DNA of 48,063 nucleotides. Source: Micromonospora maritima (GTDB taxonomy: Bacteria > Actinomycetota > Actinomycetes > Mycobacteriales > Micromonosporaceae). The notes under the pieces were generated by a model, which saw nothing but the letters and a program-made list of their open reading frames with translations, had not been told where the DNA came from and searched no databases. The stretch covers positions 1 through 48,063 of the forward strand of contig NZ_CADEAU010000004.1 in NCBI RefSeq assembly GCF_902825405.1, given 5' to 3'. Shown piece after piece: positions 1 to 48,063 of this stretch (positions are counted from its first letter, which is position 1; the number at the start of each line of letters is the position of its first letter). Both the position numbers and the translations under genes were made by a program.

Positions 1-630
1 ACCCGCGCCGTCGAGCCCGCCGGCGGCGTCGGGGCGCTCGCCGGACGGGTGGGGCTCCCCGGACCGCTCGACCCGGCCGGCGAGCCCGACCCGCGTCGTC
101 CCGAACTCCGGCGGCGGGAAGTCGTCGTCGAACGGCCGGTCGTCGAACGTGGCCGGGGCCTGCGCGTCGGGCACCGGTTCGGTCGCCTCGCCGTGCACCC
201 GCTGCTCCGCGTCCGCGTCCTCGACCGAGCTGGTGGCGGCGCGGGGCTGGTTGCGCAGGAAGCGTGCCCGGCCCCGGGACAGGTCGTGCCCGACCGCGAC
301 CGCCTCCAGCTCGTAGAGCGTGCGGTGGGTGCCGGCCTCGTCGGTCCAGTCCCGGGTGTAGAGGCGGCCGGCGACGATCACCGGGTCCCCGACCGCCACC
401 GACGCGGCCACCCCCTCGGCCAGCCGACGCCAGCAGTTGACCCGTACGCGCAGGCTGTTGCCGTCGACCCAGCGGCCGCTGTCGCGGTCGAGCCGGCGGG
501 CGGTCGAGGCGACCTTGAAGTTGGCCACCAGTGTTCCGCTCTGGGTCGTCCGGCGCCATTCCGGCGCGGTCAGCACATTGCCGACGATCGTGGGGGATGG
601 CGAACACCCATCAGGCTCGCCGTCCCCCAC
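1..630 (-). CDS. ssb: single-stranded DNA-binding protein, prophage-split hybrid, 3' end off window
   Basis: The frame is open from a GTG at 630 to base 1 and runs off the left edge. From about residue 15 it reads as an SSB OB-fold: TIVGNVLTAPEWRR, then LVANFKVASTARR, WVDGNSLRVRVNCWRR and DPVIVAGRLYTRDW, followed by a disordered acidic tail. SSBs coat single-stranded DNA in replication and repair. It is not next to rpsF/rpsR, so it may be a second paralogue. The first ~13 codons (VGDGEPDGCSPSP) are phage sequence, not SSB. The true start, MFDTYVTI behind GGAGGGGCG, lies beyond the prophage at 46242-46265, and joining the two at the shared GATCGTG core restores MFDTYVTIVGNV. No clear ribosome binding site precedes GTG 630, but it lies 4 nt after the stop of the phage gene at 635, so coupled translation is possible. 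Function of the hybrid is uncertain. Confidence 0.85.
   Translation of the reverse strand, partial: MGDGEPDGCSPSPTIVGNVLTAPEWRRTTQSGTLVANFKVASTARRLDRDSGRWVDGNSLRVRVNCWRRLAEGVAASVAVGDPVIVAGRLYTRDWTDEAGTHRTLYELEAVAVGHDLSRGRARFLRNQPRAATSSVEDADAEQRVHGEATEPVPDAQAPATFDDRPFDDDFPPPEFGTTRVGLAGRVERSGEPHPSGERPDAAGGLDGAG
586..592. other. attL core, left prophage junction
   Basis: GATCGTG is the 7-bp sequence shared with 46242-46248. To its left is ssb coding sequence (codons GTC GGC AAT on the minus strand). To its right the ssb similarity stops abruptly. Joining the left host flank to the right host flank across one copy restores an uninterrupted ssb start. A short core of this kind fits a serine integrase. 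The exact crossover dinucleotide cannot be read from sequence alone. Confidence 0.85.
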
Positions 631-634
631 GAGG

Positions 635-1123
635 CTAGTTGTGCTGGCTGCGGCCTTGCTGCTCGCCCCCGTTGAGCTTGCGTTTGATGCTGCGCAGGGC
701 GGCGAGGGTGTCGGGGTCGACGCCGGTGGGCAGGGGCACCGTGTCGTGTTCCCCGCCGACGGCGACCATCCGGGGCTGTTCGGTGCGGGCCCGGCCGGGC
801 AGGTAGGTGACGCTCGGCGGGGTATCGCGGACGGTCTTCTCGATGCGCTCGGCGATCTGGTCGGCTTTCCGGTCGAGTTCGGCGGTGATGAAACGCCGGA
901 GTCTGCCCTCGGCGCAGCGGGTCATCCAGCCGCAGGCCCCGACAGTGAACACGGATACGGCGATGGCGTAGGCGCCCCGGTTGATGTCTATCGGGGTGGT
1001 GGTGTCGAGAACGTACGCGATGAGTGCAGCGCTGATGGCGCCGGCGGAGATGACGATGAACGGGATGCCGCGCACGCTGTCGCGGTCGTCGGTGCTGGTG
1101 GACGCGTCTCGGGTGCCGCACAT
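635..1123 (-). CDS. two-helix membrane protein at prophage left end
   Basis: A 162-aa protein. The ATG at 1123 has GGAG about 9 nt upstream and was preferred over an upstream in-frame start. A short polar N-terminus is followed by two hydrophobic segments (about residues 17-42 and 49-68) with a short loop. A long cytoplasmic-looking tail follows, with a charged helix (ITAELDRKADQIAERIEK) and a Pro-rich region. No family is recognised. It is the last phage gene before attL and its TAG stop ends 4 nt before the GTG that reopens ssb, so it may drive ssb expression. It follows the secreted Pro-rich gene and could belong to the transfer or surface module. Confidence 0.7.
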   Translation of the reverse strand: MCGTRDASTSTDDRDSVRGIPFIVISAGAISAALIAYVLDTTTPIDINRGAYAIAVSVFTVGACGWMTRCAEGRLRRFITAELDRKADQIAERIEKTVRDTPPSVTYLPGRARTEQPRMVAVGGEHDTVPLPTGVDPDTLAALRSIKRKLNGGEQQGRSQHN

Positions 1124-1268
1124 GGGTTGTTCACTCCGATCGAGTTGTGCTTGGGACGGGGATCGGAGGCGGGTGTTGCGGGTTCCGCCCTGCCTCCTGC
1201 CGGGGCCCGGGTTGCGGTCGGGTGCCGGCGCGGTGCCCACCGGTCGGGGTGGTGGGCAGGGGGCGGGC

Positions 1269-2501
1269 TCAGGCGGGGCCGGGCTCGATCGCGGTGTGCC
1301 GTGAGGCGGGCAGGTGGGATCGGGCGCGCAGGTGGTGCAGCTGGTCGAGCGTCGGCTGGGCGAGCATCGACGTGACGTCGCCGAGCGGCTGCCCGTGCTG
1401 CTGGCCGGTGTTGCTGGTGGTGGTGGCGTCGGTGCAGGCGCTGCCGTTGTCGTGCTGGCCGGGTTTCGGGCATCCGGGCGCCGACTTCACGCCGCCGCGG
1501 AGGCCGCGTTTGGTGAGCCGGTGCCGTTCGAGCACGGTCCGGTAGTCGACGTGCGTCTCCGCGCCCTGGTCGGCGGGGTCGGTGCAGTCGGGTGGCGGCA
1601 GGTTCTCGAGGGCGGCGCCGGGCATCTCGCCGACGGTGGCCTCTGTCGGCTGGTCGACGGCTTCGGCGATGGTGGGGCCGATGGGGATGGGCAGCGCGAC
1701 CGGCGTCGGGGTGGGTGCCGCGGGGGTGGTGTAGGGCTGGCCGGTGGGGGGTTGGGCGGTGTCGTCGTCGGCGCCGGGCAGGGTGGCCGGGTTGGTGGCG
1801 GGGAGGGTGACGACGATGTCGACGACCGGCGTCTTCACCTCGAGGGCGGGTGCCGGTTCGGTCGGCGCCGGGGTCGGCTCCGTGCCGAGGTCGACCTCGA
1901 CGGGCGGCACAACCTCGTCGACCACCTCGACGACGTCTTCGACCGCCTGGCAGATGCCGTCAACGAGCGGGACGTCGCACAACGGTGTTGTCGGCGTCGT
2001 CGGCTCGGCGGGGGTGGTCGGCTCGGGCGCCGGGGTGTCGGCGGGCTCCGGGGTCGGCTCGGCCTGGTCGGTGTCGCGGTCCTCGACCGGCGTGGTCGGC
2101 TCGGGCTGCGGGTCGGCGGGCTTCGACGGCTCGGGCTCCGGGTCGGGTTCGCGGGTCGGCTCGGGCTTCGGCTCAGGCTTGCTGCTCGGCTCCGGGTCCG
2201 GCTCCGCCGGCGGCGGGGTGGGCTTGTCGGCAGGCTCGTCCTTCGCCGGCTCCGGCTCGGGCTTCGGCTTCGGTGCTTCGACCTTGACCGGCGCGGCGTC
2301 GACCACCGCGTCGAGCGCCTTGCGGACGGGCTTGCCGGGCAGACCGCGGTCGAGCACACCCCCCGGGCGCTCGGCCACGGCCGCCGGCTTGTCGTCCGCG
2401 CGGGCGGTGTTGGTGGTGGCGTCGTAGGCGGCGAGGCCGGCGATGCCGACGGTGGTGAAGGCGGCGGCCATGAGCCAGCGGCGGATCGTCGTTCGGGTCA
2501 T
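1269..2501 (-). CDS. secreted Pro/Glu-rich repeat protein
   Basis: A 410-aa protein. The ATG at 2501 is chosen because GGGGGAGGTGACG lies just before it and a signal peptide starts there: MTRTTIRRW, then the hydrophobic stretch LMAAAFTTVGIAGLAA, then a polar region. Residues ~65-185 are an irregular array of PEP, PDPEP and PTP units alternating with Lys/Asp, typical of a stiff wall-spanning linker. Next comes LCDVPLVDGICQAVEDVVEVVDEVV with two Cys, then more Pro-rich sequence and a His/Arg-rich end with two further Cys. It has no LPXTG motif or transmembrane anchor. Family unknown; a cell-surface or secreted role is inferred, perhaps in mating contact or surface alteration of the lysogen. It lies between the FtsK module and attL. 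Confidence 0.75.
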   Translation of the reverse strand: MTRTTIRRWLMAAAFTTVGIAGLAAYDATTNTARADDKPAAVAERPGGVLDRGLPGKPVRKALDAVVDAAPVKVEAPKPKPEPEPAKDEPADKPTPPPAEPDPEPSSKPEPKPEPTREPDPEPEPSKPADPQPEPTTPVEDRDTDQAEPTPEPADTPAPEPTTPAEPTTPTTPLCDVPLVDGICQAVEDVVEVVDEVVPPVEVDLGTEPTPAPTEPAPALEVKTPVVDIVVTLPATNPATLPGADDDTAQPPTGQPYTTPAAPTPTPVALPIPIGPTIAEAVDQPTEATVGEMPGAALENLPPPDCTDPADQGAETHVDYRTVLERHRLTKRGLRGGVKSAPGCPKPGQHDNGSACTDATTTSNTGQQHGQPLGDVTSMLAQPTLDQLHHLRARSHLPASRHTAIEPGPA

Positions 2502-2858
2502 GTCGTCACCTCCCCCCACGGTGGTGATCTTCCCGGTCTGATCGGTGGGACTTGTGTGGGTGACTGGCTGGCTGCTCAACCGGTCGCCGTGGTTGTCGTC
2601 AGGCAAGGAGTGTCGCGTGCCTGGCCGTGAGCTGTACATCGTCGTATAGGTGGGCGGGATTCGCACCCTCTGGTGATCGCGCGTGTCCGTACGGTCAGCA
2701 TGATCACGGTTGATGTGTCCGTTTTTGTGGCAGCTACTCGAGGGTTGGTTTCGCACCATCCGCCAGATCGTCTGAGTAGATCGTCATCGGGCGTTGAGTA
2801 GATCCCGGGCAAGCGTAAGGCCCCGGTGCGACGACCAGGGCCCAACGCGCGTGCGAGG
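2502..2858. other. intergenic region between surface gene and FtsK module
   Basis: A 357-base stretch with no convincing gene. It must hold the leader and promoter of the leftward gene starting at 2501 and the end of transcription from the gene ending at 2859. The 10-bp direct repeat TGAGTAGATC occurs at 2773-2782 and 2795-2804, 22 bp apart, a possible protein-binding site. I see no clear GC stem with a T-run. Confidence 0.5.
2773..2804. repeat. direct repeat TGAGTAGATC x2
   Basis: Two exact 10-bp copies (2773-2782, 2795-2804) spaced 22 bp start to start, about two helical turns, in a non-coding stretch upstream of the secreted-protein gene. The geometry suits a dimeric regulator, but the function is unknown. 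Confidence 0.5.
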
Positions 2859-3119
2859 TCAGGACGCCGCCTTGCGGACCCGGGCGAACCGGTTCCACAC
2901 GCGGCGCCCAATCCGGAGCCGGCGGCCGGGCGAGCGCCGGCACCACCAGCAGTCGCGGAACACCTTGCCGTCGTCGCGGTAGTGGTTCCCGGTGCCCTTG
3001 CAACACCAGCACGGCGCCCACGGCCGCCAGCGCCAGGACGCCACCTTGACGGCGATGAAGACGACCACCGCGAGGGTGGCCAACACCCACCCAGGTGCCG
3101 AGGCGATCAGGTCTCTCAC
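2859..3119 (-). CDS. single-pass membrane protein with CxxC zinc-type pairs
   Basis: An 86-aa protein from the GTG at 3119, preceded by GGGAGGGCCT; an in-frame start at 3173 is possible but has no such site. The N-terminus (VRDLIASAPGWVLATLAVVV) forms one transmembrane helix. A Trp-rich basic domain follows with CWCC and CWWC pairs around KGTGNHYRDDGKVFRD, resembling a DnaJ-type zinc ribbon (CxxCxGxG). The C-terminus is Arg-rich. It lies directly downstream of the FtsK gene and is probably part of the transfer-like module, but the exact role is unknown. Confidence 0.65.
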   Translation of the reverse strand: MRDLIASAPGWVLATLAVVVFIAVKVASWRWRPWAPCWCCKGTGNHYRDDGKVFRDCWWCRRSPGRRLRIGRRVWNRFARVRKAAS

Positions 3120-3204
3120 AGGCCCTCCCAGGGCGGTTTCGAGGGGTCGGGCCTGCGGGCGTGCTATCCGCAATCCCGCAGGTCACAGCGCCTTTAGGGC
3201 GCTA

Positions 3205-3232
3205 GCGGGCGCGCTATCGATAGCGCGCCCGC
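3205..3232. repeat. perfect 28-bp palindrome downstream of ftsK-like gene
   Basis: The arm GCGGGCGCGCTATC (3205-3218) is followed with no spacer by its exact reverse complement (3219-3232). It lies 6 bp beyond the FtsK-like stop at 3239. Further GCTATC copies occur at 3163-3168 and 3235-3240. There is no T-run and no loop, so it is a poor intrinsic terminator and could be a protein-binding site. It also lies upstream of the gene starting at 3119. Confidence 0.75.
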
Positions 3233-3238
3233 CCGCTA

Positions 3239-5335
3239 TCAGTCCGCGATCTCGCGGGGCTTCGCGCCGGCGTCGAGAGCGGCCTGGAGGGTGTCCAGCC
3301 GCACCCCGTACTTCGTCCACCCGCGGCCCTCCGGGTGCGGGTTGCCGGTCCACATCCCGTCGAGCTTGCGGTGGATGCTGACCGTCTTCACGCCGGTGGC
3401 CTTCAGCGCGGCGCCCAGCGTAGTGACCGTCCAGTCGCCGTAGATTTCCGGACGCAACCGCTGGAGCCGGTCGACGATCAGCTCCGACCACAGGGCCTCC
3501 TCGCTGCCCGGCCAGACGGCGCGGATGTCGGCCAGCAGGTTGTACGCCTTCACCTTCGGGGCGGGTTCGTCCAGGTCAGGCATGGTGCCGGCGCCCTGCC
3601 GGTGCCGGATGGCGTGCTCGACGATGCGCTTCGCCGCCGGCCCGTCGACCTTGTACGTGCGGCACGACACCGGCTTGCCGAGGCCCACCAGCCAGCCCCA
3701 GCCGTAGTCCTCGTCACCGAACATCGTGGCGCGGATGCCCTGCTTGTACATGCTGGTGCCCAGCACCATGTCGTTCTCGACCTGGCCGGTGACCCGCAGG
3801 CAGAACCGCACGCCGGCGTTCGCGGACACGCCCTTGGGCAGGGAGTCCTTGTCGGGACGCTGGGTGGCCAGCAGCAGGATGATGCCGAGCGCCCGGCCCA
3901 GCTTGATGACCTTCTCGGCCAGGTCGCCGGCCTCCTTGCCGAACTCGCCGTGCGCGAACAGCTCCTGGCACTCGTCGATGAACGCGACAACCGGGTGAAG
4001 GCCCAGGTCAGGCATGCTGGCCAGCTCGCGGGTGACCTTGTTCTCGGGAGCCTTCCCGGCGCGGGCCATCCGCTTGATGACGGCGCCGCGGCGGACGCAT
4101 TCAGTGCGCAGCCAGCGCAGCATCTCCAGCGCCTCTTCAACGGTGTCGTCGTCGGCGCCGGACCCGAACTTCGTGCAGATGGGCTCCAGCATGTCGAGGT
4201 CGCCGGTGCCCTTCAGTTCGTAGCCGATCAGCTCGGCTGTCGGGTCGAGGGAGGCGGCGAGCAGCGGCAGGCGCAGAGAGAACGTCTTCCCGGCACCGGG
4301 CATGGCCCCGAACAGCCAGTTGCGGTACATCAGCGACCCGTTGATCGGACGCAGCCGCGGGTCGGCTGCGAACGGGAACGGCTTGAAGATGTCCACCTTG
4401 GCACCCTTGAGCAGCGGCCACGGCGGCTGCTTCATCGCACTGGCGGGCTGGTAGCCCTGCCAGATGGCGAGCCGGCCCGGGTGGGCCTTCGGCATGGTCT
4501 CCGGCCACACCTGGTCGACCGGCACCCGCAGCCCGGACGCGAGCCGGGAGCGGCGCTCGATGACGTCGACAGCGTCCACGCCGGGCGGCAGGTCGACGAC
4601 GGCGAGCTGGCCGGGCCCGTCGCGGTGGATTTCCTGCGGGAACGTGATCTGCTCGGGCTCCTTCAGTCCGGCGATGCCGCACGACAGGATCGCCGAGCGG
4701 ACCAGCTCGGCGGTGAGCCGCCGGTACTGCGGCTTCACGACAGCGGGGCTGACGATCGGCTTGTCGGCGGGCCGCCCGTACCGCGCCAGCAGCGGCACGA
4801 CAACCGCCGCGACGACGCCGCTGTACCAGCCGGGCGACACCGCCAGCACCACGCCGCCAACGAGCACGCCGGTGGCGCCTGCGCCGAGGACGACACCGCG
4901 GTACAGGCGTGTCGCCTTCGCCTCGCGGTGCAACTTCATCCACGCGTCGGGGTCGTTGCGGGTGGCAGCCTCCTGGCGTAGCGGTTCCTGTTCGAGGACG
5001 AGCCACCACTTGAGGAGCTTCCCGACGAGGCGGATGGCACCCCAGCACGCCCACAGGAGGGCGAGGGGGACGTACCAGAGCGGGGTGCGTACCGCGTGGT
5101 AGGCGGCGACGTGCCCGGCCCGGCCGGCGGTCTGCTTGACGGTGGGGGCGAGGTTTCCCTTGCGCAGGCCTGCGGGCACGATCGGGCGCCGCTCGGCGGG
5201 CTTGCCGACGATGGCAGCGAACACGGGCTTGCGTTCAGGCTGGTCGACGGGCGGGCCTTCGGGGGCGGGGGTGATGTCGACGGTCTCGTGGTCGTCGTCG
5301 TCCGGGTGCCGGGGGTGCGGGATGTGGTCGGTCAT
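3239..5335 (-). CDS. FtsK/SpoIIIE-family DNA translocase (TraB-like)
   Basis: A 698-aa ATP-driven double-stranded DNA pump. A disordered acidic N-terminus is followed by hydrophobic segments at ~88-108 and ~148-188, a mid domain, and then the motor. Walker A is GAMPGAGKT (343-351), Walker B is VVAFIDE (449-455) and the sensor-like ATQRPD is at 490-495. The C-terminal ~100 residues form a small helical domain (LRPEIYGDWTVTTLGAALKA), plausibly the DNA-recognising winged helix. In actinomycete conjugative elements this family (TraB, TraSA) moves double-stranded DNA between mycelial cells. Its neighbour at 5341 is a DUF2637/SpdB-like gene, the usual AICE pairing. A full-length motor inside a complete siphoviral prophage is unusual. 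Host-type FtsK is unlikely because it lacks the four-helix N-terminus and the long linker. Confidence 0.88.
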   Translation of the reverse strand: MTDHIPHPRHPDDDDHETVDITPAPEGPPVDQPERKPVFAAIVGKPAERRPIVPAGLRKGNLAPTVKQTAGRAGHVAAYHAVRTPLWYVPLALLWACWGAIRLVGKLLKWWLVLEQEPLRQEAATRNDPDAWMKLHREAKATRLYRGVVLGAGATGVLVGGVVLAVSPGWYSGVVAAVVVPLLARYGRPADKPIVSPAVVKPQYRRLTAELVRSAILSCGIAGLKEPEQITFPQEIHRDGPGQLAVVDLPPGVDAVDVIERRSRLASGLRVPVDQVWPETMPKAHPGRLAIWQGYQPASAMKQPPWPLLKGAKVDIFKPFPFAADPRLRPINGSLMYRNWLFGAMPGAGKTFSLRLPLLAASLDPTAELIGYELKGTGDLDMLEPICTKFGSGADDDTVEEALEMLRWLRTECVRRGAVIKRMARAGKAPENKVTRELASMPDLGLHPVVAFIDECQELFAHGEFGKEAGDLAEKVIKLGRALGIILLLATQRPDKDSLPKGVSANAGVRFCLRVTGQVENDMVLGTSMYKQGIRATMFGDEDYGWGWLVGLGKPVSCRTYKVDGPAAKRIVEHAIRHRQGAGTMPDLDEPAPKVKAYNLLADIRAVWPGSEEALWSELIVDRLQRLRPEIYGDWTVTTLGAALKATGVKTVSIHRKLDGMWTGNPHPEGRGWTKYGVRLDTLQAALDAGAKPREIAD

Positions 5336-5340
5336 GGTGG

Positions 5341-6771
5341 TCAGTTCTCCTGGCTGGCGGGCTTGGGCCAGTGCCGCTGCACGGTGCGCTCGCTGACGCC
5401 GAGCTTCTTGGCGACCTGCTCCTGCGTCATGTCGGGGTGCTTGGCGCGCAGCGCGGCGACCCGCTCGGCGGTGGTCTGTCGGGTCTTGGTGTCGGGGCGG
5501 GTGGCGACCCGTCGGGTGATGCGCGTGGCGGGTGCGGTGGCGGCCACGGTGGCGGGCTGCCTGTCGGGCGCCCTGTCGGGCTCGGTGTCGGGTGTCGGGT
5601 GCGCCACGATGGCAGCCGGTGTCGGGTCAGGCTGTCGGGGCGATGGCGGGTTGACGGCGGCCGGCGTGTCGGGTCGGGTGGCGGGTTCGGAGGTCGCCAC
5701 GACGAGCGCCTCCAGGTCGTCACCGTGACGCGCCGGCGGCGCCGCGATGGCGACCGGCGGAAGGTCGAGCGGCATCGTCGCCGCCAGAGCGCGCACCCGC
5801 TCCGTCGCCCGGCGGGTGTCGGCCAGCGCGTTGTCGATGGCGGCCTGCTCGTCGACCGTCATCTGGCCGACCAGCGGCCGACCGGCGAGCAGCCTCACCG
5901 CCGCCCGCACCCGGCCCGGCGCCGGACGATCCGCCCGTCGCTCGGCCAGCTTGCGCCGGCGGTCCCGGTTGTAGCCCTCCCACGCCCGCCGCGGGTCACG
6001 CTCGTAGTGGTCGATGCTCCACCGCTTCGCCAGCCACGCCCGCACCGGGAACGCCCGACGCCGCTGCGGGGAGAACTCCACCCCACCCTCGTCGATCAGG
6101 TCGGCGTCCTCGGCCAGCAGCTGCACGTGCTGGGCCCGCCGGGTGTGCAGACCCCACAGCCACGGCGACAGCAGCGACAGCAACGCGAACGCCACCGCCG
6201 CCGCCGTCGGCGCCATGCCCTCGCCGGCGAAGTGCGCGTAGTTGATGGCGGCCACCACGGCGGCGATCGTCCACGACGCGCGGCGCAGCGAAGCGGCGGT
6301 GGCGTGTGCCTTCAGCAGCAGCGCGTCGTGGGCGTGCCACTGCACGTACACCGCCACCGACTCCATGGCGATGGCGAACGCGACCGCGAACGTCAGCTTC
6401 GACGCCGCGTTCCACGCCTCGGGGGCGATGTGTTCGTAGGCGTAGGCGGCCTGCGCGTAGGCGGCACCGCCGTTGATGAGCAGCAGCGGGAGCACCGGGC
6501 GCAGCTTCGCCGTGAACTCGGCCCGCGATGCCCGACGCCGGTCGCGTCGCTCGGCCTGCTCGGCGCGGCGGGCCAGGTCGCGGCGGCGCTTCTCCTGCTC
6601 GTCGGCGATGGCCTGCTGCCGGGTGAACTCGGCGTCGGCGGCCTGCCGCTCGCGCTGGATCTGCGCCTCTACGCGGACGCGCTCCAGGTCGGCGCGGGCC
6701 TGCTCCCGGGCGGCCTCGGCCCGGGCTCTCTCCAGCTCCGGGTCCGCCGGAGCGCGTCGGAAGGTGATCAT
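5341..6771 (-). CDS. DUF2637 (SpdB-like) membrane protein with coiled coil and C-terminal HTH
   Basis: A 476-aa protein whose start overlaps the upstream stop (ATGA). Residues ~8-88 are a highly charged Ala/Arg/Glu coiled coil. Residues ~92-200 hold about four hydrophobic segments (LPLLLINGGAAYAQAAYA, LTFAVAFAIAMESVAVYV, ASWTIAAVVAAINYAHFAG, AAAVAFALLSLLSPWLWGL), the DUF2637 pattern. A long Pro/Thr-rich region leads to a C-terminal helix-turn-helix (~435-470: MTQEQVAKKLGVSERTVQRHW). DUF2637 proteins often neighbour TraB in AICEs and are linked to intramycelial plasmid spreading. The stop is 5 nt before the FtsK-like start, so the two are co-translated. The membrane-plus-HTH layout suggests DNA tethering. 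Confidence 0.82.
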   Translation of the reverse strand: MITFRRAPADPELERARAEAAREQARADLERVRVEAQIQRERQAADAEFTRQQAIADEQEKRRRDLARRAEQAERRDRRRASRAEFTAKLRPVLPLLLINGGAAYAQAAYAYEHIAPEAWNAASKLTFAVAFAIAMESVAVYVQWHAHDALLLKAHATAASLRRASWTIAAVVAAINYAHFAGEGMAPTAAAVAFALLSLLSPWLWGLHTRRAQHVQLLAEDADLIDEGGVEFSPQRRRAFPVRAWLAKRWSIDHYERDPRRAWEGYNRDRRRKLAERRADRPAPGRVRAAVRLLAGRPLVGQMTVDEQAAIDNALADTRRATERVRALAATMPLDLPPVAIAAPPARHGDDLEALVVATSEPATRPDTPAAVNPPSPRQPDPTPAAIVAHPTPDTEPDRAPDRQPATVAATAPATRITRRVATRPDTKTRQTTAERVAALRAKHPDMTQEQVAKKLGVSERTVQRHWPKPASQEN

Positions 6772-7085
6772 CGGTTCGCGGGCTCCTTGATGCGGAGGTC
6801 GGCGAGGGTCATGTCGGACGTGTGCTGCGGCAGCTCACCCGCCGGGCGCCGGGCGGGCACCACGGGGCGGAGCATCCACCGGTGTCGGGCGGTGCGGTAG
6901 CCGCGGCGGGCCAGCCGCCACGCACGGGGCGTCGCCCACTTCCCGGCGAGGATCAGCAGCACCAGGGCGAGCTGCACGGCGCGGGCGGCGGTCTTCAGCA
7001 GCCACAGCAGCATCTGCCAGGACAGGGCGGCGAGGAACGTGCCGGTGCCGCCGTTGCAGCCGCACTTGCCGTTGATCGTGCACAT
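6768..7085 (-). CDS. small Spd-like membrane protein with Cys-rich N-terminus
   Basis: A 105-aa protein whose ATG overlaps the stop of the 39-aa gene upstream. The N-terminus MCTINGKCGCNGG has three Cys, followed by one or two hydrophobic helices (TFLAALSWQMLLWLLK and AVQLALVLLILAG). An Arg-rich cytoplasmic region (AWRLARRGYRTARHRWMLRP) and a polar tail follow. No family is recognised. Its place in a run of five small genes feeding into DUF2637 and FtsK by 4-nt overlaps matches the spd gene strings of actinomycete plasmids. Confidence 0.75.
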   Translation of the reverse strand: MCTINGKCGCNGGTGTFLAALSWQMLLWLLKTAARAVQLALVLLILAGKWATPRAWRLARRGYRTARHRWMLRPVVPARRPAGELPQHTSDMTLADLRIKEPANR

Positions 7086-7204
7086 CAGCGGGCCGCCTTC
7101 GTGCAGGTCTTGACGTGCTCCTTCATGGCCTTCGTCAGCGCCTGCGGCGTGGTGCCGTCCGGGATGACGAGCACGCCGCACGCCTTGCAGGTCCAGAGGG
7201 TCAT
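7085..7204 (-). CDS. 39-aa zinc-finger-like mini-protein
   Basis: The reading frame MTLWTCKACGVLVIPDG runs on to KAMKEHVKTCTKAAR, a CxxC plus HxxxC arrangement that would bind one zinc ion. The start overlaps the previous stop (ATGA at 7201-7204) and its stop overlaps the next start (7085), which argues strongly for translation despite the length. Function unknown. Such micro zinc fingers occur among plasmid-transfer and phage genes and may bind DNA or mediate assembly. Confidence 0.65.
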   Translation of the reverse strand: MTLWTCKACGVLVIPDGTTPQALTKAMKEHVKTCTKAAR

Positions 7205-7449
7205 CGGGCCAGCTCCTTCCGGGCGGGCTGCGTCCGGCGCTGCTGCTGCGGCACCTGCCCGGCGGCCTGCGACGGCGCGGACGCGTCCGCACCCACCAGC
7301 AGGGACACCCCGGCGACCAGGAACGGGGCGACACCGGCGGCCTGCAACAGCAGCCCCGGCTCCCCGGCGGGCAAGTTCACGGCGACCTCCCACACGGCGG
7401 TGGTCAGACCGGCGCACACGACGTGGGCGGCGATGGTGCGGGCGTTCAT
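7201..7449 (-). CDS. small membrane protein (Spd-like)
   Basis: An 82-aa protein. The ATG at 7449 has GGAGG about 8 nt upstream. Two hydrophobic stretches (about residues 5-24, TIAAHVVCAGLTTAVWEVAV, and 31-52, LLLQAAGVAPFLVAGVSLLVG) predict a helical hairpin, followed by a Gln/Arg-rich cytoplasmic tail. The start overlaps the upstream stop (ATGA) and the stop overlaps the 39-aa gene. No family is recognised; membership of the transfer-type membrane gene string is inferred from position and topology. Confidence 0.7.
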   Translation of the reverse strand: MNARTIAAHVVCAGLTTAVWEVAVNLPAGEPGLLLQAAGVAPFLVAGVSLLVGADASAPSQAAGQVPQQQRRTQPARKELAR

Positions 7450-7670
7450 CGGATCGACCTCCGGAGAGCGATGCGGGCGGTCAGGGCCGAGCGGCGCAGC
7501 GTGCGCAGCGCGTGGTCCTCGACGTCGTTGGTGGGCTGGGTGGGCCGGTCGAGCAGTCGCACGATCTGGTACAGCTGCTGGTCGACGACCTCGATGGCGC
7601 GGGCGGCCTGGGCGATGCGGTCGGCGGCGGTCTGCGGCGGCGCGGGACGCAGGCGGTGGATCAGGCTCAC
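7446..7670 (-). CDS. small soluble alpha-helical protein
   Basis: A 74-aa protein from a GTG that overlaps the upstream stop by 4 nt. It is predicted to be mostly helical, with a central amphipathic helix (AARAIEVVDQQLYQIVRLL) and a basic C-terminus (TLRRSALTARIALRRSIR). It has no Cys, no membrane segment and no recognised family. Its value is positional: it is co-translated within the string of small genes leading to the DUF2637 and FtsK-like genes. Confidence 0.65.
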   Translation of the reverse strand: MSLIHRLRPAPPQTAADRIAQAARAIEVVDQQLYQIVRLLDRPTQPTNDVEDHALRTLRRSALTARIALRRSIR

Positions 7671-7837
7671 GACACACCGCCGATCACGCCGAGGTTGGTC
7701 AGCAGCGCACCCACGGCGAGGGGGGTCGCGGCGCCGACGATGCGGAACACGGCCCGGTTGATGCGGGCGGTGAGCCCGTCGGCGGGGCCGAGCATGCCCA
7801 GCGCGAGGATCAGGGCGGTGACGATGAGGGCGAGCAT
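7667..7837 (-). CDS. 56-aa two-helix membrane peptide
   Basis: The reading frame begins MLALIVTALILALGMLG and continues through a short polar turn (PADGLTARINRA) into a second hydrophobic segment (IVGAATPLAVGALLTNLGVIGG). It is framed by 4-nt overlaps on both sides: the start overlaps the stop of the gene at 7837, and the stop overlaps the GTG at 7670. That arrangement makes it a credible gene despite its size. It resembles the tiny Spd membrane proteins of mycelial plasmids, an inference from topology and context. Confidence 0.65.
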   Translation of the reverse strand: MLALIVTALILALGMLGPADGLTARINRAVFRIVGAATPLAVGALLTNLGVIGGVS

Positions 7838-8064
7838 CACCGGTCACCACCCTGCGCGACCAGCACGAGACGGAAGCCGGAGCCGGAGCGGTACCGGTCG
7901 GGGTTGGTGCGGATCGCGGCGCGGAGAACGCGCCATCCGCCGTCCGTGCCCTCGGCGGTGTGGATGGGCTTGGCGGTCAAGTCGACGTTCATCAGGCCCT
8001 CGCAGTCGGGGGCGGTGCGAGCGTCGACGATCCGCTCCTCGATGCAGTAGGTGATGATGTCCAT
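7837..8064 (-). CDS. hypothetical 75-aa protein heading the transfer-like operon
   Basis: The ATG at 8064 follows GGAGG at a good distance (GGAGGTCCGACCC). A soluble alpha/beta-looking protein with two Cys near the start (ITYCIEERIVDARTAPDCEG) and a C-terminal strand-rich part (GWRVLRAAIRTNPDRYRSG, FRLVLVAQ). No family is recognised. It is the first gene of the tightly overlapping leftward set running to the FtsK-like gene, and a terminator-like hairpin lies just upstream at 8093-8129. Confidence 0.65.
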   Translation of the reverse strand: MDIITYCIEERIVDARTAPDCEGLMNVDLTAKPIHTAEGTDGGWRVLRAAIRTNPDRYRSGSGFRLVLVAQGGDR

Positions 8065-8092
8065 GGGTCGGACCTCCTAGCGGTCTGATCAA

Positions 8093-8129
8093 GGCCCCCG
8101 GCCAGCGGTAGGGTCGCCAGCCGGGGGCC
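8093..8129 (-). terminator. hairpin between 8140 gene and transfer operon
   Basis: The stem GGCCCCCGGC (8093-8102) pairs with GCCGGGGGCC (8120-8129) around a 17-nt loop. It follows the stop of the small gene at 8140 and precedes the operon starting at 8064, so it probably isolates the transfer-like operon from upstream transcription. Confidence 0.7.
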
Positions 8130-8139
8130 GCTTTCGTGG

Positions 8140-8277
8140 CTACTTGCCCTTCGGGCGCTCGCTGCCGTGCGCCTCCCGTGGCAGCCCGCACTGGCCGAGC
8201 CGACCGGGCGCCACCTCCGTGACCTCCTTGCACTCCCGGGTGAACCGGCCGTCGAACGCGTGGTCGGGGCTGCTCAT
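8140..8277 (-). CDS. hypothetical 45-aa protein
   Basis: A small polar protein (MSSPDHAFDGRFTREC, then two short helices and a Lys-rich end) with two Cys. The ATG at 8277 has GGAGG 8 nt upstream, the main reason for calling it; a longer in-frame start at 8337 has no such site. It is divergent from the plus-strand gene at 8385 and ends just before a terminator hairpin, so it forms a one-gene unit. Function unknown. Confidence 0.55.
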   Translation of the reverse strand: MSSPDHAFDGRFTRECKEVTEVAPGRLGQCGLPREAHGSERPKGK

Positions 8278-8384
8278 CTGGGTGGCCTCCTCGGTCTCGC
8301 TTGCGTGTTCGTGTTTCTGATGAGACGCTAACCCCACCGCAGGGCATGTGTCAACTGAGACAAGGAGCTGATAGCGTGACCGCC

Positions 8385-8606
8385 GTGGTTCGCCCCAAGA
8401 CCGTCTACGACGACGAGCAGCAACGACTCCTGAACGTCGCCGTGGAGAAGGCCCGCGCCGCCGAGGTGGCCGAAGAGGAGGCGTGGCAGGCCATCAAGGC
8501 GGCCCGCGACGCGAAGGTGCTCGACACCGACCTGTGCGGCGAGGAAACACCGCCGAGGTTCAACCGGGCCACCCTCAACCGGAAGTTCGGCCCCCGCTCA
8601 GCCTGA
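8385..8606 (+). CDS. small helical moron protein, leaderless start
   Basis: A 73-aa plus-strand protein against the leftward genes. TAGCGT at 8372-8377 lies 7 nt before GTG 8385, the same spacing as the other plus-strand genes here, favouring a leaderless start; the in-frame GTG at 8376, with AAGGAG upstream, is the alternative. The protein is a long charged helix (QQRLLNVAVEKARAAEVAEEE, then AWQAIKAARDAKVL) with a basic C-terminus. No family is known. It is followed by a bidirectional hairpin at 8624. Probably expressed in the lysogen. Confidence 0.6.
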   Translation: MVRPKTVYDDEQQRLLNVAVEKARAAEVAEEEAWQAIKAARDAKVLDTDLCGEETPPRFNRATLNRKFGPRSA

Positions 8607-8623
8607 CCCCCAGACAGCACGAA

Positions 8624-8663
8624 AGCGGCCCCGCCAGAGCGCAATCGCTCCAGCGGGGCCGCT
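8624..8663. terminator. bidirectional hairpin
   Basis: AGCGGCCCCGC (8624-8634) pairs with GCGGGGCCGCT (8653-8663), an 11-bp stem, flanked by GAAA on the left and TGTCTG on the right. It separates the 73-aa gene from the lipoprotein gene. Confidence 0.75.
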
Positions 8664-8681
8664 GTCTGTGCGCCCGTTCGC

Positions 8682-8687
8682 TACCGT
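8682..8687 (+). promoter_or_regulatory. -10-like TACCGT of lipoprotein gene
   Basis: TACCGT (TAnnnT) ends 7 nt before the ATG at 8695 and there is no ribosome binding site between. This matches the boxes before 8385, 9587, 13062, 44236 and the host gene at 47040, pointing to leaderless transcription. Confidence 0.5.
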
Positions 8688-8694
8688 GCCGGCC

Positions 8695-9105
8695 ATGACC
8701 CGTTCCCGCACCCTCACCGCGGCCGTCCTGGTCGCCTTCGCTGCGTCCGGCTGCTCCAGCGACCGTGAGCCGGCCGCCGCGCCCACCAGCAGCCCGCCCG
8801 CCACCACTGCGGCGGCGTCCCCGTCGGCGAGCGGCCCGGACGTGTACGCGGTGAAGGCGTGCAAGCGGGCCGCGGACGCCCTCGATGCCGGCGGGAACAC
8901 CCTCGACGAGATGGCGGCAGCCGCCTACGAGGCGCAGCAGTCCAGCGAGGAGAAGCTCGTGCGGGCGGGGGCGGCGTTCAGGGAGCGGGTGAGTGACGCG
9001 CAGGCCGCTCAGGGGGCCAGCGACGAGGCGGTGATGGAGGCGAACGCGGCAGCCGCCGCGCTGACGTTCACGGGCACGTGCGCTGAGGTCGGTCTGGTGA
9101 ACTGA
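8695..9105 (+). CDS. small secreted lipoprotein (moron)
   Basis: A 136-aa protein with a classic lipoprotein signal: MTRSRTLTAAVLVAFAASGC, lipobox AASGC with the acylated Cys at ~20. A Ser/Thr/Pro/Ala linker (to ~50) leads to a compact helical domain with two Cys (AVKACKRAADALDAGG and FTGTCAEVGL) that could form a disulfide. ATG 8695 is preferred because the signal peptide begins there. Plus strand, own promoter box and hairpins on both sides mark an independently expressed lysogen gene. Surface lipoproteins of temperate phages often cause superinfection exclusion; here that is only a hypothesis. Confidence 0.75.
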   Translation: MTRSRTLTAAVLVAFAASGCSSDREPAAAPTSSPPATTAAASPSASGPDVYAVKACKRAADALDAGGNTLDEMAAAAYEAQQSSEEKLVRAGAAFRERVSDAQAAQGASDEAVMEANAAAAALTFTGTCAEVGLVN

Positions 9106-9115
9106 CCCGGACATG

Positions 9116-9159
9116 CAGAAGCGGGCCCCGTCTCCGGTTGGAGGCGGGGCCCGCTTCTG
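9116..9159. terminator. strong bidirectional terminator after lipoprotein and lysis genes
   Basis: A 15-bp perfect stem: CAGAAGCGGGCCCCG (9116-9130) with its complement at 9145-9159 and a 14-nt loop. It lies between the converging lipoprotein (ends 9105) and holin (ends 9173) genes, so it can end both transcripts. Confidence 0.85.
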
Positions 9160-9172
9160 TGCAGCGTGGGGG

Positions 9173-9532
9173 TCAGTCGGCGGTCACCGGGGTCTTCGAC
9201 CCGATGCCGTTGTCCGACACGGCCGGCGCGAACGCCACCCCGGCGGCGGTCAGCCCTGCCAGCACCAGCACGATCCACTCCCCCGAGTCGAGGCCGCCGA
9301 GCACGGTGGTGGCGAGGGCCTGGAGGACGGCGAGGACGACCGCGACGGCGGTCTTGCCCCACCGGTACTCCGGGGCGATGGGGACGAGGTAGACGCCGGC
9401 GGCGGTGGCGGCGGCGATGCCGATCTGCACCCACTCCTCCGGGTCGATGTGGTTGTCGCCGCCGAGGGCGGCGTAGAGGGCGACGAGGACGGCGCCCGCC
9501 AGGGAGGCGAAGGCCTTGCCGTACTTCTCCAT
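9173..9532 (-). CDS. phage holin
   Basis: A 119-aa membrane protein from the ATG at 9532, which has AGGAGACCTG directly before it. Hydrophobic segments: FASLAGAVLVALYAALGG (~8-25), VQIGIAAATAAGVYLVPI (~35-52), TAVAVVLAVLQALATTVL (~61-78) and EWIVLVLAGLTAAGVAFA (~85-102), ending in a polar tail. The length and the GKAFASLAG/NHIDPEEW pattern match holins of actinobacterial siphoviruses, which permeabilise the membrane to release the lysin. It is the last leftward late gene, followed by a terminator at 9116. Confidence 0.78.
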   Translation of the reverse strand: MEKYGKAFASLAGAVLVALYAALGGDNHIDPEEWVQIGIAAATAAGVYLVPIAPEYRWGKTAVAVVLAVLQALATTVLGGLDSGEWIVLVLAGLTAAGVAFAPAVSDNGIGSKTPVTAD

Positions 9533-9586
9533 CAGGTCTCCTGGGGGATACGTGTCGGGCCGGCGGGCACGGTAGCGTCGCCGGTT

Positions 9587-9847
9587 GTGGCTGGGATGTC
9601 GCAGCTCCGCGAGGCGGGCTGGTTGTACGGGCCGTCCGACCCGTGGTTGCCGTTGGCGCTGGTCAGGTTGTTTGAGCACCGGGACGGCAGCGGCCGGTGG
9701 GAGGTGCGCCTGAACTCGCCCGCGCATGAGCCGTCGCAGGTGGCCGTGTTCGACGGCGAGGAGCCTGCGCGGGCGGAGTTGGGGCGGATCTACGCCGACG
9801 GTGAGCAGGACGGGCAGTGGCGGATCCGCCGGCCCGACGCCTACTAG
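9587..9847 (+). CDS. hypothetical 86-aa moron protein
   Basis: Plus-strand gene between the holin and the next late gene. TAGCGT at 9573-9578 precedes GTG 9587 by 8 nt; ATG 9596 is an alternative start. A soluble protein with aromatic and acidic residues (YGPSDPWLPLALVRLFEHRDGSGRWEVRLNS split by turns) and a conserved-looking end, WRIRRPDAY. Its TAG interlocks with the stop of the convergent gene (CTAG at 9844-9847). No family is recognised. Convergent placement and its own box indicate independent expression in the lysogen. Confidence 0.6.
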   Translation: MAGMSQLREAGWLYGPSDPWLPLALVRLFEHRDGSGRWEVRLNSPAHEPSQVAVFDGEEPARAELGRIYADGEQDGQWRIRRPDAY

Positions 9848-10233
9848 TCGGGTTTGCGGGATCCGGCGCCCACCGGTTCGGTGGTGACCATCTTCCGCAG
9901 CTGCTCGACCTTCGCGTCGGGGTGCAGGATCGCCGCCCGCCACCGGCGCAGGGTGGCCGTCAACCCGGCCACGCTGTCGGACAGCTCACCGAGGTTGTCC
10001 TTCGTGGTGCGGACCTCGGTCTCCAGCTCCCGCACCCGCAGCTTCAACGGCTCCAACAGGGTGAGCGCGGTGTCGGTGAGCACGTCGGCGGCGTCGGCCC
10101 GGAACTTTCTGCGTTGCAGCAGCAGACCGATCAGCGCGGCCAGGCCCCCGCCCCCACCGAGCACCCCCACCACCGTGACGAGGATCGACGTCCACGCCGG
10201 CCCCGACGGCGGCGCATCTGCCGCCCACATCAC
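9844..10233 (-). CDS. membrane-anchored coiled-coil protein of lysis cassette
   Basis: A 129-aa protein with a single N-terminal transmembrane helix (SILVTVVGVLGGGGGLAALI, ~16-37), then a basic stretch and a coiled coil (~45-110: LEPLKLRVRELETEV, DNLGELSDSVAGLTATLRR). This topology is common for second membrane proteins next to holins (LydB- or Rz-like roles). The ATG at 10233 overlaps the upstream stop at 10230. Function is inferred from position: between a four-helix membrane protein and the holin, downstream of the endolysin. Confidence 0.6.
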   Translation of the reverse strand: MMWAADAPPSGPAWTSILVTVVGVLGGGGGLAALIGLLLQRRKFRADAADVLTDTALTLLEPLKLRVRELETEVRTTKDNLGELSDSVAGLTATLRRWRAAILHPDAKVEQLRKMVTTEPVGAGSRKPD

Positions 10234-10688
10234 CGGTCACGCTCCACCAGTAGCGGCACGTCTGCCATCACCCCCGACTCGGCGGCCCGGGCAACCCGCA
10301 TGAGGTCCCGGCCGATCTGACCGACCCGCCACCACGCACCCACCGCCACACCCCCCACGAACGCGCCGGCGGCGGTGGCGGACAGGCCGGCGATGACGGC
10401 GAGCGCGATGGCGTACATGGTGGTGACGGAGCCGAGGACAGCGACGCCGAGCAGCTCCACACCCAGGGCCGTGCTGAGCTGCCCTTTCCAGGTGACGCCG
10501 ACCAGGCCGACGACACCGGCGACGATCAGCCCGACCTCCCAGCCGGCCTGCACGATCGTCGGCATGGCGGACACGACCGAGGGGGGCCGGTACTCGGTGG
10601 CCAGCAGCGCGATCCCGCAGGCGAGGGCGGCGATGAGCACGGCCACCTCGAACGGGTGCCGGCCGGTGGTGATCTGAACCGGGCGCAC
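10230..10688 (-). CDS. four-helix membrane protein of lysis cassette
   Basis: A 152-aa protein whose start overlaps the endolysin stop at 10688. Four hydrophobic segments are visible: EVAVLIAALACGIALLA, VGLIVAGVVGLVGV, LLGVAVLGSVTTMYAIALAV and ATAAGAFVGGVAVGAWW, then an Arg-rich C-terminus. It could be a second holin or an anti-holin, since two or three membrane proteins after an endolysin are common in actinophages. No specific family is recognised. Confidence 0.6.
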   Translation of the reverse strand: MRPVQITTGRHPFEVAVLIAALACGIALLATEYRPPSVVSAMPTIVQAGWEVGLIVAGVVGLVGVTWKGQLSTALGVELLGVAVLGSVTTMYAIALAVIAGLSATAAGAFVGGVAVGAWWRVGQIGRDLMRVARAAESGVMADVPLLVERDR

Positions 10689-11551
10689 TACCGGACCAGA
10701 CGGGCGGCGAGTTCGCTGGCAACCTGATCGACGGTGGCGCCGCCGGCCGGGCCGGGCTCACCCCGGTCACCCTTCGGCCCCTGCGGACCAGCCGGACCCT
10801 GCGGGCCCGGATCGCCCTTCGGCCCGGGCGTCGCGCCCGCGAACCGCCTGATGAACAGCACCTGCACCCGGATGTACGAGTCGGCGTCGTAGACCCGTCC
10901 GTCCGACACGACGCCGAGGGACGCCTCGGCCTTCTTCAGCGCGGCGGCGGTCCCGTCGCCGTACGCCCCGTCGATGGTTCCCGGGGTGAACCCGATGTTG
11001 TGGAGGGCGTACTGGAGGGCGCGGACGTTCTCGCCCCGGTCGCCGTACTTGCAGAACATCTGCGTGATCCCTTCTGCCGGGGCGGGGCCGATCTGCCAGT
11101 CGGCGCCGCTGTCGGCGGCGGCGGTGTGCACGGTGCTGACGTGGATGTGCGTGTCGTGCGGGTCGGAGCCGCTGTACGAGGACCACCGCCACCCGTAGTT
11201 GGGGCCGGTGATCCGCCGGTTGGAGATGATGTAGCCGATCCGCGGGTCCCTGCTGGCCCGGAGCTGCTCGGCGACCTTGTGCGCGTCGAGGCCGAGGTTG
11301 GGGGCGTGGGGGAAGTCCCTCGCGCAGACGACCGCGGTGGCGCCGAGCGCGCTGTAGAAGTGCGGGTAGTGGTCGGAGGTCGAGGAGTGGGCGCTGTCGG
11401 CGATCGACCCCCACGACGCCGCCGACGTGGCCGGCGGCACCGCCCTCGGGTAGGTCGCCCGGATCTGCTCGTTCAGCCGATCCAGCGAGCGGACCGTCCG
11501 CCACGGCTGGCCCTTGCTCCACATGCGGATCTCCCTCGCCATCAGCGGCAC
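10688..11551 (-). CDS. endolysin: M15-like peptidase, peptidoglycan-binding domain and collagen-like tail
   Basis: A 287-aa protein from GTG 11551 with AGGAGG 5 nt upstream. Residues ~40-140 look like a zinc DD-peptidase: H55, SDH (59-61), RDF with D79 and HIH (135-137) could supply the metal and catalytic residues. Residues ~165-215 fit a peptidoglycan-binding domain 1 ([30 protein letters not shown]). Residues ~243-271 are collagen-like Gly-X-Y triplets ([13 protein letters not shown]...), unusual in an endolysin, followed by a short helix. It lies between a glycosidase-like tail gene and membrane proteins. Cell-wall cleavage is well supported; the exact bond is inferred. A virion-associated lysin is the alternative. 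Confidence 0.78.
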
Positions 11552-11560
11552 CGTGGCCTC

Positions 11561-13027
11561 CTAGAAGATGGGGACGCCCGGCCGCGCGTCCGGTGACACC
11601 GCCGGAGCCGACGGTGCCGGTGCCAACGCCACCGACCAGACGGTCACCTCGGTCTGCGTCTGGTTCGCCGTCAACGTCCGGCCGTAGGTGCCGGCCGCCA
11701 GCGGGGCGGACTCGAACACGGCGACGGTGATGTCCTGCCCGCCGGCCGCGTTGCTCGCGGCGTCCCACCGCTTGGTGTCACCCCCGGAGCTGGACCAGGT
11801 GGTGGGGGTGCCGGTGTTCGCGTGCCGGCTCATCACCATGGTGAGCAGGACCCCGCCGTCGGGGACCGCCACCGACGGCGCCGTGTGCACCGTCCCATCG
11901 GTGGAGCTGGCCGCCGACGCCCACGCGGCGAGCGGTGTGCTGGTGTGCAGGCCCCGGTAGGCGCCGACCCATCCGGCGTTCTTCCGCGCCGACGACAACG
12001 TCCACGCGTACGTGGACGGCTCCGACGCCGCAGTGCGGGTGTACGCCTTGCTGGTCAGGTTGCTCGTGTCGGTTTGCGTGCCGAGCAGCGTCAGGGCGGG
12101 GTCGGTGGTAGTGACCGTCGACCCGATCCACCCCATGAACCCGACCAGGAAGTCCCCGTTGACCGTCCCGGACGGCTTGGCCACGGACAGGCTGGTGATC
12201 GACGTCGCGTTGAGGGTCTGACCGGCCGGCGGAACGAAGCTGATCCCGCCCGTGACCGGCGGCGGCGCGTTCTCTGCGGCGATCAGCGCGGCGAGGGTTT
12301 CCTCCTCGACGACGCGGTTCTGGGCGATGATGTCGTCCCCGCCGACGTGGAACCAGGTGCCGGTGAGCGCGTCGTCGGCGTGCAGCACCTGCACGAACGA
12401 GCGCATCCAGTCCGCGCAACCGGTGCCGCCGGGGTCGGTGGACACCCGTTCGGCGCCCCACTCGGCGATCAGGTAGGGCTTGCCGACCTGCGCGGACATG
12501 TCCCGGCACAGTTTCAGCATGTCCGCCGGATCCCGGTACGAGCTGGACGACTCGTTGTAGACGTCGAAGCCGATCGCGTCGATGCCGTACGCGGCGTCCG
12601 CCGGCCACCACGTCGCCGCCGGGTTGGCGTTGTGCTCCCACCAGTAGTGGGTGAACACCGGCGCGAGGGTGATCCGGGAGCGGGCGGGGTGCGATTCGAG
12701 GGTTTGCACCAGCTCCAGCCAGCGGGACCGGAACACCGCCGGCAGCGGGTCCCCGCTCGTCTGCTGCTCGGGTTCGTGCCAGTAGGTGAGGATCAGCCGC
12801 TGCCCGGACGGCATCGCGTTGAGCCAGGTGGTGACGGCGGCGAGGTCCCAAATCTTGAACGACAGGTGGGGGACGGCGCCGGCGGCGACGATCGGGCCGA
12901 GGACCGTGCCCGACCAGGACGGCAGGGTTTGCGTGCTGCTGCGGAACACCCGCACGGCTTCGGTGCCGGGGTAGCGGGCGAGCATGGCTTCGACGGACAG
13001 GGTGCCGGGGCACCAGCCGAGCATCAT
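11561..13027 (-). CDS. glycosidase-like tail tip / receptor-binding protein
   Basis: A 488-aa protein; ATG 13027 follows GGGAGG. Residues ~1-240 look like a (beta/alpha)8 glycoside hydrolase of clan GH-A type: YWHEPE with E85 as candidate acid/base, VFTHYWWEH, GFDVYNES, and LIAEWGAE with E189 as candidate nucleophile. Residues ~265-470 form a beta-rich domain (GDFLVGFMGW, AYTRTAASEPSTYAWTLS, GVLLTMVMSRH) that resembles the N-terminal domain of the protein at 22679. Downstream of the minor tail genes and next to the endolysin, it probably binds and trims a surface polysaccharide during adsorption. The enzyme family is my inference from motifs. Confidence 0.72.
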   Translation of the reverse strand: MMLGWCPGTLSVEAMLARYPGTEAVRVFRSSTQTLPSWSGTVLGPIVAAGAVPHLSFKIWDLAAVTTWLNAMPSGQRLILTYWHEPEQQTSGDPLPAVFRSRWLELVQTLESHPARSRITLAPVFTHYWWEHNANPAATWWPADAAYGIDAIGFDVYNESSSSYRDPADMLKLCRDMSAQVGKPYLIAEWGAERVSTDPGGTGCADWMRSFVQVLHADDALTGTWFHVGGDDIIAQNRVVEEETLAALIAAENAPPPVTGGISFVPPAGQTLNATSITSLSVAKPSGTVNGDFLVGFMGWIGSTVTTTDPALTLLGTQTDTSNLTSKAYTRTAASEPSTYAWTLSSARKNAGWVGAYRGLHTSTPLAAWASAASSTDGTVHTAPSVAVPDGGVLLTMVMSRHANTGTPTTWSSSGGDTKRWDAASNAAGGQDITVAVFESAPLAAGTYGRTLTANQTQTEVTVWSVALAPAPSAPAVSPDARPGVPIF

Positions 13028-13061
13028 GGGCGTGTGCCTCCCGGGCTATAGAGTTGTGGCC

Positions 13062-13289
13062 GTGAATGACCTGGTGAAGGACCCAGCGCCCGCAGTCGGG
13101 CAGGTGTGGCGAGGCGTGGAACACGGCAGCCTGTTCCGGGTGCTGCTGGTGCACGATGGGAAGGTGACCTTCCAGGTCATGCACCAGGGCAATCCGCAGA
13201 ACGAGGACTGGCTGCCGGTCGGGCAGATCCACAGCCTCCCGCTCGAGCGGTGGCTCAACGGCTACCTGGAATTCGGGTGGCTGACCTGA
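13062..13289 (+). CDS. hypothetical 75-aa moron protein
   Basis: A plus-strand gene inside the leftward tail cluster. TAGAGT at 13049-13054 precedes GTG 13062 by 7 nt, the leaderless pattern; GTG 13056 is two codons upstream. The protein looks like a small beta barrel (VGQVWRGVEHGSLFRVLLV, KVTFQVMHQG, WLPVGQIHSLPLERW), similar in feel to SH3-like DUFs, but no family is recognised. It is convergent with the tail gene ending at 13294. Probably a moron expressed from the prophage. Confidence 0.62.
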   Translation: MNDLVKDPAPAVGQVWRGVEHGSLFRVLLVHDGKVTFQVMHQGNPQNEDWLPVGQIHSLPLERWLNGYLEFGWLT

Positions 13290-13293
13290 TCCG

Positions 13294-14031
13294 TCAGTAG
13301 GCCAGGGCCTGCACGGTCAGCTTGCTACCGGCGGTCGTCGAACCCACCTGGATCACATCCACCGTCAGATACGACGTCGGCCCCCACGCCGACACCGCGA
13401 ACGTCGAGGCCACACCCGAGGACCGCTGCCCGGTCGCGATCGTCGGACGGTTCCCGGAGGTGAACGCCTCCACCCCATCCACCTTCAACGTCACGATCAG
13501 CGAGCTACCGGCCGGCGTGGAACCACCCACCGACGCCACCACACCCCGCAACGTCAGCGTCTTCCCCGTCGGGTTGTAGATCCGGTACACGCCCGTACCG
13601 ACCGTGGCCGTGTCCTGCGACCACGTCGGCATCAACGCCTGCGGCGGCGACGCCGCGAACGCCGCGAAGTCGTCCGCCGTGTCCTGCGCCAAGGTGGCCA
13701 CCGCCGACAGCGTCCCGGCCAGACGCGCCTGCACCAACGCCCGCGGCCCACCACCCGCCGACGCCCACAGCTCCGTCACCCCGTCCGGGCCCTGGAACGG
13801 CGGGATCGTCCCCGGCGCCCGACCGTCCGACCCGTCCGACGACGTGATCGTCGTCGCCGCGACGCCGCTGCCGTCGAGCAGATCGGTGACCTGCGTGCCG
13901 CCGGTCTCCGCGTTGTAGAACGCCACCTGCACGGCGCCGACGATCTGCGCCATGCCGTCGTTGCCGTCCACCCCGTCCTGCGTGGTGAACGTCCAATCGG
14001 CGATCCCGCCGGCGAACCAGTACCGAGCCAT
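13294..14031 (-). CDS. minor tail protein
   Basis: A 245-aa protein starting MARYWFAGGIADWTF, typical of actinophage minor tail proteins with a short N-terminal domain (to ~95). A helical linker (LAQDTADDFAAFAAS) and a C-terminal beta-sandwich (YRIYNPTGKTLTLRGVVAS, SLIVTLKVDGVEAF, YLTVDVIQVG) follow. It lies in the tail-tip block between the 305-aa baseplate-type gene and the glycosidase-like gene. Likely a structural or adsorption protein at the tail tip; no enzymatic residues are seen. Confidence 0.68.
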   Translation of the reverse strand: MARYWFAGGIADWTFTTQDGVDGNDGMAQIVGAVQVAFYNAETGGTQVTDLLDGSGVAATTITSSDGSDGRAPGTIPPFQGPDGVTELWASAGGGPRALVQARLAGTLSAVATLAQDTADDFAAFAASPPQALMPTWSQDTATVGTGVYRIYNPTGKTLTLRGVVASVGGSTPAGSSLIVTLKVDGVEAFTSGNRPTIATGQRSSGVASTFAVSAWGPTSYLTVDVIQVGSTTAGSKLTVQALAY

Positions 14032-14047
14032 GCGAATCGAATCCCTC

Positions 14048-14965
14048 TCAGGAGGCGGCGTGGAAGGTCAACGAGCCGTCGAGGGCCCGGCTGTCAGTGA
14101 CGCCCCGACCCAGCGGCGCCTCGATGTACACCCCGCCGGCGGTCGTCGCCTTCAAGCGCACCGACTCACCCGACGCGGATCCGTAGAACGCCTGCCCCGG
14201 CACGTCGAACGTCGGATAGCAGCCCGCCGGCAGCTGCCCCACCTTCACCGACGCGCCCGCCGGGATCGACGTGCTGCGGGTCACGTTCACCGCCATCACG
14301 ACGGTGCCGTTGCGCCGCTGTACCCGGTTCAGCGCCGCCGTCCAACCCGACGACAGCGACAGCGACAGCAGCCCCGAATCCTCGGCCGTGGCGCTCCAGC
14401 CCGTGCCGTTCGACAGCAGGTACTGGCCGGTGTCGGTGCGGAACACCACCCGACCTGGGCTGGGCGGGGGCATCGTCGCCGCCTTGCACAAGATCATGCC
14501 GTCTTCGCCGAGGTACCAGCAGCGGCGCACCACATCCGTCGACGCGAGGGTGGTGGCGTTGTTGACCACCGTCACCTCAGCCAGCGGCAACTCCCACCAA
14601 CCCGACGTGCCCGTCGCGTTCGTCGTCGCCGGCGCACCGGCCCCCGGGGTGCCCTGCACCACCTGCACCGACACCGAGTAGTCCGACCGGTTCAGCCGCA
14701 ACACCACCAGGTCGATCCGCGTGCTGCCGGACGTGTTCGCGGCGAGGGTCTTCGAGAACTCCGACGCGTCGTTCTGCCAGAAGTAGCCCTCCACCACCGC
14801 CGACTTGCTCGCCCGCACGAACACCTGCCGCGTGCCCGTGCCGTTGGCGTACACCACCGACGAGTCGTCCGGATGCCCGTGCACCCCCGTGGCCGTGCCA
14901 CGGCCGAGGATCAGCTCGTGCTGCCGCTGCGTCACCCCCGGATTCGGGGCGTAGGACTCCGCCAT
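14048..14965 (-). CDS. minor tail / tail-tip protein
   Basis: A 305-aa protein with an ATGA overlap to the Gp37-like gene upstream. The N-terminal part (PNPGVTQRQHELILG, VYANGTGTRQVFVRA, YFWQNDASEF, RIDLVVLRLNRSD) is the layout seen in actinophage tail-tip proteins that follow Gp37-like proteins. The C-terminal part (~200-305) is beta-rich and may bind receptors. The position after the distal tail and Gp37-like genes supports a baseplate role. Confidence 0.7.
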   Translation of the reverse strand: MAESYAPNPGVTQRQHELILGRGTATGVHGHPDDSSVVYANGTGTRQVFVRASKSAVVEGYFWQNDASEFSKTLAANTSGSTRIDLVVLRLNRSDYSVSVQVVQGTPGAGAPATTNATGTSGWWELPLAEVTVVNNATTLASTDVVRRCWYLGEDGMILCKAATMPPPSPGRVVFRTDTGQYLLSNGTGWSATAEDSGLLSLSLSSGWTAALNRVQRRNGTVVMAVNVTRSTSIPAGASVKVGQLPAGCYPTFDVPGQAFYGSASGESVRLKATTAGGVYIEAPLGRGVTDSRALDGSLTFHAAS

Positions 14966-16158
14966 CAGATGGTCTCCAATCGGTCGAGCCTGCGGGCCAG
15001 ATCACGGGTGGTACGCAGCCACAACGGATCAGCCGACGCTTCCTGGGTGCCGACCAGCGCCGTAACCGTCTCCCCCGCCTCCGGGGTCACCTGCAAATGC
15101 ACCGACCGGACGACGTCGGCGACCTCCACCCCGAACCCCAGCTCGATCGACACCCGGTCGCCGAGCTGGTAGTGCACGCCGTACCGCTGGTCCGTGGTGT
15201 CGACGGTCACCGACGACAACCGGGCGGTCGCCGCCTCCGTGACCAGCGCCGCATCACCGGCCTGATCCAGCTCCGTTGTGCTGCTGGTGGTGTCGTCTGA
15301 CTGCCGCTGGTCGACGAACGTTTCCATCCGCTCGTAGTGGGTCACCGCCGCCGTGTCGGTGCGCTCCACGATCACCCGCGACGTGCCGACGTCCTTCCCG
15401 CCGACGACCGCCACGGTGGCGGTCGGCAGGGCCGGCTCGTAGGTGTAGGCGCGCAGGTTGCCCAGGCCGCGGGAGAACCGCACCGTCCCGGCCAGGTTCT
15501 GCGGCTGGTAGACGTCGAACAGGATCTGCGATCCGGACTGCCGGGTGCGGAACCCCAACCCACCACCGGCGAGGGCCGCGGCGCGCAGCGCGTCGTTGAG
15601 CGGCTCGAACCGGGTCCCGAACTTGACCACCGAGCCGAGCCCAGCGCCGGCGCCGAGCGCCAGCTGCGGGATCCGCCTCGCGGTCAACGCGCCCGGGCCA
15701 GCGTTGAGATTCACCAGAGAGCGGATGATGTCGCCGGCCTCGTCGGTGGCCGTCCACCGCGCCGACGCTGTCTGCGCTGTCGCCGCCGCCGACGGTGTCG
15801 GGTAGGTGATCCGGGCGGCGAGGCGCGCGAGGTCGTCGGCGAACCGCACTGTGATCGTGCCCGGCCCGGAGTTCTGCCCGTCGACCGACCACTCCTCCGC
15901 GCCCGGCTGCTCGATCGGACCCGCGCAGAAGATCACCCCGTCGCGGATCACGACCACCCGGCGCAGCCCGTCCACCTCCGTGCCCGCGACCTGGGCGTGC
16001 AGGGCATCCGACGCCGGGGCGGTGAACGACCCGCTGGCCGGCTCGTTGAACCGCAACGTCACATCCAGGCTGGTCCAGTTGGTGATCGGGTCCCCGACCA
16101 GGTTCAGGTTCCGGTCGGTGACCAGAATCGCGATCCCGTCCGGTGTCATCAGAGGCAT
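14965..16158 (-). CDS. Gp37-like (ReqiPepy6) siphovirus tail protein
   Basis: A 397-aa protein. It begins MPLMTPDGIAILVTDRNLN, continues WTSLDVTLRFNEPASGSFT and VVVIRDGVIFCAGPIEQPG, and has VNLNAGPGALTARRIP and GLGFRTRQSG further on, a pattern typical of the ReqiPepy6 Gp37-like family in siphoviruses of Gram-positive bacteria. These proteins sit below the distal tail protein and form the tail-tip hub. It starts 4 nt after the distal tail gene and overlaps the next gene. Confidence 0.8.
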   Translation of the reverse strand: MPLMTPDGIAILVTDRNLNLVGDPITNWTSLDVTLRFNEPASGSFTAPASDALHAQVAGTEVDGLRRVVVIRDGVIFCAGPIEQPGAEEWSVDGQNSGPGTITVRFADDLARLAARITYPTPSAAATAQTASARWTATDEAGDIIRSLVNLNAGPGALTARRIPQLALGAGAGLGSVVKFGTRFEPLNDALRAAALAGGGLGFRTRQSGSQILFDVYQPQNLAGTVRFSRGLGNLRAYTYEPALPTATVAVVGGKDVGTSRVIVERTDTAAVTHYERMETFVDQRQSDDTTSSTTELDQAGDAALVTEAATARLSSVTVDTTDQRYGVHYQLGDRVSIELGFGVEVADVVRSVHLQVTPEAGETVTALVGTQEASADPLWLRTTRDLARRLDRLETI

Positions 16159-16161
16159 CCG

Positions 16162-17094
16162 CTACGCCGTTTCGTATCGAGGGACGTAGGACAGAACCAC
16201 CCGGGTCGCCGAGGTTGCCCCGGTCACCGCGAACGTCACGTCGTTGCTGCCTGGCTGCAAACCCCACATCACGGCGCCGGGCCAGTTGAGGTTCCCGGTC
16301 CAGTTCTCACCCGCCGGGCCTCGGACCTGCGCCGTCTCCGTGGTGATCGTGGCGGTCTGGCCGGCCGTGAGCGTCGCCGTCAGGGTGAACGCCCTGCCGG
16401 TGGTGTTGTTCGTCGCCGTGATCGCCGTCGCCGGGCCGGTGATCGACCACACCGGCCACGCCTCCACGTCACCGGCGTTCGTCGCCGTCGTCGCACCGAG
16501 AACACTCGACGGGCTGACCGTCATGTACGGGTTCAGGTACGACGCGCCGGTGGCCTGCTGATACGGCAGGGACACCGGCTGCGTCGACCGCCAGTACGGG
16601 TCCTCACAGAACAGCGACAGCACCACCTGCTCGTGCAGGAACCCCCAGCCCGGCTCCCCGGTGAACCCGCCGTCGTAGTAGGCGCGGATCTCACGTGCGG
16701 TGCCGTCGGGGCGCATCACCCGCAACGTGCCCGGCCCGAGACGCCGCGTCGAGGTGAACGCCGACGCGAGCATCCGGTACATGGCGACCAGCTCCAGGTG
16801 CGAGTTCGCCGACATGAACAGCGGCCACGTGATCGGGCGGGCCTGCGGCTGAATGTGCCGCACCCGCACCCCGCCACGCGGGTGCGGGTCGCTGACCAAC
16901 TCCACCGGCGCCGCGCCGAGCCCGGCCCGCCCACGAGGGGTGAACCAGCCCAGGCTTGGCGCGTCCAGCGGGATCTCCCGCCCGTCGGGGGTGATCCACG
17001 AGTAGCGGGGGATCCGGGTGTCGGTGTCCGTGGTGATGACCCTGGGCGGGGTGTCCGGCTCGACCACCACCACCGGGGGGACCAGAAGCGGCAT
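16162..17094 (-). CDS. distal tail protein (Dit)
   Basis: A 310-aa protein. The N-terminal half (RYSWITPDGREIPLDAP, GWFTPRGRAGLGAAPVEL, PITWPLFMSANSHLELVAMY, FCEDPYWRS) is the belt-forming domain of siphovirus distal tail proteins. The C-terminal half (~195-305) is a beta-sandwich of galectin or carbohydrate-binding type (VEAWPVWSITGP, NWTGNLNWPGAVMWGLQPG). The start overlaps the tape-measure stop (TAAATG). Dit forms the hexameric ring between tail tube and tip. Confidence 0.82.
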   Translation of the reverse strand: MPLLVPPVVVVEPDTPPRVITTDTDTRIPRYSWITPDGREIPLDAPSLGWFTPRGRAGLGAAPVELVSDPHPRGGVRVRHIQPQARPITWPLFMSANSHLELVAMYRMLASAFTSTRRLGPGTLRVMRPDGTAREIRAYYDGGFTGEPGWGFLHEQVVLSLFCEDPYWRSTQPVSLPYQQATGASYLNPYMTVSPSSVLGATTATNAGDVEAWPVWSITGPATAITATNNTTGRAFTLTATLTAGQTATITTETAQVRGPAGENWTGNLNWPGAVMWGLQPGSNDVTFAVTGATSATRVVLSYVPRYETA

Positions 17095-20067
17095 TTAGCG
17101 CCTCCTCCCTGCCCTGGCTTGCAGTGCCTGCCTGTGCAAGACGGCCTCCACCGAGGCCACCGTCGCCCGCTCGTTGTGCAGGTGGATGTGCGTCTCCCCG
17201 CCGCTGCCGGCGAGGACGTCGAGGTCGGCCGGGTGCAGTCGCAACCTCGCCTCACCGTTCGGCGCACCGAAGATCGGCTCACGGCGGCCTGTGAAGTTCG
17301 GCACGATGTTGTAGCCCGGGCGCAGCACCCGCAGCCCGCCGTCGTCCATCGCCGCGTGGATGTGCGCGTTCCCGCCCGCGAAGTTGTGCTGCTGCCACAC
17401 CGCTCCCGTGTAGGTGTGCGGGCGGCCGTTGAGCAGGTTCAGGTCCTGCCACGGCGTGATCAGCTCGCGCACCCGCGAACCGAACGTGGCGTGGATGTAC
17501 TCCGCCCACGCCCGCACCGGCGCGATGTCGACGGCCCGCCCCGACGCGTGATACGACGTGTTGCCCGTGAGCGTCGTCGCCCCAGGCCGCAGCCCGGAGA
17601 TCAGCGGCACGTTCCCGAACCGGGACCGCAGCGACCCCAGCACGGCGAGGATCCCCGACCGCAGCCCACCCGCCCCGACAGACCCGCCGCCACCGGAGCC
17701 GAAGAACTCACCGACCAGCCGCTGCACCTTCTCCAGCGCCAGGTCCTTCATCCGGCCCGCCGCGCCGGTCACCGTCGCCGCCAGCGGGTTCCGACCGAAC
17801 CGGGCGGCGATGCGCCCCAACCCCAGCCGGTTCGTCAACCACTTGCCCGGCCCGGCGAGCAGCGACCCGAACCCGTCGCCGACGCCCCGGCCGTCGCCGT
17901 AGCCGTCGCCGAGGTGGTCGGCGTTGTCCCGGCCGGTGCCCGTGCGGGCCGACTTCGACGGGCTACTACCGCCGCCGCCCCAGCGGATCTCCGGGATGCG
18001 GTCCTTCACACCGACCTTGCTGGCCAGCCAGTTGATCGACCCGATGATGCCCTTGTTGAGCACCTGGTCGACGACGAAGCGCACCGGCGCCGACGCCGCC
18101 TCCTTCACCTTGTTCCAGGCGGCGGCGATAGCACCGACCCCGGTGCGGAACGCCGGCGCGACGGTCTTGGAGATGAACGAACCGAGCGCCGAGAACACCG
18201 GCTTGATCCGCTTGTTCCACGCGTCCGAGATGCTGCCCACCACCGCGGCGAACACCGGCTTGACCACGTTGTTGTACAGGAACCGGATCACCGGGAACAC
18301 CACGGTGGTCAGGTACATGCGCAGCGCCGCCAACGCGATCTGGATGACCACCCAGGCGGCCTTGACCGCCCACGAGATTCCCGCCCAGGCCGGCTTGAAC
18401 ACGTTGTTCCACAGGAACATCACGTACGGGGTGACGACGTTCTTGAAGTACCAGACCAGCGCCGACACGGCCGGCTTGATGATGCTGTTCCAGGCGTACG
18501 ACACCGCCACCTGGATGCCCTTCCAGGCGCCCTGCACGATGTTCCGGAACGTCTCCGACTTCTGGTAGGCCACCACCAGCGCGGCGCCGAGCGCCACCAA
18601 CCCGATGATGATCAGACCGATCGGGTTCGCCGCCAACGCCGCGTTGATGATCCACTGAACGGCAGCCCACGCCTTCGTCACCGCCGACACGATCCGGATC
18701 TGCGTGATCCACGCGACCAGCCCACCGGCGGCCTGCACCGCCAGCACAGCGGCGTGGGCCTGCGTCACCAGCAGCAAACCACCCATCGTCGCCGCCAGGG
18801 CCTTCGCGACCGTCTCGTGCTCCCGGAACCAGCCCACCACCGCCAGCGTCGCCCCACCGAGCCGCTCCAGCGCACCCTTCACCCGGTCCCCGGCGCCAGC
18901 CACCCGGCCCATGAAGTCCTCGTTGCTGCGCAGCTTGTCGACCAGGTCCGTGGCCCGCGGCAGCACCTCACCACCGATGACGTTCACGAACCCGGACTGG
19001 AGGCTGCGGATGAACCCCTGGATCCGCGACTGGTCGGACTGGTCTGCGATGCCCTTCGTGGCACCGGCGACCTTCCCAAGGCCGTCGGTGGCCGCCGAGA
19101 CGTCCAGCCGCTTGAACGCGTCGCCGAGGTCTTCCCACTGCGTGCCGAACAGGGCCACACCGATACGGTTTCGCTCCAGCGGGTCCTTGGTCTTGTTCAG
19201 CTCCGACACGACCAGCCCGAACGCGGCCTTCGCCGCCGGCCCGCCCGCCGCGAGGTCGACCGCCATGCCCTTGGCGTCCATGCCCAGGGCCTTGAACGCC
19301 TCCTTGGTCGACTTGCTGCCGTCGATGGCCCGGATCGAGAATTCCTTGATCGCATCCGCGGCCAAGTCGCTGTTGCGGGCACCGCCGGCCAGCAGCTGGT
19401 TGATGACCCCCAGCGCCGCCGGCCCATCCAACCCGAGCTTGCGGAACTGCACGCTGTACTCGGTGAACGTGTCGAGCAGGTCGCCGCCCTTGTCGGCGCC
19501 CGACTGCAAGCCCTTGGTGATGATGTCCAGCGCGGCCTGCGCGTTCGGGGCCAGCCCGGCGCGCAGCATCGACGACACCGCGGCGGTGACCCCACCGACG
19601 TCCTGGTCGAACACCCGCGCGATGTCCAGCGCGCCGGCGGCGATGTCCTTCAGCACCGGCACCGACGCGTTGCGCAGCGACGGCACCGCCTGTACCACCT
19701 TCGCGATGGCGTCGTTGACGGTGCCCATGCTGTCGCCGTAGTTCTTCGCGTACAGCTCACCGGCGGCCTTGCCCAGCTTCGCCGAATCCGCAGCGGTCAG
19801 GTTCAACTGCGCGCGGAGCCGGTCGTTGGCCGCACCCACATCCAGCGCCCCGCTGATCGCCCCCGAAAGCGCCGTGCCGATACCCGCCGCCGCGAACGCC
19901 GCCGTCACCGCGGTGGCCATCCGCCGGCCGAACGACTCCCCGGCCTCCTCACCGGCCGCCGCAGCAGCCGACGACGCGTCGATACGCCGGATCCGCTTGT
20001 TCAGCTCCGGCTCGAACCGGTCGGTCTTCGGCATCACCTCGACGTACGCGGTCCGCAGGACGGTCAC
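17095..20067 (-). CDS. tape measure protein with C-terminal M15-type peptidase domain
   Basis: A 990-aa protein that sets tail length. After an N-terminal helix, a hydrophobic segment (~55-80) is followed by the phage tail tape-measure core (~85-340) and several hydrophobic stretches (~395-520: ALAATMGGLLLVTQAHAAVL, PIGLIIIGLVALGAALVVAY) for membrane passage. Five related Trp-containing units (WKGIQVAVSYAWNSI, FKPAWAGISWAVKAAW) fill ~540-680. Residues ~830-910 resemble a zinc DD-carboxypeptidase: SYHASGRAVDIAP and NAHIH supply H/D and HxH. This would cut peptidoglycan at infection. GTG 20067 overlaps the preceding stop. Confidence 0.87.
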   Translation of the reverse strand: MTVLRTAYVEVMPKTDRFEPELNKRIRRIDASSAAAAAGEEAGESFGRRMATAVTAAFAAAGIGTALSGAISGALDVGAANDRLRAQLNLTAADSAKLGKAAGELYAKNYGDSMGTVNDAIAKVVQAVPSLRNASVPVLKDIAAGALDIARVFDQDVGGVTAAVSSMLRAGLAPNAQAALDIITKGLQSGADKGGDLLDTFTEYSVQFRKLGLDGPAALGVINQLLAGGARNSDLAADAIKEFSIRAIDGSKSTKEAFKALGMDAKGMAVDLAAGGPAAKAAFGLVVSELNKTKDPLERNRIGVALFGTQWEDLGDAFKRLDVSAATDGLGKVAGATKGIADQSDQSRIQGFIRSLQSGFVNVIGGEVLPRATDLVDKLRSNEDFMGRVAGAGDRVKGALERLGGATLAVVGWFREHETVAKALAATMGGLLLVTQAHAAVLAVQAAGGLVAWITQIRIVSAVTKAWAAVQWIINAALAANPIGLIIIGLVALGAALVVAYQKSETFRNIVQGAWKGIQVAVSYAWNSIIKPAVSALVWYFKNVVTPYVMFLWNNVFKPAWAGISWAVKAAWVVIQIALAALRMYLTTVVFPVIRFLYNNVVKPVFAAVVGSISDAWNKRIKPVFSALGSFISKTVAPAFRTGVGAIAAAWNKVKEAASAPVRFVVDQVLNKGIIGSINWLASKVGVKDRIPEIRWGGGGSSPSKSARTGTGRDNADHLGDGYGDGRGVGDGFGSLLAGPGKWLTNRLGLGRIAARFGRNPLAATVTGAAGRMKDLALEKVQRLVGEFFGSGGGGSVGAGGLRSGILAVLGSLRSRFGNVPLISGLRPGATTLTGNTSYHASGRAVDIAPVRAWAEYIHATFGSRVRELITPWQDLNLLNGRPHTYTGAVWQQHNFAGGNAHIHAAMDDGGLRVLRPGYNIVPNFTGRREPIFGAPNGEARLRLHPADLDVLAGSGGETHIHLHNERATVASVEAVLHRQALQARAGRRR

Positions 20068-20411
20068 GACCTACCCCCGCCCCGCGGCGCGACCGCGCCG
20101 TTCTTCACCGCCGCCGGCACCAGATGCGGCTTCGGGTCGTGGTCCTCACCGCCGGCCTCGACCAGCCACCCGTACCAGGCCGCCGGACCCCAGCCGACAA
20201 GGAACGTCACCGACCGCGCCTGCCGGTCGTACACCCGCTCCACCTGGATGTTGCGGCGCAGCGTCCCGGTCTCCTTCGGCGCCAGGCGGCGGGCGTCCCG
20301 CCGGATCGCGTTCGCGACCTGCCGGACCTGCTTCGCCACCTCCGGAATCTGGGAGATGGCGGCGAGGACCTCGGGGCGCATGCGCCCACGGTCAGCCAGC
20401 ATCGCCGCCAC
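20064..20411 (-). CDS. HK97 gp10-like protein
   Basis: A 115-aa protein: helical N-terminus (RPEVLAAISQIPEVAKQVRQ), then ARRLAPKETGTLRRNIQVERVY, a motif common in HK97 gp10-type tail-completion proteins (A..aP.dTG.Lr.si), then VGWGPAAWYGWLVEAGG and a C-terminal PHLVPAA. It lies unusually between the tail chaperone and the tape measure rather than next to the tail terminator. Likely a head-tail joining or tail-completion factor. Confidence 0.7.
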   Translation of the reverse strand: MAAMLADRGRMRPEVLAAISQIPEVAKQVRQVANAIRRDARRLAPKETGTLRRNIQVERVYDRQARSVTFLVGWGPAAWYGWLVEAGGEDHDPKPHLVPAAVKNGAVAPRGGGRS

Positions 20412-20419
20412 CCCCTGAT

Positions 20420-21117
20420 TCAGATGTCACCCGCCCGGATCGCCTGCTCCCGCGCCCGCAGCCGCTCCTCCTCCGCCCGGTCGGCGGCGGTCAGCGGCGC
20501 GGACAGCCACCGGTCCAACCCGAGGAACCCGCACCCGTCCGCGCACCGGTCGGCCGTGCACTTCTCCCCGTGCTCCTGCTGCTCCCGCAGGTGCACGAAC
20601 ACCAGATTCAGCAGCAGCCGCGACGACAGCCGGTTCAGCCAGCCAACACCTGGTCGACCGGGGTCATGCCCGGCCAGACCGGGGGTACGGAGGACGAGGA
20701 CCTCGAAGGCGTCGAAGTTGGCAGCGGCCCACCAGCAGAGGCGGGCCGCTGCTCGGTAGGGCGTCCACCCTGCAACTCGAACAGGGCCATCGCGAGCCGG
20801 ATCAGTTCTTCCAACGGCACCGAGTGGCTCACGGCGAGCCGGTAGAACCGCTGGAACTCCGACGGGTCCGCCGGCCGGGTCTCCCCGTCGACCTCCCGCT
20901 CCGGCACCGTCAGGGAGCAGCGCACGGCCTCCCACAGGGCCGCCATGCCTTCCGTCTGCTCGATCTTCTCGCTGGCCGCCGCGCCGAGCTGAAGCATCAG
21001 CATCGGCGGGATCTCGCCCTTGACCTCGAACCGCTCGCCGCAGAACTCGAACGTGTCCGGGTCGGTGTAGGCGCGCGCCTCCCGCTGCGCGGCACCGAAC
21101 GTGCCGAGGTGCGCCAT
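20420..21117 (-). CDS. tail assembly chaperone GT, predicted -1 frameshift product
   Basis: A second frame overlaps the end of the 160-aa G protein and continues 215 bases past its stop. It encodes a credible helical C-terminus (GWLNRLSSRLLLNLVFVHL, then a Cys pair, GLDRWLSAPLTAADRAEEER). It has no good start of its own, and total length from 21117 requires exactly a -1 shift. The best slip candidate is the C-run in GTACCCCCGG (complement of 20681-20685). In lambda-like tails, G and GT chaperone the tape measure, the gene downstream. The exact slip site is unproven. Confidence 0.65.
20635..21117 (-). CDS. tail assembly chaperone G
   Basis: A 160-aa protein. The N-terminal part (YTDPDTFEFCGERFEVKGE, PPMLMLQLGAAASEK, ALWEAVRCSLTVPE, FYRLAVSHSVPLEELIRL) is the conserved fold of actinophage tail assembly chaperones. 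The Ser/Pro-rich C-terminus (GRPTEQRPASAGG to MTPVDQVLAG) is also typical. It follows the major tail gene and is the non-shifted product of the G/GT pair, expected in excess over GT. Confidence 0.8.
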   Translation of the reverse strand: MAHLGTFGAAQREARAYTDPDTFEFCGERFEVKGEIPPMLMLQLGAAASEKIEQTEGMAALWEAVRCSLTVPEREVDGETRPADPSEFQRFYRLAVSHSVPLEELIRLAMALFELQGGRPTEQRPASAGGPLPTSTPSRSSSSVPPVWPGMTPVDQVLAG

Positions 21118-21120
21118 CCG

Positions 21121-21714
21121 TCACACCCCCTGCGCGAGCGGGCCGGACGTCCACCGCTTGTACGGGGTGGTCAGCACCGCCGGGTCGGGCAGCTCCACCG
21201 CGAACTCACACGGCAGGCCCGCCTTCGTCTCGTACGTGCCGCGCGCCACCTCGACCGAGCCGACGTTGAACACCTGCGGCCAGACGATGACCTCGTCGTC
21301 CTCCAGCGACTGGAACGCCAGCATCACCCGCACCTCGGCGCCGACCAGCGGCGGGACGTACGTGTTCAGCTTCGTCGCGCCTGTGCCGGAGGTGGTGATC
21401 GTGCCGCCGTTCATGGCGAGCTTCCAGTTCAGGTCCGACAGGTGGTTCATGGTGAACGCCACCCGGCCGGTCTTCCCGGTGGTGACGGTCCGCACCGGGT
21501 AGAGGCTCTCGGCGACGGTGATGTCGGAGGTGTCCGTCGACTCGGTGTACGTCATGCCCTCGTCGGTCGCGCCGACGTCCAGCCAGTTCGTCCACGTCCC
21601 CGTGATCTTGCTGGTGGCGGCGGTGAACGTCGGGATCGTCGTGCCGAGCGGCGCGTACCGGATGATGCCCGGCCCGGTCTTGATCTGCCCGGGGGCGATC
21701 GTGTTGGTGGCCAT
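21121..21714 (-). CDS. major tail tube protein
   Basis: A 197-aa protein beginning MATNTIAPGQIKTGPGIIRY and continuing LGTTIPTF, TNWLDVGATDEGMTYTE, YPVRTVTTGKTGRVAFTM and EVARGTYETKAGLPCEFAVE, the beta-sandwich pattern of siphovirus tube proteins. It stacks as hexameric rings to form the tail. Its position, directly before the tail chaperone pair and after the tail terminator, is canonical. Confidence 0.85.
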   Translation of the reverse strand: MATNTIAPGQIKTGPGIIRYAPLGTTIPTFTAATSKITGTWTNWLDVGATDEGMTYTESTDTSDITVAESLYPVRTVTTGKTGRVAFTMNHLSDLNWKLAMNGGTITTSGTGATKLNTYVPPLVGAEVRVMLAFQSLEDDEVIVWPQVFNVGSVEVARGTYETKAGLPCEFAVELPDPAVLTTPYKRWTSGPLAQGV

Positions 21715-21717
21715 GGC

Positions 21718-21948
21718 TCAGCCCTCCTTGCTGCTCTTGGCGACCGTGGTGGCCTTCGCCGGCGAAGAATCACCGGTCACGTCGGCGGTCGCCTGCTGGG
21801 CGGCCTTGGTACCGGCTCCGGACACGTAGTCCTGCCAGCCGTTGGACTCGACGAGGTCGGCCGGTACCGTCTGCCCCTTGCGGAAGGCGTAGACGCCGCG
21901 GCCCGGCTCGCCGAACTCGATGTCGCTGGTCGCGACGAACTCGCTCAC
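21718..21948 (-). CDS. small hypothetical tail-region protein
   Basis: A 76-aa protein from a GTG overlapping the upstream stop (GTGA). The N-terminal ~45 residues (FGEPGRGVYAFRKGQTVPADLV) form a short SH3-like beta domain, followed by an Ala/Ser/Lys-rich disordered tail. Small genes of this type frequently sit between the tail terminator and major tail protein in actinophages. No function is assigned; a minor virion protein or assembly factor is plausible. Confidence 0.65.
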   Translation of the reverse strand: MSEFVATSDIEFGEPGRGVYAFRKGQTVPADLVESNGWQDYVSGAGTKAAQQATADVTGDSSPAKATTVAKSSKEG

Positions 21949-22334
21949 GATGCCTCCGGGAAGACGTTGAAACTTGCCTGGGTGATCACCCTGGGCCTGG
22001 CGGACGTGTCGTCCGGGGACCAGAGCATGGAAACCGGGATGGACAGGCCGGTGACCCGACCGCCCACGATGGGGCCGAGGAACCCCCACAGCGCCGCCTC
22101 GCCCGCTCGGGCCAGCGCCTTGGTCTGCGATTCGGTGCCGCCCCACCACTCCACCTGGTACTCGGGGAAGCCCTCCCACGGCCACGGCTGGGTACCGCCG
22201 AGGCTGCTGATCCTCACCGCCGGGCTGGTGCCCGCGGCGAGTTTGGTCCCCACCCGACCCCCGTGCAGCGGGACGAGGGTCGGGTGGGAGTTCAGGTAGT
22301 CGACGAGCGCCTGGTCGACGTCAGGTAGCGGCAT
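21945..22334 (-). CDS. tail terminator / tail-completion protein
   Basis: A 129-aa protein with VDQALVDYLNSHPTLVPL, SPAVRISSLGG, PEYQVEWWGGTESQTKALARA and VITQASFNVFPE. The alternation of a helix, a four-stranded sheet and a central helix matches siphovirus tail terminator proteins (gpU-like). They cap the tube and join it to the head. It overlaps the 76-aa gene and follows the head-closure gene by 1 nt, the canonical order. Confidence 0.72.
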   Translation of the reverse strand: MPLPDVDQALVDYLNSHPTLVPLHGGRVGTKLAAGTSPAVRISSLGGTQPWPWEGFPEYQVEWWGGTESQTKALARAGEAALWGFLGPIVGGRVTGLSIPVSMLWSPDDTSARPRVITQASFNVFPEAS

Positions 22335-22335
22335 G

Positions 22336-22668
22336 TCAGGCCCCCTGCTCGACGCGCATCAGCACCGCCTCCAGGTGGTGCAGCACGTTGCGGCGTTTCC
22401 ACCGCTCCACGTCGCCGTCGATCTCGTAGGTGGCGCCGTCCCACACCACCCGGTCCGTCGCGACCAGGTCGGCGGACGGGCCGACGATGAGCCGCCACCG
22501 GGTGACGGTCTGCTGCTGGTTGACCACGTCCTCAGTGCTGGAGACCGGCTGCACTTCCGCCGGCCACGTCGCCTGCTCCGGGTTGTCCCAGTCGCGTTCC
22601 TCGTTGCCGTACGGGCCTTCCGCCAGCGGCGCCCGCAACCGTGTGACCTGGTCGTGCAGGATCACCAC
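22336..22668 (-). CDS. head closure / stopper protein
   Basis: A 110-aa protein with ILHDQVTRLRAPLAEGPYGNEERDWDNPEQ and TWPAEVQPVSSTEDVVNQQQTVTRWRLIV split over a beta barrel, then VVWDGATYEIDGDVERW. This barrel with an N-terminal DPYGN-type loop is typical of head-tail stopper proteins of HK97/SPP1-type phages. It seals the DNA-filled head before tail joining, and lies between a repeat protein and the tail terminator. Confidence 0.72.
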   Translation of the reverse strand: MVILHDQVTRLRAPLAEGPYGNEERDWDNPEQATWPAEVQPVSSTEDVVNQQQTVTRWRLIVGPSADLVATDRVVWDGATYEIDGDVERWKRRNVLHHLEAVLMRVEQGA

Positions 22669-22678
22669 GACCCCCTCC

Positions 22679-23944
22679 TCACGGTCTCGTCACCACACCT
22701 CCGGAGGGTCGCGCCAGCACAGCCGCAGGCCGGGCCACCGCCCCGGCGTCGGGGCGTGGCACCCTCAGGCCCGGCATCGACACACCGGCCGCGCCGACGA
22801 ACACCGGTACGTCGAGCCCGTCCGGGGACACCTCACCGGCCCACACCACGGCCGGGACACCCACCTCGACAGGCACCACCACACCGGCCGGGTTGAGGAT
22901 CGCGCCGAGCAGCACCGGATCACCCAGCACCACCGGCGCAGACACACCATCGGGGGCGACCGCCCCTGACCAGCCCACCGCCGGCCCGCCGGTCACCACC
23001 GCCACCGACAGGCCATCCGGCGCCGACACAGCCGACCAACCGGCCGCCGGCGCTCCCACAGCAGCCGAAACAGACACGCCGTCAGGGGCCACTGAGAGCG
23101 CCCAGGAGACGCCAGGAGACCCCAACGCCACCGGAGCAGACACCCCGCCCGGGGAGACGCTCAGAGAACCGTCCACGGCCGGTGAGCCAACCGAGGTCGG
23201 GACCGCCACGCCGCCCGGTGCGGTGACCAGGGTGCCGTCCACCCCAGGCGCACCGACAGCCACCGGCGCCGACATACCGTCGGGGGCGACCGTCGCGTCC
23301 ACCGACGCCGCCGCCAACTCCACCAGCACGCCGATCATCGACCCGGTCACATCCGAGCCGACACCCTCACCGCCGTACGCGCCAGCCGAACCAATCAGCC
23401 GGTACGCGGCACCCATCCGCACGTTCGCCGAACTGGTCACCCGCGACGTCGCCTGATCGACCACCTCGGTGTACGCGGCGTTCGGCGACAGGTTCGTCGG
23501 GATCGTCCCCGACGCCACCCGCACATGCGCCACCGCCGCCAACGCCGACCCGGCACCCACACCCGACAGCGTCGGCAACGTCACCGACGTGCCTGACGCG
23601 GTCGCCGTGGCGGCCTGAGCCACCGACGACGCATCCCGGAAGACGACGATCTCCCAGCCGCCCGTCACCGACCCGTTGTTGCTGATCGTCGGCGCGCTGT
23701 CCCCCGCCTGCAACACCCGCGACCAGCCGTACATGCGGCTCGCGGAGCCCTCCGTCACCGGCCACGAACCGGGCAGCGCCGTCCACCCGGCCGGGGTGGA
23801 CATGTTCAGCGTGCCGCCCGACACGTGCCCGACCAGCACCGCGACGTCGCCCGCCGCCCAACCCGCAGGCAGGGACGTCGCGAAAGACGTGCTCGTAGCG
23901 GACCCGGTGTTACCTGAGGTGGCACCGACGTAGGAGACCGCCAC
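22679..23944 (-). CDS. virion surface protein with eight ~21-aa beta repeats
   Basis: A 421-aa protein. Residues 1-210 form a beta-rich domain (LPAGWAAGDVAVLVGHVSG, TPAGWTALPG, RMYGWSRVLQAGDSAPTIS, GGWEIVVFRDAS) with the same pattern as the C-terminal domain of the tail protein at 11561. Residues ~213-385 are eight tandem units of 21-22 residues with consensus V-APDGVSAPVALGSPGV-W. A basic Pro-rich end follows. Its place among head-tail connector genes suggests a decoration or neck appendage protein, possibly binding carbohydrate. Function is inferred; no enzymatic residues are evident. Confidence 0.68.
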   Translation of the reverse strand: MAVSYVGATSGNTGSATSTSFATSLPAGWAAGDVAVLVGHVSGGTLNMSTPAGWTALPGSWPVTEGSASRMYGWSRVLQAGDSAPTISNNGSVTGGWEIVVFRDASSVAQAATATASGTSVTLPTLSGVGAGSALAAVAHVRVASGTIPTNLSPNAAYTEVVDQATSRVTSSANVRMGAAYRLIGSAGAYGGEGVGSDVTGSMIGVLVELAAASVDATVAPDGMSAPVAVGAPGVDGTLVTAPGGVAVPTSVGSPAVDGSLSVSPGGVSAPVALGSPGVSWALSVAPDGVSVSAAVGAPAAGWSAVSAPDGLSVAVVTGGPAVGWSGAVAPDGVSAPVVLGDPVLLGAILNPAGVVVPVEVGVPAVVWAGEVSPDGLDVPVFVGAAGVSMPGLRVPRPDAGAVARPAAVLARPSGGVVTRP

Positions 23945-23957
23945 GACGACCTCCCGG

Positions 23958-24386
23958 TCAGCCCACCTTCAGGATCTTCGGGTTCGCCGCCGGCCAGGTC
24001 ACCGTGACCGTGCCCGTGCCCGGCTGGATCGGCAGACCGGTCCCGGTGTCGTACCAGGCGATCACCCGCTGCGCCGACGCCGCCACATCCGCGCCGCCCG
24101 TCACCGCGCTCGACTGGAACAGCAGCAGCCCGTGGTTCGTGGCGTTCGCCGTCGCGCTGATCGTCGTGTCGTCGGCGTCGAACACCCCGCCGGTCACTGT
24201 CTTGTTCGCCAGCGCCGCCGACGTGCCGTTGATCGTCGCGCCGGCCGTGGTCACGTCCGAGACGAACTTGTGCGCCGCGGAGAACGTGTAGCCGCGCACG
24301 AGCGCCACCTTGATGACCGCCGTGTCCAGATCGATCGACCCGTCCATCAGACCCTCGGCCAGGCCGGTGAAGTACCCGTTCGCCAT
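23958..24386 (-). CDS. putative head-associated structural protein
   Basis: A 142-aa protein starting MANGYFTGLAEGLMDGSID, then LDTAVIKVALVRGYTFSAAH, FVSDVTTAGATINGTSAAL, NHGLLLFQSS and VIAWYDTGTGLPIQPG. This is the pattern of a small beta-structured virion protein widespread in actinophages near the connector genes. It lies 1 nt after the connector gene. A structural role in the head or neck is inferred from context. Confidence 0.62.
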   Translation of the reverse strand: MANGYFTGLAEGLMDGSIDLDTAVIKVALVRGYTFSAAHKFVSDVTTAGATINGTSAALANKTVTGGVFDADDTTISATANATNHGLLLFQSSAVTGGADVAASAQRVIAWYDTGTGLPIQPGTGTVTVTWPAANPKILKVG

Positions 24387-24387
24387 C

Positions 24388-24759
24388 TCAGCCCCTCACC
24401 GTGCTGCTCGTCCACGACCAGTCAGGCTCCGGGAAGCTGAACTGCGGCTGACCGGCCACGCTGTACGCCCGCCGCGCCGCCGCCAGGATCTCCGCCCGAC
24501 GCGCCCGATCCCCGAACTGCACACTCGTCGCCCCGACCGTCTCCGCGTTCGCCGACGTCGGGTTGTTGTAGACCATGGCCGCCAGCTCGACTGCCCACGC
24601 CCATAGGTCGTCCGGCACCGGATCCGGCCACACCGTCAGCCCGGTCGCGTCCCGCAACCAGCCCGACACCGCCCGCCGGATCCGCGTCGCCGTCTCCAGG
24701 TCGACCTCGGGAACCTGCAACCAGGACGGCAGGTCCCCGAGGTCGAACAGATCAGCCAC
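24388..24759 (-). CDS. head-tail connector protein
   Basis: A 123-aa mostly helical protein: LPSWLQVPEVDLETATRIRR, AVSGWLRDATGLTVWPD, DDLWAWAVELAAMVYNNP and FGDRARRAEILAAARRAY. The four-helix pattern with a conserved YNNP and a C-terminal helix is typical of gp6/gp15-like head-tail adaptors that bind below the portal. It is positioned downstream of the capsid, as expected. Confidence 0.75.
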   Translation of the reverse strand: MADLFDLGDLPSWLQVPEVDLETATRIRRAVSGWLRDATGLTVWPDPVPDDLWAWAVELAAMVYNNPTSANAETVGATSVQFGDRARRAEILAAARRAYSVAGQPQFSFPEPDWSWTSSTVRG

Positions 24760-24765
24760 CGCAGA

Positions 24766-25140
24766 TCAGCCCTCGGAACGGCCGCGCCGACCCCGGCCCG
24801 AACCCGAACCGGAGCTGCCGCCGTCGCCGCCCGCCGGAGCGACCATGCCCGACTGGATCGCCGGGTCCGCCGAACCCGCCGGCGACGTGCGGCCCTCCAC
24901 CTCGGCCGGGTCCAGCATCACCGACGCCGAACCGAACCGGGCGTCCCGGGCGGCCAGGAACGCCGCGAACGGCGACCCGTCCGCCAGGTCGTCCTTCGAC
25001 GCGAACGCGCCGTGCGCCTCGCCCCGCTTCACGTCCGCCTCGTTGGTCAGCTCCACCCGGTCGCCGCGCAGCGCGGTCCGGTGCAGCCCGTCGGCGTCGG
25101 TGTACCAGAAGCTGCCGTGCTTGATGACGTGCTCCGCCAT
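24766..25140 (-). CDS. hypothetical head-region protein
   Basis: A 124-aa protein. The N-terminal ~45 residues (MAEHVIKHGSFWYTDADGLH, RTALRGDRVELTNEADVKRG) form a small beta domain, followed by a helical stretch and a Gly/Ser/Arg-rich tail (GGDGGSSGSGSGRGRRGR). Similar proteins occur between the major capsid and connector genes of actinophages. Function is unknown; a minor capsid or connector-associated role is inferred from position. Confidence 0.65.
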   Translation of the reverse strand: MAEHVIKHGSFWYTDADGLHRTALRGDRVELTNEADVKRGEAHGAFASKDDLADGSPFAAFLAARDARFGSASVMLDPAEVEGRTSPAGSADPAIQSGMVAPAGGDGGSSGSGSGRGRRGRSEG

Positions 25141-25153
25141 GCCTCCGCCCCCC

Positions 25154-26059
25154 TCAGCCGTTGAGTCCGGTGATCTTGCGGATGCTGTACGGGTTCGTGA
25201 CGTACATGACCGGCCGGACCGAGGACTGCACCCACGTGCGCTGGGTGGCCTGCTCCCGCCACGTCTCGCTGCCCAGACCCTGCTCGACCCGCAGCTCACC
25301 GACCTGCCCGCGGGCCACCGCGTACGCGGTGCCGTTCGGCACCCGGTTCGACGGGTACACCTCGATGTCGAGCGAGTCGAGGACCTCGTTCAGCGCCGAC
25401 CCGTACGTGATCGCCAGGTCCATCCGCTGCTTCGGGTTCACGATCCACAGGTCGTAGGTGACGCCCAGCTCGTCGGTGTCGGCCAGGTACTGCGCGTTCG
25501 CGAAGTCCGCCGCCGGCCAGCCCGAGTTGTTCGTCTGGCTGGAACCGCCGGTGACGACCGTCGACCAGTTGTGGCCGGTGAACGTCAGCGCCCCACCGAA
25601 CGACGAAATCGCCGCCTCCAGGGTCTCGATCGCCCGGGTGTTCACCTTCTTCACGATGGTGTTCGCCAGCTGCGTGACCTGGTTGTTGAAGAACGCCACG
25701 TCGTTGCGGTCGCGGGCCTCGTCGGTGACGAAGAACTTCCCACCCCACTTCTCGACCAGGGCGACCTTCGGCACCGGCCGCTGCGACCCGACCACCGGGA
25801 ACTCGTCGCCCGGGCCGACCCGCTCGACGTCCCGGTCGGTGTACAGCTCGTTCGTGGTGGCCTGGTCGTAGATGACCGCCCCACCCGACACCGAACCGGC
25901 GTTCGTGTTGAAGATCCGATCGACGATGAACCGCTGGAGCGTCAGGTCCATGATCCGACGGGTGATCCGCGTCGGCTGCGACAGCGCGGTGTCGACGGTG
26001 AGCACGTTGCCGCTGAGCGTCGGAGCGGCCAGCGGGTACGCAATCTGCTGCGTGGGCAT
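25154..26059 (-). CDS. major capsid protein (HK97-fold)
   Basis: A 301-aa protein: LTLQRFIVDRIFNTNAG, GAVIYDQATTNELYTDRDVE, VEKWGGKFFVTDEARDRND, FNNQVTQLANTIVKKVNTRA, DLWIVNPKQRMDLAITYG, then QRTWVQSSVRPVMYVTNPYS near the C-terminus. A long spine helix and a major-capsid-like C-terminus are visible. Position after protease and decoration protein is canonical. It lacks a delta domain; the scaffold is probably the C-terminal part of the protease at 26460. Confidence 0.83.
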   Translation of the reverse strand: MPTQQIAYPLAAPTLSGNVLTVDTALSQPTRITRRIMDLTLQRFIVDRIFNTNAGSVSGGAVIYDQATTNELYTDRDVERVGPGDEFPVVGSQRPVPKVALVEKWGGKFFVTDEARDRNDVAFFNNQVTQLANTIVKKVNTRAIETLEAAISSFGGALTFTGHNWSTVVTGGSSQTNNSGWPAADFANAQYLADTDELGVTYDLWIVNPKQRMDLAITYGSALNEVLDSLDIEVYPSNRVPNGTAYAVARGQVGELRVEQGLGSETWREQATQRTWVQSSVRPVMYVTNPYSIRKITGLNG

Positions 26060-26078
26060 GTGACTGGTCCCTCCTTCC

Positions 26079-26456
26079 TCAGAGAAGCGCGATGATCGCG
26101 TCGTTGCCGGAGGTCGCGCCGGTCATGGCGATCCCCACGGCGATGCCGGAAGCGATCGTGACGGCCTGCCCGTTCGAGCCGACCTCCACCCGGGCGCCCG
26201 CGGCGATGGTGCCGCCGGCGGTCACGGGCACGACGAAGCCGGAGCCCCGCAGGACCCCGACCTTCTCGCCCGTCGCCGCGTCGTAGGCGGCGACACCGAA
26301 GGCGGCGCCGGCGGCGGTGGCGTGCGCGACGGAGAAGTTGCCGTCCGACTGCCGGTTCGCCGAGATGTTCACGAACCGCTTGCCGGTCACACCGGCGGTC
26401 GCGTGGCAGGTGATGCGCCGTCCGGGCTCGTAGAACGGAATGGCTTCGTTGGCCAC
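26079..26456 (-). CDS. DUF2190-type capsid decoration protein
   Basis: A 125-aa beta-rich protein: EPGRRITCHATAGVTGKRFV, GAAFGVAAYDAATGEKVGVL, RGSGFVVPVTAGGTIAAGA and NGQAVTIASGIAVGIAMTG. This series of short strands with Gly turns is the DUF2190/lambda gpD-like decoration fold that stabilises the expanded capsid. It sits between the prohead protease and the major capsid gene, as in many siphoviruses. Confidence 0.75.
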   Translation of the reverse strand: MANEAIPFYEPGRRITCHATAGVTGKRFVNISANRQSDGNFSVAHATAAGAAFGVAAYDAATGEKVGVLRGSGFVVPVTAGGTIAAGARVEVGSNGQAVTIASGIAVGIAMTGATSGNDAIIALL

Positions 26457-26459
26457 GGG

Positions 26460-27686
26460 TCAGCCCTCCACGCGGGCCGAGGCGCCCGCGAACCAGTAGT
26501 CGGGGGAGTCGGCCGGGTCGACCGACTTCGGGGCGTCGGCGTCGTAGCCGAGCGCGTTCACCGGCACCCGGTTCGCCGGCAGCGAGTCCAGGTCCGCCTT
26601 GGTGCCCTCCGGGTCCTTGTCCCAGGCCTGCACCCAGTGCTCACGCCGCGCCGGGGAGATCTTCCCCTCGGCGACGGCCGCCCGGATCGTGTTGTCCCGC
26701 TGCTCCCGCAGCTGCTGCGCGCGGGCCTCCTGCCCGGCCTGCGCGGCGATGCGCAGCTCCTCCAGGACGTTCTGCGACACCAGCACCTTGCCCTCGGCCT
26801 TCGGCTCCGGGTCCGGCGCGGGGGCCGGCTCGGGGTCGGGCTCGGGCTGCGGGGCCGGCTCGGTGGGCGGGTTGGTCTTCGCGACGACACCGGCGGACTC
26901 CAGGGCCACCCGCACGTCGCTGTCGGAGGCGTCGGCCGACAGACCCAGCGCCTCTCGGATCTTTGCCGGGTCCACAGGCCGGCTCCTTTCCTCATCCGGA
27001 ACCACCACCAAGCTGGCGGTGGGGGTCTTCTGCGCCGCGGCGTGGATCCGCCGTGCCGCCTCCGCTGCCGTCACCTTCGGTCGCGCAGCGCCGGCCAGCT
27101 CATCCGCCAGCCCCGCGTCCACCGCCTCCTCGGCCGTGTACCACTGGGTGCCGCGCATCGTGGCCCGCCACTGCGCGACCGTCCCGCCCGCCCGGGCCGC
27201 GTAGATCCCGGCCAGGGAGTCGGAAACCTTGTCGAGGACGTCGGCCATCTCCCGCATGTCCGCGGCGTCGCCGAGCGCCAACCCACTCGCGTCGTGGATC
27301 ATCATCTGGCTGCCGCGGTTCATGACGATCCGGTCACCGGCCTGCGCGATCACCGACGCCGCCGACGCGGCCACCCCGTCCACCACCACGGTCACCTGCG
27401 CCGGGTGGTCCTTCAGGGCGTTGTAGATGGCCACGCCGTCCCAGGCGTCGCCGCCCTTGCTGTTCAGCCGCAGCGTGATCTCGTCCACGTCCAGAGCCCG
27501 CACGTCGTGGGCGAACTGCCGGGCCGTCGTGCCTTCCCAGCCGATGTCGTCGTAGATGGCCACCTCGGCGGCCCGACTGTCGGCCTTCGCCTCGATGCGG
27601 AACCAGTCGCCGGTCTTCGCCGCCGGCCGGGCACGCATCCGCTCCAGGCGGGCCGGCAACTCCGGCAGCATCTGCTTGGACATCAC
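26460..27686 (-). CDS. ClpP-type prohead protease fused to scaffold-like C-terminus
   Basis: A 408-aa protein. Residues ~25-210 are a Clp-type serine peptidase: LRLNSKGGDAWDGVAIYNAL, VDGVAASAASVIAQAG with probable nucleophile S108, and MMIHDAS with H131. After a linker, residues ~270-300 are EP/DP-rich and ~300-360 form a coiled coil (VLEELRIAAQAGQEARAQQ), as in scaffold proteins. A single polypeptide carrying both functions is known in several phages and explains the lack of a separate scaffold gene. The start overlaps the portal stop. Confidence 0.83.
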   Translation of the reverse strand: MMSKQMLPELPARLERMRARPAAKTGDWFRIEAKADSRAAEVAIYDDIGWEGTTARQFAHDVRALDVDEITLRLNSKGGDAWDGVAIYNALKDHPAQVTVVVDGVAASAASVIAQAGDRIVMNRGSQMMIHDASGLALGDAADMREMADVLDKVSDSLAGIYAARAGGTVAQWRATMRGTQWYTAEEAVDAGLADELAGAARPKVTAAEAARRIHAAAQKTPTASLVVVPDEERSRPVDPAKIREALGLSADASDSDVRVALESAGVVAKTNPPTEPAPQPEPDPEPAPAPDPEPKAEGKVLVSQNVLEELRIAAQAGQEARAQQLREQRDNTIRAAVAEGKISPARREHWVQAWDKDPEGTKADLDSLPANRVPVNALGYDADAPKSVDPADSPDYWFAGASARVEG

Positions 27687-28945
27687 GCATCACCCGATTC
27701 ACCAGGAGGAACGTTGACCGGCGGCTGGCCCGGCGCCGGGGAAGTCGCCGCCTTCGGAGGCAGCCCGTACTGCTGACGCAGGAACTCCTCCGTCGCTCGA
27801 TCCGGGAAGATTGCCCCCGAGTCGATGAGCAGCTTCAACGCCGCCGCCGTCGCCGCCTGCCGCGAACCGATCTCGTCGAACACCACCCGCGGCGCCGGCT
27901 CCGACTCCCCGAAGTTCACATCGACGATGTCCTCGACGATGTGCTGCGTGGCCACGTCCGCGACCTGCTGGGCGAGGGTCTGAAGCGACAGGGTGAAGAA
28001 GTCCGCGAAGGTCGTCCCCAACGCCCACGAGCCGGTCTGCGTGCCCAGGTTCAGGAAGTGCGCGAGCACCGCACGGGCGATCTGCTCGTCGTGGTAGCGG
28101 ATCGCCGGGTCGGCGTTCGGCAGCGACCCCGACACACCCACCAGATCCAGCGCGGCGCCGTGGGGGATCGCCGCACCCGACGAGTCACCCGCCCGCCACG
28201 CCTTGGCCATCGCCAAGCCCTTGGACAGGTCGTCCTCACCGTCGGCGCCGGTGTACCGGGGGATGCCCATGCCGTTGCGCTCGATCGTCTGCGCCTGCAC
28301 CCGCAACAGCCGATCCTTGATCAGCCAGTGCTTGTACGCCGGCCGCAACAGGCTCTTGCCCAGCCAGTTGCCGCCCTCCCGGTCATGCACGTACGCGACC
28401 AGGCGGTCCACCGGGATCGGCCGCTGCTGCGCGCCCACCTTCGAGCTGTACTGCGTGATCGACACCAGCCCGCCGTCGTCGGCGACGTCCACCCGCTCGA
28501 TCGTGCGCGGCAGCCTCGGTGCCAGCTTCCGCAGCCGGGCCCGGCCCGCCTCGTCGATGCGGTACACCTGCTCGAAGAAGCTGTGCCCGAACGGCAGCAT
28601 CAGCAACGCCAGCCGCAGATGCTCCGGCCACGAGAACCGGTCACGCACCCGCGGCATCGGCTGCGGGTTCTGACCCACCACCGGCAGCCCCAGGTCGTCG
28701 GCGACCAGCCGCACCACCTCGTCCCGGGCCCCGGCCGGGTCGATCCGCCACGGCGTGCGCCGCACCGGCAGCGTCACGGCCCGCAGCACCGACGCCACCT
28801 GCGAATCCTGGGACCGCATCGCGTCGTAGACCTTCACCGACAGCGGCCACCGCAGCTCCGGCGTCGGTTCGTCGTCCAGCTCAGCCCACCACGACGAGGT
28901 GGTCGACGACGCCGCGTAGCCGATCTCGTTCACCGGTGCGGTCAC
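27683..28945 (-). CDS. portal protein
   Basis: A 420-aa protein from GTG 28945. MRSQDSQVASVLRAVTLPVR, PWRIDP, LMLPFGHSFFEQVYR, SITQYSSKVGAQ, DRLVAYVHDREGGNWLGKSL and YKHWLIKDRLLRVQAQTIER match the Mu gp29/DUF935-like portal group. The C-terminal region (~330-400) is helical. It forms the dodecameric DNA gate at one capsid vertex and docks the terminase encoded upstream. Confidence 0.82.
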   Translation of the reverse strand: MTAPVNEIGYAASSTTSSWWAELDDEPTPELRWPLSVKVYDAMRSQDSQVASVLRAVTLPVRRTPWRIDPAGARDEVVRLVADDLGLPVVGQNPQPMPRVRDRFSWPEHLRLALLMLPFGHSFFEQVYRIDEAGRARLRKLAPRLPRTIERVDVADDGGLVSITQYSSKVGAQQRPIPVDRLVAYVHDREGGNWLGKSLLRPAYKHWLIKDRLLRVQAQTIERNGMGIPRYTGADGEDDLSKGLAMAKAWRAGDSSGAAIPHGAALDLVGVSGSLPNADPAIRYHDEQIARAVLAHFLNLGTQTGSWALGTTFADFFTLSLQTLAQQVADVATQHIVEDIVDVNFGESEPAPRVVFDEIGSRQAATAAALKLLIDSGAIFPDRATEEFLRQQYGLPPKAATSPAPGQPPVNVPPGESGDA

Positions 28946-28964
28946 CGCTCACCACCTCCTCGTT

Positions 28965-30476
28965 TCAGAACCCGGCCGTGGCCAGCTCGTTGGTCTCCCA
29001 CTGCCCGCCCTCAACCGGGGCGTTCACCGGCGCCGGCGGCGGAGCTTTCGGCGGCGGCACCACAGACAGTCCCCAGTGCGCGACCGTCGCCCCCACCAGC
29101 GGGCAGATGTCCGCGCTCGACCTGCGCCGCGACCACGCCCACAACCCGTCGCCGATGTCCCGACGACCGGCGGCGGCGATAGCCCGCGCCAGCACCGGGT
29201 CACCCAGGTGCCGCACCGCGTTCGCGGTCACCGCCGAGCTGAACGCCTCACACGCCTGCCCCAGGTCCCGCGTCGACAGCTGCCGGGGTTCGATGCCCAC
29301 CGCGCCCAACTCCGGCAGCAGCGCACCCGCCGGGCCCGCCGGGTCCAGCACCCAGTCCAGCGGTCGATGCTTCAGCAACTCCAGGCACCGCGACACCACC
29401 CAGTCGGTGGTCGGGGCGTGCGCCACCACCTCCAGGTGCGGCAGCCCGTCCGGGCGGTACATCGCCGCCACGATCGCCGCCGACCGGCTGCCCGGGGCGA
29501 CGTCGATCGCGAACACCGGACGCCCCGCCGGCGCCGACTCCTCATCCCGGCAGTCCGCCCACGACTGCAACGGCACCGCCGACAACCCCACCGGGTCGTC
29601 CCACCAGCCGAGGCGCTCCCGCGCGAACTCCTCCGGCGGCAGAGCCCGCCGCTCCGCCGCGACGAACTCCTCCCGGATCCGCCCCCGGCTGATGGCGAAG
29701 TTCGCCGCCCGCCAGTTGGCCGGCTCGTCCAACGCGCAGCCCTGCGCGCTCAGCCGGTGGTCGCAGTCGTCCTCCGCGCAGCCGCCCTCCGGCGCCGACC
29801 ACTCCACGTACACCAGCGACGGATCACCGCCAGCCCGACCGCGGTCCCGGATCCCCCGCAGGATCTGCGAGTTCACCAGACCCGCCGACGACCCGTAGAT
29901 GACCTGCGGGTTCGGCCGCGCCGACAGCGTCGGCAGCAGCGAGCCCATGTGCTCCGGCTCCAGGGCGAACGCCTCGTCGAGGACCACCCGGTCACCGGAC
30001 AGGCCACGGCCGCCGGTCTTCGAGCGGGCCAGGAACTTCACCCGCGCACCACCGTGGAACTCGATCTCCTCCTCGCCGTTGCCGGCGGAGAGGCGCTTCA
30101 GGCGGCGGGAGAACTCCGACGTGGTCTCGACGATCTGCCGCAGCGCCCGGAACGCCTCCTGCGTCGTGACGAACCGGTGCGCCGTCCACGCGATCAACTT
30201 CGCGTCGAACAGCAGCAGGTCGGCCAGCACGATCGGCAGGATGACGTTCATCGTCTTCCCGTTCTGCCTGCTGAGGATGATCGCCGCCTCGAGGGCCGCC
30301 CACCGGCCGCCGGCGCGCTCCGACAGGATCGCGTCGATCGCCAGCTCCTGCTCCGGGTCCACCCCGACCCCGCACATCCGCGCCAGGTCGATCGCCTCAG
30401 ACCCGGCCGACGACAGACGGTCAGGCACCCACAGGTGAGCCGGGCGGACCAGGTCAGGCGCCGCGACGGCGCTCAC
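28965..30476 (-). CDS. terminase large subunit
   Basis: A 503-aa packaging motor and nuclease from GTG 30476. The N-terminal ATPase has the Walker A-type SRQNGKT (69-75) and Walker B VVLDEAF with D167 and E168. The C-terminal RNase H-like nuclease starts at VFAIDVAPG (~340), with later acidic residues in WVLDPAGPAG. It overlaps the small subunit gene by 23 nt. The length and order are standard for lambda/HK97-type siphoviruses of actinobacteria. Confidence 0.88.
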   Translation of the reverse strand: MSAVAAPDLVRPAHLWVPDRLSSAGSEAIDLARMCGVGVDPEQELAIDAILSERAGGRWAALEAAIILSRQNGKTMNVILPIVLADLLLFDAKLIAWTAHRFVTTQEAFRALRQIVETTSEFSRRLKRLSAGNGEEEIEFHGGARVKFLARSKTGGRGLSGDRVVLDEAFALEPEHMGSLLPTLSARPNPQVIYGSSAGLVNSQILRGIRDRGRAGGDPSLVYVEWSAPEGGCAEDDCDHRLSAQGCALDEPANWRAANFAISRGRIREEFVAAERRALPPEEFARERLGWWDDPVGLSAVPLQSWADCRDEESAPAGRPVFAIDVAPGSRSAAIVAAMYRPDGLPHLEVVAHAPTTDWVVSRCLELLKHRPLDWVLDPAGPAGALLPELGAVGIEPRQLSTRDLGQACEAFSSAVTANAVRHLGDPVLARAIAAAGRRDIGDGLWAWSRRRSSADICPLVGATVAHWGLSVVPPPKAPPPAPVNAPVEGGQWETNELATAGF

Positions 30477-30840
30477 GGCGGGCCTTCAGCTCATCCACGC
30501 TGTCCCCGGACTCCTCAGCACCCTTCAGCGCGGCCTCCATCGTCGCCCGCAGCTCCTTGTTCAAGGCCGCGACCGCCGACCCGGTGTCCGGCACGTCGAG
30601 ACGCGCCGCCAACACCAGCGCCTGCTGCCCGAGCACCGTGTCCAACCGGCGGGCCGCCACCAACTCCAGGCGCACCGATGTCACGAGATCCGACTCCCCG
30701 GACGAGGCGTCGACCGGCTCCGCGGGCGGCAGGCCGGCCGGACGCCGCGACACCCGCTTCCGGCAGGTCGCACCGCAGAACCGCGCCGACGACCGCTTCG
30801 CCTCGAAGCTCCGGCCGCAACCCTCACACGACGTCGTCAC
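30454..30840 (-). CDS. terminase small subunit
   Basis: A 128-aa protein. GTG 30840 is chosen because AGGAGG lies just before it; a longer in-frame start at 30912 is unsupported. The N-terminal CEGCGRSFEAKRSSARFCGATCRKR is a zinc-finger-like CxxC...CxxxC motif split by basic residues. The remainder is helical (SVRLELVAARRLDTVLGQQA, AVAALNKELRATMEAALKG) with a basic end. It recognises the packaging site and recruits the large subunit. The zinc-finger N-terminus is common in actinophages. Confidence 0.75.
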   Translation of the reverse strand: MTTSCEGCGRSFEAKRSSARFCGATCRKRVSRRPAGLPPAEPVDASSGESDLVTSVRLELVAARRLDTVLGQQALVLAARLDVPDTGSAVAALNKELRATMEAALKGAEESGDSVDELKARRERRRGA

Positions 30841-30946
30841 GGCACCTCCTGAAACGCGAAGCGTGACGCCGAGTGGCCGGGGAGAGAAAAGCCCGACTGG
30901 CGCGGGGGTCATTTGCCCTGGTCACGGGATTTTTTCGGGGTTCCGA

Positions 30947-31222
30947 TCACCAGCGGCGCGAGTGCCGCAACTCGACGCGCTTACCGTTAGTGACCGCCGC
31001 TCCGTTGCGTCCACCGGCAGCGCGGTTGCAGTGTCGACATTCGGGCCCGGTGTAGCCGGTCCGGTCGTCGGTGTGCCCGAGGTCCCACGGTCCGTCCGGG
31101 TCGATGGGCTGCTGGCATCGGGCGCAGTCGACGAGCCCGGCCTCGACCTTGGGTCGCCACTGCTCGCGCAGCTTCTGGTGCGCGCTGCCGTACCCGCGGT
31201 CGGCGGTCTTGGCCCGGGCCAC
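30947..31222 (-). CDS. HNH endonuclease next to terminase
   Basis: A 91-aa protein from GTG 31222, with AGGGGG 6 nt upstream; ATG 31240 is the alternative start. RGYGSAHQKLREQWRPKVE and CARCQQPI precede the HNH core PWDLGHTDDRTGYTGPECRH, with a second CxxC-type pair (C in PECRHCNRAAGG). Zinc is bound by these Cys pairs. HNH proteins beside the terminase are widespread in cos-packaging siphoviruses, where they help the large subunit cut DNA. Confidence 0.8.
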   Translation of the reverse strand: MARAKTADRGYGSAHQKLREQWRPKVEAGLVDCARCQQPIDPDGPWDLGHTDDRTGYTGPECRHCNRAAGGRNGAAVTNGKRVELRHSRRW

Positions 31223-31243
31223 CGTGCACCCCCTGAGCATGGT

Positions 31244-31279
31244 GAAGCCCCACCGCCTGGGAGGTCACGGTGGGGCTTC
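31244..31279. terminator. hairpin upstream of terminase-side HNH gene
   Basis: GAAGCCCCACCG (31244-31255) pairs with CGGTGGGGCTTC (31268-31279), a 12-bp stem with a 12-nt loop. It lies between the 64-aa gene and the HNH gene and probably separates early from late leftward transcription. Confidence 0.75.
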
Positions 31280-31293
31280 GTCTGCGGGTCGGG

Positions 31294-31488
31294 CTACTGC
31301 GGGTTGCGGCGGCGTTCCTGCTCGGCAGCCCAGGCCACCTGGTTCTGCCGGGCCACCCCGGCTGCGGCGTTGCGTCTGCGCTGCCATTCGAGGCGCTCGG
31401 GCTTCTTGCTGGTCAGCCAGCGGAAGAAGCCGACCTGGAAGGTGTGGTCGAAGGTGGGCCGGTTGGGGTCGCTGGGGACTCTGAACAT
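31294..31488 (-). CDS. hypothetical 64-aa basic protein
   Basis: A small basic protein: MFRVPSDPNRPTFDHTFQVG, FFRWLTSKKPERLEWQRRRN, then a helical AAGVARQNQVAWAAEQERR. No family is recognised. It sits between two hairpins with near-identical stems (31244-31279 and 31541-31572), so it is a one-gene unit. The high Arg content and helical prediction suggest nucleic-acid binding. Confidence 0.55.
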   Translation of the reverse strand: MFRVPSDPNRPTFDHTFQVGFFRWLTSKKPERLEWQRRRNAAAGVARQNQVAWAAEQERRRNPQ

Positions 31489-31540
31489 GAGCCCATCGTG
31501 GACCTGCTGGTCAAGGAGGTCTATGGGCCGGACATGGCGG

Positions 31541-31572
31541 AGCCCCGCCGACACGGGGGGTACGGCGGGGCT
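31541..31572. terminator. hairpin before 64-aa gene
   Basis: AGCCCCGCCG (31541-31550) pairs with CGGCGGGGCT (31563-31572). It follows the HNH gene ending at 31598 and resembles the hairpin at 31244. Confidence 0.7.
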
Positions 31573-31597
31573 TCGGAGACAGTGGTACTGCTGGCAT

Positions 31598-32059
31598 TCA
31601 CATGAGCTGCGGGCCAACCCGCGTCTTCGAGTTGCTGTGGTAGGGCGACACCTGCTTGGGCGGCTTCTCACCGCCGCCCATCCGGTTGAGCCAGTCGATG
31701 TCCACCGAGTCAGGCTGCTCGCCGATGCGGTCGTAGCCGTAGCCACGCCAGTGCCGGCTGTTGCCCTTCGGGGTGACCAGCTCCAGGTTGGCGATGCGGT
31801 TGTCCCAGCGTCGCCGGTTGATGTGGTTGACCTGTAGCCCGTCGGGGATCAGGCCGTGTGCGGCGATCCAGATGACGCGGTGGGCCATGGCCAGGGTGAG
31901 GGGCTTAGCGAAGACCTGAACGCGCCCGTAGCCCGTGCGCTTGTCGAGGAGTTCAGCCCGATCCCCGTTGGCCTTGTGAATGGCTCCGGTGATGGGGTCG
32001 GCGGTGATGTCGCCGCGCTGGAGGGCTACCTGAGCGAGGGTGTCGACCCGGCTGGGCAT
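31598..32059 (-). CDS. HNH homing-type endonuclease
   Basis: A 153-aa protein from ATG 32059 with GGAGAAGG upstream. The N-terminal ~50 residues carry ITGAIHKANGDRAELLDKRT and YGRVQVFAKPLTLAMAHRVI. The HNH core follows: HRVIWIAAHGLIPDGLQVNH, INRRRWDNRIANLELVTPKG, the H-N-N order of HNH_3 homing enzymes. Such free-standing genes are selfish or aid recombination. It is separate from the terminase-linked HNH gene and was probably inserted independently. Confidence 0.8.
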   Translation of the reverse strand: MPSRVDTLAQVALQRGDITADPITGAIHKANGDRAELLDKRTGYGRVQVFAKPLTLAMAHRVIWIAAHGLIPDGLQVNHINRRRWDNRIANLELVTPKGNSRHWRGYGYDRIGEQPDSVDIDWLNRMGGGEKPPKQVSPYHSNSKTRVGPQLM

Positions 32060-32109
32060 AGTCCTTCTCCTGATTTCGCATCGTACCTGATGGGTGGGTG
32101 GTTCGCGTT

Positions 32110-32739
32110 TCACGCCGCGGTGACGCGTTCGGTGCGGCTGGTGACGTATTCGCCGAGGGCGAAGATGCTGCCGTCGTCGGCGGCCCAGGTGGCTTGGCAG
32201 GCGCGGCAGTGGGCGGCTTGGGCGGTGAGGTTGATGCGTAGCTTGCCGGTGGTGTGGCAGGCGGGGCAGGGCACGTGGGGTTGGTAGAGGGGGGCGATCC
32301 AGCCGGTGGCGACGGCTGCCCAGCGGCGCCAGGTGCGCAGTTCGCGGGCGAGCAGTTGGAGGTCGTCGTCGTCGAGGCCGGGTGCGGCGCCGACGAGGGC
32401 GCGGATGTTGGCTTCGACGGTGTCGCGCAGGTCGAGGTTGAGGGAGGTGCACCAGTGGGCGGCGTGGGTGCAGATCGCGGCGTGGGTGCTCAACGCTTCG
32501 AGGGCGAGCGGGGGTCGGCTGCGGGGCACCGTACGCGGGCCGGGCTCGGTGGTGCCGCTGGTGGGCTCCACAGCGGCCTGGTGGAGTTGGGCGAGGAGAC
32601 CGGGCTGGACGGTCCGCCATTCGCGGAACTTGCGGTTGCGGTTGTCGTCCCAGTACGGGATGCGTTCGACGTGCTGGCCGGGGTCGCAGAGTTGTTCGGC
32701 GAGGCCGGTGATGGTGGTGATGGTGGCGTCGCGGTCCAT
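32110..32739 (-). CDS. actinophage zinc-ribbon protein of unknown function
   Basis: A 209-aa protein; ATG 32739 follows a GGGGGG tract. The N-terminal part (ITGLAEQLCDPGQHVERIPY, REWRTVQPGLLAQLHQA) and the helical centre (THAAICTHAAHWCTSLNLDL) match a group common in actinophage early regions. The C-terminal zinc ribbon is CPACHTTGKLRINL...CRACQATW, two CxxC pairs. Function is unknown, with DNA binding likely. It may be co-transcribed with the HNH gene 50 nt downstream. Confidence 0.7.
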   Translation of the reverse strand: MDRDATITTITGLAEQLCDPGQHVERIPYWDDNRNRKFREWRTVQPGLLAQLHQAAVEPTSGTTEPGPRTVPRSRPPLALEALSTHAAICTHAAHWCTSLNLDLRDTVEANIRALVGAAPGLDDDDLQLLARELRTWRRWAAVATGWIAPLYQPHVPCPACHTTGKLRINLTAQAAHCRACQATWAADDGSIFALGEYVTSRTERVTAA

Positions 32740-32801
32740 GGTGGTCCCCCCTTGTAGGCTTGCCGGTGGTTGAGCTGGCCGCCTGGGTGGGTGTGCTGCT
32801 C

Positions 32802-32839
32802 CGGTGGGGTCGCGGCTTGGGCGAGCTGCGACCCCACCG
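32802..32839 (-). terminator. terminator after tyrosine recombinase
   Basis: CGGTGGGGTCGC (32802-32813) pairs with GCGACCCCACCG (32828-32839), a 12-bp stem with a 14-nt loop, 5 nt beyond the recombinase stop at 32844. Confidence 0.78.
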
Positions 32840-32843
32840 TCGT

Positions 32844-33863
32844 TCACATGCCGATGCTGGCGGCGGGGTTCTTCCGCCACCGGTCCACCTCTTCGAGGTA
32901 GCCGAACAGCGCCGCGCTCCCCTCCTTCCAGCCGCCGTGCCGAGCGATGCGCACCAGGTCAGCGTCGGGGGCGGCGTATGCGGCGGTGGCGAACCCTCGC
33001 CGCAGGCTGTGCCCGGAGAACGCCGTGGCCGCGTCGAGGCCGGCGGCGACGGCGGCCCGGCGGACGATCGCGGCGACGGTCTCGCCGGTGATCCGCCCGT
33101 CGGGGTCGCCCTTGCCGGTGGCGACGTGTCCGAGCCGGCCGTGCCGGTCGATGCGCAGGAACAGCGGGCCGGTGTCCCGGCCGTGGTGGGCAAGGGCGGT
33201 GCGCCACTGCTCGACGGACCGGACGGGGCAGGTGGCGATGTTCGACCCGTAGGGGACGGCGACGATCCGGCCGCGCCCGTCCTTGTCGGTCTTGGACAGC
33301 CGGACGGTGACCTGGAGCCCTTCGGGGTGGGGTTCGAGGTCGGCGAGGTTGAGGGCGGCGATCTCGGAGCGGCGGGCGCCCATGGCGAAGCCGAGGACGA
33401 GGATCGCCCGGTCGCGGACGCCGATGAGCGTGGTGGGGTCGAGGGTGGCGATCATGGCCTGCAACGCGGTGAGGGTGAGGGCGGGCGCCCGCTTGGTGGT
33501 GCCTCCGTTGCGGGCGTACCGCTTGCGGTAGCCGCGCAGCACCTCCCGCGCGCCGCGCCGGTCGGGCTCACCGTGCCCGGCGGTCTGGTGGGCTTTGGTG
33601 ATGGCGGCCATGGCTTTGCCGATGCTGGATGGGGCGAGGTCGCGGCCGGCGAGGTTCGCGGCGTACTCGGCGAGGGTCTGCGCGGTGGCGGGGAGCGGGG
33701 TGCGCTGCTGCTGCTCGCACCAGCGGGTGAAGCGCGCCCATTCTTCGCGGTAGGCGCGGCGGGTGGTGGCGGGGGTGGCTTCGTCGATGAGGTCCCAGGC
33801 CGCGGCCGACAACTCGGTGTCCCGGGCTGCCGGCGCGCGGTCGACGGGCGTCAGGTCGTTCAC
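32844..33863 (-). CDS. tyrosine recombinase (XerD-like), internal to the prophage
   Basis: A 339-aa protein from GTG 33863, overlapping the upstream stop. A core-binding SAM-like domain (~20-110) is followed by the catalytic domain with a complete active site: R164 (GARRSEI), K191 (SKTDKDG), H285 and R288 (GHSLRRG), H309 (RHGGW) and Y322 (FGYLEEV). It is 10 kb from attR, while the serine integrase lies at the end, so it is unlikely to be the integrase for this site. Possible roles are dimer resolution, phase-variable inversion, or a remnant of an ancestral element. It resembles XerC/D-type enzymes rather than AICE integrases. Confidence 0.82.
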   Translation of the reverse strand: MNDLTPVDRAPAARDTELSAAAWDLIDEATPATTRRAYREEWARFTRWCEQQQRTPLPATAQTLAEYAANLAGRDLAPSSIGKAMAAITKAHQTAGHGEPDRRGAREVLRGYRKRYARNGGTTKRAPALTLTALQAMIATLDPTTLIGVRDRAILVLGFAMGARRSEIAALNLADLEPHPEGLQVTVRLSKTDKDGRGRIVAVPYGSNIATCPVRSVEQWRTALAHHGRDTGPLFLRIDRHGRLGHVATGKGDPDGRITGETVAAIVRRAAVAAGLDAATAFSGHSLRRGFATAAYAAPDADLVRIARHGGWKEGSAALFGYLEEVDRWRKNPAASIGM

Positions 33864-34144
33864 GGCCGCTTGTCCCGGCAGGAGCAGATGCACGCCCGGT
33901 CGTTGCAGTCGTCGCGAGCCGCGCGGCAGCGCGAGCACCAGTAACCCGGCAGGGTCGGCTCGTGCCGCAGAGCGAGCAGCCCGGCGGCGTGCAGCGCGTT
34001 GATCAGTTCGTCGGGGTGGGCGTCGAGCAACAGGTCGCGGCCAGACGAGCGGTCGTCCCCCGGCTGGCGCAGGTGCGGGTCCAGTCGCTCGGTGACGTAG
34101 TCGAGAACGTTCTCGCGGACTTCGAGGTGGGGTGAGGCGAGCAT
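33860..34144 (-). CDS. hypothetical protein with C-terminal Cys cluster
   Basis: A 94-aa protein. The N-terminal helical part (ASPHLEVRENVLDYVTERLD, DELINALHAAGLLALRHEP) is followed by a six-Cys cluster, CSRCRAARDDCNDRACICSC, likely zinc-binding. It overlaps the tyrosine recombinase start (GTGA), so the two are co-translated, but no known recombination directionality factor is recognisable. Function unknown. Confidence 0.62.
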   Translation of the reverse strand: MLASPHLEVRENVLDYVTERLDPHLRQPGDDRSSGRDLLLDAHPDELINALHAAGLLALRHEPTLPGYWCSRCRAARDDCNDRACICSCRDKRP

Positions 34145-34188
34145 GTCGATCTCTCTTTCTGGTTCGTGGGAATGTCAGTTATCGCGGA

Positions 34189-34407
34189 TCAGAGGCAGTC
34201 GGACAGGAGGCGGTGAAAGCCATCCGGCACCCGGACCCGGTACGTCGGGGTGAAGCCGACCGCCTGGCCGTCGTCGGTGATCCGCTCACCGTCGTAGGCG
34301 CCGCCGCCGCACCAGAGGCACCAGCCGCCTACGCACGCCTCACCGTCGAAGACGTCGGCGAACAGATGCCGCCCGGTGATGCAGTCGAGGCTCGGGTTGG
34401 TCGTCAC
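34189..34407 (-). CDS. hypothetical 72-aa Cys-containing protein
   Basis: GTG 34407 follows AAGGAGGGAAGCC, a strong site. MTTNPSLDCITGRHLFADVF is followed by a Trp/Cys cluster (GEACVGGWCLWCGGG) and a beta-rich C-terminal part (GFTPTYRVRVPDGFHRL). One zinc site is plausible. No family is recognised. A small early-region protein of the kind common in actinophages. Confidence 0.6.
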   Translation of the reverse strand: MTTNPSLDCITGRHLFADVFDGEACVGGWCLWCGGGAYDGERITDDGQAVGFTPTYRVRVPDGFHRLLSDCL

Positions 34408-34465
34408 GGCTTCCCTCCTTGATCAATCGATGCCCTCAAACCACGGCTTCTGGGTGCATGGGCGG

Positions 34466-35179
34466 TCATGCGGCGGTCCGGGTGCGGGCGGCGAGGTGGT
34501 CGAGGATCTGCTCGCCGATGAACCGCGTGTACGCCGGCGGGATCGCCTGCGAGAGTCCGGCGCGGCTCATCCACCCGATGCCCATCGCGCGGCGGGCGTC
34601 GTCGGGGTGGAACTTGTAGCCGCGGGTCATCTGGCCGGCGCCGCCGGTTCCGTACACCCCGCCGACGGGCCAGCCGGAGCACACGCAGGGCGGGGCGAGC
34701 AGCGGCACGTTCGTGAGGAACAGGCGGTGCCGCTTGAGAATCCGGCCAGCGGCACCGAGGCCGAACGACGAGCCGCAGAGCATGAACGCGCCGTCCATGT
34801 GCTGTTTGGCGCTGGGGCTTTCCACGTTCTCGATGACGTAGGGCAGGCCGGAGGCGCGGGCCCGGTCGATGGCGTGCGGGAGCATCCACCCGGTGCCGTC
34901 GCCGCCGGACTGGGCGGCGAGGTCGGTGTGGTCCTTGCAGGGCGGGGACTTGTGCACGGCGTCGAAGCCGGCGAGGGGGACGGTGTTGGCGTCGGCGACG
35001 GTGAACGATGCGGCGCCGGAGGCGAGGTAGCGGCGGCGCATCTCCGGGGCGAGTTTGGCGCGCTTCTCGGGGTCGGGGTGGACGATGTCGAACCCGTGGA
35101 CTTCGAAGCCCGCGGCGACGTAGCCGGCGGCGGCTCCGCCCTCCCCGCAGAAGAGGTCGGCCATGACGAGGCGGCTCAC
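34466..35179 (-). CDS. DNA cytosine-5 methyltransferase (C5-MTase)
   Basis: A 237-aa protein from GTG 35179 overlapping the 37-aa gene. Motif I is DLFCGEGGAAAGYVAAGF with HGFDIV. Motif IV is KSPPCKDHT with catalytic C81, motif VI is ENVES (~117-121) and motif VIII is RHRLFLTNV. It is short for the family (usually 300-400 aa), so the target-recognition domain is compact. There is no partner restriction gene nearby, so it probably modifies phage DNA to evade host restriction. The base and target are not deducible. Confidence 0.83.
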   Translation of the reverse strand: MSRLVMADLFCGEGGAAAGYVAAGFEVHGFDIVHPDPEKRAKLAPEMRRRYLASGAASFTVADANTVPLAGFDAVHKSPPCKDHTDLAAQSGGDGTGWMLPHAIDRARASGLPYVIENVESPSAKQHMDGAFMLCGSSFGLGAAGRILKRHRLFLTNVPLLAPPCVCSGWPVGGVYGTGGAGQMTRGYKFHPDDARRAMGIGWMSRAGLSQAIPPAYTRFIGEQILDHLAARTRTAA

Positions 35180-35289
35180 CGGGTCTCCTCCGGGTCGGTG
35201 TCGTTGAGGGGGCAGTCGTGGTCGCAGCGGGGTGTGATGCAGTCGTGGCAGCGCCCGTCGCCGCAGTCGGGGCAGATCCACTCGCCCAT
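35176..35289 (-). CDS. 37-aa Cys/His-rich mini-protein
   Basis: MGEWICPDCGDGRCHDCITP is followed by RCDHDCPLNDTDPEETR. Six Cys and two His suggest a two-zinc ribbon. The start overlaps the RuvC stop (ATGA at 35289) and the end overlaps the methyltransferase GTG (35176-35179). The overlaps on both sides make translation credible. Function unknown; possibly a small adaptor for one of its neighbours. Confidence 0.62.
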   Translation of the reverse strand: MGEWICPDCGDGRCHDCITPRCDHDCPLNDTDPEETR

Positions 35290-35828
35290 CACGCGGCTGC
35301 CAGGGTCAGCTCGGGCCACTGGACGGCGTCGAGGGCCTTCCGGTTGGCGGCGGGCATGTCGCACATCGGGTGGCCGAGGTGGTCGGCGGCCATCGCGGCG
35401 AGCCACAGCGCGTCGGCTTCGTCTTCGCCGCCGTCGAACCAGGGGAAGCGGCGGGCGACGGCGAGCATCATGGCGGCCTTGTCGGCGTTGCCCTTGCCGG
35501 TGGCGTACCGCTTCACCGAGGCAGGCGGGATCACCGCCACCTGGTGGCCGCGGGCGTCGAGGACGCAGCGGATGACCCACCACAGGCCGGCGCGTTCGTG
35601 GTGCCCCGCCTGTCCGGCCTGGGATCCGTACGACGGGCCTTCGACGGCGACGACGTCGTAGCCGTTGAGGAAGCGGTCGAGCAGCGTGGTGCGGATGAAC
35701 ATCATGCGGGCGGTGCCGCGCATCTTCGCCGGCGGCTTGATGGTGTCGGTCCAGTCGGCACCGGCGAGGCCGGTACAGGTGAGGCTGAGGTCGAGGCCGA
35801 GCACCCTCGGCGGCAGCGGCTGAGTCAT
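35289..35828 (-). CDS. RuvC-like Holliday junction resolvase
   Basis: A 179-aa RNase H-fold protein from ATG 35828 with GGAG 8 nt upstream. The first acidic residue is D13 in VLGLDLSLTCTGLA. A second is in VVAVEGPSYGSQAGQAG, and the last pair is in WFDGGEDEADALWLAAM. PPASVKRYATGKGNADKA is the typical conserved helix region. It cleaves four-way junctions during recombination and before packaging. The reading frame is open upstream without a stop to 36170, so a longer N-terminus cannot be excluded. Confidence 0.8.
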   Translation of the reverse strand: MTQPLPPRVLGLDLSLTCTGLAGADWTDTIKPPAKMRGTARMMFIRTTLLDRFLNGYDVVAVEGPSYGSQAGQAGHHERAGLWWVIRCVLDARGHQVAVIPPASVKRYATGKGNADKAAMMLAVARRFPWFDGGEDEADALWLAAMAADHLGHPMCDMPAANRKALDAVQWPELTLAAA

Positions 35829-35884
35829 GGGCTTCTCCGGGGTGAGGGCGCGCGCTATCTGCACGCTGAGTGAGGTCGCGTGCC

Positions 35885-36054
35885 AGGTCTTGGGGATGTT
35901 GAGGATGTTGAGACCTAGATATGTGCGTGTACGGGTAGGGCTGTGTCCGCCCATGACCGGGCGTAGAAGAAAAAGGCCCCTAGCGACTACACAGAGTAAG
36001 TAAGTACTTCTAAGAAACTTTTTAGGCTCAACATCCTCAACATCCTCAAGACCT
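35885..36054. repeat. 28-bp inverted repeat of 9-bp iterons flanking an AT-rich patch
   Basis: The left arm at 35885-35912 starts AGGTCTTGGGGATG and carries two tandem GGATGTTGA units. The right arm at 36027-36054 is its inverse with one mismatch (27 of 28). Between them are 114 bases including an AT-rich patch (around 35986-36025) rare in this genome. Inverted iterons around a potential unwinding element next to replication genes suggest an origin or an operator. Confidence 0.72.
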
Positions 36055-36100
36055 CCCCCGAGGGGAGTCGTCCGAGGTAGCGGAATCGCCCACCCCCGAG

Positions 36101-36155
36101 ATGTTGAGGATGTCGGGGAGATGTTGAGGATGTCGGCAGGGATGTTGAGGATGTC
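36101..36155. repeat. three direct repeats ATGTTGAGGATGTC
   Basis: Exact 14-bp copies at 36101-36114, 36121-36134 and 36142-36155 (20-21 bp spacing, about two helical turns), in the same orientation as the left arm at 35885. They lie between the DUF3987 stop (36167) and the inverted repeat. The spacing on one DNA face is typical of initiator or regulator sites. Confidence 0.8.
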
Positions 36156-36166
36156 CACGCCCGATG

Positions 36167-38101
36167 TCATCGCGCACTCTCCGTGAGCGTCGGGTGGGCG
36201 ACGAACAGGCCGCCGGGGTTGCGCCGCTTGCCGTCGGCGTAGAGCCGCTCGACGCTCGACAGCCACCCCATCTCGACGAGCACGACGAGGGCGTCACGCA
36301 CCGCGTCGGCGTTCGCCCAGCCCTGCCCGCGCAGCGCCTGGTGGGCGTCGCGGTGGGTGAACTGGTCGACGCCGTCGCGGCGGATCCACCGCAGGACGGC
36401 CAGCGGGCCGGTCATGTCCCGGCCGCCGGCCGCTGCCCGCCAGCCGCCGTAGACGCGCACGGCGTGTTCGAGCATCCAGTCGGCGACGTCGATCGCGGCG
36501 GCCATGGTGTGGAAGTCGATGGGGTGGGCGGGGTCGTTGCCGGCGGCGAGGTGGAACAGTCCGGCGATGCGCAGCACCCGGCCGGCGTGCTTGCCCGCCC
36601 AGTCGGACATGAACGCGAGGTCGCCGGTCTCCTGGTGCAGCCGAGGTTCGATCATGTCCCGGTAGTCCAGGTGCGCCTCGTAGGCGTCCGCGGCGAGCTG
36701 GATGATCCGCTTGGGCTGGTCGGGCCCGCACAGCGGGATCCGGGTGATCGCTTCGATGGTCTTGTCCCACTGCCCGACCAGGTGGGCGGGCATGTCGGGC
36801 ACGTTGCGGTTGTCGCGGGTGCCGACGGTGTCGTGGGGCACGCAGTACGCGAAGCGGCCCATGAGTCCGCGGTCGCGCAGGACGGGCGTCTGGGTGGTGT
36901 CGCGCAGCACCGACGGCTGGACGGCGAGGCCGATGGCGACGGCCGGCCACGGGATGTGGACCTTCCGCCGGCCGACGCGGCTCTGCTTGTAGGGCTTCTT
37001 CCCGTCGTAGGCGGTGAGGACCAGGTCGAGCTGGGGGGTGCCGTTGGTGTACCGGCCGGTGATGGCGCCGAACACGCCGCCTTCGTCGTCGAGGACGCCG
37101 ATGGTGCCGCCGTTCTCGTTGAGCACCAGCGCGAGGGCTTCGGGGGTGAAGTCGTTGACGAGGTACTCGCGGGGCGGCGCGACGGTGAGGTCGGCGATCT
37201 CGCCGCGGACGGCGTCGAGTTCGGCTTCGAGCTTGGCGCGCTCGACGGCGGATTCGACCTTGCCGAGCTTCCCGACGAGGGTGGACCGGCGGGACTCGGC
37301 GGCTTCCAGCAGGTCGGCCTTGGCGCCGTGGGACTGCTGGTGTTCGGTGAGCGCCTCCAGTTCGAGGCGGTGGAACGGTTCGGCGATGGCGCCGACGACG
37401 GGGCTCTTGCGGGACGCCGGGGGCAGCGCGGTAATCGTCCAGAGGATGAGCGCTTCGACCCAGCTGCCGCCGCCGGACACCCAGCACCGGTTGGCGGCGG
37501 CGACGGACAGGGCGCTCATGGACATCATGGCGGCGAGGTCCGGCGGGGTTTGGGTGGTGGCCGACAGGGCGTGGACGAACTCCCCCACCCCGGCCGGGAG
37601 GGCGTCGACCGGGAACGGCGGCGCCGGCTCCAGCACCCCTTCGAGCGGCTCGGGGTCTTCGAACCGTTCGGTGGCCTGCTCGACGCTGGAGTAGATGCCG
37701 CGCAGGATCTGCACCCGCGGCGCCTGCCGGGGGTTGAGTTGCCCCTTGCCGAGGCCGGAGGCGATGGTGGCGGCGGTTTCCCGGTCGTCGAGTCCGGCGG
37801 CGCGGGCGGCGTCGGTGAGGGCGTCGCGGACTTCGGTTTCGGTGAGTTCGCCGCCGGCGACGAGTTGGCCGAGGGAGAACGCGGCGCGGTTGAGGGCGTC
37901 GTTGCGGGTGCCTTTGACGGCGGTGCGGACCCGGTCGATCTCGTTGGTGAGGGCGGTCTGCGCGTAGCCGGCGCCGCCTCCGGTGCCGACCGGGATGGGC
38001 GCGTCGAACGCGTCGCCGGTGGGCTGGTCGGGAACGGCGCGGAGTGGCCGTTCCCGCTGTTCGCGGGCGGCCTTGGCTTTGGCGAGGAACGACTCGGTCA
38101 C
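36167..38101 (-). CDS. DUF3987 replication protein (helicase/primase-associated)
   Basis: A 644-aa protein from GTG 38101, overlapping the Prim-Pol stop. Residues ~1-100 are polar. The DUF3987 core begins near TTQTPPDLAAMMSMSALSVA, followed by a P-loop-like ITALPPASRKSPVVGAI, a coiled coil (~210-260), LVLNENGGTIGVLDDEGGVF with a Walker B-like DDE, and MGRFAYCVPHD. The C-terminus (~560-644) is winged-helix-like (VLRWIRRDGVDQFTHRDAHQ). In phages and AICEs it accompanies a Prim-Pol gene and is thought to supply helicase or initiator function. The iteron-like repeats lie immediately downstream. Confidence 0.8.
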   Translation of the reverse strand: MTESFLAKAKAAREQRERPLRAVPDQPTGDAFDAPIPVGTGGGAGYAQTALTNEIDRVRTAVKGTRNDALNRAAFSLGQLVAGGELTETEVRDALTDAARAAGLDDRETAATIASGLGKGQLNPRQAPRVQILRGIYSSVEQATERFEDPEPLEGVLEPAPPFPVDALPAGVGEFVHALSATTQTPPDLAAMMSMSALSVAAANRCWVSGGGSWVEALILWTITALPPASRKSPVVGAIAEPFHRLELEALTEHQQSHGAKADLLEAAESRRSTLVGKLGKVESAVERAKLEAELDAVRGEIADLTVAPPREYLVNDFTPEALALVLNENGGTIGVLDDEGGVFGAITGRYTNGTPQLDLVLTAYDGKKPYKQSRVGRRKVHIPWPAVAIGLAVQPSVLRDTTQTPVLRDRGLMGRFAYCVPHDTVGTRDNRNVPDMPAHLVGQWDKTIEAITRIPLCGPDQPKRIIQLAADAYEAHLDYRDMIEPRLHQETGDLAFMSDWAGKHAGRVLRIAGLFHLAAGNDPAHPIDFHTMAAAIDVADWMLEHAVRVYGGWRAAAGGRDMTGPLAVLRWIRRDGVDQFTHRDAHQALRGQGWANADAVRDALVVLVEMGWLSSVERLYADGKRRNPGGLFVAHPTLTESAR

Positions 38102-38709
38102 TGGGCCGCCGCCTTCAGGCCAGCGAGGTCGAGGGGCTGCTCCCAGTCGTAGCGGCGTTCGGTGCGCGAGGGCGGGGCGACGACGTAGCCGCCCTTCCCG
38201 CGGAAGTCGATGCCGGGCCACACGCCGGCGCTGTTGCCGTCGCCGGTGGCGGCGATGTACAGGTGCCGGGAGCAGGGCCGGCCGGTGGTGGCCTTGCCGT
38301 AGATGCGGGGGATGACGTCGGTGTCGCGGAGCTCCCGGTAGGAGATGGCGCCCTGCTCGCCGTCGATGTCGATGACGTCGAACAGCCCGCCGGTGGGGAT
38401 GCCGATGTTGGCCTGCGGGTGCGCGGTCCACCAGCGGCGCACCTGCTCGGCGTTCGTGGTGGCGTCCTTGAACCCGCGGCTGCCGGGGAAGGGCTTCTTC
38501 TCTCCGGGCATGAGCGGGAAGACGGGGATGCCCTGGGACGCGTACCAGCGGGCGGCGTTGGCGAGCGCTTCGGGTGCGTTGAGCCGGGCCTCGCGGGCGG
38601 CGTCGTCCCGGTCGGCCTGCTCGCCGAGCCGGTGGAACGTGTCGAGGTCGAGGGTGCGCAGCGCCTGGTCGAGCTGCTGCTCGATCGGCGGGTGGTTCTG
38701 GGTGTTCAC
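38098..38709 (-). CDS. bifunctional DNA primase/polymerase (Prim-Pol, AEP family)
   Basis: A 203-aa protein; GTG 38709 follows GAGGGGG. The catalytic core is visible: IPVFPLMPGEKKP, RRWWTAHPQANIGIPTG, then the metal-binding VIDIDGE (D114, D116) and SRHLY with H149, followed by GIDFRGKGGYVVAPPS. This is the archaeo-eukaryotic primase fold found in phages, plasmids and RepPP-type AICEs. It makes primers and extends them. It overlaps the DUF3987 gene, so the two form a replication pair. Confidence 0.85.
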   Translation of the reverse strand: MNTQNHPPIEQQLDQALRTLDLDTFHRLGEQADRDDAAREARLNAPEALANAARWYASQGIPVFPLMPGEKKPFPGSRGFKDATTNAEQVRRWWTAHPQANIGIPTGGLFDVIDIDGEQGAISYRELRDTDVIPRIYGKATTGRPCSRHLYIAATGDGNSAGVWPGIDFRGKGGYVVAPPSRTERRYDWEQPLDLAGLKAAAQ

Positions 38710-38777
38710 GGGTTGCCCCCTCGCTATCCGTGTCCGGGTGTCGTTGCGGTCTTGGGTGGTGCCGGTCTGTCGGGGCC

Positions 38778-38806
38778 CCGCACCAGCCGGTGGGGTTGGT
38801 GCGGGA
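38778..38806 (-). terminator. hairpin between nuclease-side operon and Prim-Pol
   Basis: CCCGCACCA (38778-38786) pairs with TGGTGCGGG (38798-38806) around an 11-nt loop, in the gap between the gene ending at 38822 and the Prim-Pol start at 38709. It could separate or attenuate the two early units. Confidence 0.6.
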
Positions 38807-38821
38807 CTCCGGCGGGCCGGA

Positions 38822-39202
38822 TCAGAACGGCGGGGCGACCTTGGCCAGGTGGTCGCGGGCGGCCTGCTTGTCCTGGTCGGTGGGGTCGCCGAGGATCCAC
38901 GGCGCGGTCTTGCCGGGGGTGGCGGTGCCCTTGCCGAGGCGGCCGAGGACCATGCGGCCGGTGCCGACCTTCGGGCGGAGCTGCTTCTGGAGGATCTTCT
39001 GGAAGACCAAGATGCTCTTCAGCTCGGTGCCGGCCTGCGGGCCGTCGACGACCTGGACGTCGGCGACGGTGGCGTCGGACGGGCCGTTCTTGGTCGGGAC
39101 GTTCTCCCGGATCTCGGTCGGGGTGACGAGCAGGAGGGCGCCGTCGAAGTCGGTGATGGCGCCGCCGGTGCTGGTGGCGGGGGCGTCGAAGAGGTCGGTC
39201 AT
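38822..39202 (-). CDS. hypothetical phage DNA-metabolism protein
   Basis: A 126-aa beta-rich protein: MTDLFDAPATSTGGAITDFD, GALLLVTPTEIRENVPTKNG, ADVQVVDGPQAGTELKSILV and GTGRMVLGRLGKGTA. The layout resembles a single OB-like barrel, so single-strand DNA binding is possible, but no family is confirmed. It is co-translated with the 92-aa gene (ATGA at 39199) and the RecB-like nuclease, and such a trio is common in actinophages that recombine their DNA. Confidence 0.62.
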   Translation of the reverse strand: MTDLFDAPATSTGGAITDFDGALLLVTPTEIRENVPTKNGPSDATVADVQVVDGPQAGTELKSILVFQKILQKQLRPKVGTGRMVLGRLGKGTATPGKTAPWILGDPTDQDKQAARDHLAKVAPPF

Positions 39203-39477
39203 GGCTTGCTCGCTTTCGTGGTCGTGGTCGCGCACGTGTGGATGAGGTGGATCGGGTAGCCCCGCCGGCGCGGGCTGCTCGGGTTGTGCCAGCCGGCTGT
39301 GGGGTGGAGTTCGAACACGGTCCGGTCGGCGGGGAACGGGCCGAGTGCGGGGATCGGCGTGGGGTCGAGGTCAACGTGGATGTCCAGTTCGGTGTCGAGG
39401 ACCCGCAGGACCTCCGCCCGGCATCGGGGGCAGCCCGGTGTCGTGGTGGGGGTGTCGAACAGGTCCGGGGTGGTCAT
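39199..39477 (-). CDS. hypothetical protein with CxxC motif
   Basis: A 92-aa protein: MTTPDLFDTPTTTPGCPRCR, AEVLRVLDTELDIHVDLDPT, FELHPTAGWHN and HLIHTCATTTTK. One CxxC and a later Cys may form a zinc site. ATGA overlaps occur at both ends. The N-terminal MTxPDLFDTP motif recurs in the next gene (MTDLFDAPA) and in the nuclease (MSDPFDTPN), suggesting a shared short peptide, perhaps an interaction tag among these three co-translated proteins. Confidence 0.62.
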   Translation of the reverse strand: MTTPDLFDTPTTTPGCPRCRAEVLRVLDTELDIHVDLDPTPIPALGPFPADRTVFELHPTAGWHNPSSPRRRGYPIHLIHTCATTTTKASKP

Positions 39478-40481
39478 GAGGTCAGGGCCGCCTTCCGGGC
39501 CTTCGCGGCGGCGGTGTGCATGTCGGTCCACTCGCCGCGTCCGGTGGCCTGCTGCCAGAGGGCGGTGAGCGCGTTGTCGGTGGCGGCCTGTTCGATTTGC
39601 TCGAGCAGGGCGTCGACCGTGGGCGTGGCGATGGCGGCGGGCTTGGCGAGGTTGCGTCGGGTGCGCAGTTCGCGCACGTCGGCGCACACCTGGGCGATCT
39701 CCCAGCCGGCGGTCAGGTCGACCTCGTAGACGGTGGCGGTGGCCTTCCCGACCGGCAGGTGGATGACGACGCCGACCTCCCGGTCGACCTCGGGCATGGG
39801 CTCGTAGCGGTCGGTGAGGCCGTTCCACATGGCGTCGGCGTTGGCGTAGAGGGCGAGCTGGACGGCGATCTCCATCCAGCCGTGGGTGAGGTCCTTGCCG
39901 GTCTTCAGGTCGCCGATGCGCGGGAGCCGCCAGCGCCGGCTCTTGTAGATCCGGTCGAGGGTGCCGGCGACGTGGTGCTGCCGGACGACGATGATCCGTT
40001 CGATGAGGTCGGCGTCCACGTCGATGGCGTGGTCGGTCAGCGCCTTCTGGTAGGCGGCGATGTCGGCGTCCCACGGCGGCGGGACGTGCACCTGCTCGCC
40101 GCGGTCGAGGCGCTCGGAGAACTGGTGGAGGGCGGAGCCGAGGTTGGCGCCGGAGCTGGACGCTGCGGCTTCCTTCGCCGCCTCGGCGACCTGGTCGAGT
40201 ACCTGCTTGTCGTCGATGGTGGCGGCGGAGGCGCGGGCGTACAGGTCGGGCCGCATGGTGATGCCCTTGAGCGCCATCCGCAGCTGCCACTTGGTGAGGC
40301 CGAAGGTGTCGCTGATGGACTTGGCGAAGGTGGTGGCGCGGGTCCACGGGAGGGTGCTGGTGGCGCCGGGCTCGCCGGGGTCGGGGAGCAGGTAGCGGCC
40401 CCACCGGTCCCGCTTGGGGTCCGGCTGCACGCCGCCGGCGGCGGGCGCCGCGGCGTTGGGGGTGTCGAACGGGTCGCTCAC
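39474..40481 (-). CDS. PD-(D/E)XK nuclease, RecB/Cas4-like exonuclease
   Basis: A 335-aa protein. The nuclease signature is complete: H119 (SALHQF), D176 (GTLDRI) and D191-L-K193 (RIGDLKTGK), with QLALYANADAMWNG as the later helix. After a short disordered N-terminus, a helical region (~45-100) precedes the core. This RecB-family domain occurs in phage recombination exonucleases and in Cas4. It lacks an obvious Fe-S Cys cluster, so recombination or DNA-end processing is more likely than a Cas4 role. It overlaps the 48-aa gene at 40478. Confidence 0.82.
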   Translation of the reverse strand: MSDPFDTPNAAAPAAGGVQPDPKRDRWGRYLLPDPGEPGATSTLPWTRATTFAKSISDTFGLTKWQLRMALKGITMRPDLYARASAATIDDKQVLDQVAEAAKEAAASSSGANLGSALHQFSERLDRGEQVHVPPPWDADIAAYQKALTDHAIDVDADLIERIIVVRQHHVAGTLDRIYKSRRWRLPRIGDLKTGKDLTHGWMEIAVQLALYANADAMWNGLTDRYEPMPEVDREVGVVIHLPVGKATATVYEVDLTAGWEIAQVCADVRELRTRRNLAKPAAIATPTVDALLEQIEQAATDNALTALWQQATGRGEWTDMHTAAAKARKAALTS

Positions 40482-40624
40482 TTGGTCGGTCCCTTCAGTG
40501 CCTTGGCCCGCCGCAGGACGGTCCGCATGGACGGCTCCAGCCAGCCGTGCGTGGGGTCGTCGTGGAGTTGCCGGCGCACGCCGCAGCGGTCGCAGCCCAG
40601 CGGCAGGTCGGTTCGCTTCTTCAC
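40478..40624 (-). CDS. 48-aa basic zinc mini-protein
   Basis: A GTG at 40624 overlaps the sigma factor stop and its own stop overlaps the nuclease start at 40481. VKKRTDLPLGCDRCGVRRQL is followed by a basic helix (SMRTVLRRAKALKG). One CxxC is visible. The double overlap supports translation. It may act as a DNA-binding partner of either neighbour; function unknown. Confidence 0.58.
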   Translation of the reverse strand: MKKRTDLPLGCDRCGVRRQLHDDPTHGWLEPSMRTVLRRAKALKGPTK

Positions 40625-41190
40625 GCCGCCACCTGCCCGGCGAGGTCGCTGTCGGCGGCGAGGGCGCGGGTGGCGAGGAACTGTGCCGACTGGACGGCGA
40701 CGGCCCGGCGCTTCAGGTGCTTGGCGGTGTCGGCGAGGGGAAGCCCGGCGCCGAAGCGAAGGCGGATGACCTGCTGCTGGTAGGGGGTGAGGCGGGCGAT
40801 GGCGCGGTCGAGGGCTTCGGCGAGGTCGGCCTGTTCGGCGACGGCTTCGGGGTTGGTGCGCCGGTCGGTGGCGGGCGGGTGCCAGTGGTCGGTGTCGTCG
40901 ATGGGCTGGCTGTTGACGGGTCGGCGCGCGGCGGTGATGTAGTGGTCGATGACGAGGTTGCGGGCGATGGTGGTGAGCCATCCGGCGAAGCCGTTTCCCC
41001 GCCAGGTGAAGGTGGGTAGGCGGCGCCAGGCGCGGAGGAACACTTCGCTGGTGAGGTCGTCGGTGAGGTCGGGGTCGCTGGTGCGGCGGTAGATCATGCG
41101 GGCGATCTCGGGTCGGTACATCCGCCACAGTTCGGCGAAGGCGTCGGGGTTGCCGTTCTGGGCGGCGGTGACGAGTTCCTGCGTGTTCAC
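40621..41190 (-). CDS. ECF-type sigma-70 family factor
   Basis: A 189-aa protein from GTG 41190, overlapping the WhiB stop. Region 2 is clear: AFAELWRMYRPEIARMIYRR, DLTDDLTSEVFLRAWRRL and GWLTTIARNLVIDHYI. Region 4 follows: RLTPYQQQVIRLRFGAGLPL and ADTAKHLKRRAVAVQSAQ. It lacks region 3, as ECF factors do. It would direct host RNA polymerase to phage or element promoters. The 4-nt overlap with a WhiB gene suggests the two act together. No adjacent anti-sigma gene is visible. Confidence 0.83.
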   Translation of the reverse strand: MNTQELVTAAQNGNPDAFAELWRMYRPEIARMIYRRTSDPDLTDDLTSEVFLRAWRRLPTFTWRGNGFAGWLTTIARNLVIDHYITAARRPVNSQPIDDTDHWHPPATDRRTNPEAVAEQADLAEALDRAIARLTPYQQQVIRLRFGAGLPLADTAKHLKRRAVAVQSAQFLATRALAADSDLAGQVAA

Positions 41191-41690
41191 GCCGCCTCCT
41201 GCTTGAGCAGGGGGACGCGGCGGTCCCCGGCCTTGCGGGCGCGGCGCAGGGCGTCGCGCAGGGCGTGGTAGCTCATGCCGATCTCGGGGGCGATGTGGGC
41301 GATGGGTCGGGTGTCGCCGCCGGCACTCATCCAGGCCTGGATGACTTGCTCGCGGGTGCGTCCGGTGTCGTCGCACTTGCAGGTGGTGGCGCCGCGGTTG
41401 CTGTGCCGGACCTTCGGGTGCTTGCAGTGGGGGCAGACCTTCAGCGCGGTGGGTGTCTTGGCGTACTGGCTGCCGCCCCAGGCGATGCCCTGGCGGATGA
41501 CGCCGGACTCGGGGGTGCAGGTGCCGGCGAGGGGGCAGCGCTTCTTGCACAGCCACATGGCGGCGGCGTTGCCGTCGTTGCCGACGTCCCACCACTGCGG
41601 CGGGTTGACGACGCAGGGGCGGGGGTCGAGGGCGACGGGGACGAGGGCGCCGGGTCGGCGGCCGGGGCGGGCGAGGGTGGAGGTGGTCAC
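41187..41690 (-). CDS. WhiB-like Fe-S transcription factor with C-terminal zinc ribbon and helix
   Basis: A 167-aa protein. The WhiB domain has four Cys (C26, C48, C52, C58) in CVV...CKKRCPLAGTC, with CX3C in place of the common CX2C, followed by the turn GIAWGG (68-73). A zinc-ribbon-like part follows (CPHCKHPKVRH, CKC), then a C-terminal helix-turn-helix-like stretch (IAPEIGMSYHALRDALRRAR). Phage WhiB proteins can block host WhiB activity or act with sigma factors. Here it is co-translated with a sigma factor, an unusual pair. Confidence 0.8.
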   Translation of the reverse strand: MTTSTLARPGRRPGALVPVALDPRPCVVNPPQWWDVGNDGNAAAMWLCKKRCPLAGTCTPESGVIRQGIAWGGSQYAKTPTALKVCPHCKHPKVRHSNRGATTCKCDDTGRTREQVIQAWMSAGGDTRPIAHIAPEIGMSYHALRDALRRARKAGDRRVPLLKQEAA

Positions 41691-41920
41691 TGGGTCACCT
41701 CGCTGTTGACGGTGTTCACGTACAGGGTGCGGCCCTTCAGGTCGAGCAGGGCGTAGTGGCGGATCGCGGCCCGCTCCCGGGGGGTGAGGGGGTTCATGTA
41801 GGGGGCGTCGGGGCGGACCATGCCGGTGGTGCGGCGTCCGCCCTGGCCGCGCAGTGCGATCGCGATGGTCAGGCAGAGGGCGGCGGGGATGACGGTGACG
41901 GCGAGGATGTGGGCGGGCAT
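41687..41920 (-). CDS. small membrane protein
   Basis: A 77-aa protein. It begins with a transmembrane helix (MPAHILAVTVIPAALCLTIA) and ends in a polar domain (APYMNPLTPRERAAIRHYAL, LDLKGRTLYVNTVNS). The ATG at 41920 overlaps the upstream stop and its end overlaps the WhiB GTG. No family is recognised. A membrane role in a lysogeny or defence context is possible but unsupported. Confidence 0.62.
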   Translation of the reverse strand: MPAHILAVTVIPAALCLTIAIALRGQGGRRTTGMVRPDAPYMNPLTPRERAAIRHYALLDLKGRTLYVNTVNSEVTQ

Positions 41921-42444
41921 CAGAAGCCGTCCTCGATGTCGTCGAGTTCGTTGGCGTGGATGACGGCGAGGGCGCCCTGGGCGACGGCCAGCTGCTTCTT
42001 CAGCTGCTCGACCTGCTCGGCCCAGTGGGTGACGGCCTTGTTGTGGCTGGCGATCTCGGCGTTGGCGGCGCGGAGCCGGCGGTTGAGGTCGGCGTTGTCG
42101 TCGCGGAGGGTGGCGAGTTCCTGGTCGAGGCGGTCGGCGCGGGCGGCGTCGGCGGTGAGTTCGGCGACCCGGGCGCGGAGATCTTCGTTGGCTCCCTTGA
42201 CAGCGCGGTTGTAGGCCGTGAGCTGCTCGATCTCGTCGCAGAGCTGCGGGACGAAGGTCCGGGCGGCGGCGATGAACGTCGAGTCGTTGCCGTGCTCGTC
42301 GCGCTCGTACACCTCCGCGACCGGCCGGAACGGCGAGGTCGGTCCGACCTGGAACCTGGGGCGCGGGTCGACGGTCCAGGTTCGCCAGGGTCCGTCGGTG
42401 GCGGCGTCGGCCAGCTTGCGGATGGCGTCGATGTCGGTGGTCAT
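41920..42444 (-). CDS. Ea22-like coiled-coil early protein
   Basis: A 174-aa protein: MTTDIDAIRKLADAATDGPW, WTVDPRPRFQVG, FIAAARTFVPQLCDEIEQL, then a coiled coil (~75-160: ARVAELTADAARADRLDQEL and later repeats). The N-terminal AAxDGPW...F.A.ART layout is that of phage Ead/Ea22-like proteins of unknown function. The ATG has GGAGCTGAACGAC directly upstream. A regulatory or DNA-modulating early role is inferred. Confidence 0.7.
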   Translation of the reverse strand: MTTDIDAIRKLADAATDGPWRTWTVDPRPRFQVGPTSPFRPVAEVYERDEHGNDSTFIAAARTFVPQLCDEIEQLTAYNRAVKGANEDLRARVAELTADAARADRLDQELATLRDDNADLNRRLRAANAEIASHNKAVTHWAEQVEQLKKQLAVAQGALAVIHANELDDIEDGF

Positions 42445-42449
42445 GTCGT

Positions 42450-42671
42450 TCAGCTCCAGATCAGGGCGATGGCGGCCAGCAGCCAGCCGGGGATCACGAG
42501 GGCGACGCCGATGAGCACGCCCCGGTAGGCGTTGCCGTCGGTGGTGGTGCGGGCGCAGTCGCCGGTGTGGTCGGCGAACGGCGGGGCGTCGCAGGTGGGG
42601 CAGGTGTAGGCGCTGTGGTTGCGGGGCTTCGGTTGGCGGCGCAGTGCGCGCGGCATCGGCACGGCGGTCAT
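42450..42671 (-). CDS. small membrane protein with zinc-finger N-terminus
   Basis: A 73-aa protein from ATG 42671, overlapping the preceding stop. A basic start (MPRALRRQPKPRN) leads to CPTCDAPPFADHTGDC, a CxxC...HxxxC zinc-finger-like motif, then a transmembrane segment (GVLIGVALVIPGWLLAAIAL) ending in IWS. The start at 42671 is chosen because of the ATGA overlap. Function unknown. Confidence 0.62.
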   Translation of the reverse strand: MTAVPMPRALRRQPKPRNHSAYTCPTCDAPPFADHTGDCARTTTDGNAYRGVLIGVALVIPGWLLAAIALIWS

Positions 42672-42913
42672 CAGGCCACCTGCCCGAGGTCGTCGCGGTC
42701 GGTGCCCCTGACCACCCTGCGGTGACGGGCGATGGTCGCGTACACGTCGGCGACGACGTCCCGGGAGTGGGCGATCAGCTCGTCGACGGTGGGCTTGTCG
42801 GTGACGGTGGGCGCCCACGGGCCGGTCGGGATCTTCGGGTCGCCGGGGCCGGCGGTGGGGGCGGGGTGGACCCACTGGGTGCGGGAGGCGAAGTCGCCGA
42901 GGTCGACGGTCAT
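42671..42913 (-). CDS. hypothetical 80-aa early protein
   Basis: MTVDLGDFASRTQWVHPAPT is followed by a Pro-rich patch and a helical C-terminal half (TVDELIAHSRDVVADVYATI, ARHRRVVRGTDRDDLG). It overlaps both flanking genes by 4 nt. No motif beyond a likely amphipathic helix is visible. Probably a small phage adaptor or regulator of unknown function. Confidence 0.6.
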   Translation of the reverse strand: MTVDLGDFASRTQWVHPAPTAGPGDPKIPTGPWAPTVTDKPTVDELIAHSRDVVADVYATIARHRRVVRGTDRDDLGQVA

Positions 42914-43095
42914 CGGGCCACCGCCAAGTCGCGCAGCTTCACCGGCAGGCTCTCGGCGGCGCAGTCACGGCACCCCTCGACGCACACCTCCACGAAGTGC
43001 GTGCGCCGGTAGCACAGGTGGCACAGCTTCTTGTCGTGCGAGGAGCAGCACGTGCCCGGTGCGGCTTCGGTGGTCTTGCAGCGGATGCAGCTCAC
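42910..43095 (-). CDS. 61-aa multi-Cys zinc protein
   Basis: MSCIRCKTTEAAPGTCCSSH is followed by DKKLCHLCYRRTHFVEVC and VEGCRDCAAESLPVKLR. Nine Cys and His residues in CxxC pairs predict two zinc sites. It overlaps its neighbours by 4 nt on both sides. The compact B-box/RING-like spacing could serve protein binding, but no family is confirmed. Confidence 0.62.
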   Translation of the reverse strand: MSCIRCKTTEAAPGTCCSSHDKKLCHLCYRRTHFVEVCVEGCRDCAAESLPVKLRDLAVAR

Positions 43096-43385
43096 TTCGC
43101 ACCTCCGGTGGCGGTCCAGCGGACGTTCGGGGCCATCGACGCGACCAGCTCCGCGTGCGCCAGCGCCGCCCGCCGGTCGTACTCGGCGGTGATCAGCGCA
43201 CGGGCCTCGGCCGGGTAGTGGCCGGTCTCGTAGGCGTGCTCGGCGGCGGTCGCGTCCAGCTCGGTGTCGGTCATCGTGGGGAGCGCGGCGACGAGGTGCG
43301 CGAGGACGGTCCGCTCCGCGCGGATCTGGGCGGCGGTCATCTCCGGCTGGGTGACGTGCGCCGGCCGCATCGTCGGGGCGGTCAC
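43092..43385 (-). CDS. hypothetical 97-aa helical early protein
   Basis: A helical soluble protein: TAAQIRAERTVLAHLVAALP, TMTDTELDATAAEHAYETGH and ARALITAEYDRRAALAHAEL. It starts with GTG overlapping the stop of the 72-aa gene and ends overlapping the 61-aa gene. No domain is recognised. Part of the leftward early operon. Confidence 0.6.
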   Translation of the reverse strand: MTAPTMRPAHVTQPEMTAAQIRAERTVLAHLVAALPTMTDTELDATAAEHAYETGHYPAEARALITAEYDRRAALAHAELVASMAPNVRWTATGGAK

Positions 43386-43600
43386 TCGGTCACCACCGGG
43401 ATGTCGTTGCGGACCCGGATCTCGGTGATCAGGTTGCGGAGCTTGTTCAGCTCCCGGTGGATGCGCAGCTCCTGCTCGGAGCAGTCGTCGTAGTCGGCGT
43501 CCCGCTCGATCGGGTCGACGCCGTTGACGGCGGTGAGGATCTCGTCGAGGGCGTAGGCGAGCGGCTCGGGAAGCTGCTCGGTGTTGCTGGTCCCGTCCAT
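43382..43600 (-). CDS. hypothetical 72-aa acidic early protein
   Basis: MDGTSNTEQLPEPLAYALDE is followed by an acidic stretch (GVDPIERDADYDDCSEQE) and a basic helix (LRIHRELNKLRNLITEIRVR). ATG 43600 has GAAGGT upstream. It heads the uninterrupted run of 4-nt overlaps. An acidic early protein could be a DNA mimic or an inhibitor, but there is no direct evidence. Confidence 0.6.
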   Translation of the reverse strand: MDGTSNTEQLPEPLAYALDEILTAVNGVDPIERDADYDDCSEQELRIHRELNKLRNLITEIRVRNDIPVVTE

Positions 43601-43693
43601 CGGGGTACCTTCTTTCGGGTCGGCCCTCCGCTTTGTCCTTGCCGGGATGCGGGGGGCTTCGGCTTTCCGGGCCCGGGTGGGCGCCGGGGTGGT

Positions 43694-43885
43694 TCAGGCG
43701 GCGTCGGCCGCCGGGGTGGCGGCGTCGGCGCGCTGCCAGATGGCGACCTGGATTTCGGCGAGGGCCTGCGTCAGCGCCTCGGCTGCCTCGCGGCCGGCGT
43801 CAGAGTCGGCGTCGAGCGGGGCCACCTCGCCGCGCGGCCCGGAGGGCGGAGACGGGGTGTGCGGACCGGACGGCGGGTGCGTCAT
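43694..43885 (-). CDS. hypothetical 63-aa early protein
   Basis: A Pro/Ser-rich N-terminus (MTHPPSGPHTPSPPSGPRGE) is followed by a helix (GREAAEALTQALAEIQVAIW). The ATG overlaps the stop of the small HTH gene (43882-43885), so it is the second gene of the early operon. A 93-nt gap separates it from the next gene. No family is recognised. Confidence 0.55.
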   Translation of the reverse strand: MTHPPSGPHTPSPPSGPRGEVAPLDADSDAGREAAEALTQALAEIQVAIWQRADAATPAADAA

Positions 43886-44133
43886 GCCGTCACCTCGAAC
43901 AGGTCCTCGACGGTGACGTCGAGCCGCTGCGCGATCTGCATGGCCGTCTCCAACTTCGGGACGACCTTGCCCTCGCGGATCCGGTAGAGGGTGGTGCGCT
44001 CGATCCCGACGAGGCGGGCCCGCTCGGCGTCGTTCGTGGCACCGTGGGTCTCGGCGAGCTTGTCGAAGACGTCGGCGCGCATCCGGACCGCCGGAGGTGT
44101 TGCACTGTCGCTACGTTGCTCTGCGGCGCTCAT
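43882..44133 (-). CDS. small HTH regulator, Cro-like, first gene of early operon
   Basis: An 83-aa protein from ATG 44133. The helix-turn-helix is DAERARLVGIERTTLYRIRE, followed by GKVVPKLETAMQIAQRLDVT and VEDLFEV, an XRE-type DNA-binding fold. The start has TACGGT (complement of 44141-44146) 7 nt upstream and the half operator TGTTGCA in between, a leaderless, self-regulated promoter. It diverges from the repressor-integrase pair, so it most likely promotes the lytic direction. Assignment as Cro rather than repressor rests on position. Confidence 0.75.
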   Translation of the reverse strand: MSAAEQRSDSATPPAVRMRADVFDKLAETHGATNDAERARLVGIERTTLYRIREGKVVPKLETAMQIAQRLDVTVEDLFEVTA

Positions 44134-44140
44134 GCAACAG

Positions 44141-44146
44141 ACCGTA
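44141..44146 (-). promoter_or_regulatory. -10-like box of early leftward promoter
   Basis: TACGGT on the minus strand ends 7 nt before the ATG at 44133. A half operator TGTTGCA lies over the predicted transcription start (44133-44139), so repressor bound there would block it. Confidence 0.55.
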
Positions 44147-44162
44147 CGCCCGCACCGCGCGG

Positions 44163-44180
44163 TGTTGCAAGGGTGCAACA
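44163..44180. promoter_or_regulatory. operator O1
   Basis: TGTTGCA-AGGG-TGCAACA, a perfect 7-bp inverted repeat with a 4-bp spacer, upstream of the leftward promoter. Its centre is 63 bp from that of O2, six helical turns. Further half sites TGTTGCA lie at 44098-44104 and 44133-44139 (inverse). Confidence 0.82.
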
Positions 44181-44199
44181 CATCATCTGTTCGGATGAT

Positions 44200-44228
44200 T
44201 TGAGACGAGCCCTAAAGTCCCCTACCGT
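44200..44228 (+). promoter_or_regulatory. promoter of repressor-integrase operon
   Basis: -35 TTGAGA (44200-44205), a 17-bp spacer and -10 TACCGT (44223-44228). ATG 44236 lies 7 nt further, so the transcript would be leaderless. Operator O2 overlaps the -10 and the start codon. Confidence 0.72.
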
Positions 44229-44243
44229 TGCAGCCATGCAACG
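44226..44243. promoter_or_regulatory. operator O2
   Basis: CGTTGCA-GCCA-TGCAACG, a perfect 7-bp inverted repeat with the same 4-bp spacer as O1, covering the end of the -10 box and the ATG at 44236. Confidence 0.82.
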
Positions 44244-44802
44244 TGGAGAAAAGGCCGTCCGTGTCTGGTCGAGACGGCAACTCAGACTGCGGCAAGAGCG
44301 CCGCACCACGCACCCAGACCCCTCACGACCTGCGGATACGTCCCACGGAGTGCTCTACCGTGTGCACGTGGGCAACACTCCAACACCCGAGCGTGGCAAC
44401 TGGGCCACGTACGTGACCGCCACCCGCGAGCACATCGGCATGAGCAAGGCGGAACTCGCCCGCCGCCTCGAAGTCGACCGCGGCACCGTCATCCGGTGGG
44501 AGTCCGGCAAGAGCCGCCCCGAAGACGCCGAAGTCGTCGCCCGCTTCGCCGACCTGTTCGGCCTGGACGCCGACGAAGCCCTCGCCGCCGCCGGCCTACG
44601 ACCGAACGCCACCCCCACAGCCCGACCCACCCGCGACGTCCCCCTCGACCCCGACCTGAAGGTCATCATGCGAAGGCTCACCGACCCGAACGTCAGCGAG
44701 CCCGAGAAGAACACCATCCGCGCCACCCTGCGCTACCTGGCGCAGCTCGCCGAGCAGCAAGAGCGCGGCGCCGGCCGCAACCAGGACCGCGCCACCAGCT
44801 GA
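44236..44802 (+). CDS. XRE-family phage repressor-like regulator
   Basis: A 188-aa protein by the leaderless ATG at 44236; GTG 44368 (144 aa) is an alternative, since the first 44 codons are Arg-rich and poor in G/C at third positions. The HTH domain is WATYVTATREHIGMSKAELA, RRLEVDRGTVIRWESGKS and ARFADLFGLDADEALAAAGL. A linker and C-terminal helices (LDPDLKVIMRRLTDPNVSEP, then TIRATLRYLAQLAEQ) probably dimerise. It overlaps the integrase (TGATG), so the two are expressed together in the lysogen. The paired inverted repeats upstream are the likely operators. Confidence 0.75.
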   Translation: MQRGEKAVRVWSRRQLRLRQERRTTHPDPSRPADTSHGVLYRVHVGNTPTPERGNWATYVTATREHIGMSKAELARRLEVDRGTVIRWESGKSRPEDAEVVARFADLFGLDADEALAAAGLRPNATPTARPTRDVPLDPDLKVIMRRLTDPNVSEPEKNTIRATLRYLAQLAEQQERGAGRNQDRATS

Positions 44803-46223
44803 TGCCCCGCCGACCCCGGGCCGCGCCCACCGGGTCCGGCCGTGTTGTGCTCTACGTGCGTGTATCCGCGCTGATGGGGCGCGGCGGCGACGACTTCCAC
44901 AGCCCTCAGGTGCAGGTCGCCGCGATGCGCCGCGCCACCACCGGCATGACCGAAGTCGCCGTCGTCGAAGACATCGACCGCTCCGGCACCGACTTCGCCC
45001 GCGAGGGCATCGACCGCATCCGACGCATGGCCCGCGCAGGGCACCTTGACGCGCTCGCCGTCTACGACGTGTCCCGCTTCGGCCGGGACGTGCTGGAGTC
45101 GCTGCTGGTGCTGCGGGAACTCGCCACATCGGGCGTGCGGATCATCTCCGCCACAGAGCACATCGACACGTCCACGCCCTCGGGCGAGATGATGCTGATC
45201 AACATGCTGAACATCGCGCAGTACCGGGCGCGGGAGATCGGCCGGAGCTGGTCGAACACGATCGCCCGGCGTGCCGAGCGCGGCCAGCACCACGGCCGCC
45301 CCCTCGGGTACGCGCGGGTCGACAAGCAGATGGTGCCGGACCCGCTGCTCGGCCCGGCCGTGACAGAGGCGTTCCGCCGGTACGCCGCCGGGGAGCCGAT
45401 CGGCGACATCACCCGCTACCTGGCCGCGGTTCGTGGCCGGGCGATGCACTCGGCGAACGTGAAGAAGCTGTTCCGCAACCCGGCGTACCTGGGGAAGGTC
45501 GTCACCGACGGCGAAGTCCTGCCCGGCGTGCACGAGCCGCTGGTGGATGAGATGACGTGGCAGCGGGTGCAGCGGCGCCTGGCCGCCGACGCGGGCACGC
45601 CGCCCCGGCACCTGGCCCCGACGTGGTCGCTGGTGGGCTTGGCAGTGTGCCCGCAGGGGCACGCGTTGCAGCGGCAGGGTGAGCGGCTGGTGTGTGGGCA
45701 GGGCCGCGGGGACGTGAAGGGCGGCGCCTGCCCGGGTGTGGGCAGGCCGTTGCTGGCGCGCGTGGAGGCGGAGGTGCTGCGGCAGGTGACCGCGTACGTG
45801 GCCGAGCTGCGCACGGATCACGGGGCGCGGGCGGCGCGGCTGGCGCGGATGGCGGCGGGTCGGGCGGACCGGGACGCGTTGGAGCAGCAGTTGCGGAAGG
45901 CCCGCGCGGGGATGGTGCGGTTGGCGCGGGACAACGCTATGGATCCTCTGCCGGAGGAGGTGTACCGGCAGGTGATGGCGGAGCTTCGGGAGACGGAGCG
46001 GGCGGCGTTGGCGGAGTTGTCCCGGCTGGGGCCGGCGGAGGAGCCGCGCGAGGCGGTGGAGGCCGCGGGGGCGGTGGAGACGCTGCTGCGGTTGTGGCCG
46101 CAGATGACGGCGGCTGAACGGGGGAAGGCACTGCGCGCCGTGGTGTCGCGGGTGGTGGTGCAGCCGGCGGCGTCGTGGCGGCAACCGGAGGACCAGCGAG
46201 TTCAGGTCGCGTTCCGGTGGTAG
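44802..46223 (+). CDS. int: large serine integrase
   Basis: A 473-aa protein; ATG 44802 overlaps the repressor stop. The resolvase domain carries VVLYVRVS with catalytic S22, a conserved YDVSRFGRD and a long helix (LINMLNIAQYRAREIGRS). The recombinase domain (~165-260) includes RGQHHGRPLGYARV and LFRNPAYLGKVV. A zinc ribbon (CPQGHALQRQ...C...C) and a coiled coil (~335-430: ALEQQLRKARAGMVRL) follow. It catalyses unidirectional attP x attB recombination. The stop is 18 bp from the attR core, typical of the phiC31 group. No candidate directionality factor is obvious. Confidence 0.9.
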   Translation: MPRRPRAAPTGSGRVVLYVRVSALMGRGGDDFHSPQVQVAAMRRATTGMTEVAVVEDIDRSGTDFAREGIDRIRRMARAGHLDALAVYDVSRFGRDVLESLLVLRELATSGVRIISATEHIDTSTPSGEMMLINMLNIAQYRAREIGRSWSNTIARRAERGQHHGRPLGYARVDKQMVPDPLLGPAVTEAFRRYAAGEPIGDITRYLAAVRGRAMHSANVKKLFRNPAYLGKVVTDGEVLPGVHEPLVDEMTWQRVQRRLAADAGTPPRHLAPTWSLVGLAVCPQGHALQRQGERLVCGQGRGDVKGGACPGVGRPLLARVEAEVLRQVTAYVAELRTDHGARAARLARMAAGRADRDALEQQLRKARAGMVRLARDNAMDPLPEEVYRQVMAELRETERAALAELSRLGPAEEPREAVEAAGAVETLLRLWPQMTAAERGKALRAVVSRVVVQPAASWRQPEDQRVQVAFRW

Positions 46224-46241
46224 CGGTTAGTGATCTGTGAG

Positions 46242-46248
46242 GATCGTG
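46242..46248. other. attR core, right prophage junction
   Basis: GATCGTG, identical to 586-592. On its right the minus strand reads the ssb start (ATG 46265, MFDTYVTI). On its left is phage DNA and the integrase stop. Element length between the two cores is 45,656 bp. Confidence 0.85.
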
Positions 46249-46265
46249 ACGTACGTATCGAACAT
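46242..46265 (-). pseudogene. ssb: displaced 5' end of ssb
   Basis: Eight codons MFDTYVTI from ATG 46265, preceded by GGAGGGGCG, a good ribosome binding site. The frame then enters phage DNA and stops after four further codons (LTDH, then TAA). It is the native ssb start, cut off from the body at 1-591 by the insertion. In the lysogen it makes at most a 12-residue peptide. Confidence 0.85.
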
Positions 46266-46269
46266 CGCC

Positions 46270-46550
46270 CCTCCAGGGATCGGCTTGTCCGGCAGAGCGT
46301 GGCCGGTCCGCCCGGTCCGGGACACCGCCGCCGCACGGCCTGTGGACGACGGACCGCCTTGTGGACAACCCCCTGATCAAGGTCCCGATCTGCTAGGACC
46401 ACGGACCCTACGGTCGGCGACCTGCGGCGACACATGATCGGAACGTGACCGGCGGAGGGCGTTCCGGAACCACGCCGGCTGGGTAAGTACTTGATCAACC
46501 GAGAGAAAGGGAGCGCCGATGCTTCTCCGAGACGTCCGCGAGGCAGGGCG
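46270..46550. other. host intergenic region with divergent promoters
   Basis: About 280 bases between the displaced ssb start and the HPF-like gene. It should hold the native ssb promoter, now cut off from its gene, and the HPF-like gene promoter. Two DnaA-box-like 9-mers lie within. Confidence 0.55.
46341..46368 (-). promoter_or_regulatory. two DnaA-box-like sites upstream of ssb
   Basis: The minus strand reads TTGTCCACA (complement of 46360-46368), an exact match to the actinobacterial DnaA box, and TCGTCCACA (complement of 46341-46349), one mismatch. They are about 19 bp apart, roughly 75-100 bp upstream of the native ssb start. Confidence 0.55.
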
Positions 46551-46961
46551 ATGAGCGCCGTGGCGAACCCCGCGACCGTGGCCGAGTGCCTGCGGGTCGG
46601 TGCCGGGTTCTCCCAGGGCGACCGCAACTGGATCGCCGAGCAGTTCGCGACGCTTGACGCCCGGCTCGCCGGCTTCCACGCCGACGCCACCGAGCTGGAG
46701 GTGTCGGTCAAGGACCGCGAGGCCCGGGGTCAGAAGGTGACCCTGGAGTGCTGGGTCGCCGGCCGGCAGAAGATCGTCACCACCTCGACCGAGGAGGACC
46801 TGCACGCCGCGCTCAACGACGTCCGGGACGACCTGCGCCGCAAGCTCAACGACGCGAAGACCCGGCAGGAGCCGCGCAGCAACAAGCACCTGCGCGCGGT
46901 CGACCAGCCCGAGGACATCCCGGTGCAGGCCGCCGCGCGCGAGGACGCCGAGACCGCCTGA
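46551..46961 (+). CDS. ribosome hibernation / HPF-like protein
   Basis: A 136-aa protein. ATG 46551 follows GAGGCAGGGCG. The S30AE-type fold is suggested by VGAGFSQGDRNWIAEQFATL, LEVSVKDREARGQKVTLECW and EEDLHAALNDVRDDLRRKLN, then a Lys/Arg-rich end (DAKTRQEPRSNKHLR) like the RaiA/HPF linker. It would bind the 30S subunit at rest or under stress. Host gene, divergent from ssb. The weak similarity means other small RNA-binding roles remain possible. Confidence 0.65.
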   Translation: MSAVANPATVAECLRVGAGFSQGDRNWIAEQFATLDARLAGFHADATELEVSVKDREARGQKVTLECWVAGRQKIVTTSTEEDLHAALNDVRDDLRRKLNDAKTRQEPRSNKHLRAVDQPEDIPVQAAAREDAETA

Positions 46962-46970
46962 GCCTCGTAC

Positions 46971-47003
46971 GCCCCCGCCCGCACGGTGCCGGCGGGCGGG
47001 GGC
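46971..47003 (+). terminator. terminator after HPF-like gene
   Basis: GCCCCCGCCCGC (46971-46982) pairs with GCGGGCGGGGGC (46992-47003), a 12-bp stem with a 9-nt loop, starting 10 nt past the HPF-like stop. Confidence 0.8.
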
Positions 47004-47039
47004 TACCGCCGGGTAGCGAGGCGGCGTACCGTCGCGGTC

Positions 47040-48063
47040 GTGGAACCGGACGTGCTGGGAGCGCCCTACGAGCGGCGGACCATCGACCTGGGCACCGACG
47101 ACGAGGGACCGGTGGTCGCCACCCTGGTCCGCCGGCGGGCCGACCGCCCGACCGGCCGCGCCGTGCTCTACGTGCACGGCTTCGTCGACTACTTCTTCCA
47201 GACCCACGTGGCCGACTTCTTCGCCGAACGCGGGTGGGACTTCTACGCGCTCGACCTGCGCAAGTACGGCCGCAGCCTGCTCCCGCACCAGACCCCGAAC
47301 TTCTGCCACGACCTGGCCGACTACTTCCCCGAGCTGGACGCCGCGGCCGAGATCATCCGGGCCGAGGAGGGGCACGACACCCTGCTCGCCATGGGCCACT
47401 CCACCGGCGGCCTGATCATCTCGTTGTGGGCGGACGCCCGGCGCGACGCCGGCCTGGTCGACGGCATCGTGCTCAACAGCCCCTTCTTCGACATCAACGC
47501 CCCCTGGCTGGTCCGCCGCCCCCTCGCGGCCGCCGTCTCCCGCCTGGGCCGCCGGGCGCCGCAGCGCGTCCTGCCGTTCGGCCTGGGCACGGTGTACGGC
47601 GAGAGCCTGCACGCCGACCACCGGGGCGAGTGGCGCTACGACCTGGCCTGGAAGCCACTCGCCGGATTCCCGGTCCGGGCCGGCTGGATCAACGCCATCC
47701 GGGCCGGCCAGCGCCGGCTGCGGGCCGGCCTCGACATCCCGGTGCCGGTGCTGCTGGCCTGCTCCACCCGCAGCTACCGGGGCGCGAAGTGGCACGACAA
47801 CGCCACGCTCGCCGACGCGGTGCTCGACGTCGAGCACATGGTGCGCTGGGCGCCCCGCCTCGGGCGGCACGTCACCCTGGCCCGCTTCGACGGCGGGCTG
47901 CACGACCTCACGCTGTCCAGTCCGGCCGTACGCGAGAAGGTGTTCGCGGAGGTCGGACGGTGGGCGGAGGGCTTCCTCCGGGCCGGACCGACCGAGCCGG
48001 AGGCCGCGCCGCCGGCCCCGCGTCGGCCGGCCGACGAGCCGGCCGGTGCGACCGCCGACGGCT
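47040..48063 (+). CDS. alpha/beta hydrolase (lysophospholipase-like), 3' end off window
   Basis: 341 codons from GTG 47040, with TACCGT (47027-47032) 7 nt upstream, so a leaderless start is likely. The fold is clear: RAVLYVHGFVDYFFQTHVAD for the oxyanion region, FYALDLRKYGRSL, the nucleophile elbow MGHSTGGLI with its Ser, IVLNSPFFD, LDIPVPVLLACSTRSY and FDGGLHDLTLSS with the catalytic His. It resembles serine hydrolases annotated as monoglyceride lipase or lysophospholipase. The C-terminus is Pro/Ala-rich and runs off the right edge. Ordinary host gene. Confidence 0.8.
   Translation, partial: MEPDVLGAPYERRTIDLGTDDEGPVVATLVRRRADRPTGRAVLYVHGFVDYFFQTHVADFFAERGWDFYALDLRKYGRSLLPHQTPNFCHDLADYFPELDAAAEIIRAEEGHDTLLAMGHSTGGLIISLWADARRDAGLVDGIVLNSPFFDINAPWLVRRPLAAAVSRLGRRAPQRVLPFGLGTVYGESLHADHRGEWRYDLAWKPLAGFPVRAGWINAIRAGQRRLRAGLDIPVPVLLACSTRSYRGAKWHDNATLADAVLDVEHMVRWAPRLGRHVTLARFDGGLHDLTLSSPAVREKVFAEVGRWAEGFLRAGPTEPEAAPPAPRRPADEPAGATADG

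Follow-up and report, generated by a model that had tools for sequence, protein, structure and literature searches.

A TraB-type transfer module with a clt-like site inside a siphoviral prophage of Micromonospora

A siphoviral prophage in the draft genome of a Micromonospora soil bacterium appears to carry a resident TraB-clt conjugation or spreading module, which, as far as its sequence indicates, most likely moves double-stranded phage DNA through or between hyphae; we put the probability of this reading at roughly two in three. The stretch of DNA analysed, hereafter the window, is one whole contig of 48,063 bp. An AICE-type transfer module within a real prophage had been proposed in the initial annotation, and homology, fold, operon layout, prophage ends and a clt-like site speak for it, whereas its DUF2637 label had to be given up. 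Given a pump and a likely landing site in the prophage, and the pump in dozens of related virus sequences, spread without particles may be possible.

The integrated prophage spans about 45.7 kb (583-46248), its ends being taken from the empty ssb-raiA site of relatives. Window segments 27-592 and 46239-47000 align to one uninterrupted ssb-raiA region there, with a 10-bp overlap common to both. The left attachment core (583-592) truncates the host ssb gene at its 5′ coding end, and in most relatives SSB homology begins at about residue 13 of the window ORF, while the right core (46239-46248) adjoins a serine integrase (44496-46223, plus strand). Between these sites lie, all on the minus strand, a lysis region encoding membrane proteins and a lysin-like protein (9173-11551), the tail tape measure protein (17095-20067), the major capsid protein (25154-26059; PHROG_1650, E 9.7e-82), the head protease and portal (26460-28945) and the terminase large subunit (28965-30476; PHROG_9, E 2.1e-66), the last on the same strand as the module's ATPase and 23.6 kb away from it. 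With head-tail and Dit genes also present, the terminase, portal, capsid, tape measure, tail and lysis genes that characterize a siphoviral prophage are found between the attachment sites, in line with the complete siphoviral prophage claimed earlier. The replication genes comprise the Prim-Pol protein noticed earlier (38098-38709, minus strand; PF09250, E 2.1e-35) and a DUF3987 helicase (36167-38431 as called, minus strand), whose true start is probably later because the called 5′ end overlaps Prim-Pol; over 486 aa, the helicase and a TraB plasmid's replication protein share 33% identity. The combination that marks AICEs, an integrase (PF07508 or PF00589) with the Prim-Pol replication gene PF09250, was found as well. 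Since the prophage ends are fixed by empty sites, the module lies inside the phage and not in a neighbouring AICE, and a tandem AICE adjoining the phage was ruled out by the empty site, G201 and pPaSha2.

The motor of the module is a TraB/FtsK-type membrane dsDNA translocase of 698 aa (3239-5335, minus strand), with Walker A at residues 343-351 and Walker B at D454-E455, both conserved in the ATPase alignment. Its earlier assignment to FtsK/TraB is upheld by matches to the FtsK-like PHROG_1358 (E 2.8e-22) and to TraB of pSVH1 (tblastn E 8e-21, 29% identity over 55% of the protein) and by an FtsK-motor fold. The Pfam profile FtsK_SpoIIIE (PF01580), which PMC3218068 uses for AICEs, matches at E 0.0046 and 16.9 bits, below the curated cut-off of 24; this cut-off is also missed by homologs from a plasmid (L013), from pPaSha2 (L015) and from phages (L114 and L040), and is reached by pSVH1 TraB, L168 and L037. 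The structure model (pLDDT 86.6) consists of long N-terminal helices, a motor core and a C-terminal part, at residues ~600-690, with predicted winged-helix-like secondary structure; a single-sequence fold with pLDDT 40 was set aside. Foldseek matched the model to FtsK motor domains (best E 6e-14), with TcpA folds also fitting, and no terminase occurred among the 50 PDB matches listed, in which FtsK and TcpA lead. In a viral structure library, the best matches were unnamed or FtsK-like.

The ATPase belongs to a nine-gene operon running on the minus strand from 8064 to 2859, made up of six tiny ORFs, a SpdB2-like gene, the ATPase and a small Cys-rich membrane protein. The string of tiny overlapping ORFs described in the initial annotation is real, consisting of six consecutive ORFs from 8064 to 6768 whose neighbours overlap by 1-7 bp each: the first gene of the operon (7837-8064, 75 aa), a 57-aa ORF with two predicted transmembrane segments (7667-7840), ORFs of 75 aa (7446-7673) and 82 aa (7201-7449), a 39-aa CxxC mini-protein (7085-7204) and a 105-aa membrane protein (6768-7085) for which two further TraB phages have homologs (70% and 50%). 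The last of these shares 4 bp with the SpdB2-like gene (5341-6771), which is followed after 5 bp by the ATPase start. Contigs C54 and C62 of this genome hold two further TraB-type genes; an ORF located upstream of the C54 gene shares 75% identity with the mini-protein over 36 aa. A multi-TM ORF stands upstream of the ATPase in 30 of 36 loci, compared with 4 of 94 control genes, a further 6 of the 42 loci having been left out for too little upstream DNA. Behind the ATPase, the one-TM Cys-rich protein of 86 aa (2859-3119) has homologs in 81 of the compared loci; the ATPase was placed in 68 of these, and in 67 of them the homolog follows it by no more than 600 bp. Upstream of the operon is a small divergent gene (8301-8606, plus strand), whose homologs among the compared loci occur in phage or IMG/VR loci only.

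The 476-aa SpdB2-like protein has a charged coiled-coil-like N-terminus, a membrane domain and a C-terminal HTH (Pfam HTH_23, E 1.4e-5), and is 55% identical to its counterpart in the G008 phage. Its hhalign match to SpdB2 of pSVH1 is weak (probability 87, E 3.7e-6, 52 columns), with a score exceeding those of five shuffles (≤0.7) and of four other phage proteins. This is the protein that had been labelled DUF2637; it gave no Pfam match to PF10935 even at E≤1, and profile comparison with two true DUF2637 proteins reached an hhalign probability of at most 1.5, whereas the corresponding proteins of pPaSha2 and NBC_00562 do match PF10935.

Directly behind the ATPase we found a clt-like site (3163-3240, minus strand) with GATAGC/GCTATC half-sites at 3163, 3213, 3219 and 3235, the last overlapping the ATPase stop codon. 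Inspection of the sequence revealed within it a perfect 28-bp palindrome (3205-3232), 6 bp beyond the stop codon, which is the sole perfect inverted repeat in the window with an arm of at least 11 and a loop of at most 8. Four half-sites fall within 90 bp, and none of 100 simulations reached three; by the survey statistic the window's repeat count is 3, and it takes inclusion of the half-site at the stop codon to reach 4. In the positive control pSVH1, GACCCGGA repeats occupy 8158-8249 and traB ends at 8142, and the position of our site behind the ATPase matches that in pSVH1 and conjugative elements. All 39 copies of CGAAACCGGTTTCG in 652 kb lie at most 120 bp behind an ATPase, a count that comes from 38 related loci forming 4 clusters at 70%. 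Of the 42 phage contigs with a terminase, 37 had a repeat cluster behind the ATPase, as against 50 of 705 other genes (7%); after collapse at 75% identity, 14 of 21 phage representatives had one, the fairer figure because the loci are related. Palindromes with arms of at least 8 were found behind the ATPase in 44 of 79 genome loci, 19 of 79 viral loci and 293 of 2558 controls, and with arms of at least 12 there was no enrichment (5 of 79 in the viral set, 112 of 2558 other genes); since long palindromes are hardly enriched in viral loci, the repeat-cluster count was used instead. Neither pPaSha2 nor the G008 phage has a recognised half-site behind its ATPase, and each scores 4 in a blind 6-mer count. 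The palindrome could instead be a terminator, an operator or a stability site. Two other ways of locating clt were rejected: the densest 8-10-mer clusters phage-wide fell in a Pro-rich gene, as low-complexity repeats, and among the repeats near 36 kb, and the clustered 7-9-mers shared by the window and G201 were uninformative.

The arrangement of the module recurs in other phages and in the circular phage-plasmid pPaSha2. A survey of prophages for this co-occurrence had been suggested earlier, and of the 45 IMG/VR contigs that encode such an ATPase and measure 30 kb or more, 42 carry a terminase, as is to be expected because those contigs were selected to look viral; 34 of the 79 new IMG/VR loci, being shorter than 30 kb, were left out of this test. 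The ATPase is located 1.5-5.4 kb before the terminase and on the same strand in 25 of the 42 contigs, where one terminase was taken per record, a second PHROG_2 match lying elsewhere in some of them. Against the main reading, the ATPase stands near a terminase in no more than 4 of the 56 related genomes that have it, co-location being judged by eye from tables, and Gilgamesh alone matches clearly in the isolate-phage collection. Searches with portal PF04860 and terminase PHROG_2 added no co-located genome cases; one locus, L091 (G096), has a tape-measure-like match, and no terminase was found for it. In the ATPase tree, phage and conjugative-element copies interleave with 12 label changes, 10 of them forced, where "phage" denotes a terminase on the same record and other labels may include phages, and exchange has therefore been repeated. 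Near-copies were collapsed at 75%; the first tree left out L112, a 125-aa fragment, and the second left out 37 IMG/VR loci (34 terminase-untested and 3 without terminase). The window/G201 ATPase forms a supported phage-only clade with L114 and L115. Compared with a 90%-identical phage copy, dN/dS is ~0.17 (0.071/0.427, NG86), and judged by these substitutions the ATPase is under purifying selection; because of this ratio together with the recurrence in other phages, the arrangement is more than chance.

Transfer would begin with excision of the 45.7-kb prophage as circular dsDNA by the serine integrase. The membrane-anchored ATPase would then bind the GATAGC/palindrome cluster behind its own gene, presumably contacting it through the predicted C-terminal winged helix in the way that TraB of pSVH1 contacts clt, and a hexamer would drive the phage genome, double-stranded and unprocessed, through septa or sites of hyphal contact, possibly assisted by the SpdB2-like and tiny membrane proteins. 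In the next compartment or mycelium, the phage DNA would integrate or replicate, with virion production as a separate route alongside. Conjugative elements of actinomycetes and siphophages have traded such modules more than once, and phage lineages have then retained them.

A narrower reading, possible though the less probable of the two, is that the translocase moves phage DNA through the septal cross-walls of one mycelium and never to another. In modules of this kind, spreading is the task of the SpdB2-like and tiny membrane genes, and a review, in its excerpted text, has Spd proteins working with TraB at vegetative septa. Related terminases occur in 1897 isolate-phage records, led by Mycobacterium, Gordonia, Microbacterium and Arthrobacter, while the ATPase search of that collection returned none at 1e-5. 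These genera are mostly non-mycelial hosts. However, the clt-like site and the full TraB architecture are equally required for inter-mycelial transfer, and sequence does not separate the two uses. It is unlikely that the ATPase is instead a phage motor for packaging, dimer resolution or partition, with the palindrome as a loading or stability site like the sps of SpdA2, even though the FtsK fold, the many phage copies just upstream of the terminase, a weak terminase PHROG match (E 0.003) and two giant-virus A32-type packaging ATPases lower in the viral structure library (E 5e-5 and 1e-3) are in keeping with it, and a pIJ101 palindrome bound by SpdA2 serves stability and not transfer according to the excerpted text of PMC4170104. 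Long N-terminal membrane-type helices (by hydropathy and model), the Spd-like membrane genes alongside and a site at the pSVH1 clt position are at odds with such a motor. A packaging-linked ATPase unrelated to TraB had been named in advance as the outcome that would overturn the transfer reading, and this is not what was found: a terminase is already encoded by the phage and the fold search gave FtsK/TcpA, which rules out packaging as the main reading.

Still less favoured is a passenger origin, in which the phage makes no use of an AICE or plasmid that landed within the prophage or next to it. The interleaved tree would suit it, as would the scarcity of terminases near most homologs in relatives and a NUDIX gene in the G011 phage whose relatives lie near ATPases in 17 other contexts, but the module sits between the attachment sites, its dN/dS is low, and the phage-only clade, the fixed place before the terminase and the divergent upstream gene confined to phage or IMG/VR loci all argue for residence. 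That the module acts against competitors, by occupying transfer sites or excluding AICEs and superinfecting phages, is very improbable: the TraB-type genes on C54 and C62 would suit it and Pif-type NUDIX immunity is known in AICEs (PMC3218068, excerpted text), but the scanned module proteins gave no NUDIX match in Pfam, and exclusion needs neither a conserved motor nor a cis site.

Beyond this prophage, we tentatively suggest that conjugative temperate phages could be a widespread class in mycelial actinomycetes, namely TraB-Spd-clt siphophages with lineage-specific palindromic sites that travel in two ways, inside virions and as naked dsDNA passing through and between hyphae, unseen so far because isolate collections are almost without them. 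If so, the boundary between phage and conjugative element would be routinely crossed in mycelial bacteria, and passage of a phage genome across the septa of a multicellular host would become testable. AICE transfer sites would then be predictable by a simple rule, namely a cluster of half-sites directly following a TraB-type gene and in many cases palindromic; for pSAM2, no transfer site had been described, going by the excerpted text of Choufa et al. (2022, PMC9513070).

A precedent for a phage with conjugal transfer is the Streptomyces plasmid-phage pZL12 (Zhong et al., 2010), which, as described in excerpts of PMC3583192 and PMC4487206, has phage particle genes and conjugal transfer that needs one major tra gene and two neighbours; by description it is an autonomous plasmid, whereas ours is a siphovirus in integrated form that encodes a serine integrase and has a clt-like site. 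The Streptomyces venezuelae plasmid pSVH1 shares a homologous motor, a SpdB2-like partner and clustered repeats directly behind traB, but its ATPase differs (29% identity over 55%), its half-site is GACCCGGA instead of GATAGC, and it is without annotated virion genes. Prim-Pol-type AICEs likewise have an integrase, Prim-Pol/DUF3987 replication, a Spd/Tra operon and a palindromic site behind traB, whereas the window has virion and lysis genes between its replication and transfer modules, and a serine integrase with its site at ssb. Phage head genes are likewise combined with such a motor (ATPase 44% identical) in pPaSha2, a circular plasmid of Pseudonocardia alni (CP052773) with a DUF2637-FtsK pair near a holin, which differs in its plasmid annotation, its true DUF2637, the lack of a recognised clt-like half-site behind the ATPase and a module oriented opposite to the terminase. 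GntR is the usual family of tra repressors; no GntR match occurred among the 26 window proteins scanned with Pfam, which counts against the transfer reading, although a GntR gene is present in two sister phages.

The nine-gene transfer module (8064 to 2859, minus strand) is located in a prophage, as proposed in the initial annotation. The contig filling the whole window (C4, 48,063 bp) belongs to a 6.23 Mb draft genome in 986 contigs. In relatives, ssb (minus strand) and raiA (plus strand) are divergent and adjoining with a few hundred bp between them, for example in G019 with matches at 6294590-6295174 and 6295417-6295884, and in the window their spacing is about 45.7 kb. The empty sites of relatives match positions 27-592 and 46239-47000 as a single unbroken stretch, with a 10-bp overlap in two of the loci (L052 and L050), and because this alignment fixes both ends, the module at 2859-8064 lies inside the integrated element. 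A serine integrase is located at its right end. The siphoviral gene set that had been described, with terminase, capsid, tail and lysis genes and a Prim-Pol replication gene, was found, together with portal, protease, head-tail, tape measure, Dit and lysin-like genes, an exonuclease, a RuvC-like gene and a DUF3987 helicase.

The 698-aa ATPase (3239-5335, minus strand) had been assigned to the FtsK/TraB family, and this assignment stands on homology and fold, with the match to Pfam PF01580 falling under the cut-off. The same cut-off is missed by homologs from a plasmid (L013), from pPaSha2 (L015) and from two phages (L114 and L040), and is reached by TraB of the Streptomyces venezuelae plasmid pSVH1 and by two other homologs (L168 and L037). 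Profile comparison gave an E-value of 2.8e-22 for the FtsK-like PHROG_1358 versus 0.003 for a terminase PHROG. A tblastn search matched 32 plasmid records, pSVH1 TraB among them (E 8e-21), and no phage record among 50,697 at 1e-5; at a lax limit phage Gilgamesh appeared (E 2e-4, two accessions), followed by four further records at E 4 to 7, and three other phage-linked ATPases searched at 1e-3 found Gilgamesh alone, except for one short match in a fecal phage. In the structure model, built from a 60-sequence alignment (mean pLDDT 86.6), long helices at the N-terminus (62-187) are followed by a motor core, and the C-terminal part contains elements resembling a winged helix. FtsK motor domains (E 6e-14) and then the conjugation protein TcpA (E 4e-12) lead its Foldseek matches in the PDB, and terminases are absent among the best 50 listed; among viral models the top matches are unnamed or FtsK-like, with two giant-virus A32-type packaging ATPases lower down (E 5e-5 and 1e-3). 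The IMG/VR phage record G201 holds a copy with 90% identity, and the comparison with it gives a dN of 0.071 and a dS of 0.427 (NG86), with 190 of 281 changes in third positions. The motor is TraB/FtsK-like and conserved.

From 8064 leftward the operon runs through six ORFs of 39-105 aa, a 476-aa protein, the ATPase and an 86-aa Cys-rich membrane protein. The six ORFs, overlapping consecutively by 1-7 bp, confirm the string of tiny overlapping genes noted earlier; the DUF2637 label given to the 476-aa protein has to be withdrawn, for Pfam DUF2637 was not matched and profile comparison with two true DUF2637 proteins gave a probability of at most 1.5. Comparison with pSVH1 SpdB2 gave a probability of 87 (E 3.7e-6, 52 columns); five shuffles did not exceed 0.7, nor four other phage proteins 0.3. 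This protein, 55% identical to its counterpart in the G008 phage, matched nothing in the plasmid collection at 1e-3. Over 36 aa, the 39-aa mini-protein shares 75% identity with an ORF upstream of a TraB-type gene on another contig of this genome (C54). In all, the genome carries two TraB-type genes outside the prophage, on C54 and C62. Homologs of the 86-aa protein occur in 81 examined loci, some of which overlap one another, and lie within 600 bp behind the ATPase in 67 of the 68 loci where the ATPase was placed.

Inspection of the sequence that follows the ATPase stop codon revealed a perfect palindrome of 28 bp (3205-3232), also present in G201. No other perfect inverted repeat in the window has arms of at least 11 (loop up to 8); the maximum in ten Markov sequences was 12. 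Here GATAGC occurs within 90 bp in three direct copies and one inverted (3163, 3213, 3219 and 3235, the last overlapping the stop codon), and three copies were reached in none of 100 simulated sequences. According to the available portion of PMC5133688, pSVH1 TraB recognizes GACCCGGA; in this positive control the motif lies at 8158, 8180, 8212 and 8233 and inverted at 8249, behind the traB end at 8142, with just two copies outside the cluster. The clt of pWTY27, in the portion of PMC3583192 available, comprises 16 bp of traA and 159 bp adjoining. The predicted clt-like site occupies the place of these known clt sites. In many TraB lineages, of conjugative elements and phages alike, the half-site differs (GCTAG, GCTATC, GGTAGCG, GGTTTCG). 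All 39 copies of CGAAACCGGTTTCG in 38 viral loci (652 kb) lie within 120 bp behind the ATPase, these loci being related (median pairwise identity 84%, four clusters at 70%), and the motif is absent from the other 41 viral loci and 79 genome loci; GCTAG[GAC][TGC]CTAGC is found in the same place in 125 of 130 copies. A 6-mer with four or more copies is found behind the ATPase in 37/42 terminase-bearing contigs and 69/79 genome loci, compared to 50/705 and 83/926 behind other genes, and after collapse at 75% identity in 14/21 phage and 38/47 other representatives; the window itself scores 3. Long palindromes on their own were not enriched in viral loci. TraB-type genes of actinomycete conjugative elements generally have half-site clusters, often palindromic, directly behind them (L045-L113 and L193-L271), which are candidate clt sites.

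The co-occurrence of module and phage genes recurs in prophages of relatives, in pPaSha2 and in IMG/VR contigs. ATPase homologs (E 1e-20) were found in 56 of 201 genomes, the window's own included, and in four of them (G000, G008, G011 and G018) a PHROG_9 terminase lies 24-27 kb away on the same strand, as one does at 19 kb in G201. In the rest nothing was found near the ATPase by PHROG_9, PHROG_2 or portal profile, and therefore the majority of the homologs in relatives are located outside phages of this kind. The 41,938-bp circular plasmid pPaSha2 carries capsid, portal, protease and terminase genes and a DUF2637-FtsK pair near a holin. In IMG/VR, relatives were encoded on 131 contigs, of which 80 were retained, including 45 new ones of at least 30 kb; PHROG_9 was detected in 40 of these 45, and PHROG_9 or PHROG_2 in 42. 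Given that IMG/VR is selected for viral contigs, the weight rests on position and context rather than terminase presence alone. In 25/42 contigs the ATPase precedes the terminase by 1.5-5.4 kb on the same strand, in 10/42 it follows at 21-36 kb (a spacing like the window's, on the opposite strand in 8/10) and in 7/42 it lies elsewhere, and a multi-TM ORF is present within 3 kb upstream of the ATPase in 30/36, versus 4/94 control genes. In the phages of G008 and G018 the ATPase is followed, at a distance of about 1 kb, by a GntR gene; no GntR Pfam match was obtained among 26 window proteins scanned. The G011 phage, integrated at ssb-raiA like the window prophage, has a NUDIX gene whose relatives lie near ATPases in 17 other contexts.

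In an ATPase tree of 68 representatives, where phage denotes a terminase on the same record, 21 phage rows require 12 label changes, of which well-supported branches force 10, and the phage rows are more clustered than in any of 500 shuffles (an earlier 71-row tree had six phage rows and five changes). The window/G201 copy forms a phage-only clade with L114 and L115 (support 97). Modules have thus passed repeatedly between conjugative elements and phages, and some lineages afterwards stayed in phages. ATPase and membrane partner are also swapped: the G201 ATPase is 90% identical to that of the window, but its membrane partner is of the conjugative-context kind, and in the G008 phage the partner is 55% identical but the ATPase only 29%.

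Upon excision of the prophage, the ATPase would bind the clt-like site and could move double-stranded DNA between or within hyphae. A precedent for a phage-type element that moves by conjugation is pZL12, described as a plasmid-phage with conjugative transfer in PMC3583192 and PMC4487206, which cite it. TraB-clt modules as a common trait of integrated siphophages were not described in the literature searched, mostly outside subscription papers and in part available in excerpt (including PMC3583192, PMC4487206, PMC3218068, PMC4170104, PMC5133688, PMC9513070, PMC11302927, PMC10023795 and PMC11652158), and "FtsK" and "conjug" are absent from the main text of the 2023 actinobacterial prophage survey (PMC10023795).

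Several other features were noted. A long Pro-rich, probably secreted protein (1269-2501, minus strand) is encoded at the left prophage end behind the module, a position with different neighbors in other phages, and a lysin-like protein (10688-11551, minus strand) has a collagen-like Gly-Pro repeat towards its C-terminus, below the Pfam cut-off. A second recombinase, of tyrosine type (32844-33938, minus strand), lies mid-phage in addition to the serine integrase, and an ECF-like sigma factor is encoded at 40621-41595 (minus strand); in phage L168 a gene matching sigma-70 region 2 lies upstream of the ATPase. Repeated GATGTTGAG/CTCAACATC iterons in the interval between the DUF3987 helicase and RuvC-like genes (36027-36155), where the called frame looks non-coding, are likely the replication origin. 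The integration site (583-594) falls within the opening codons of the host's ssb gene (1-591, minus strand), and therefore the SSB start and promoter are replaced by the prophage, so that the host SSB would carry an N-terminus supplied by the phage. In another strain an 11.4-kb insertion (G021:C1:5608198-5619601) splits ssb itself, and the locus may thus be a target of more than one element.
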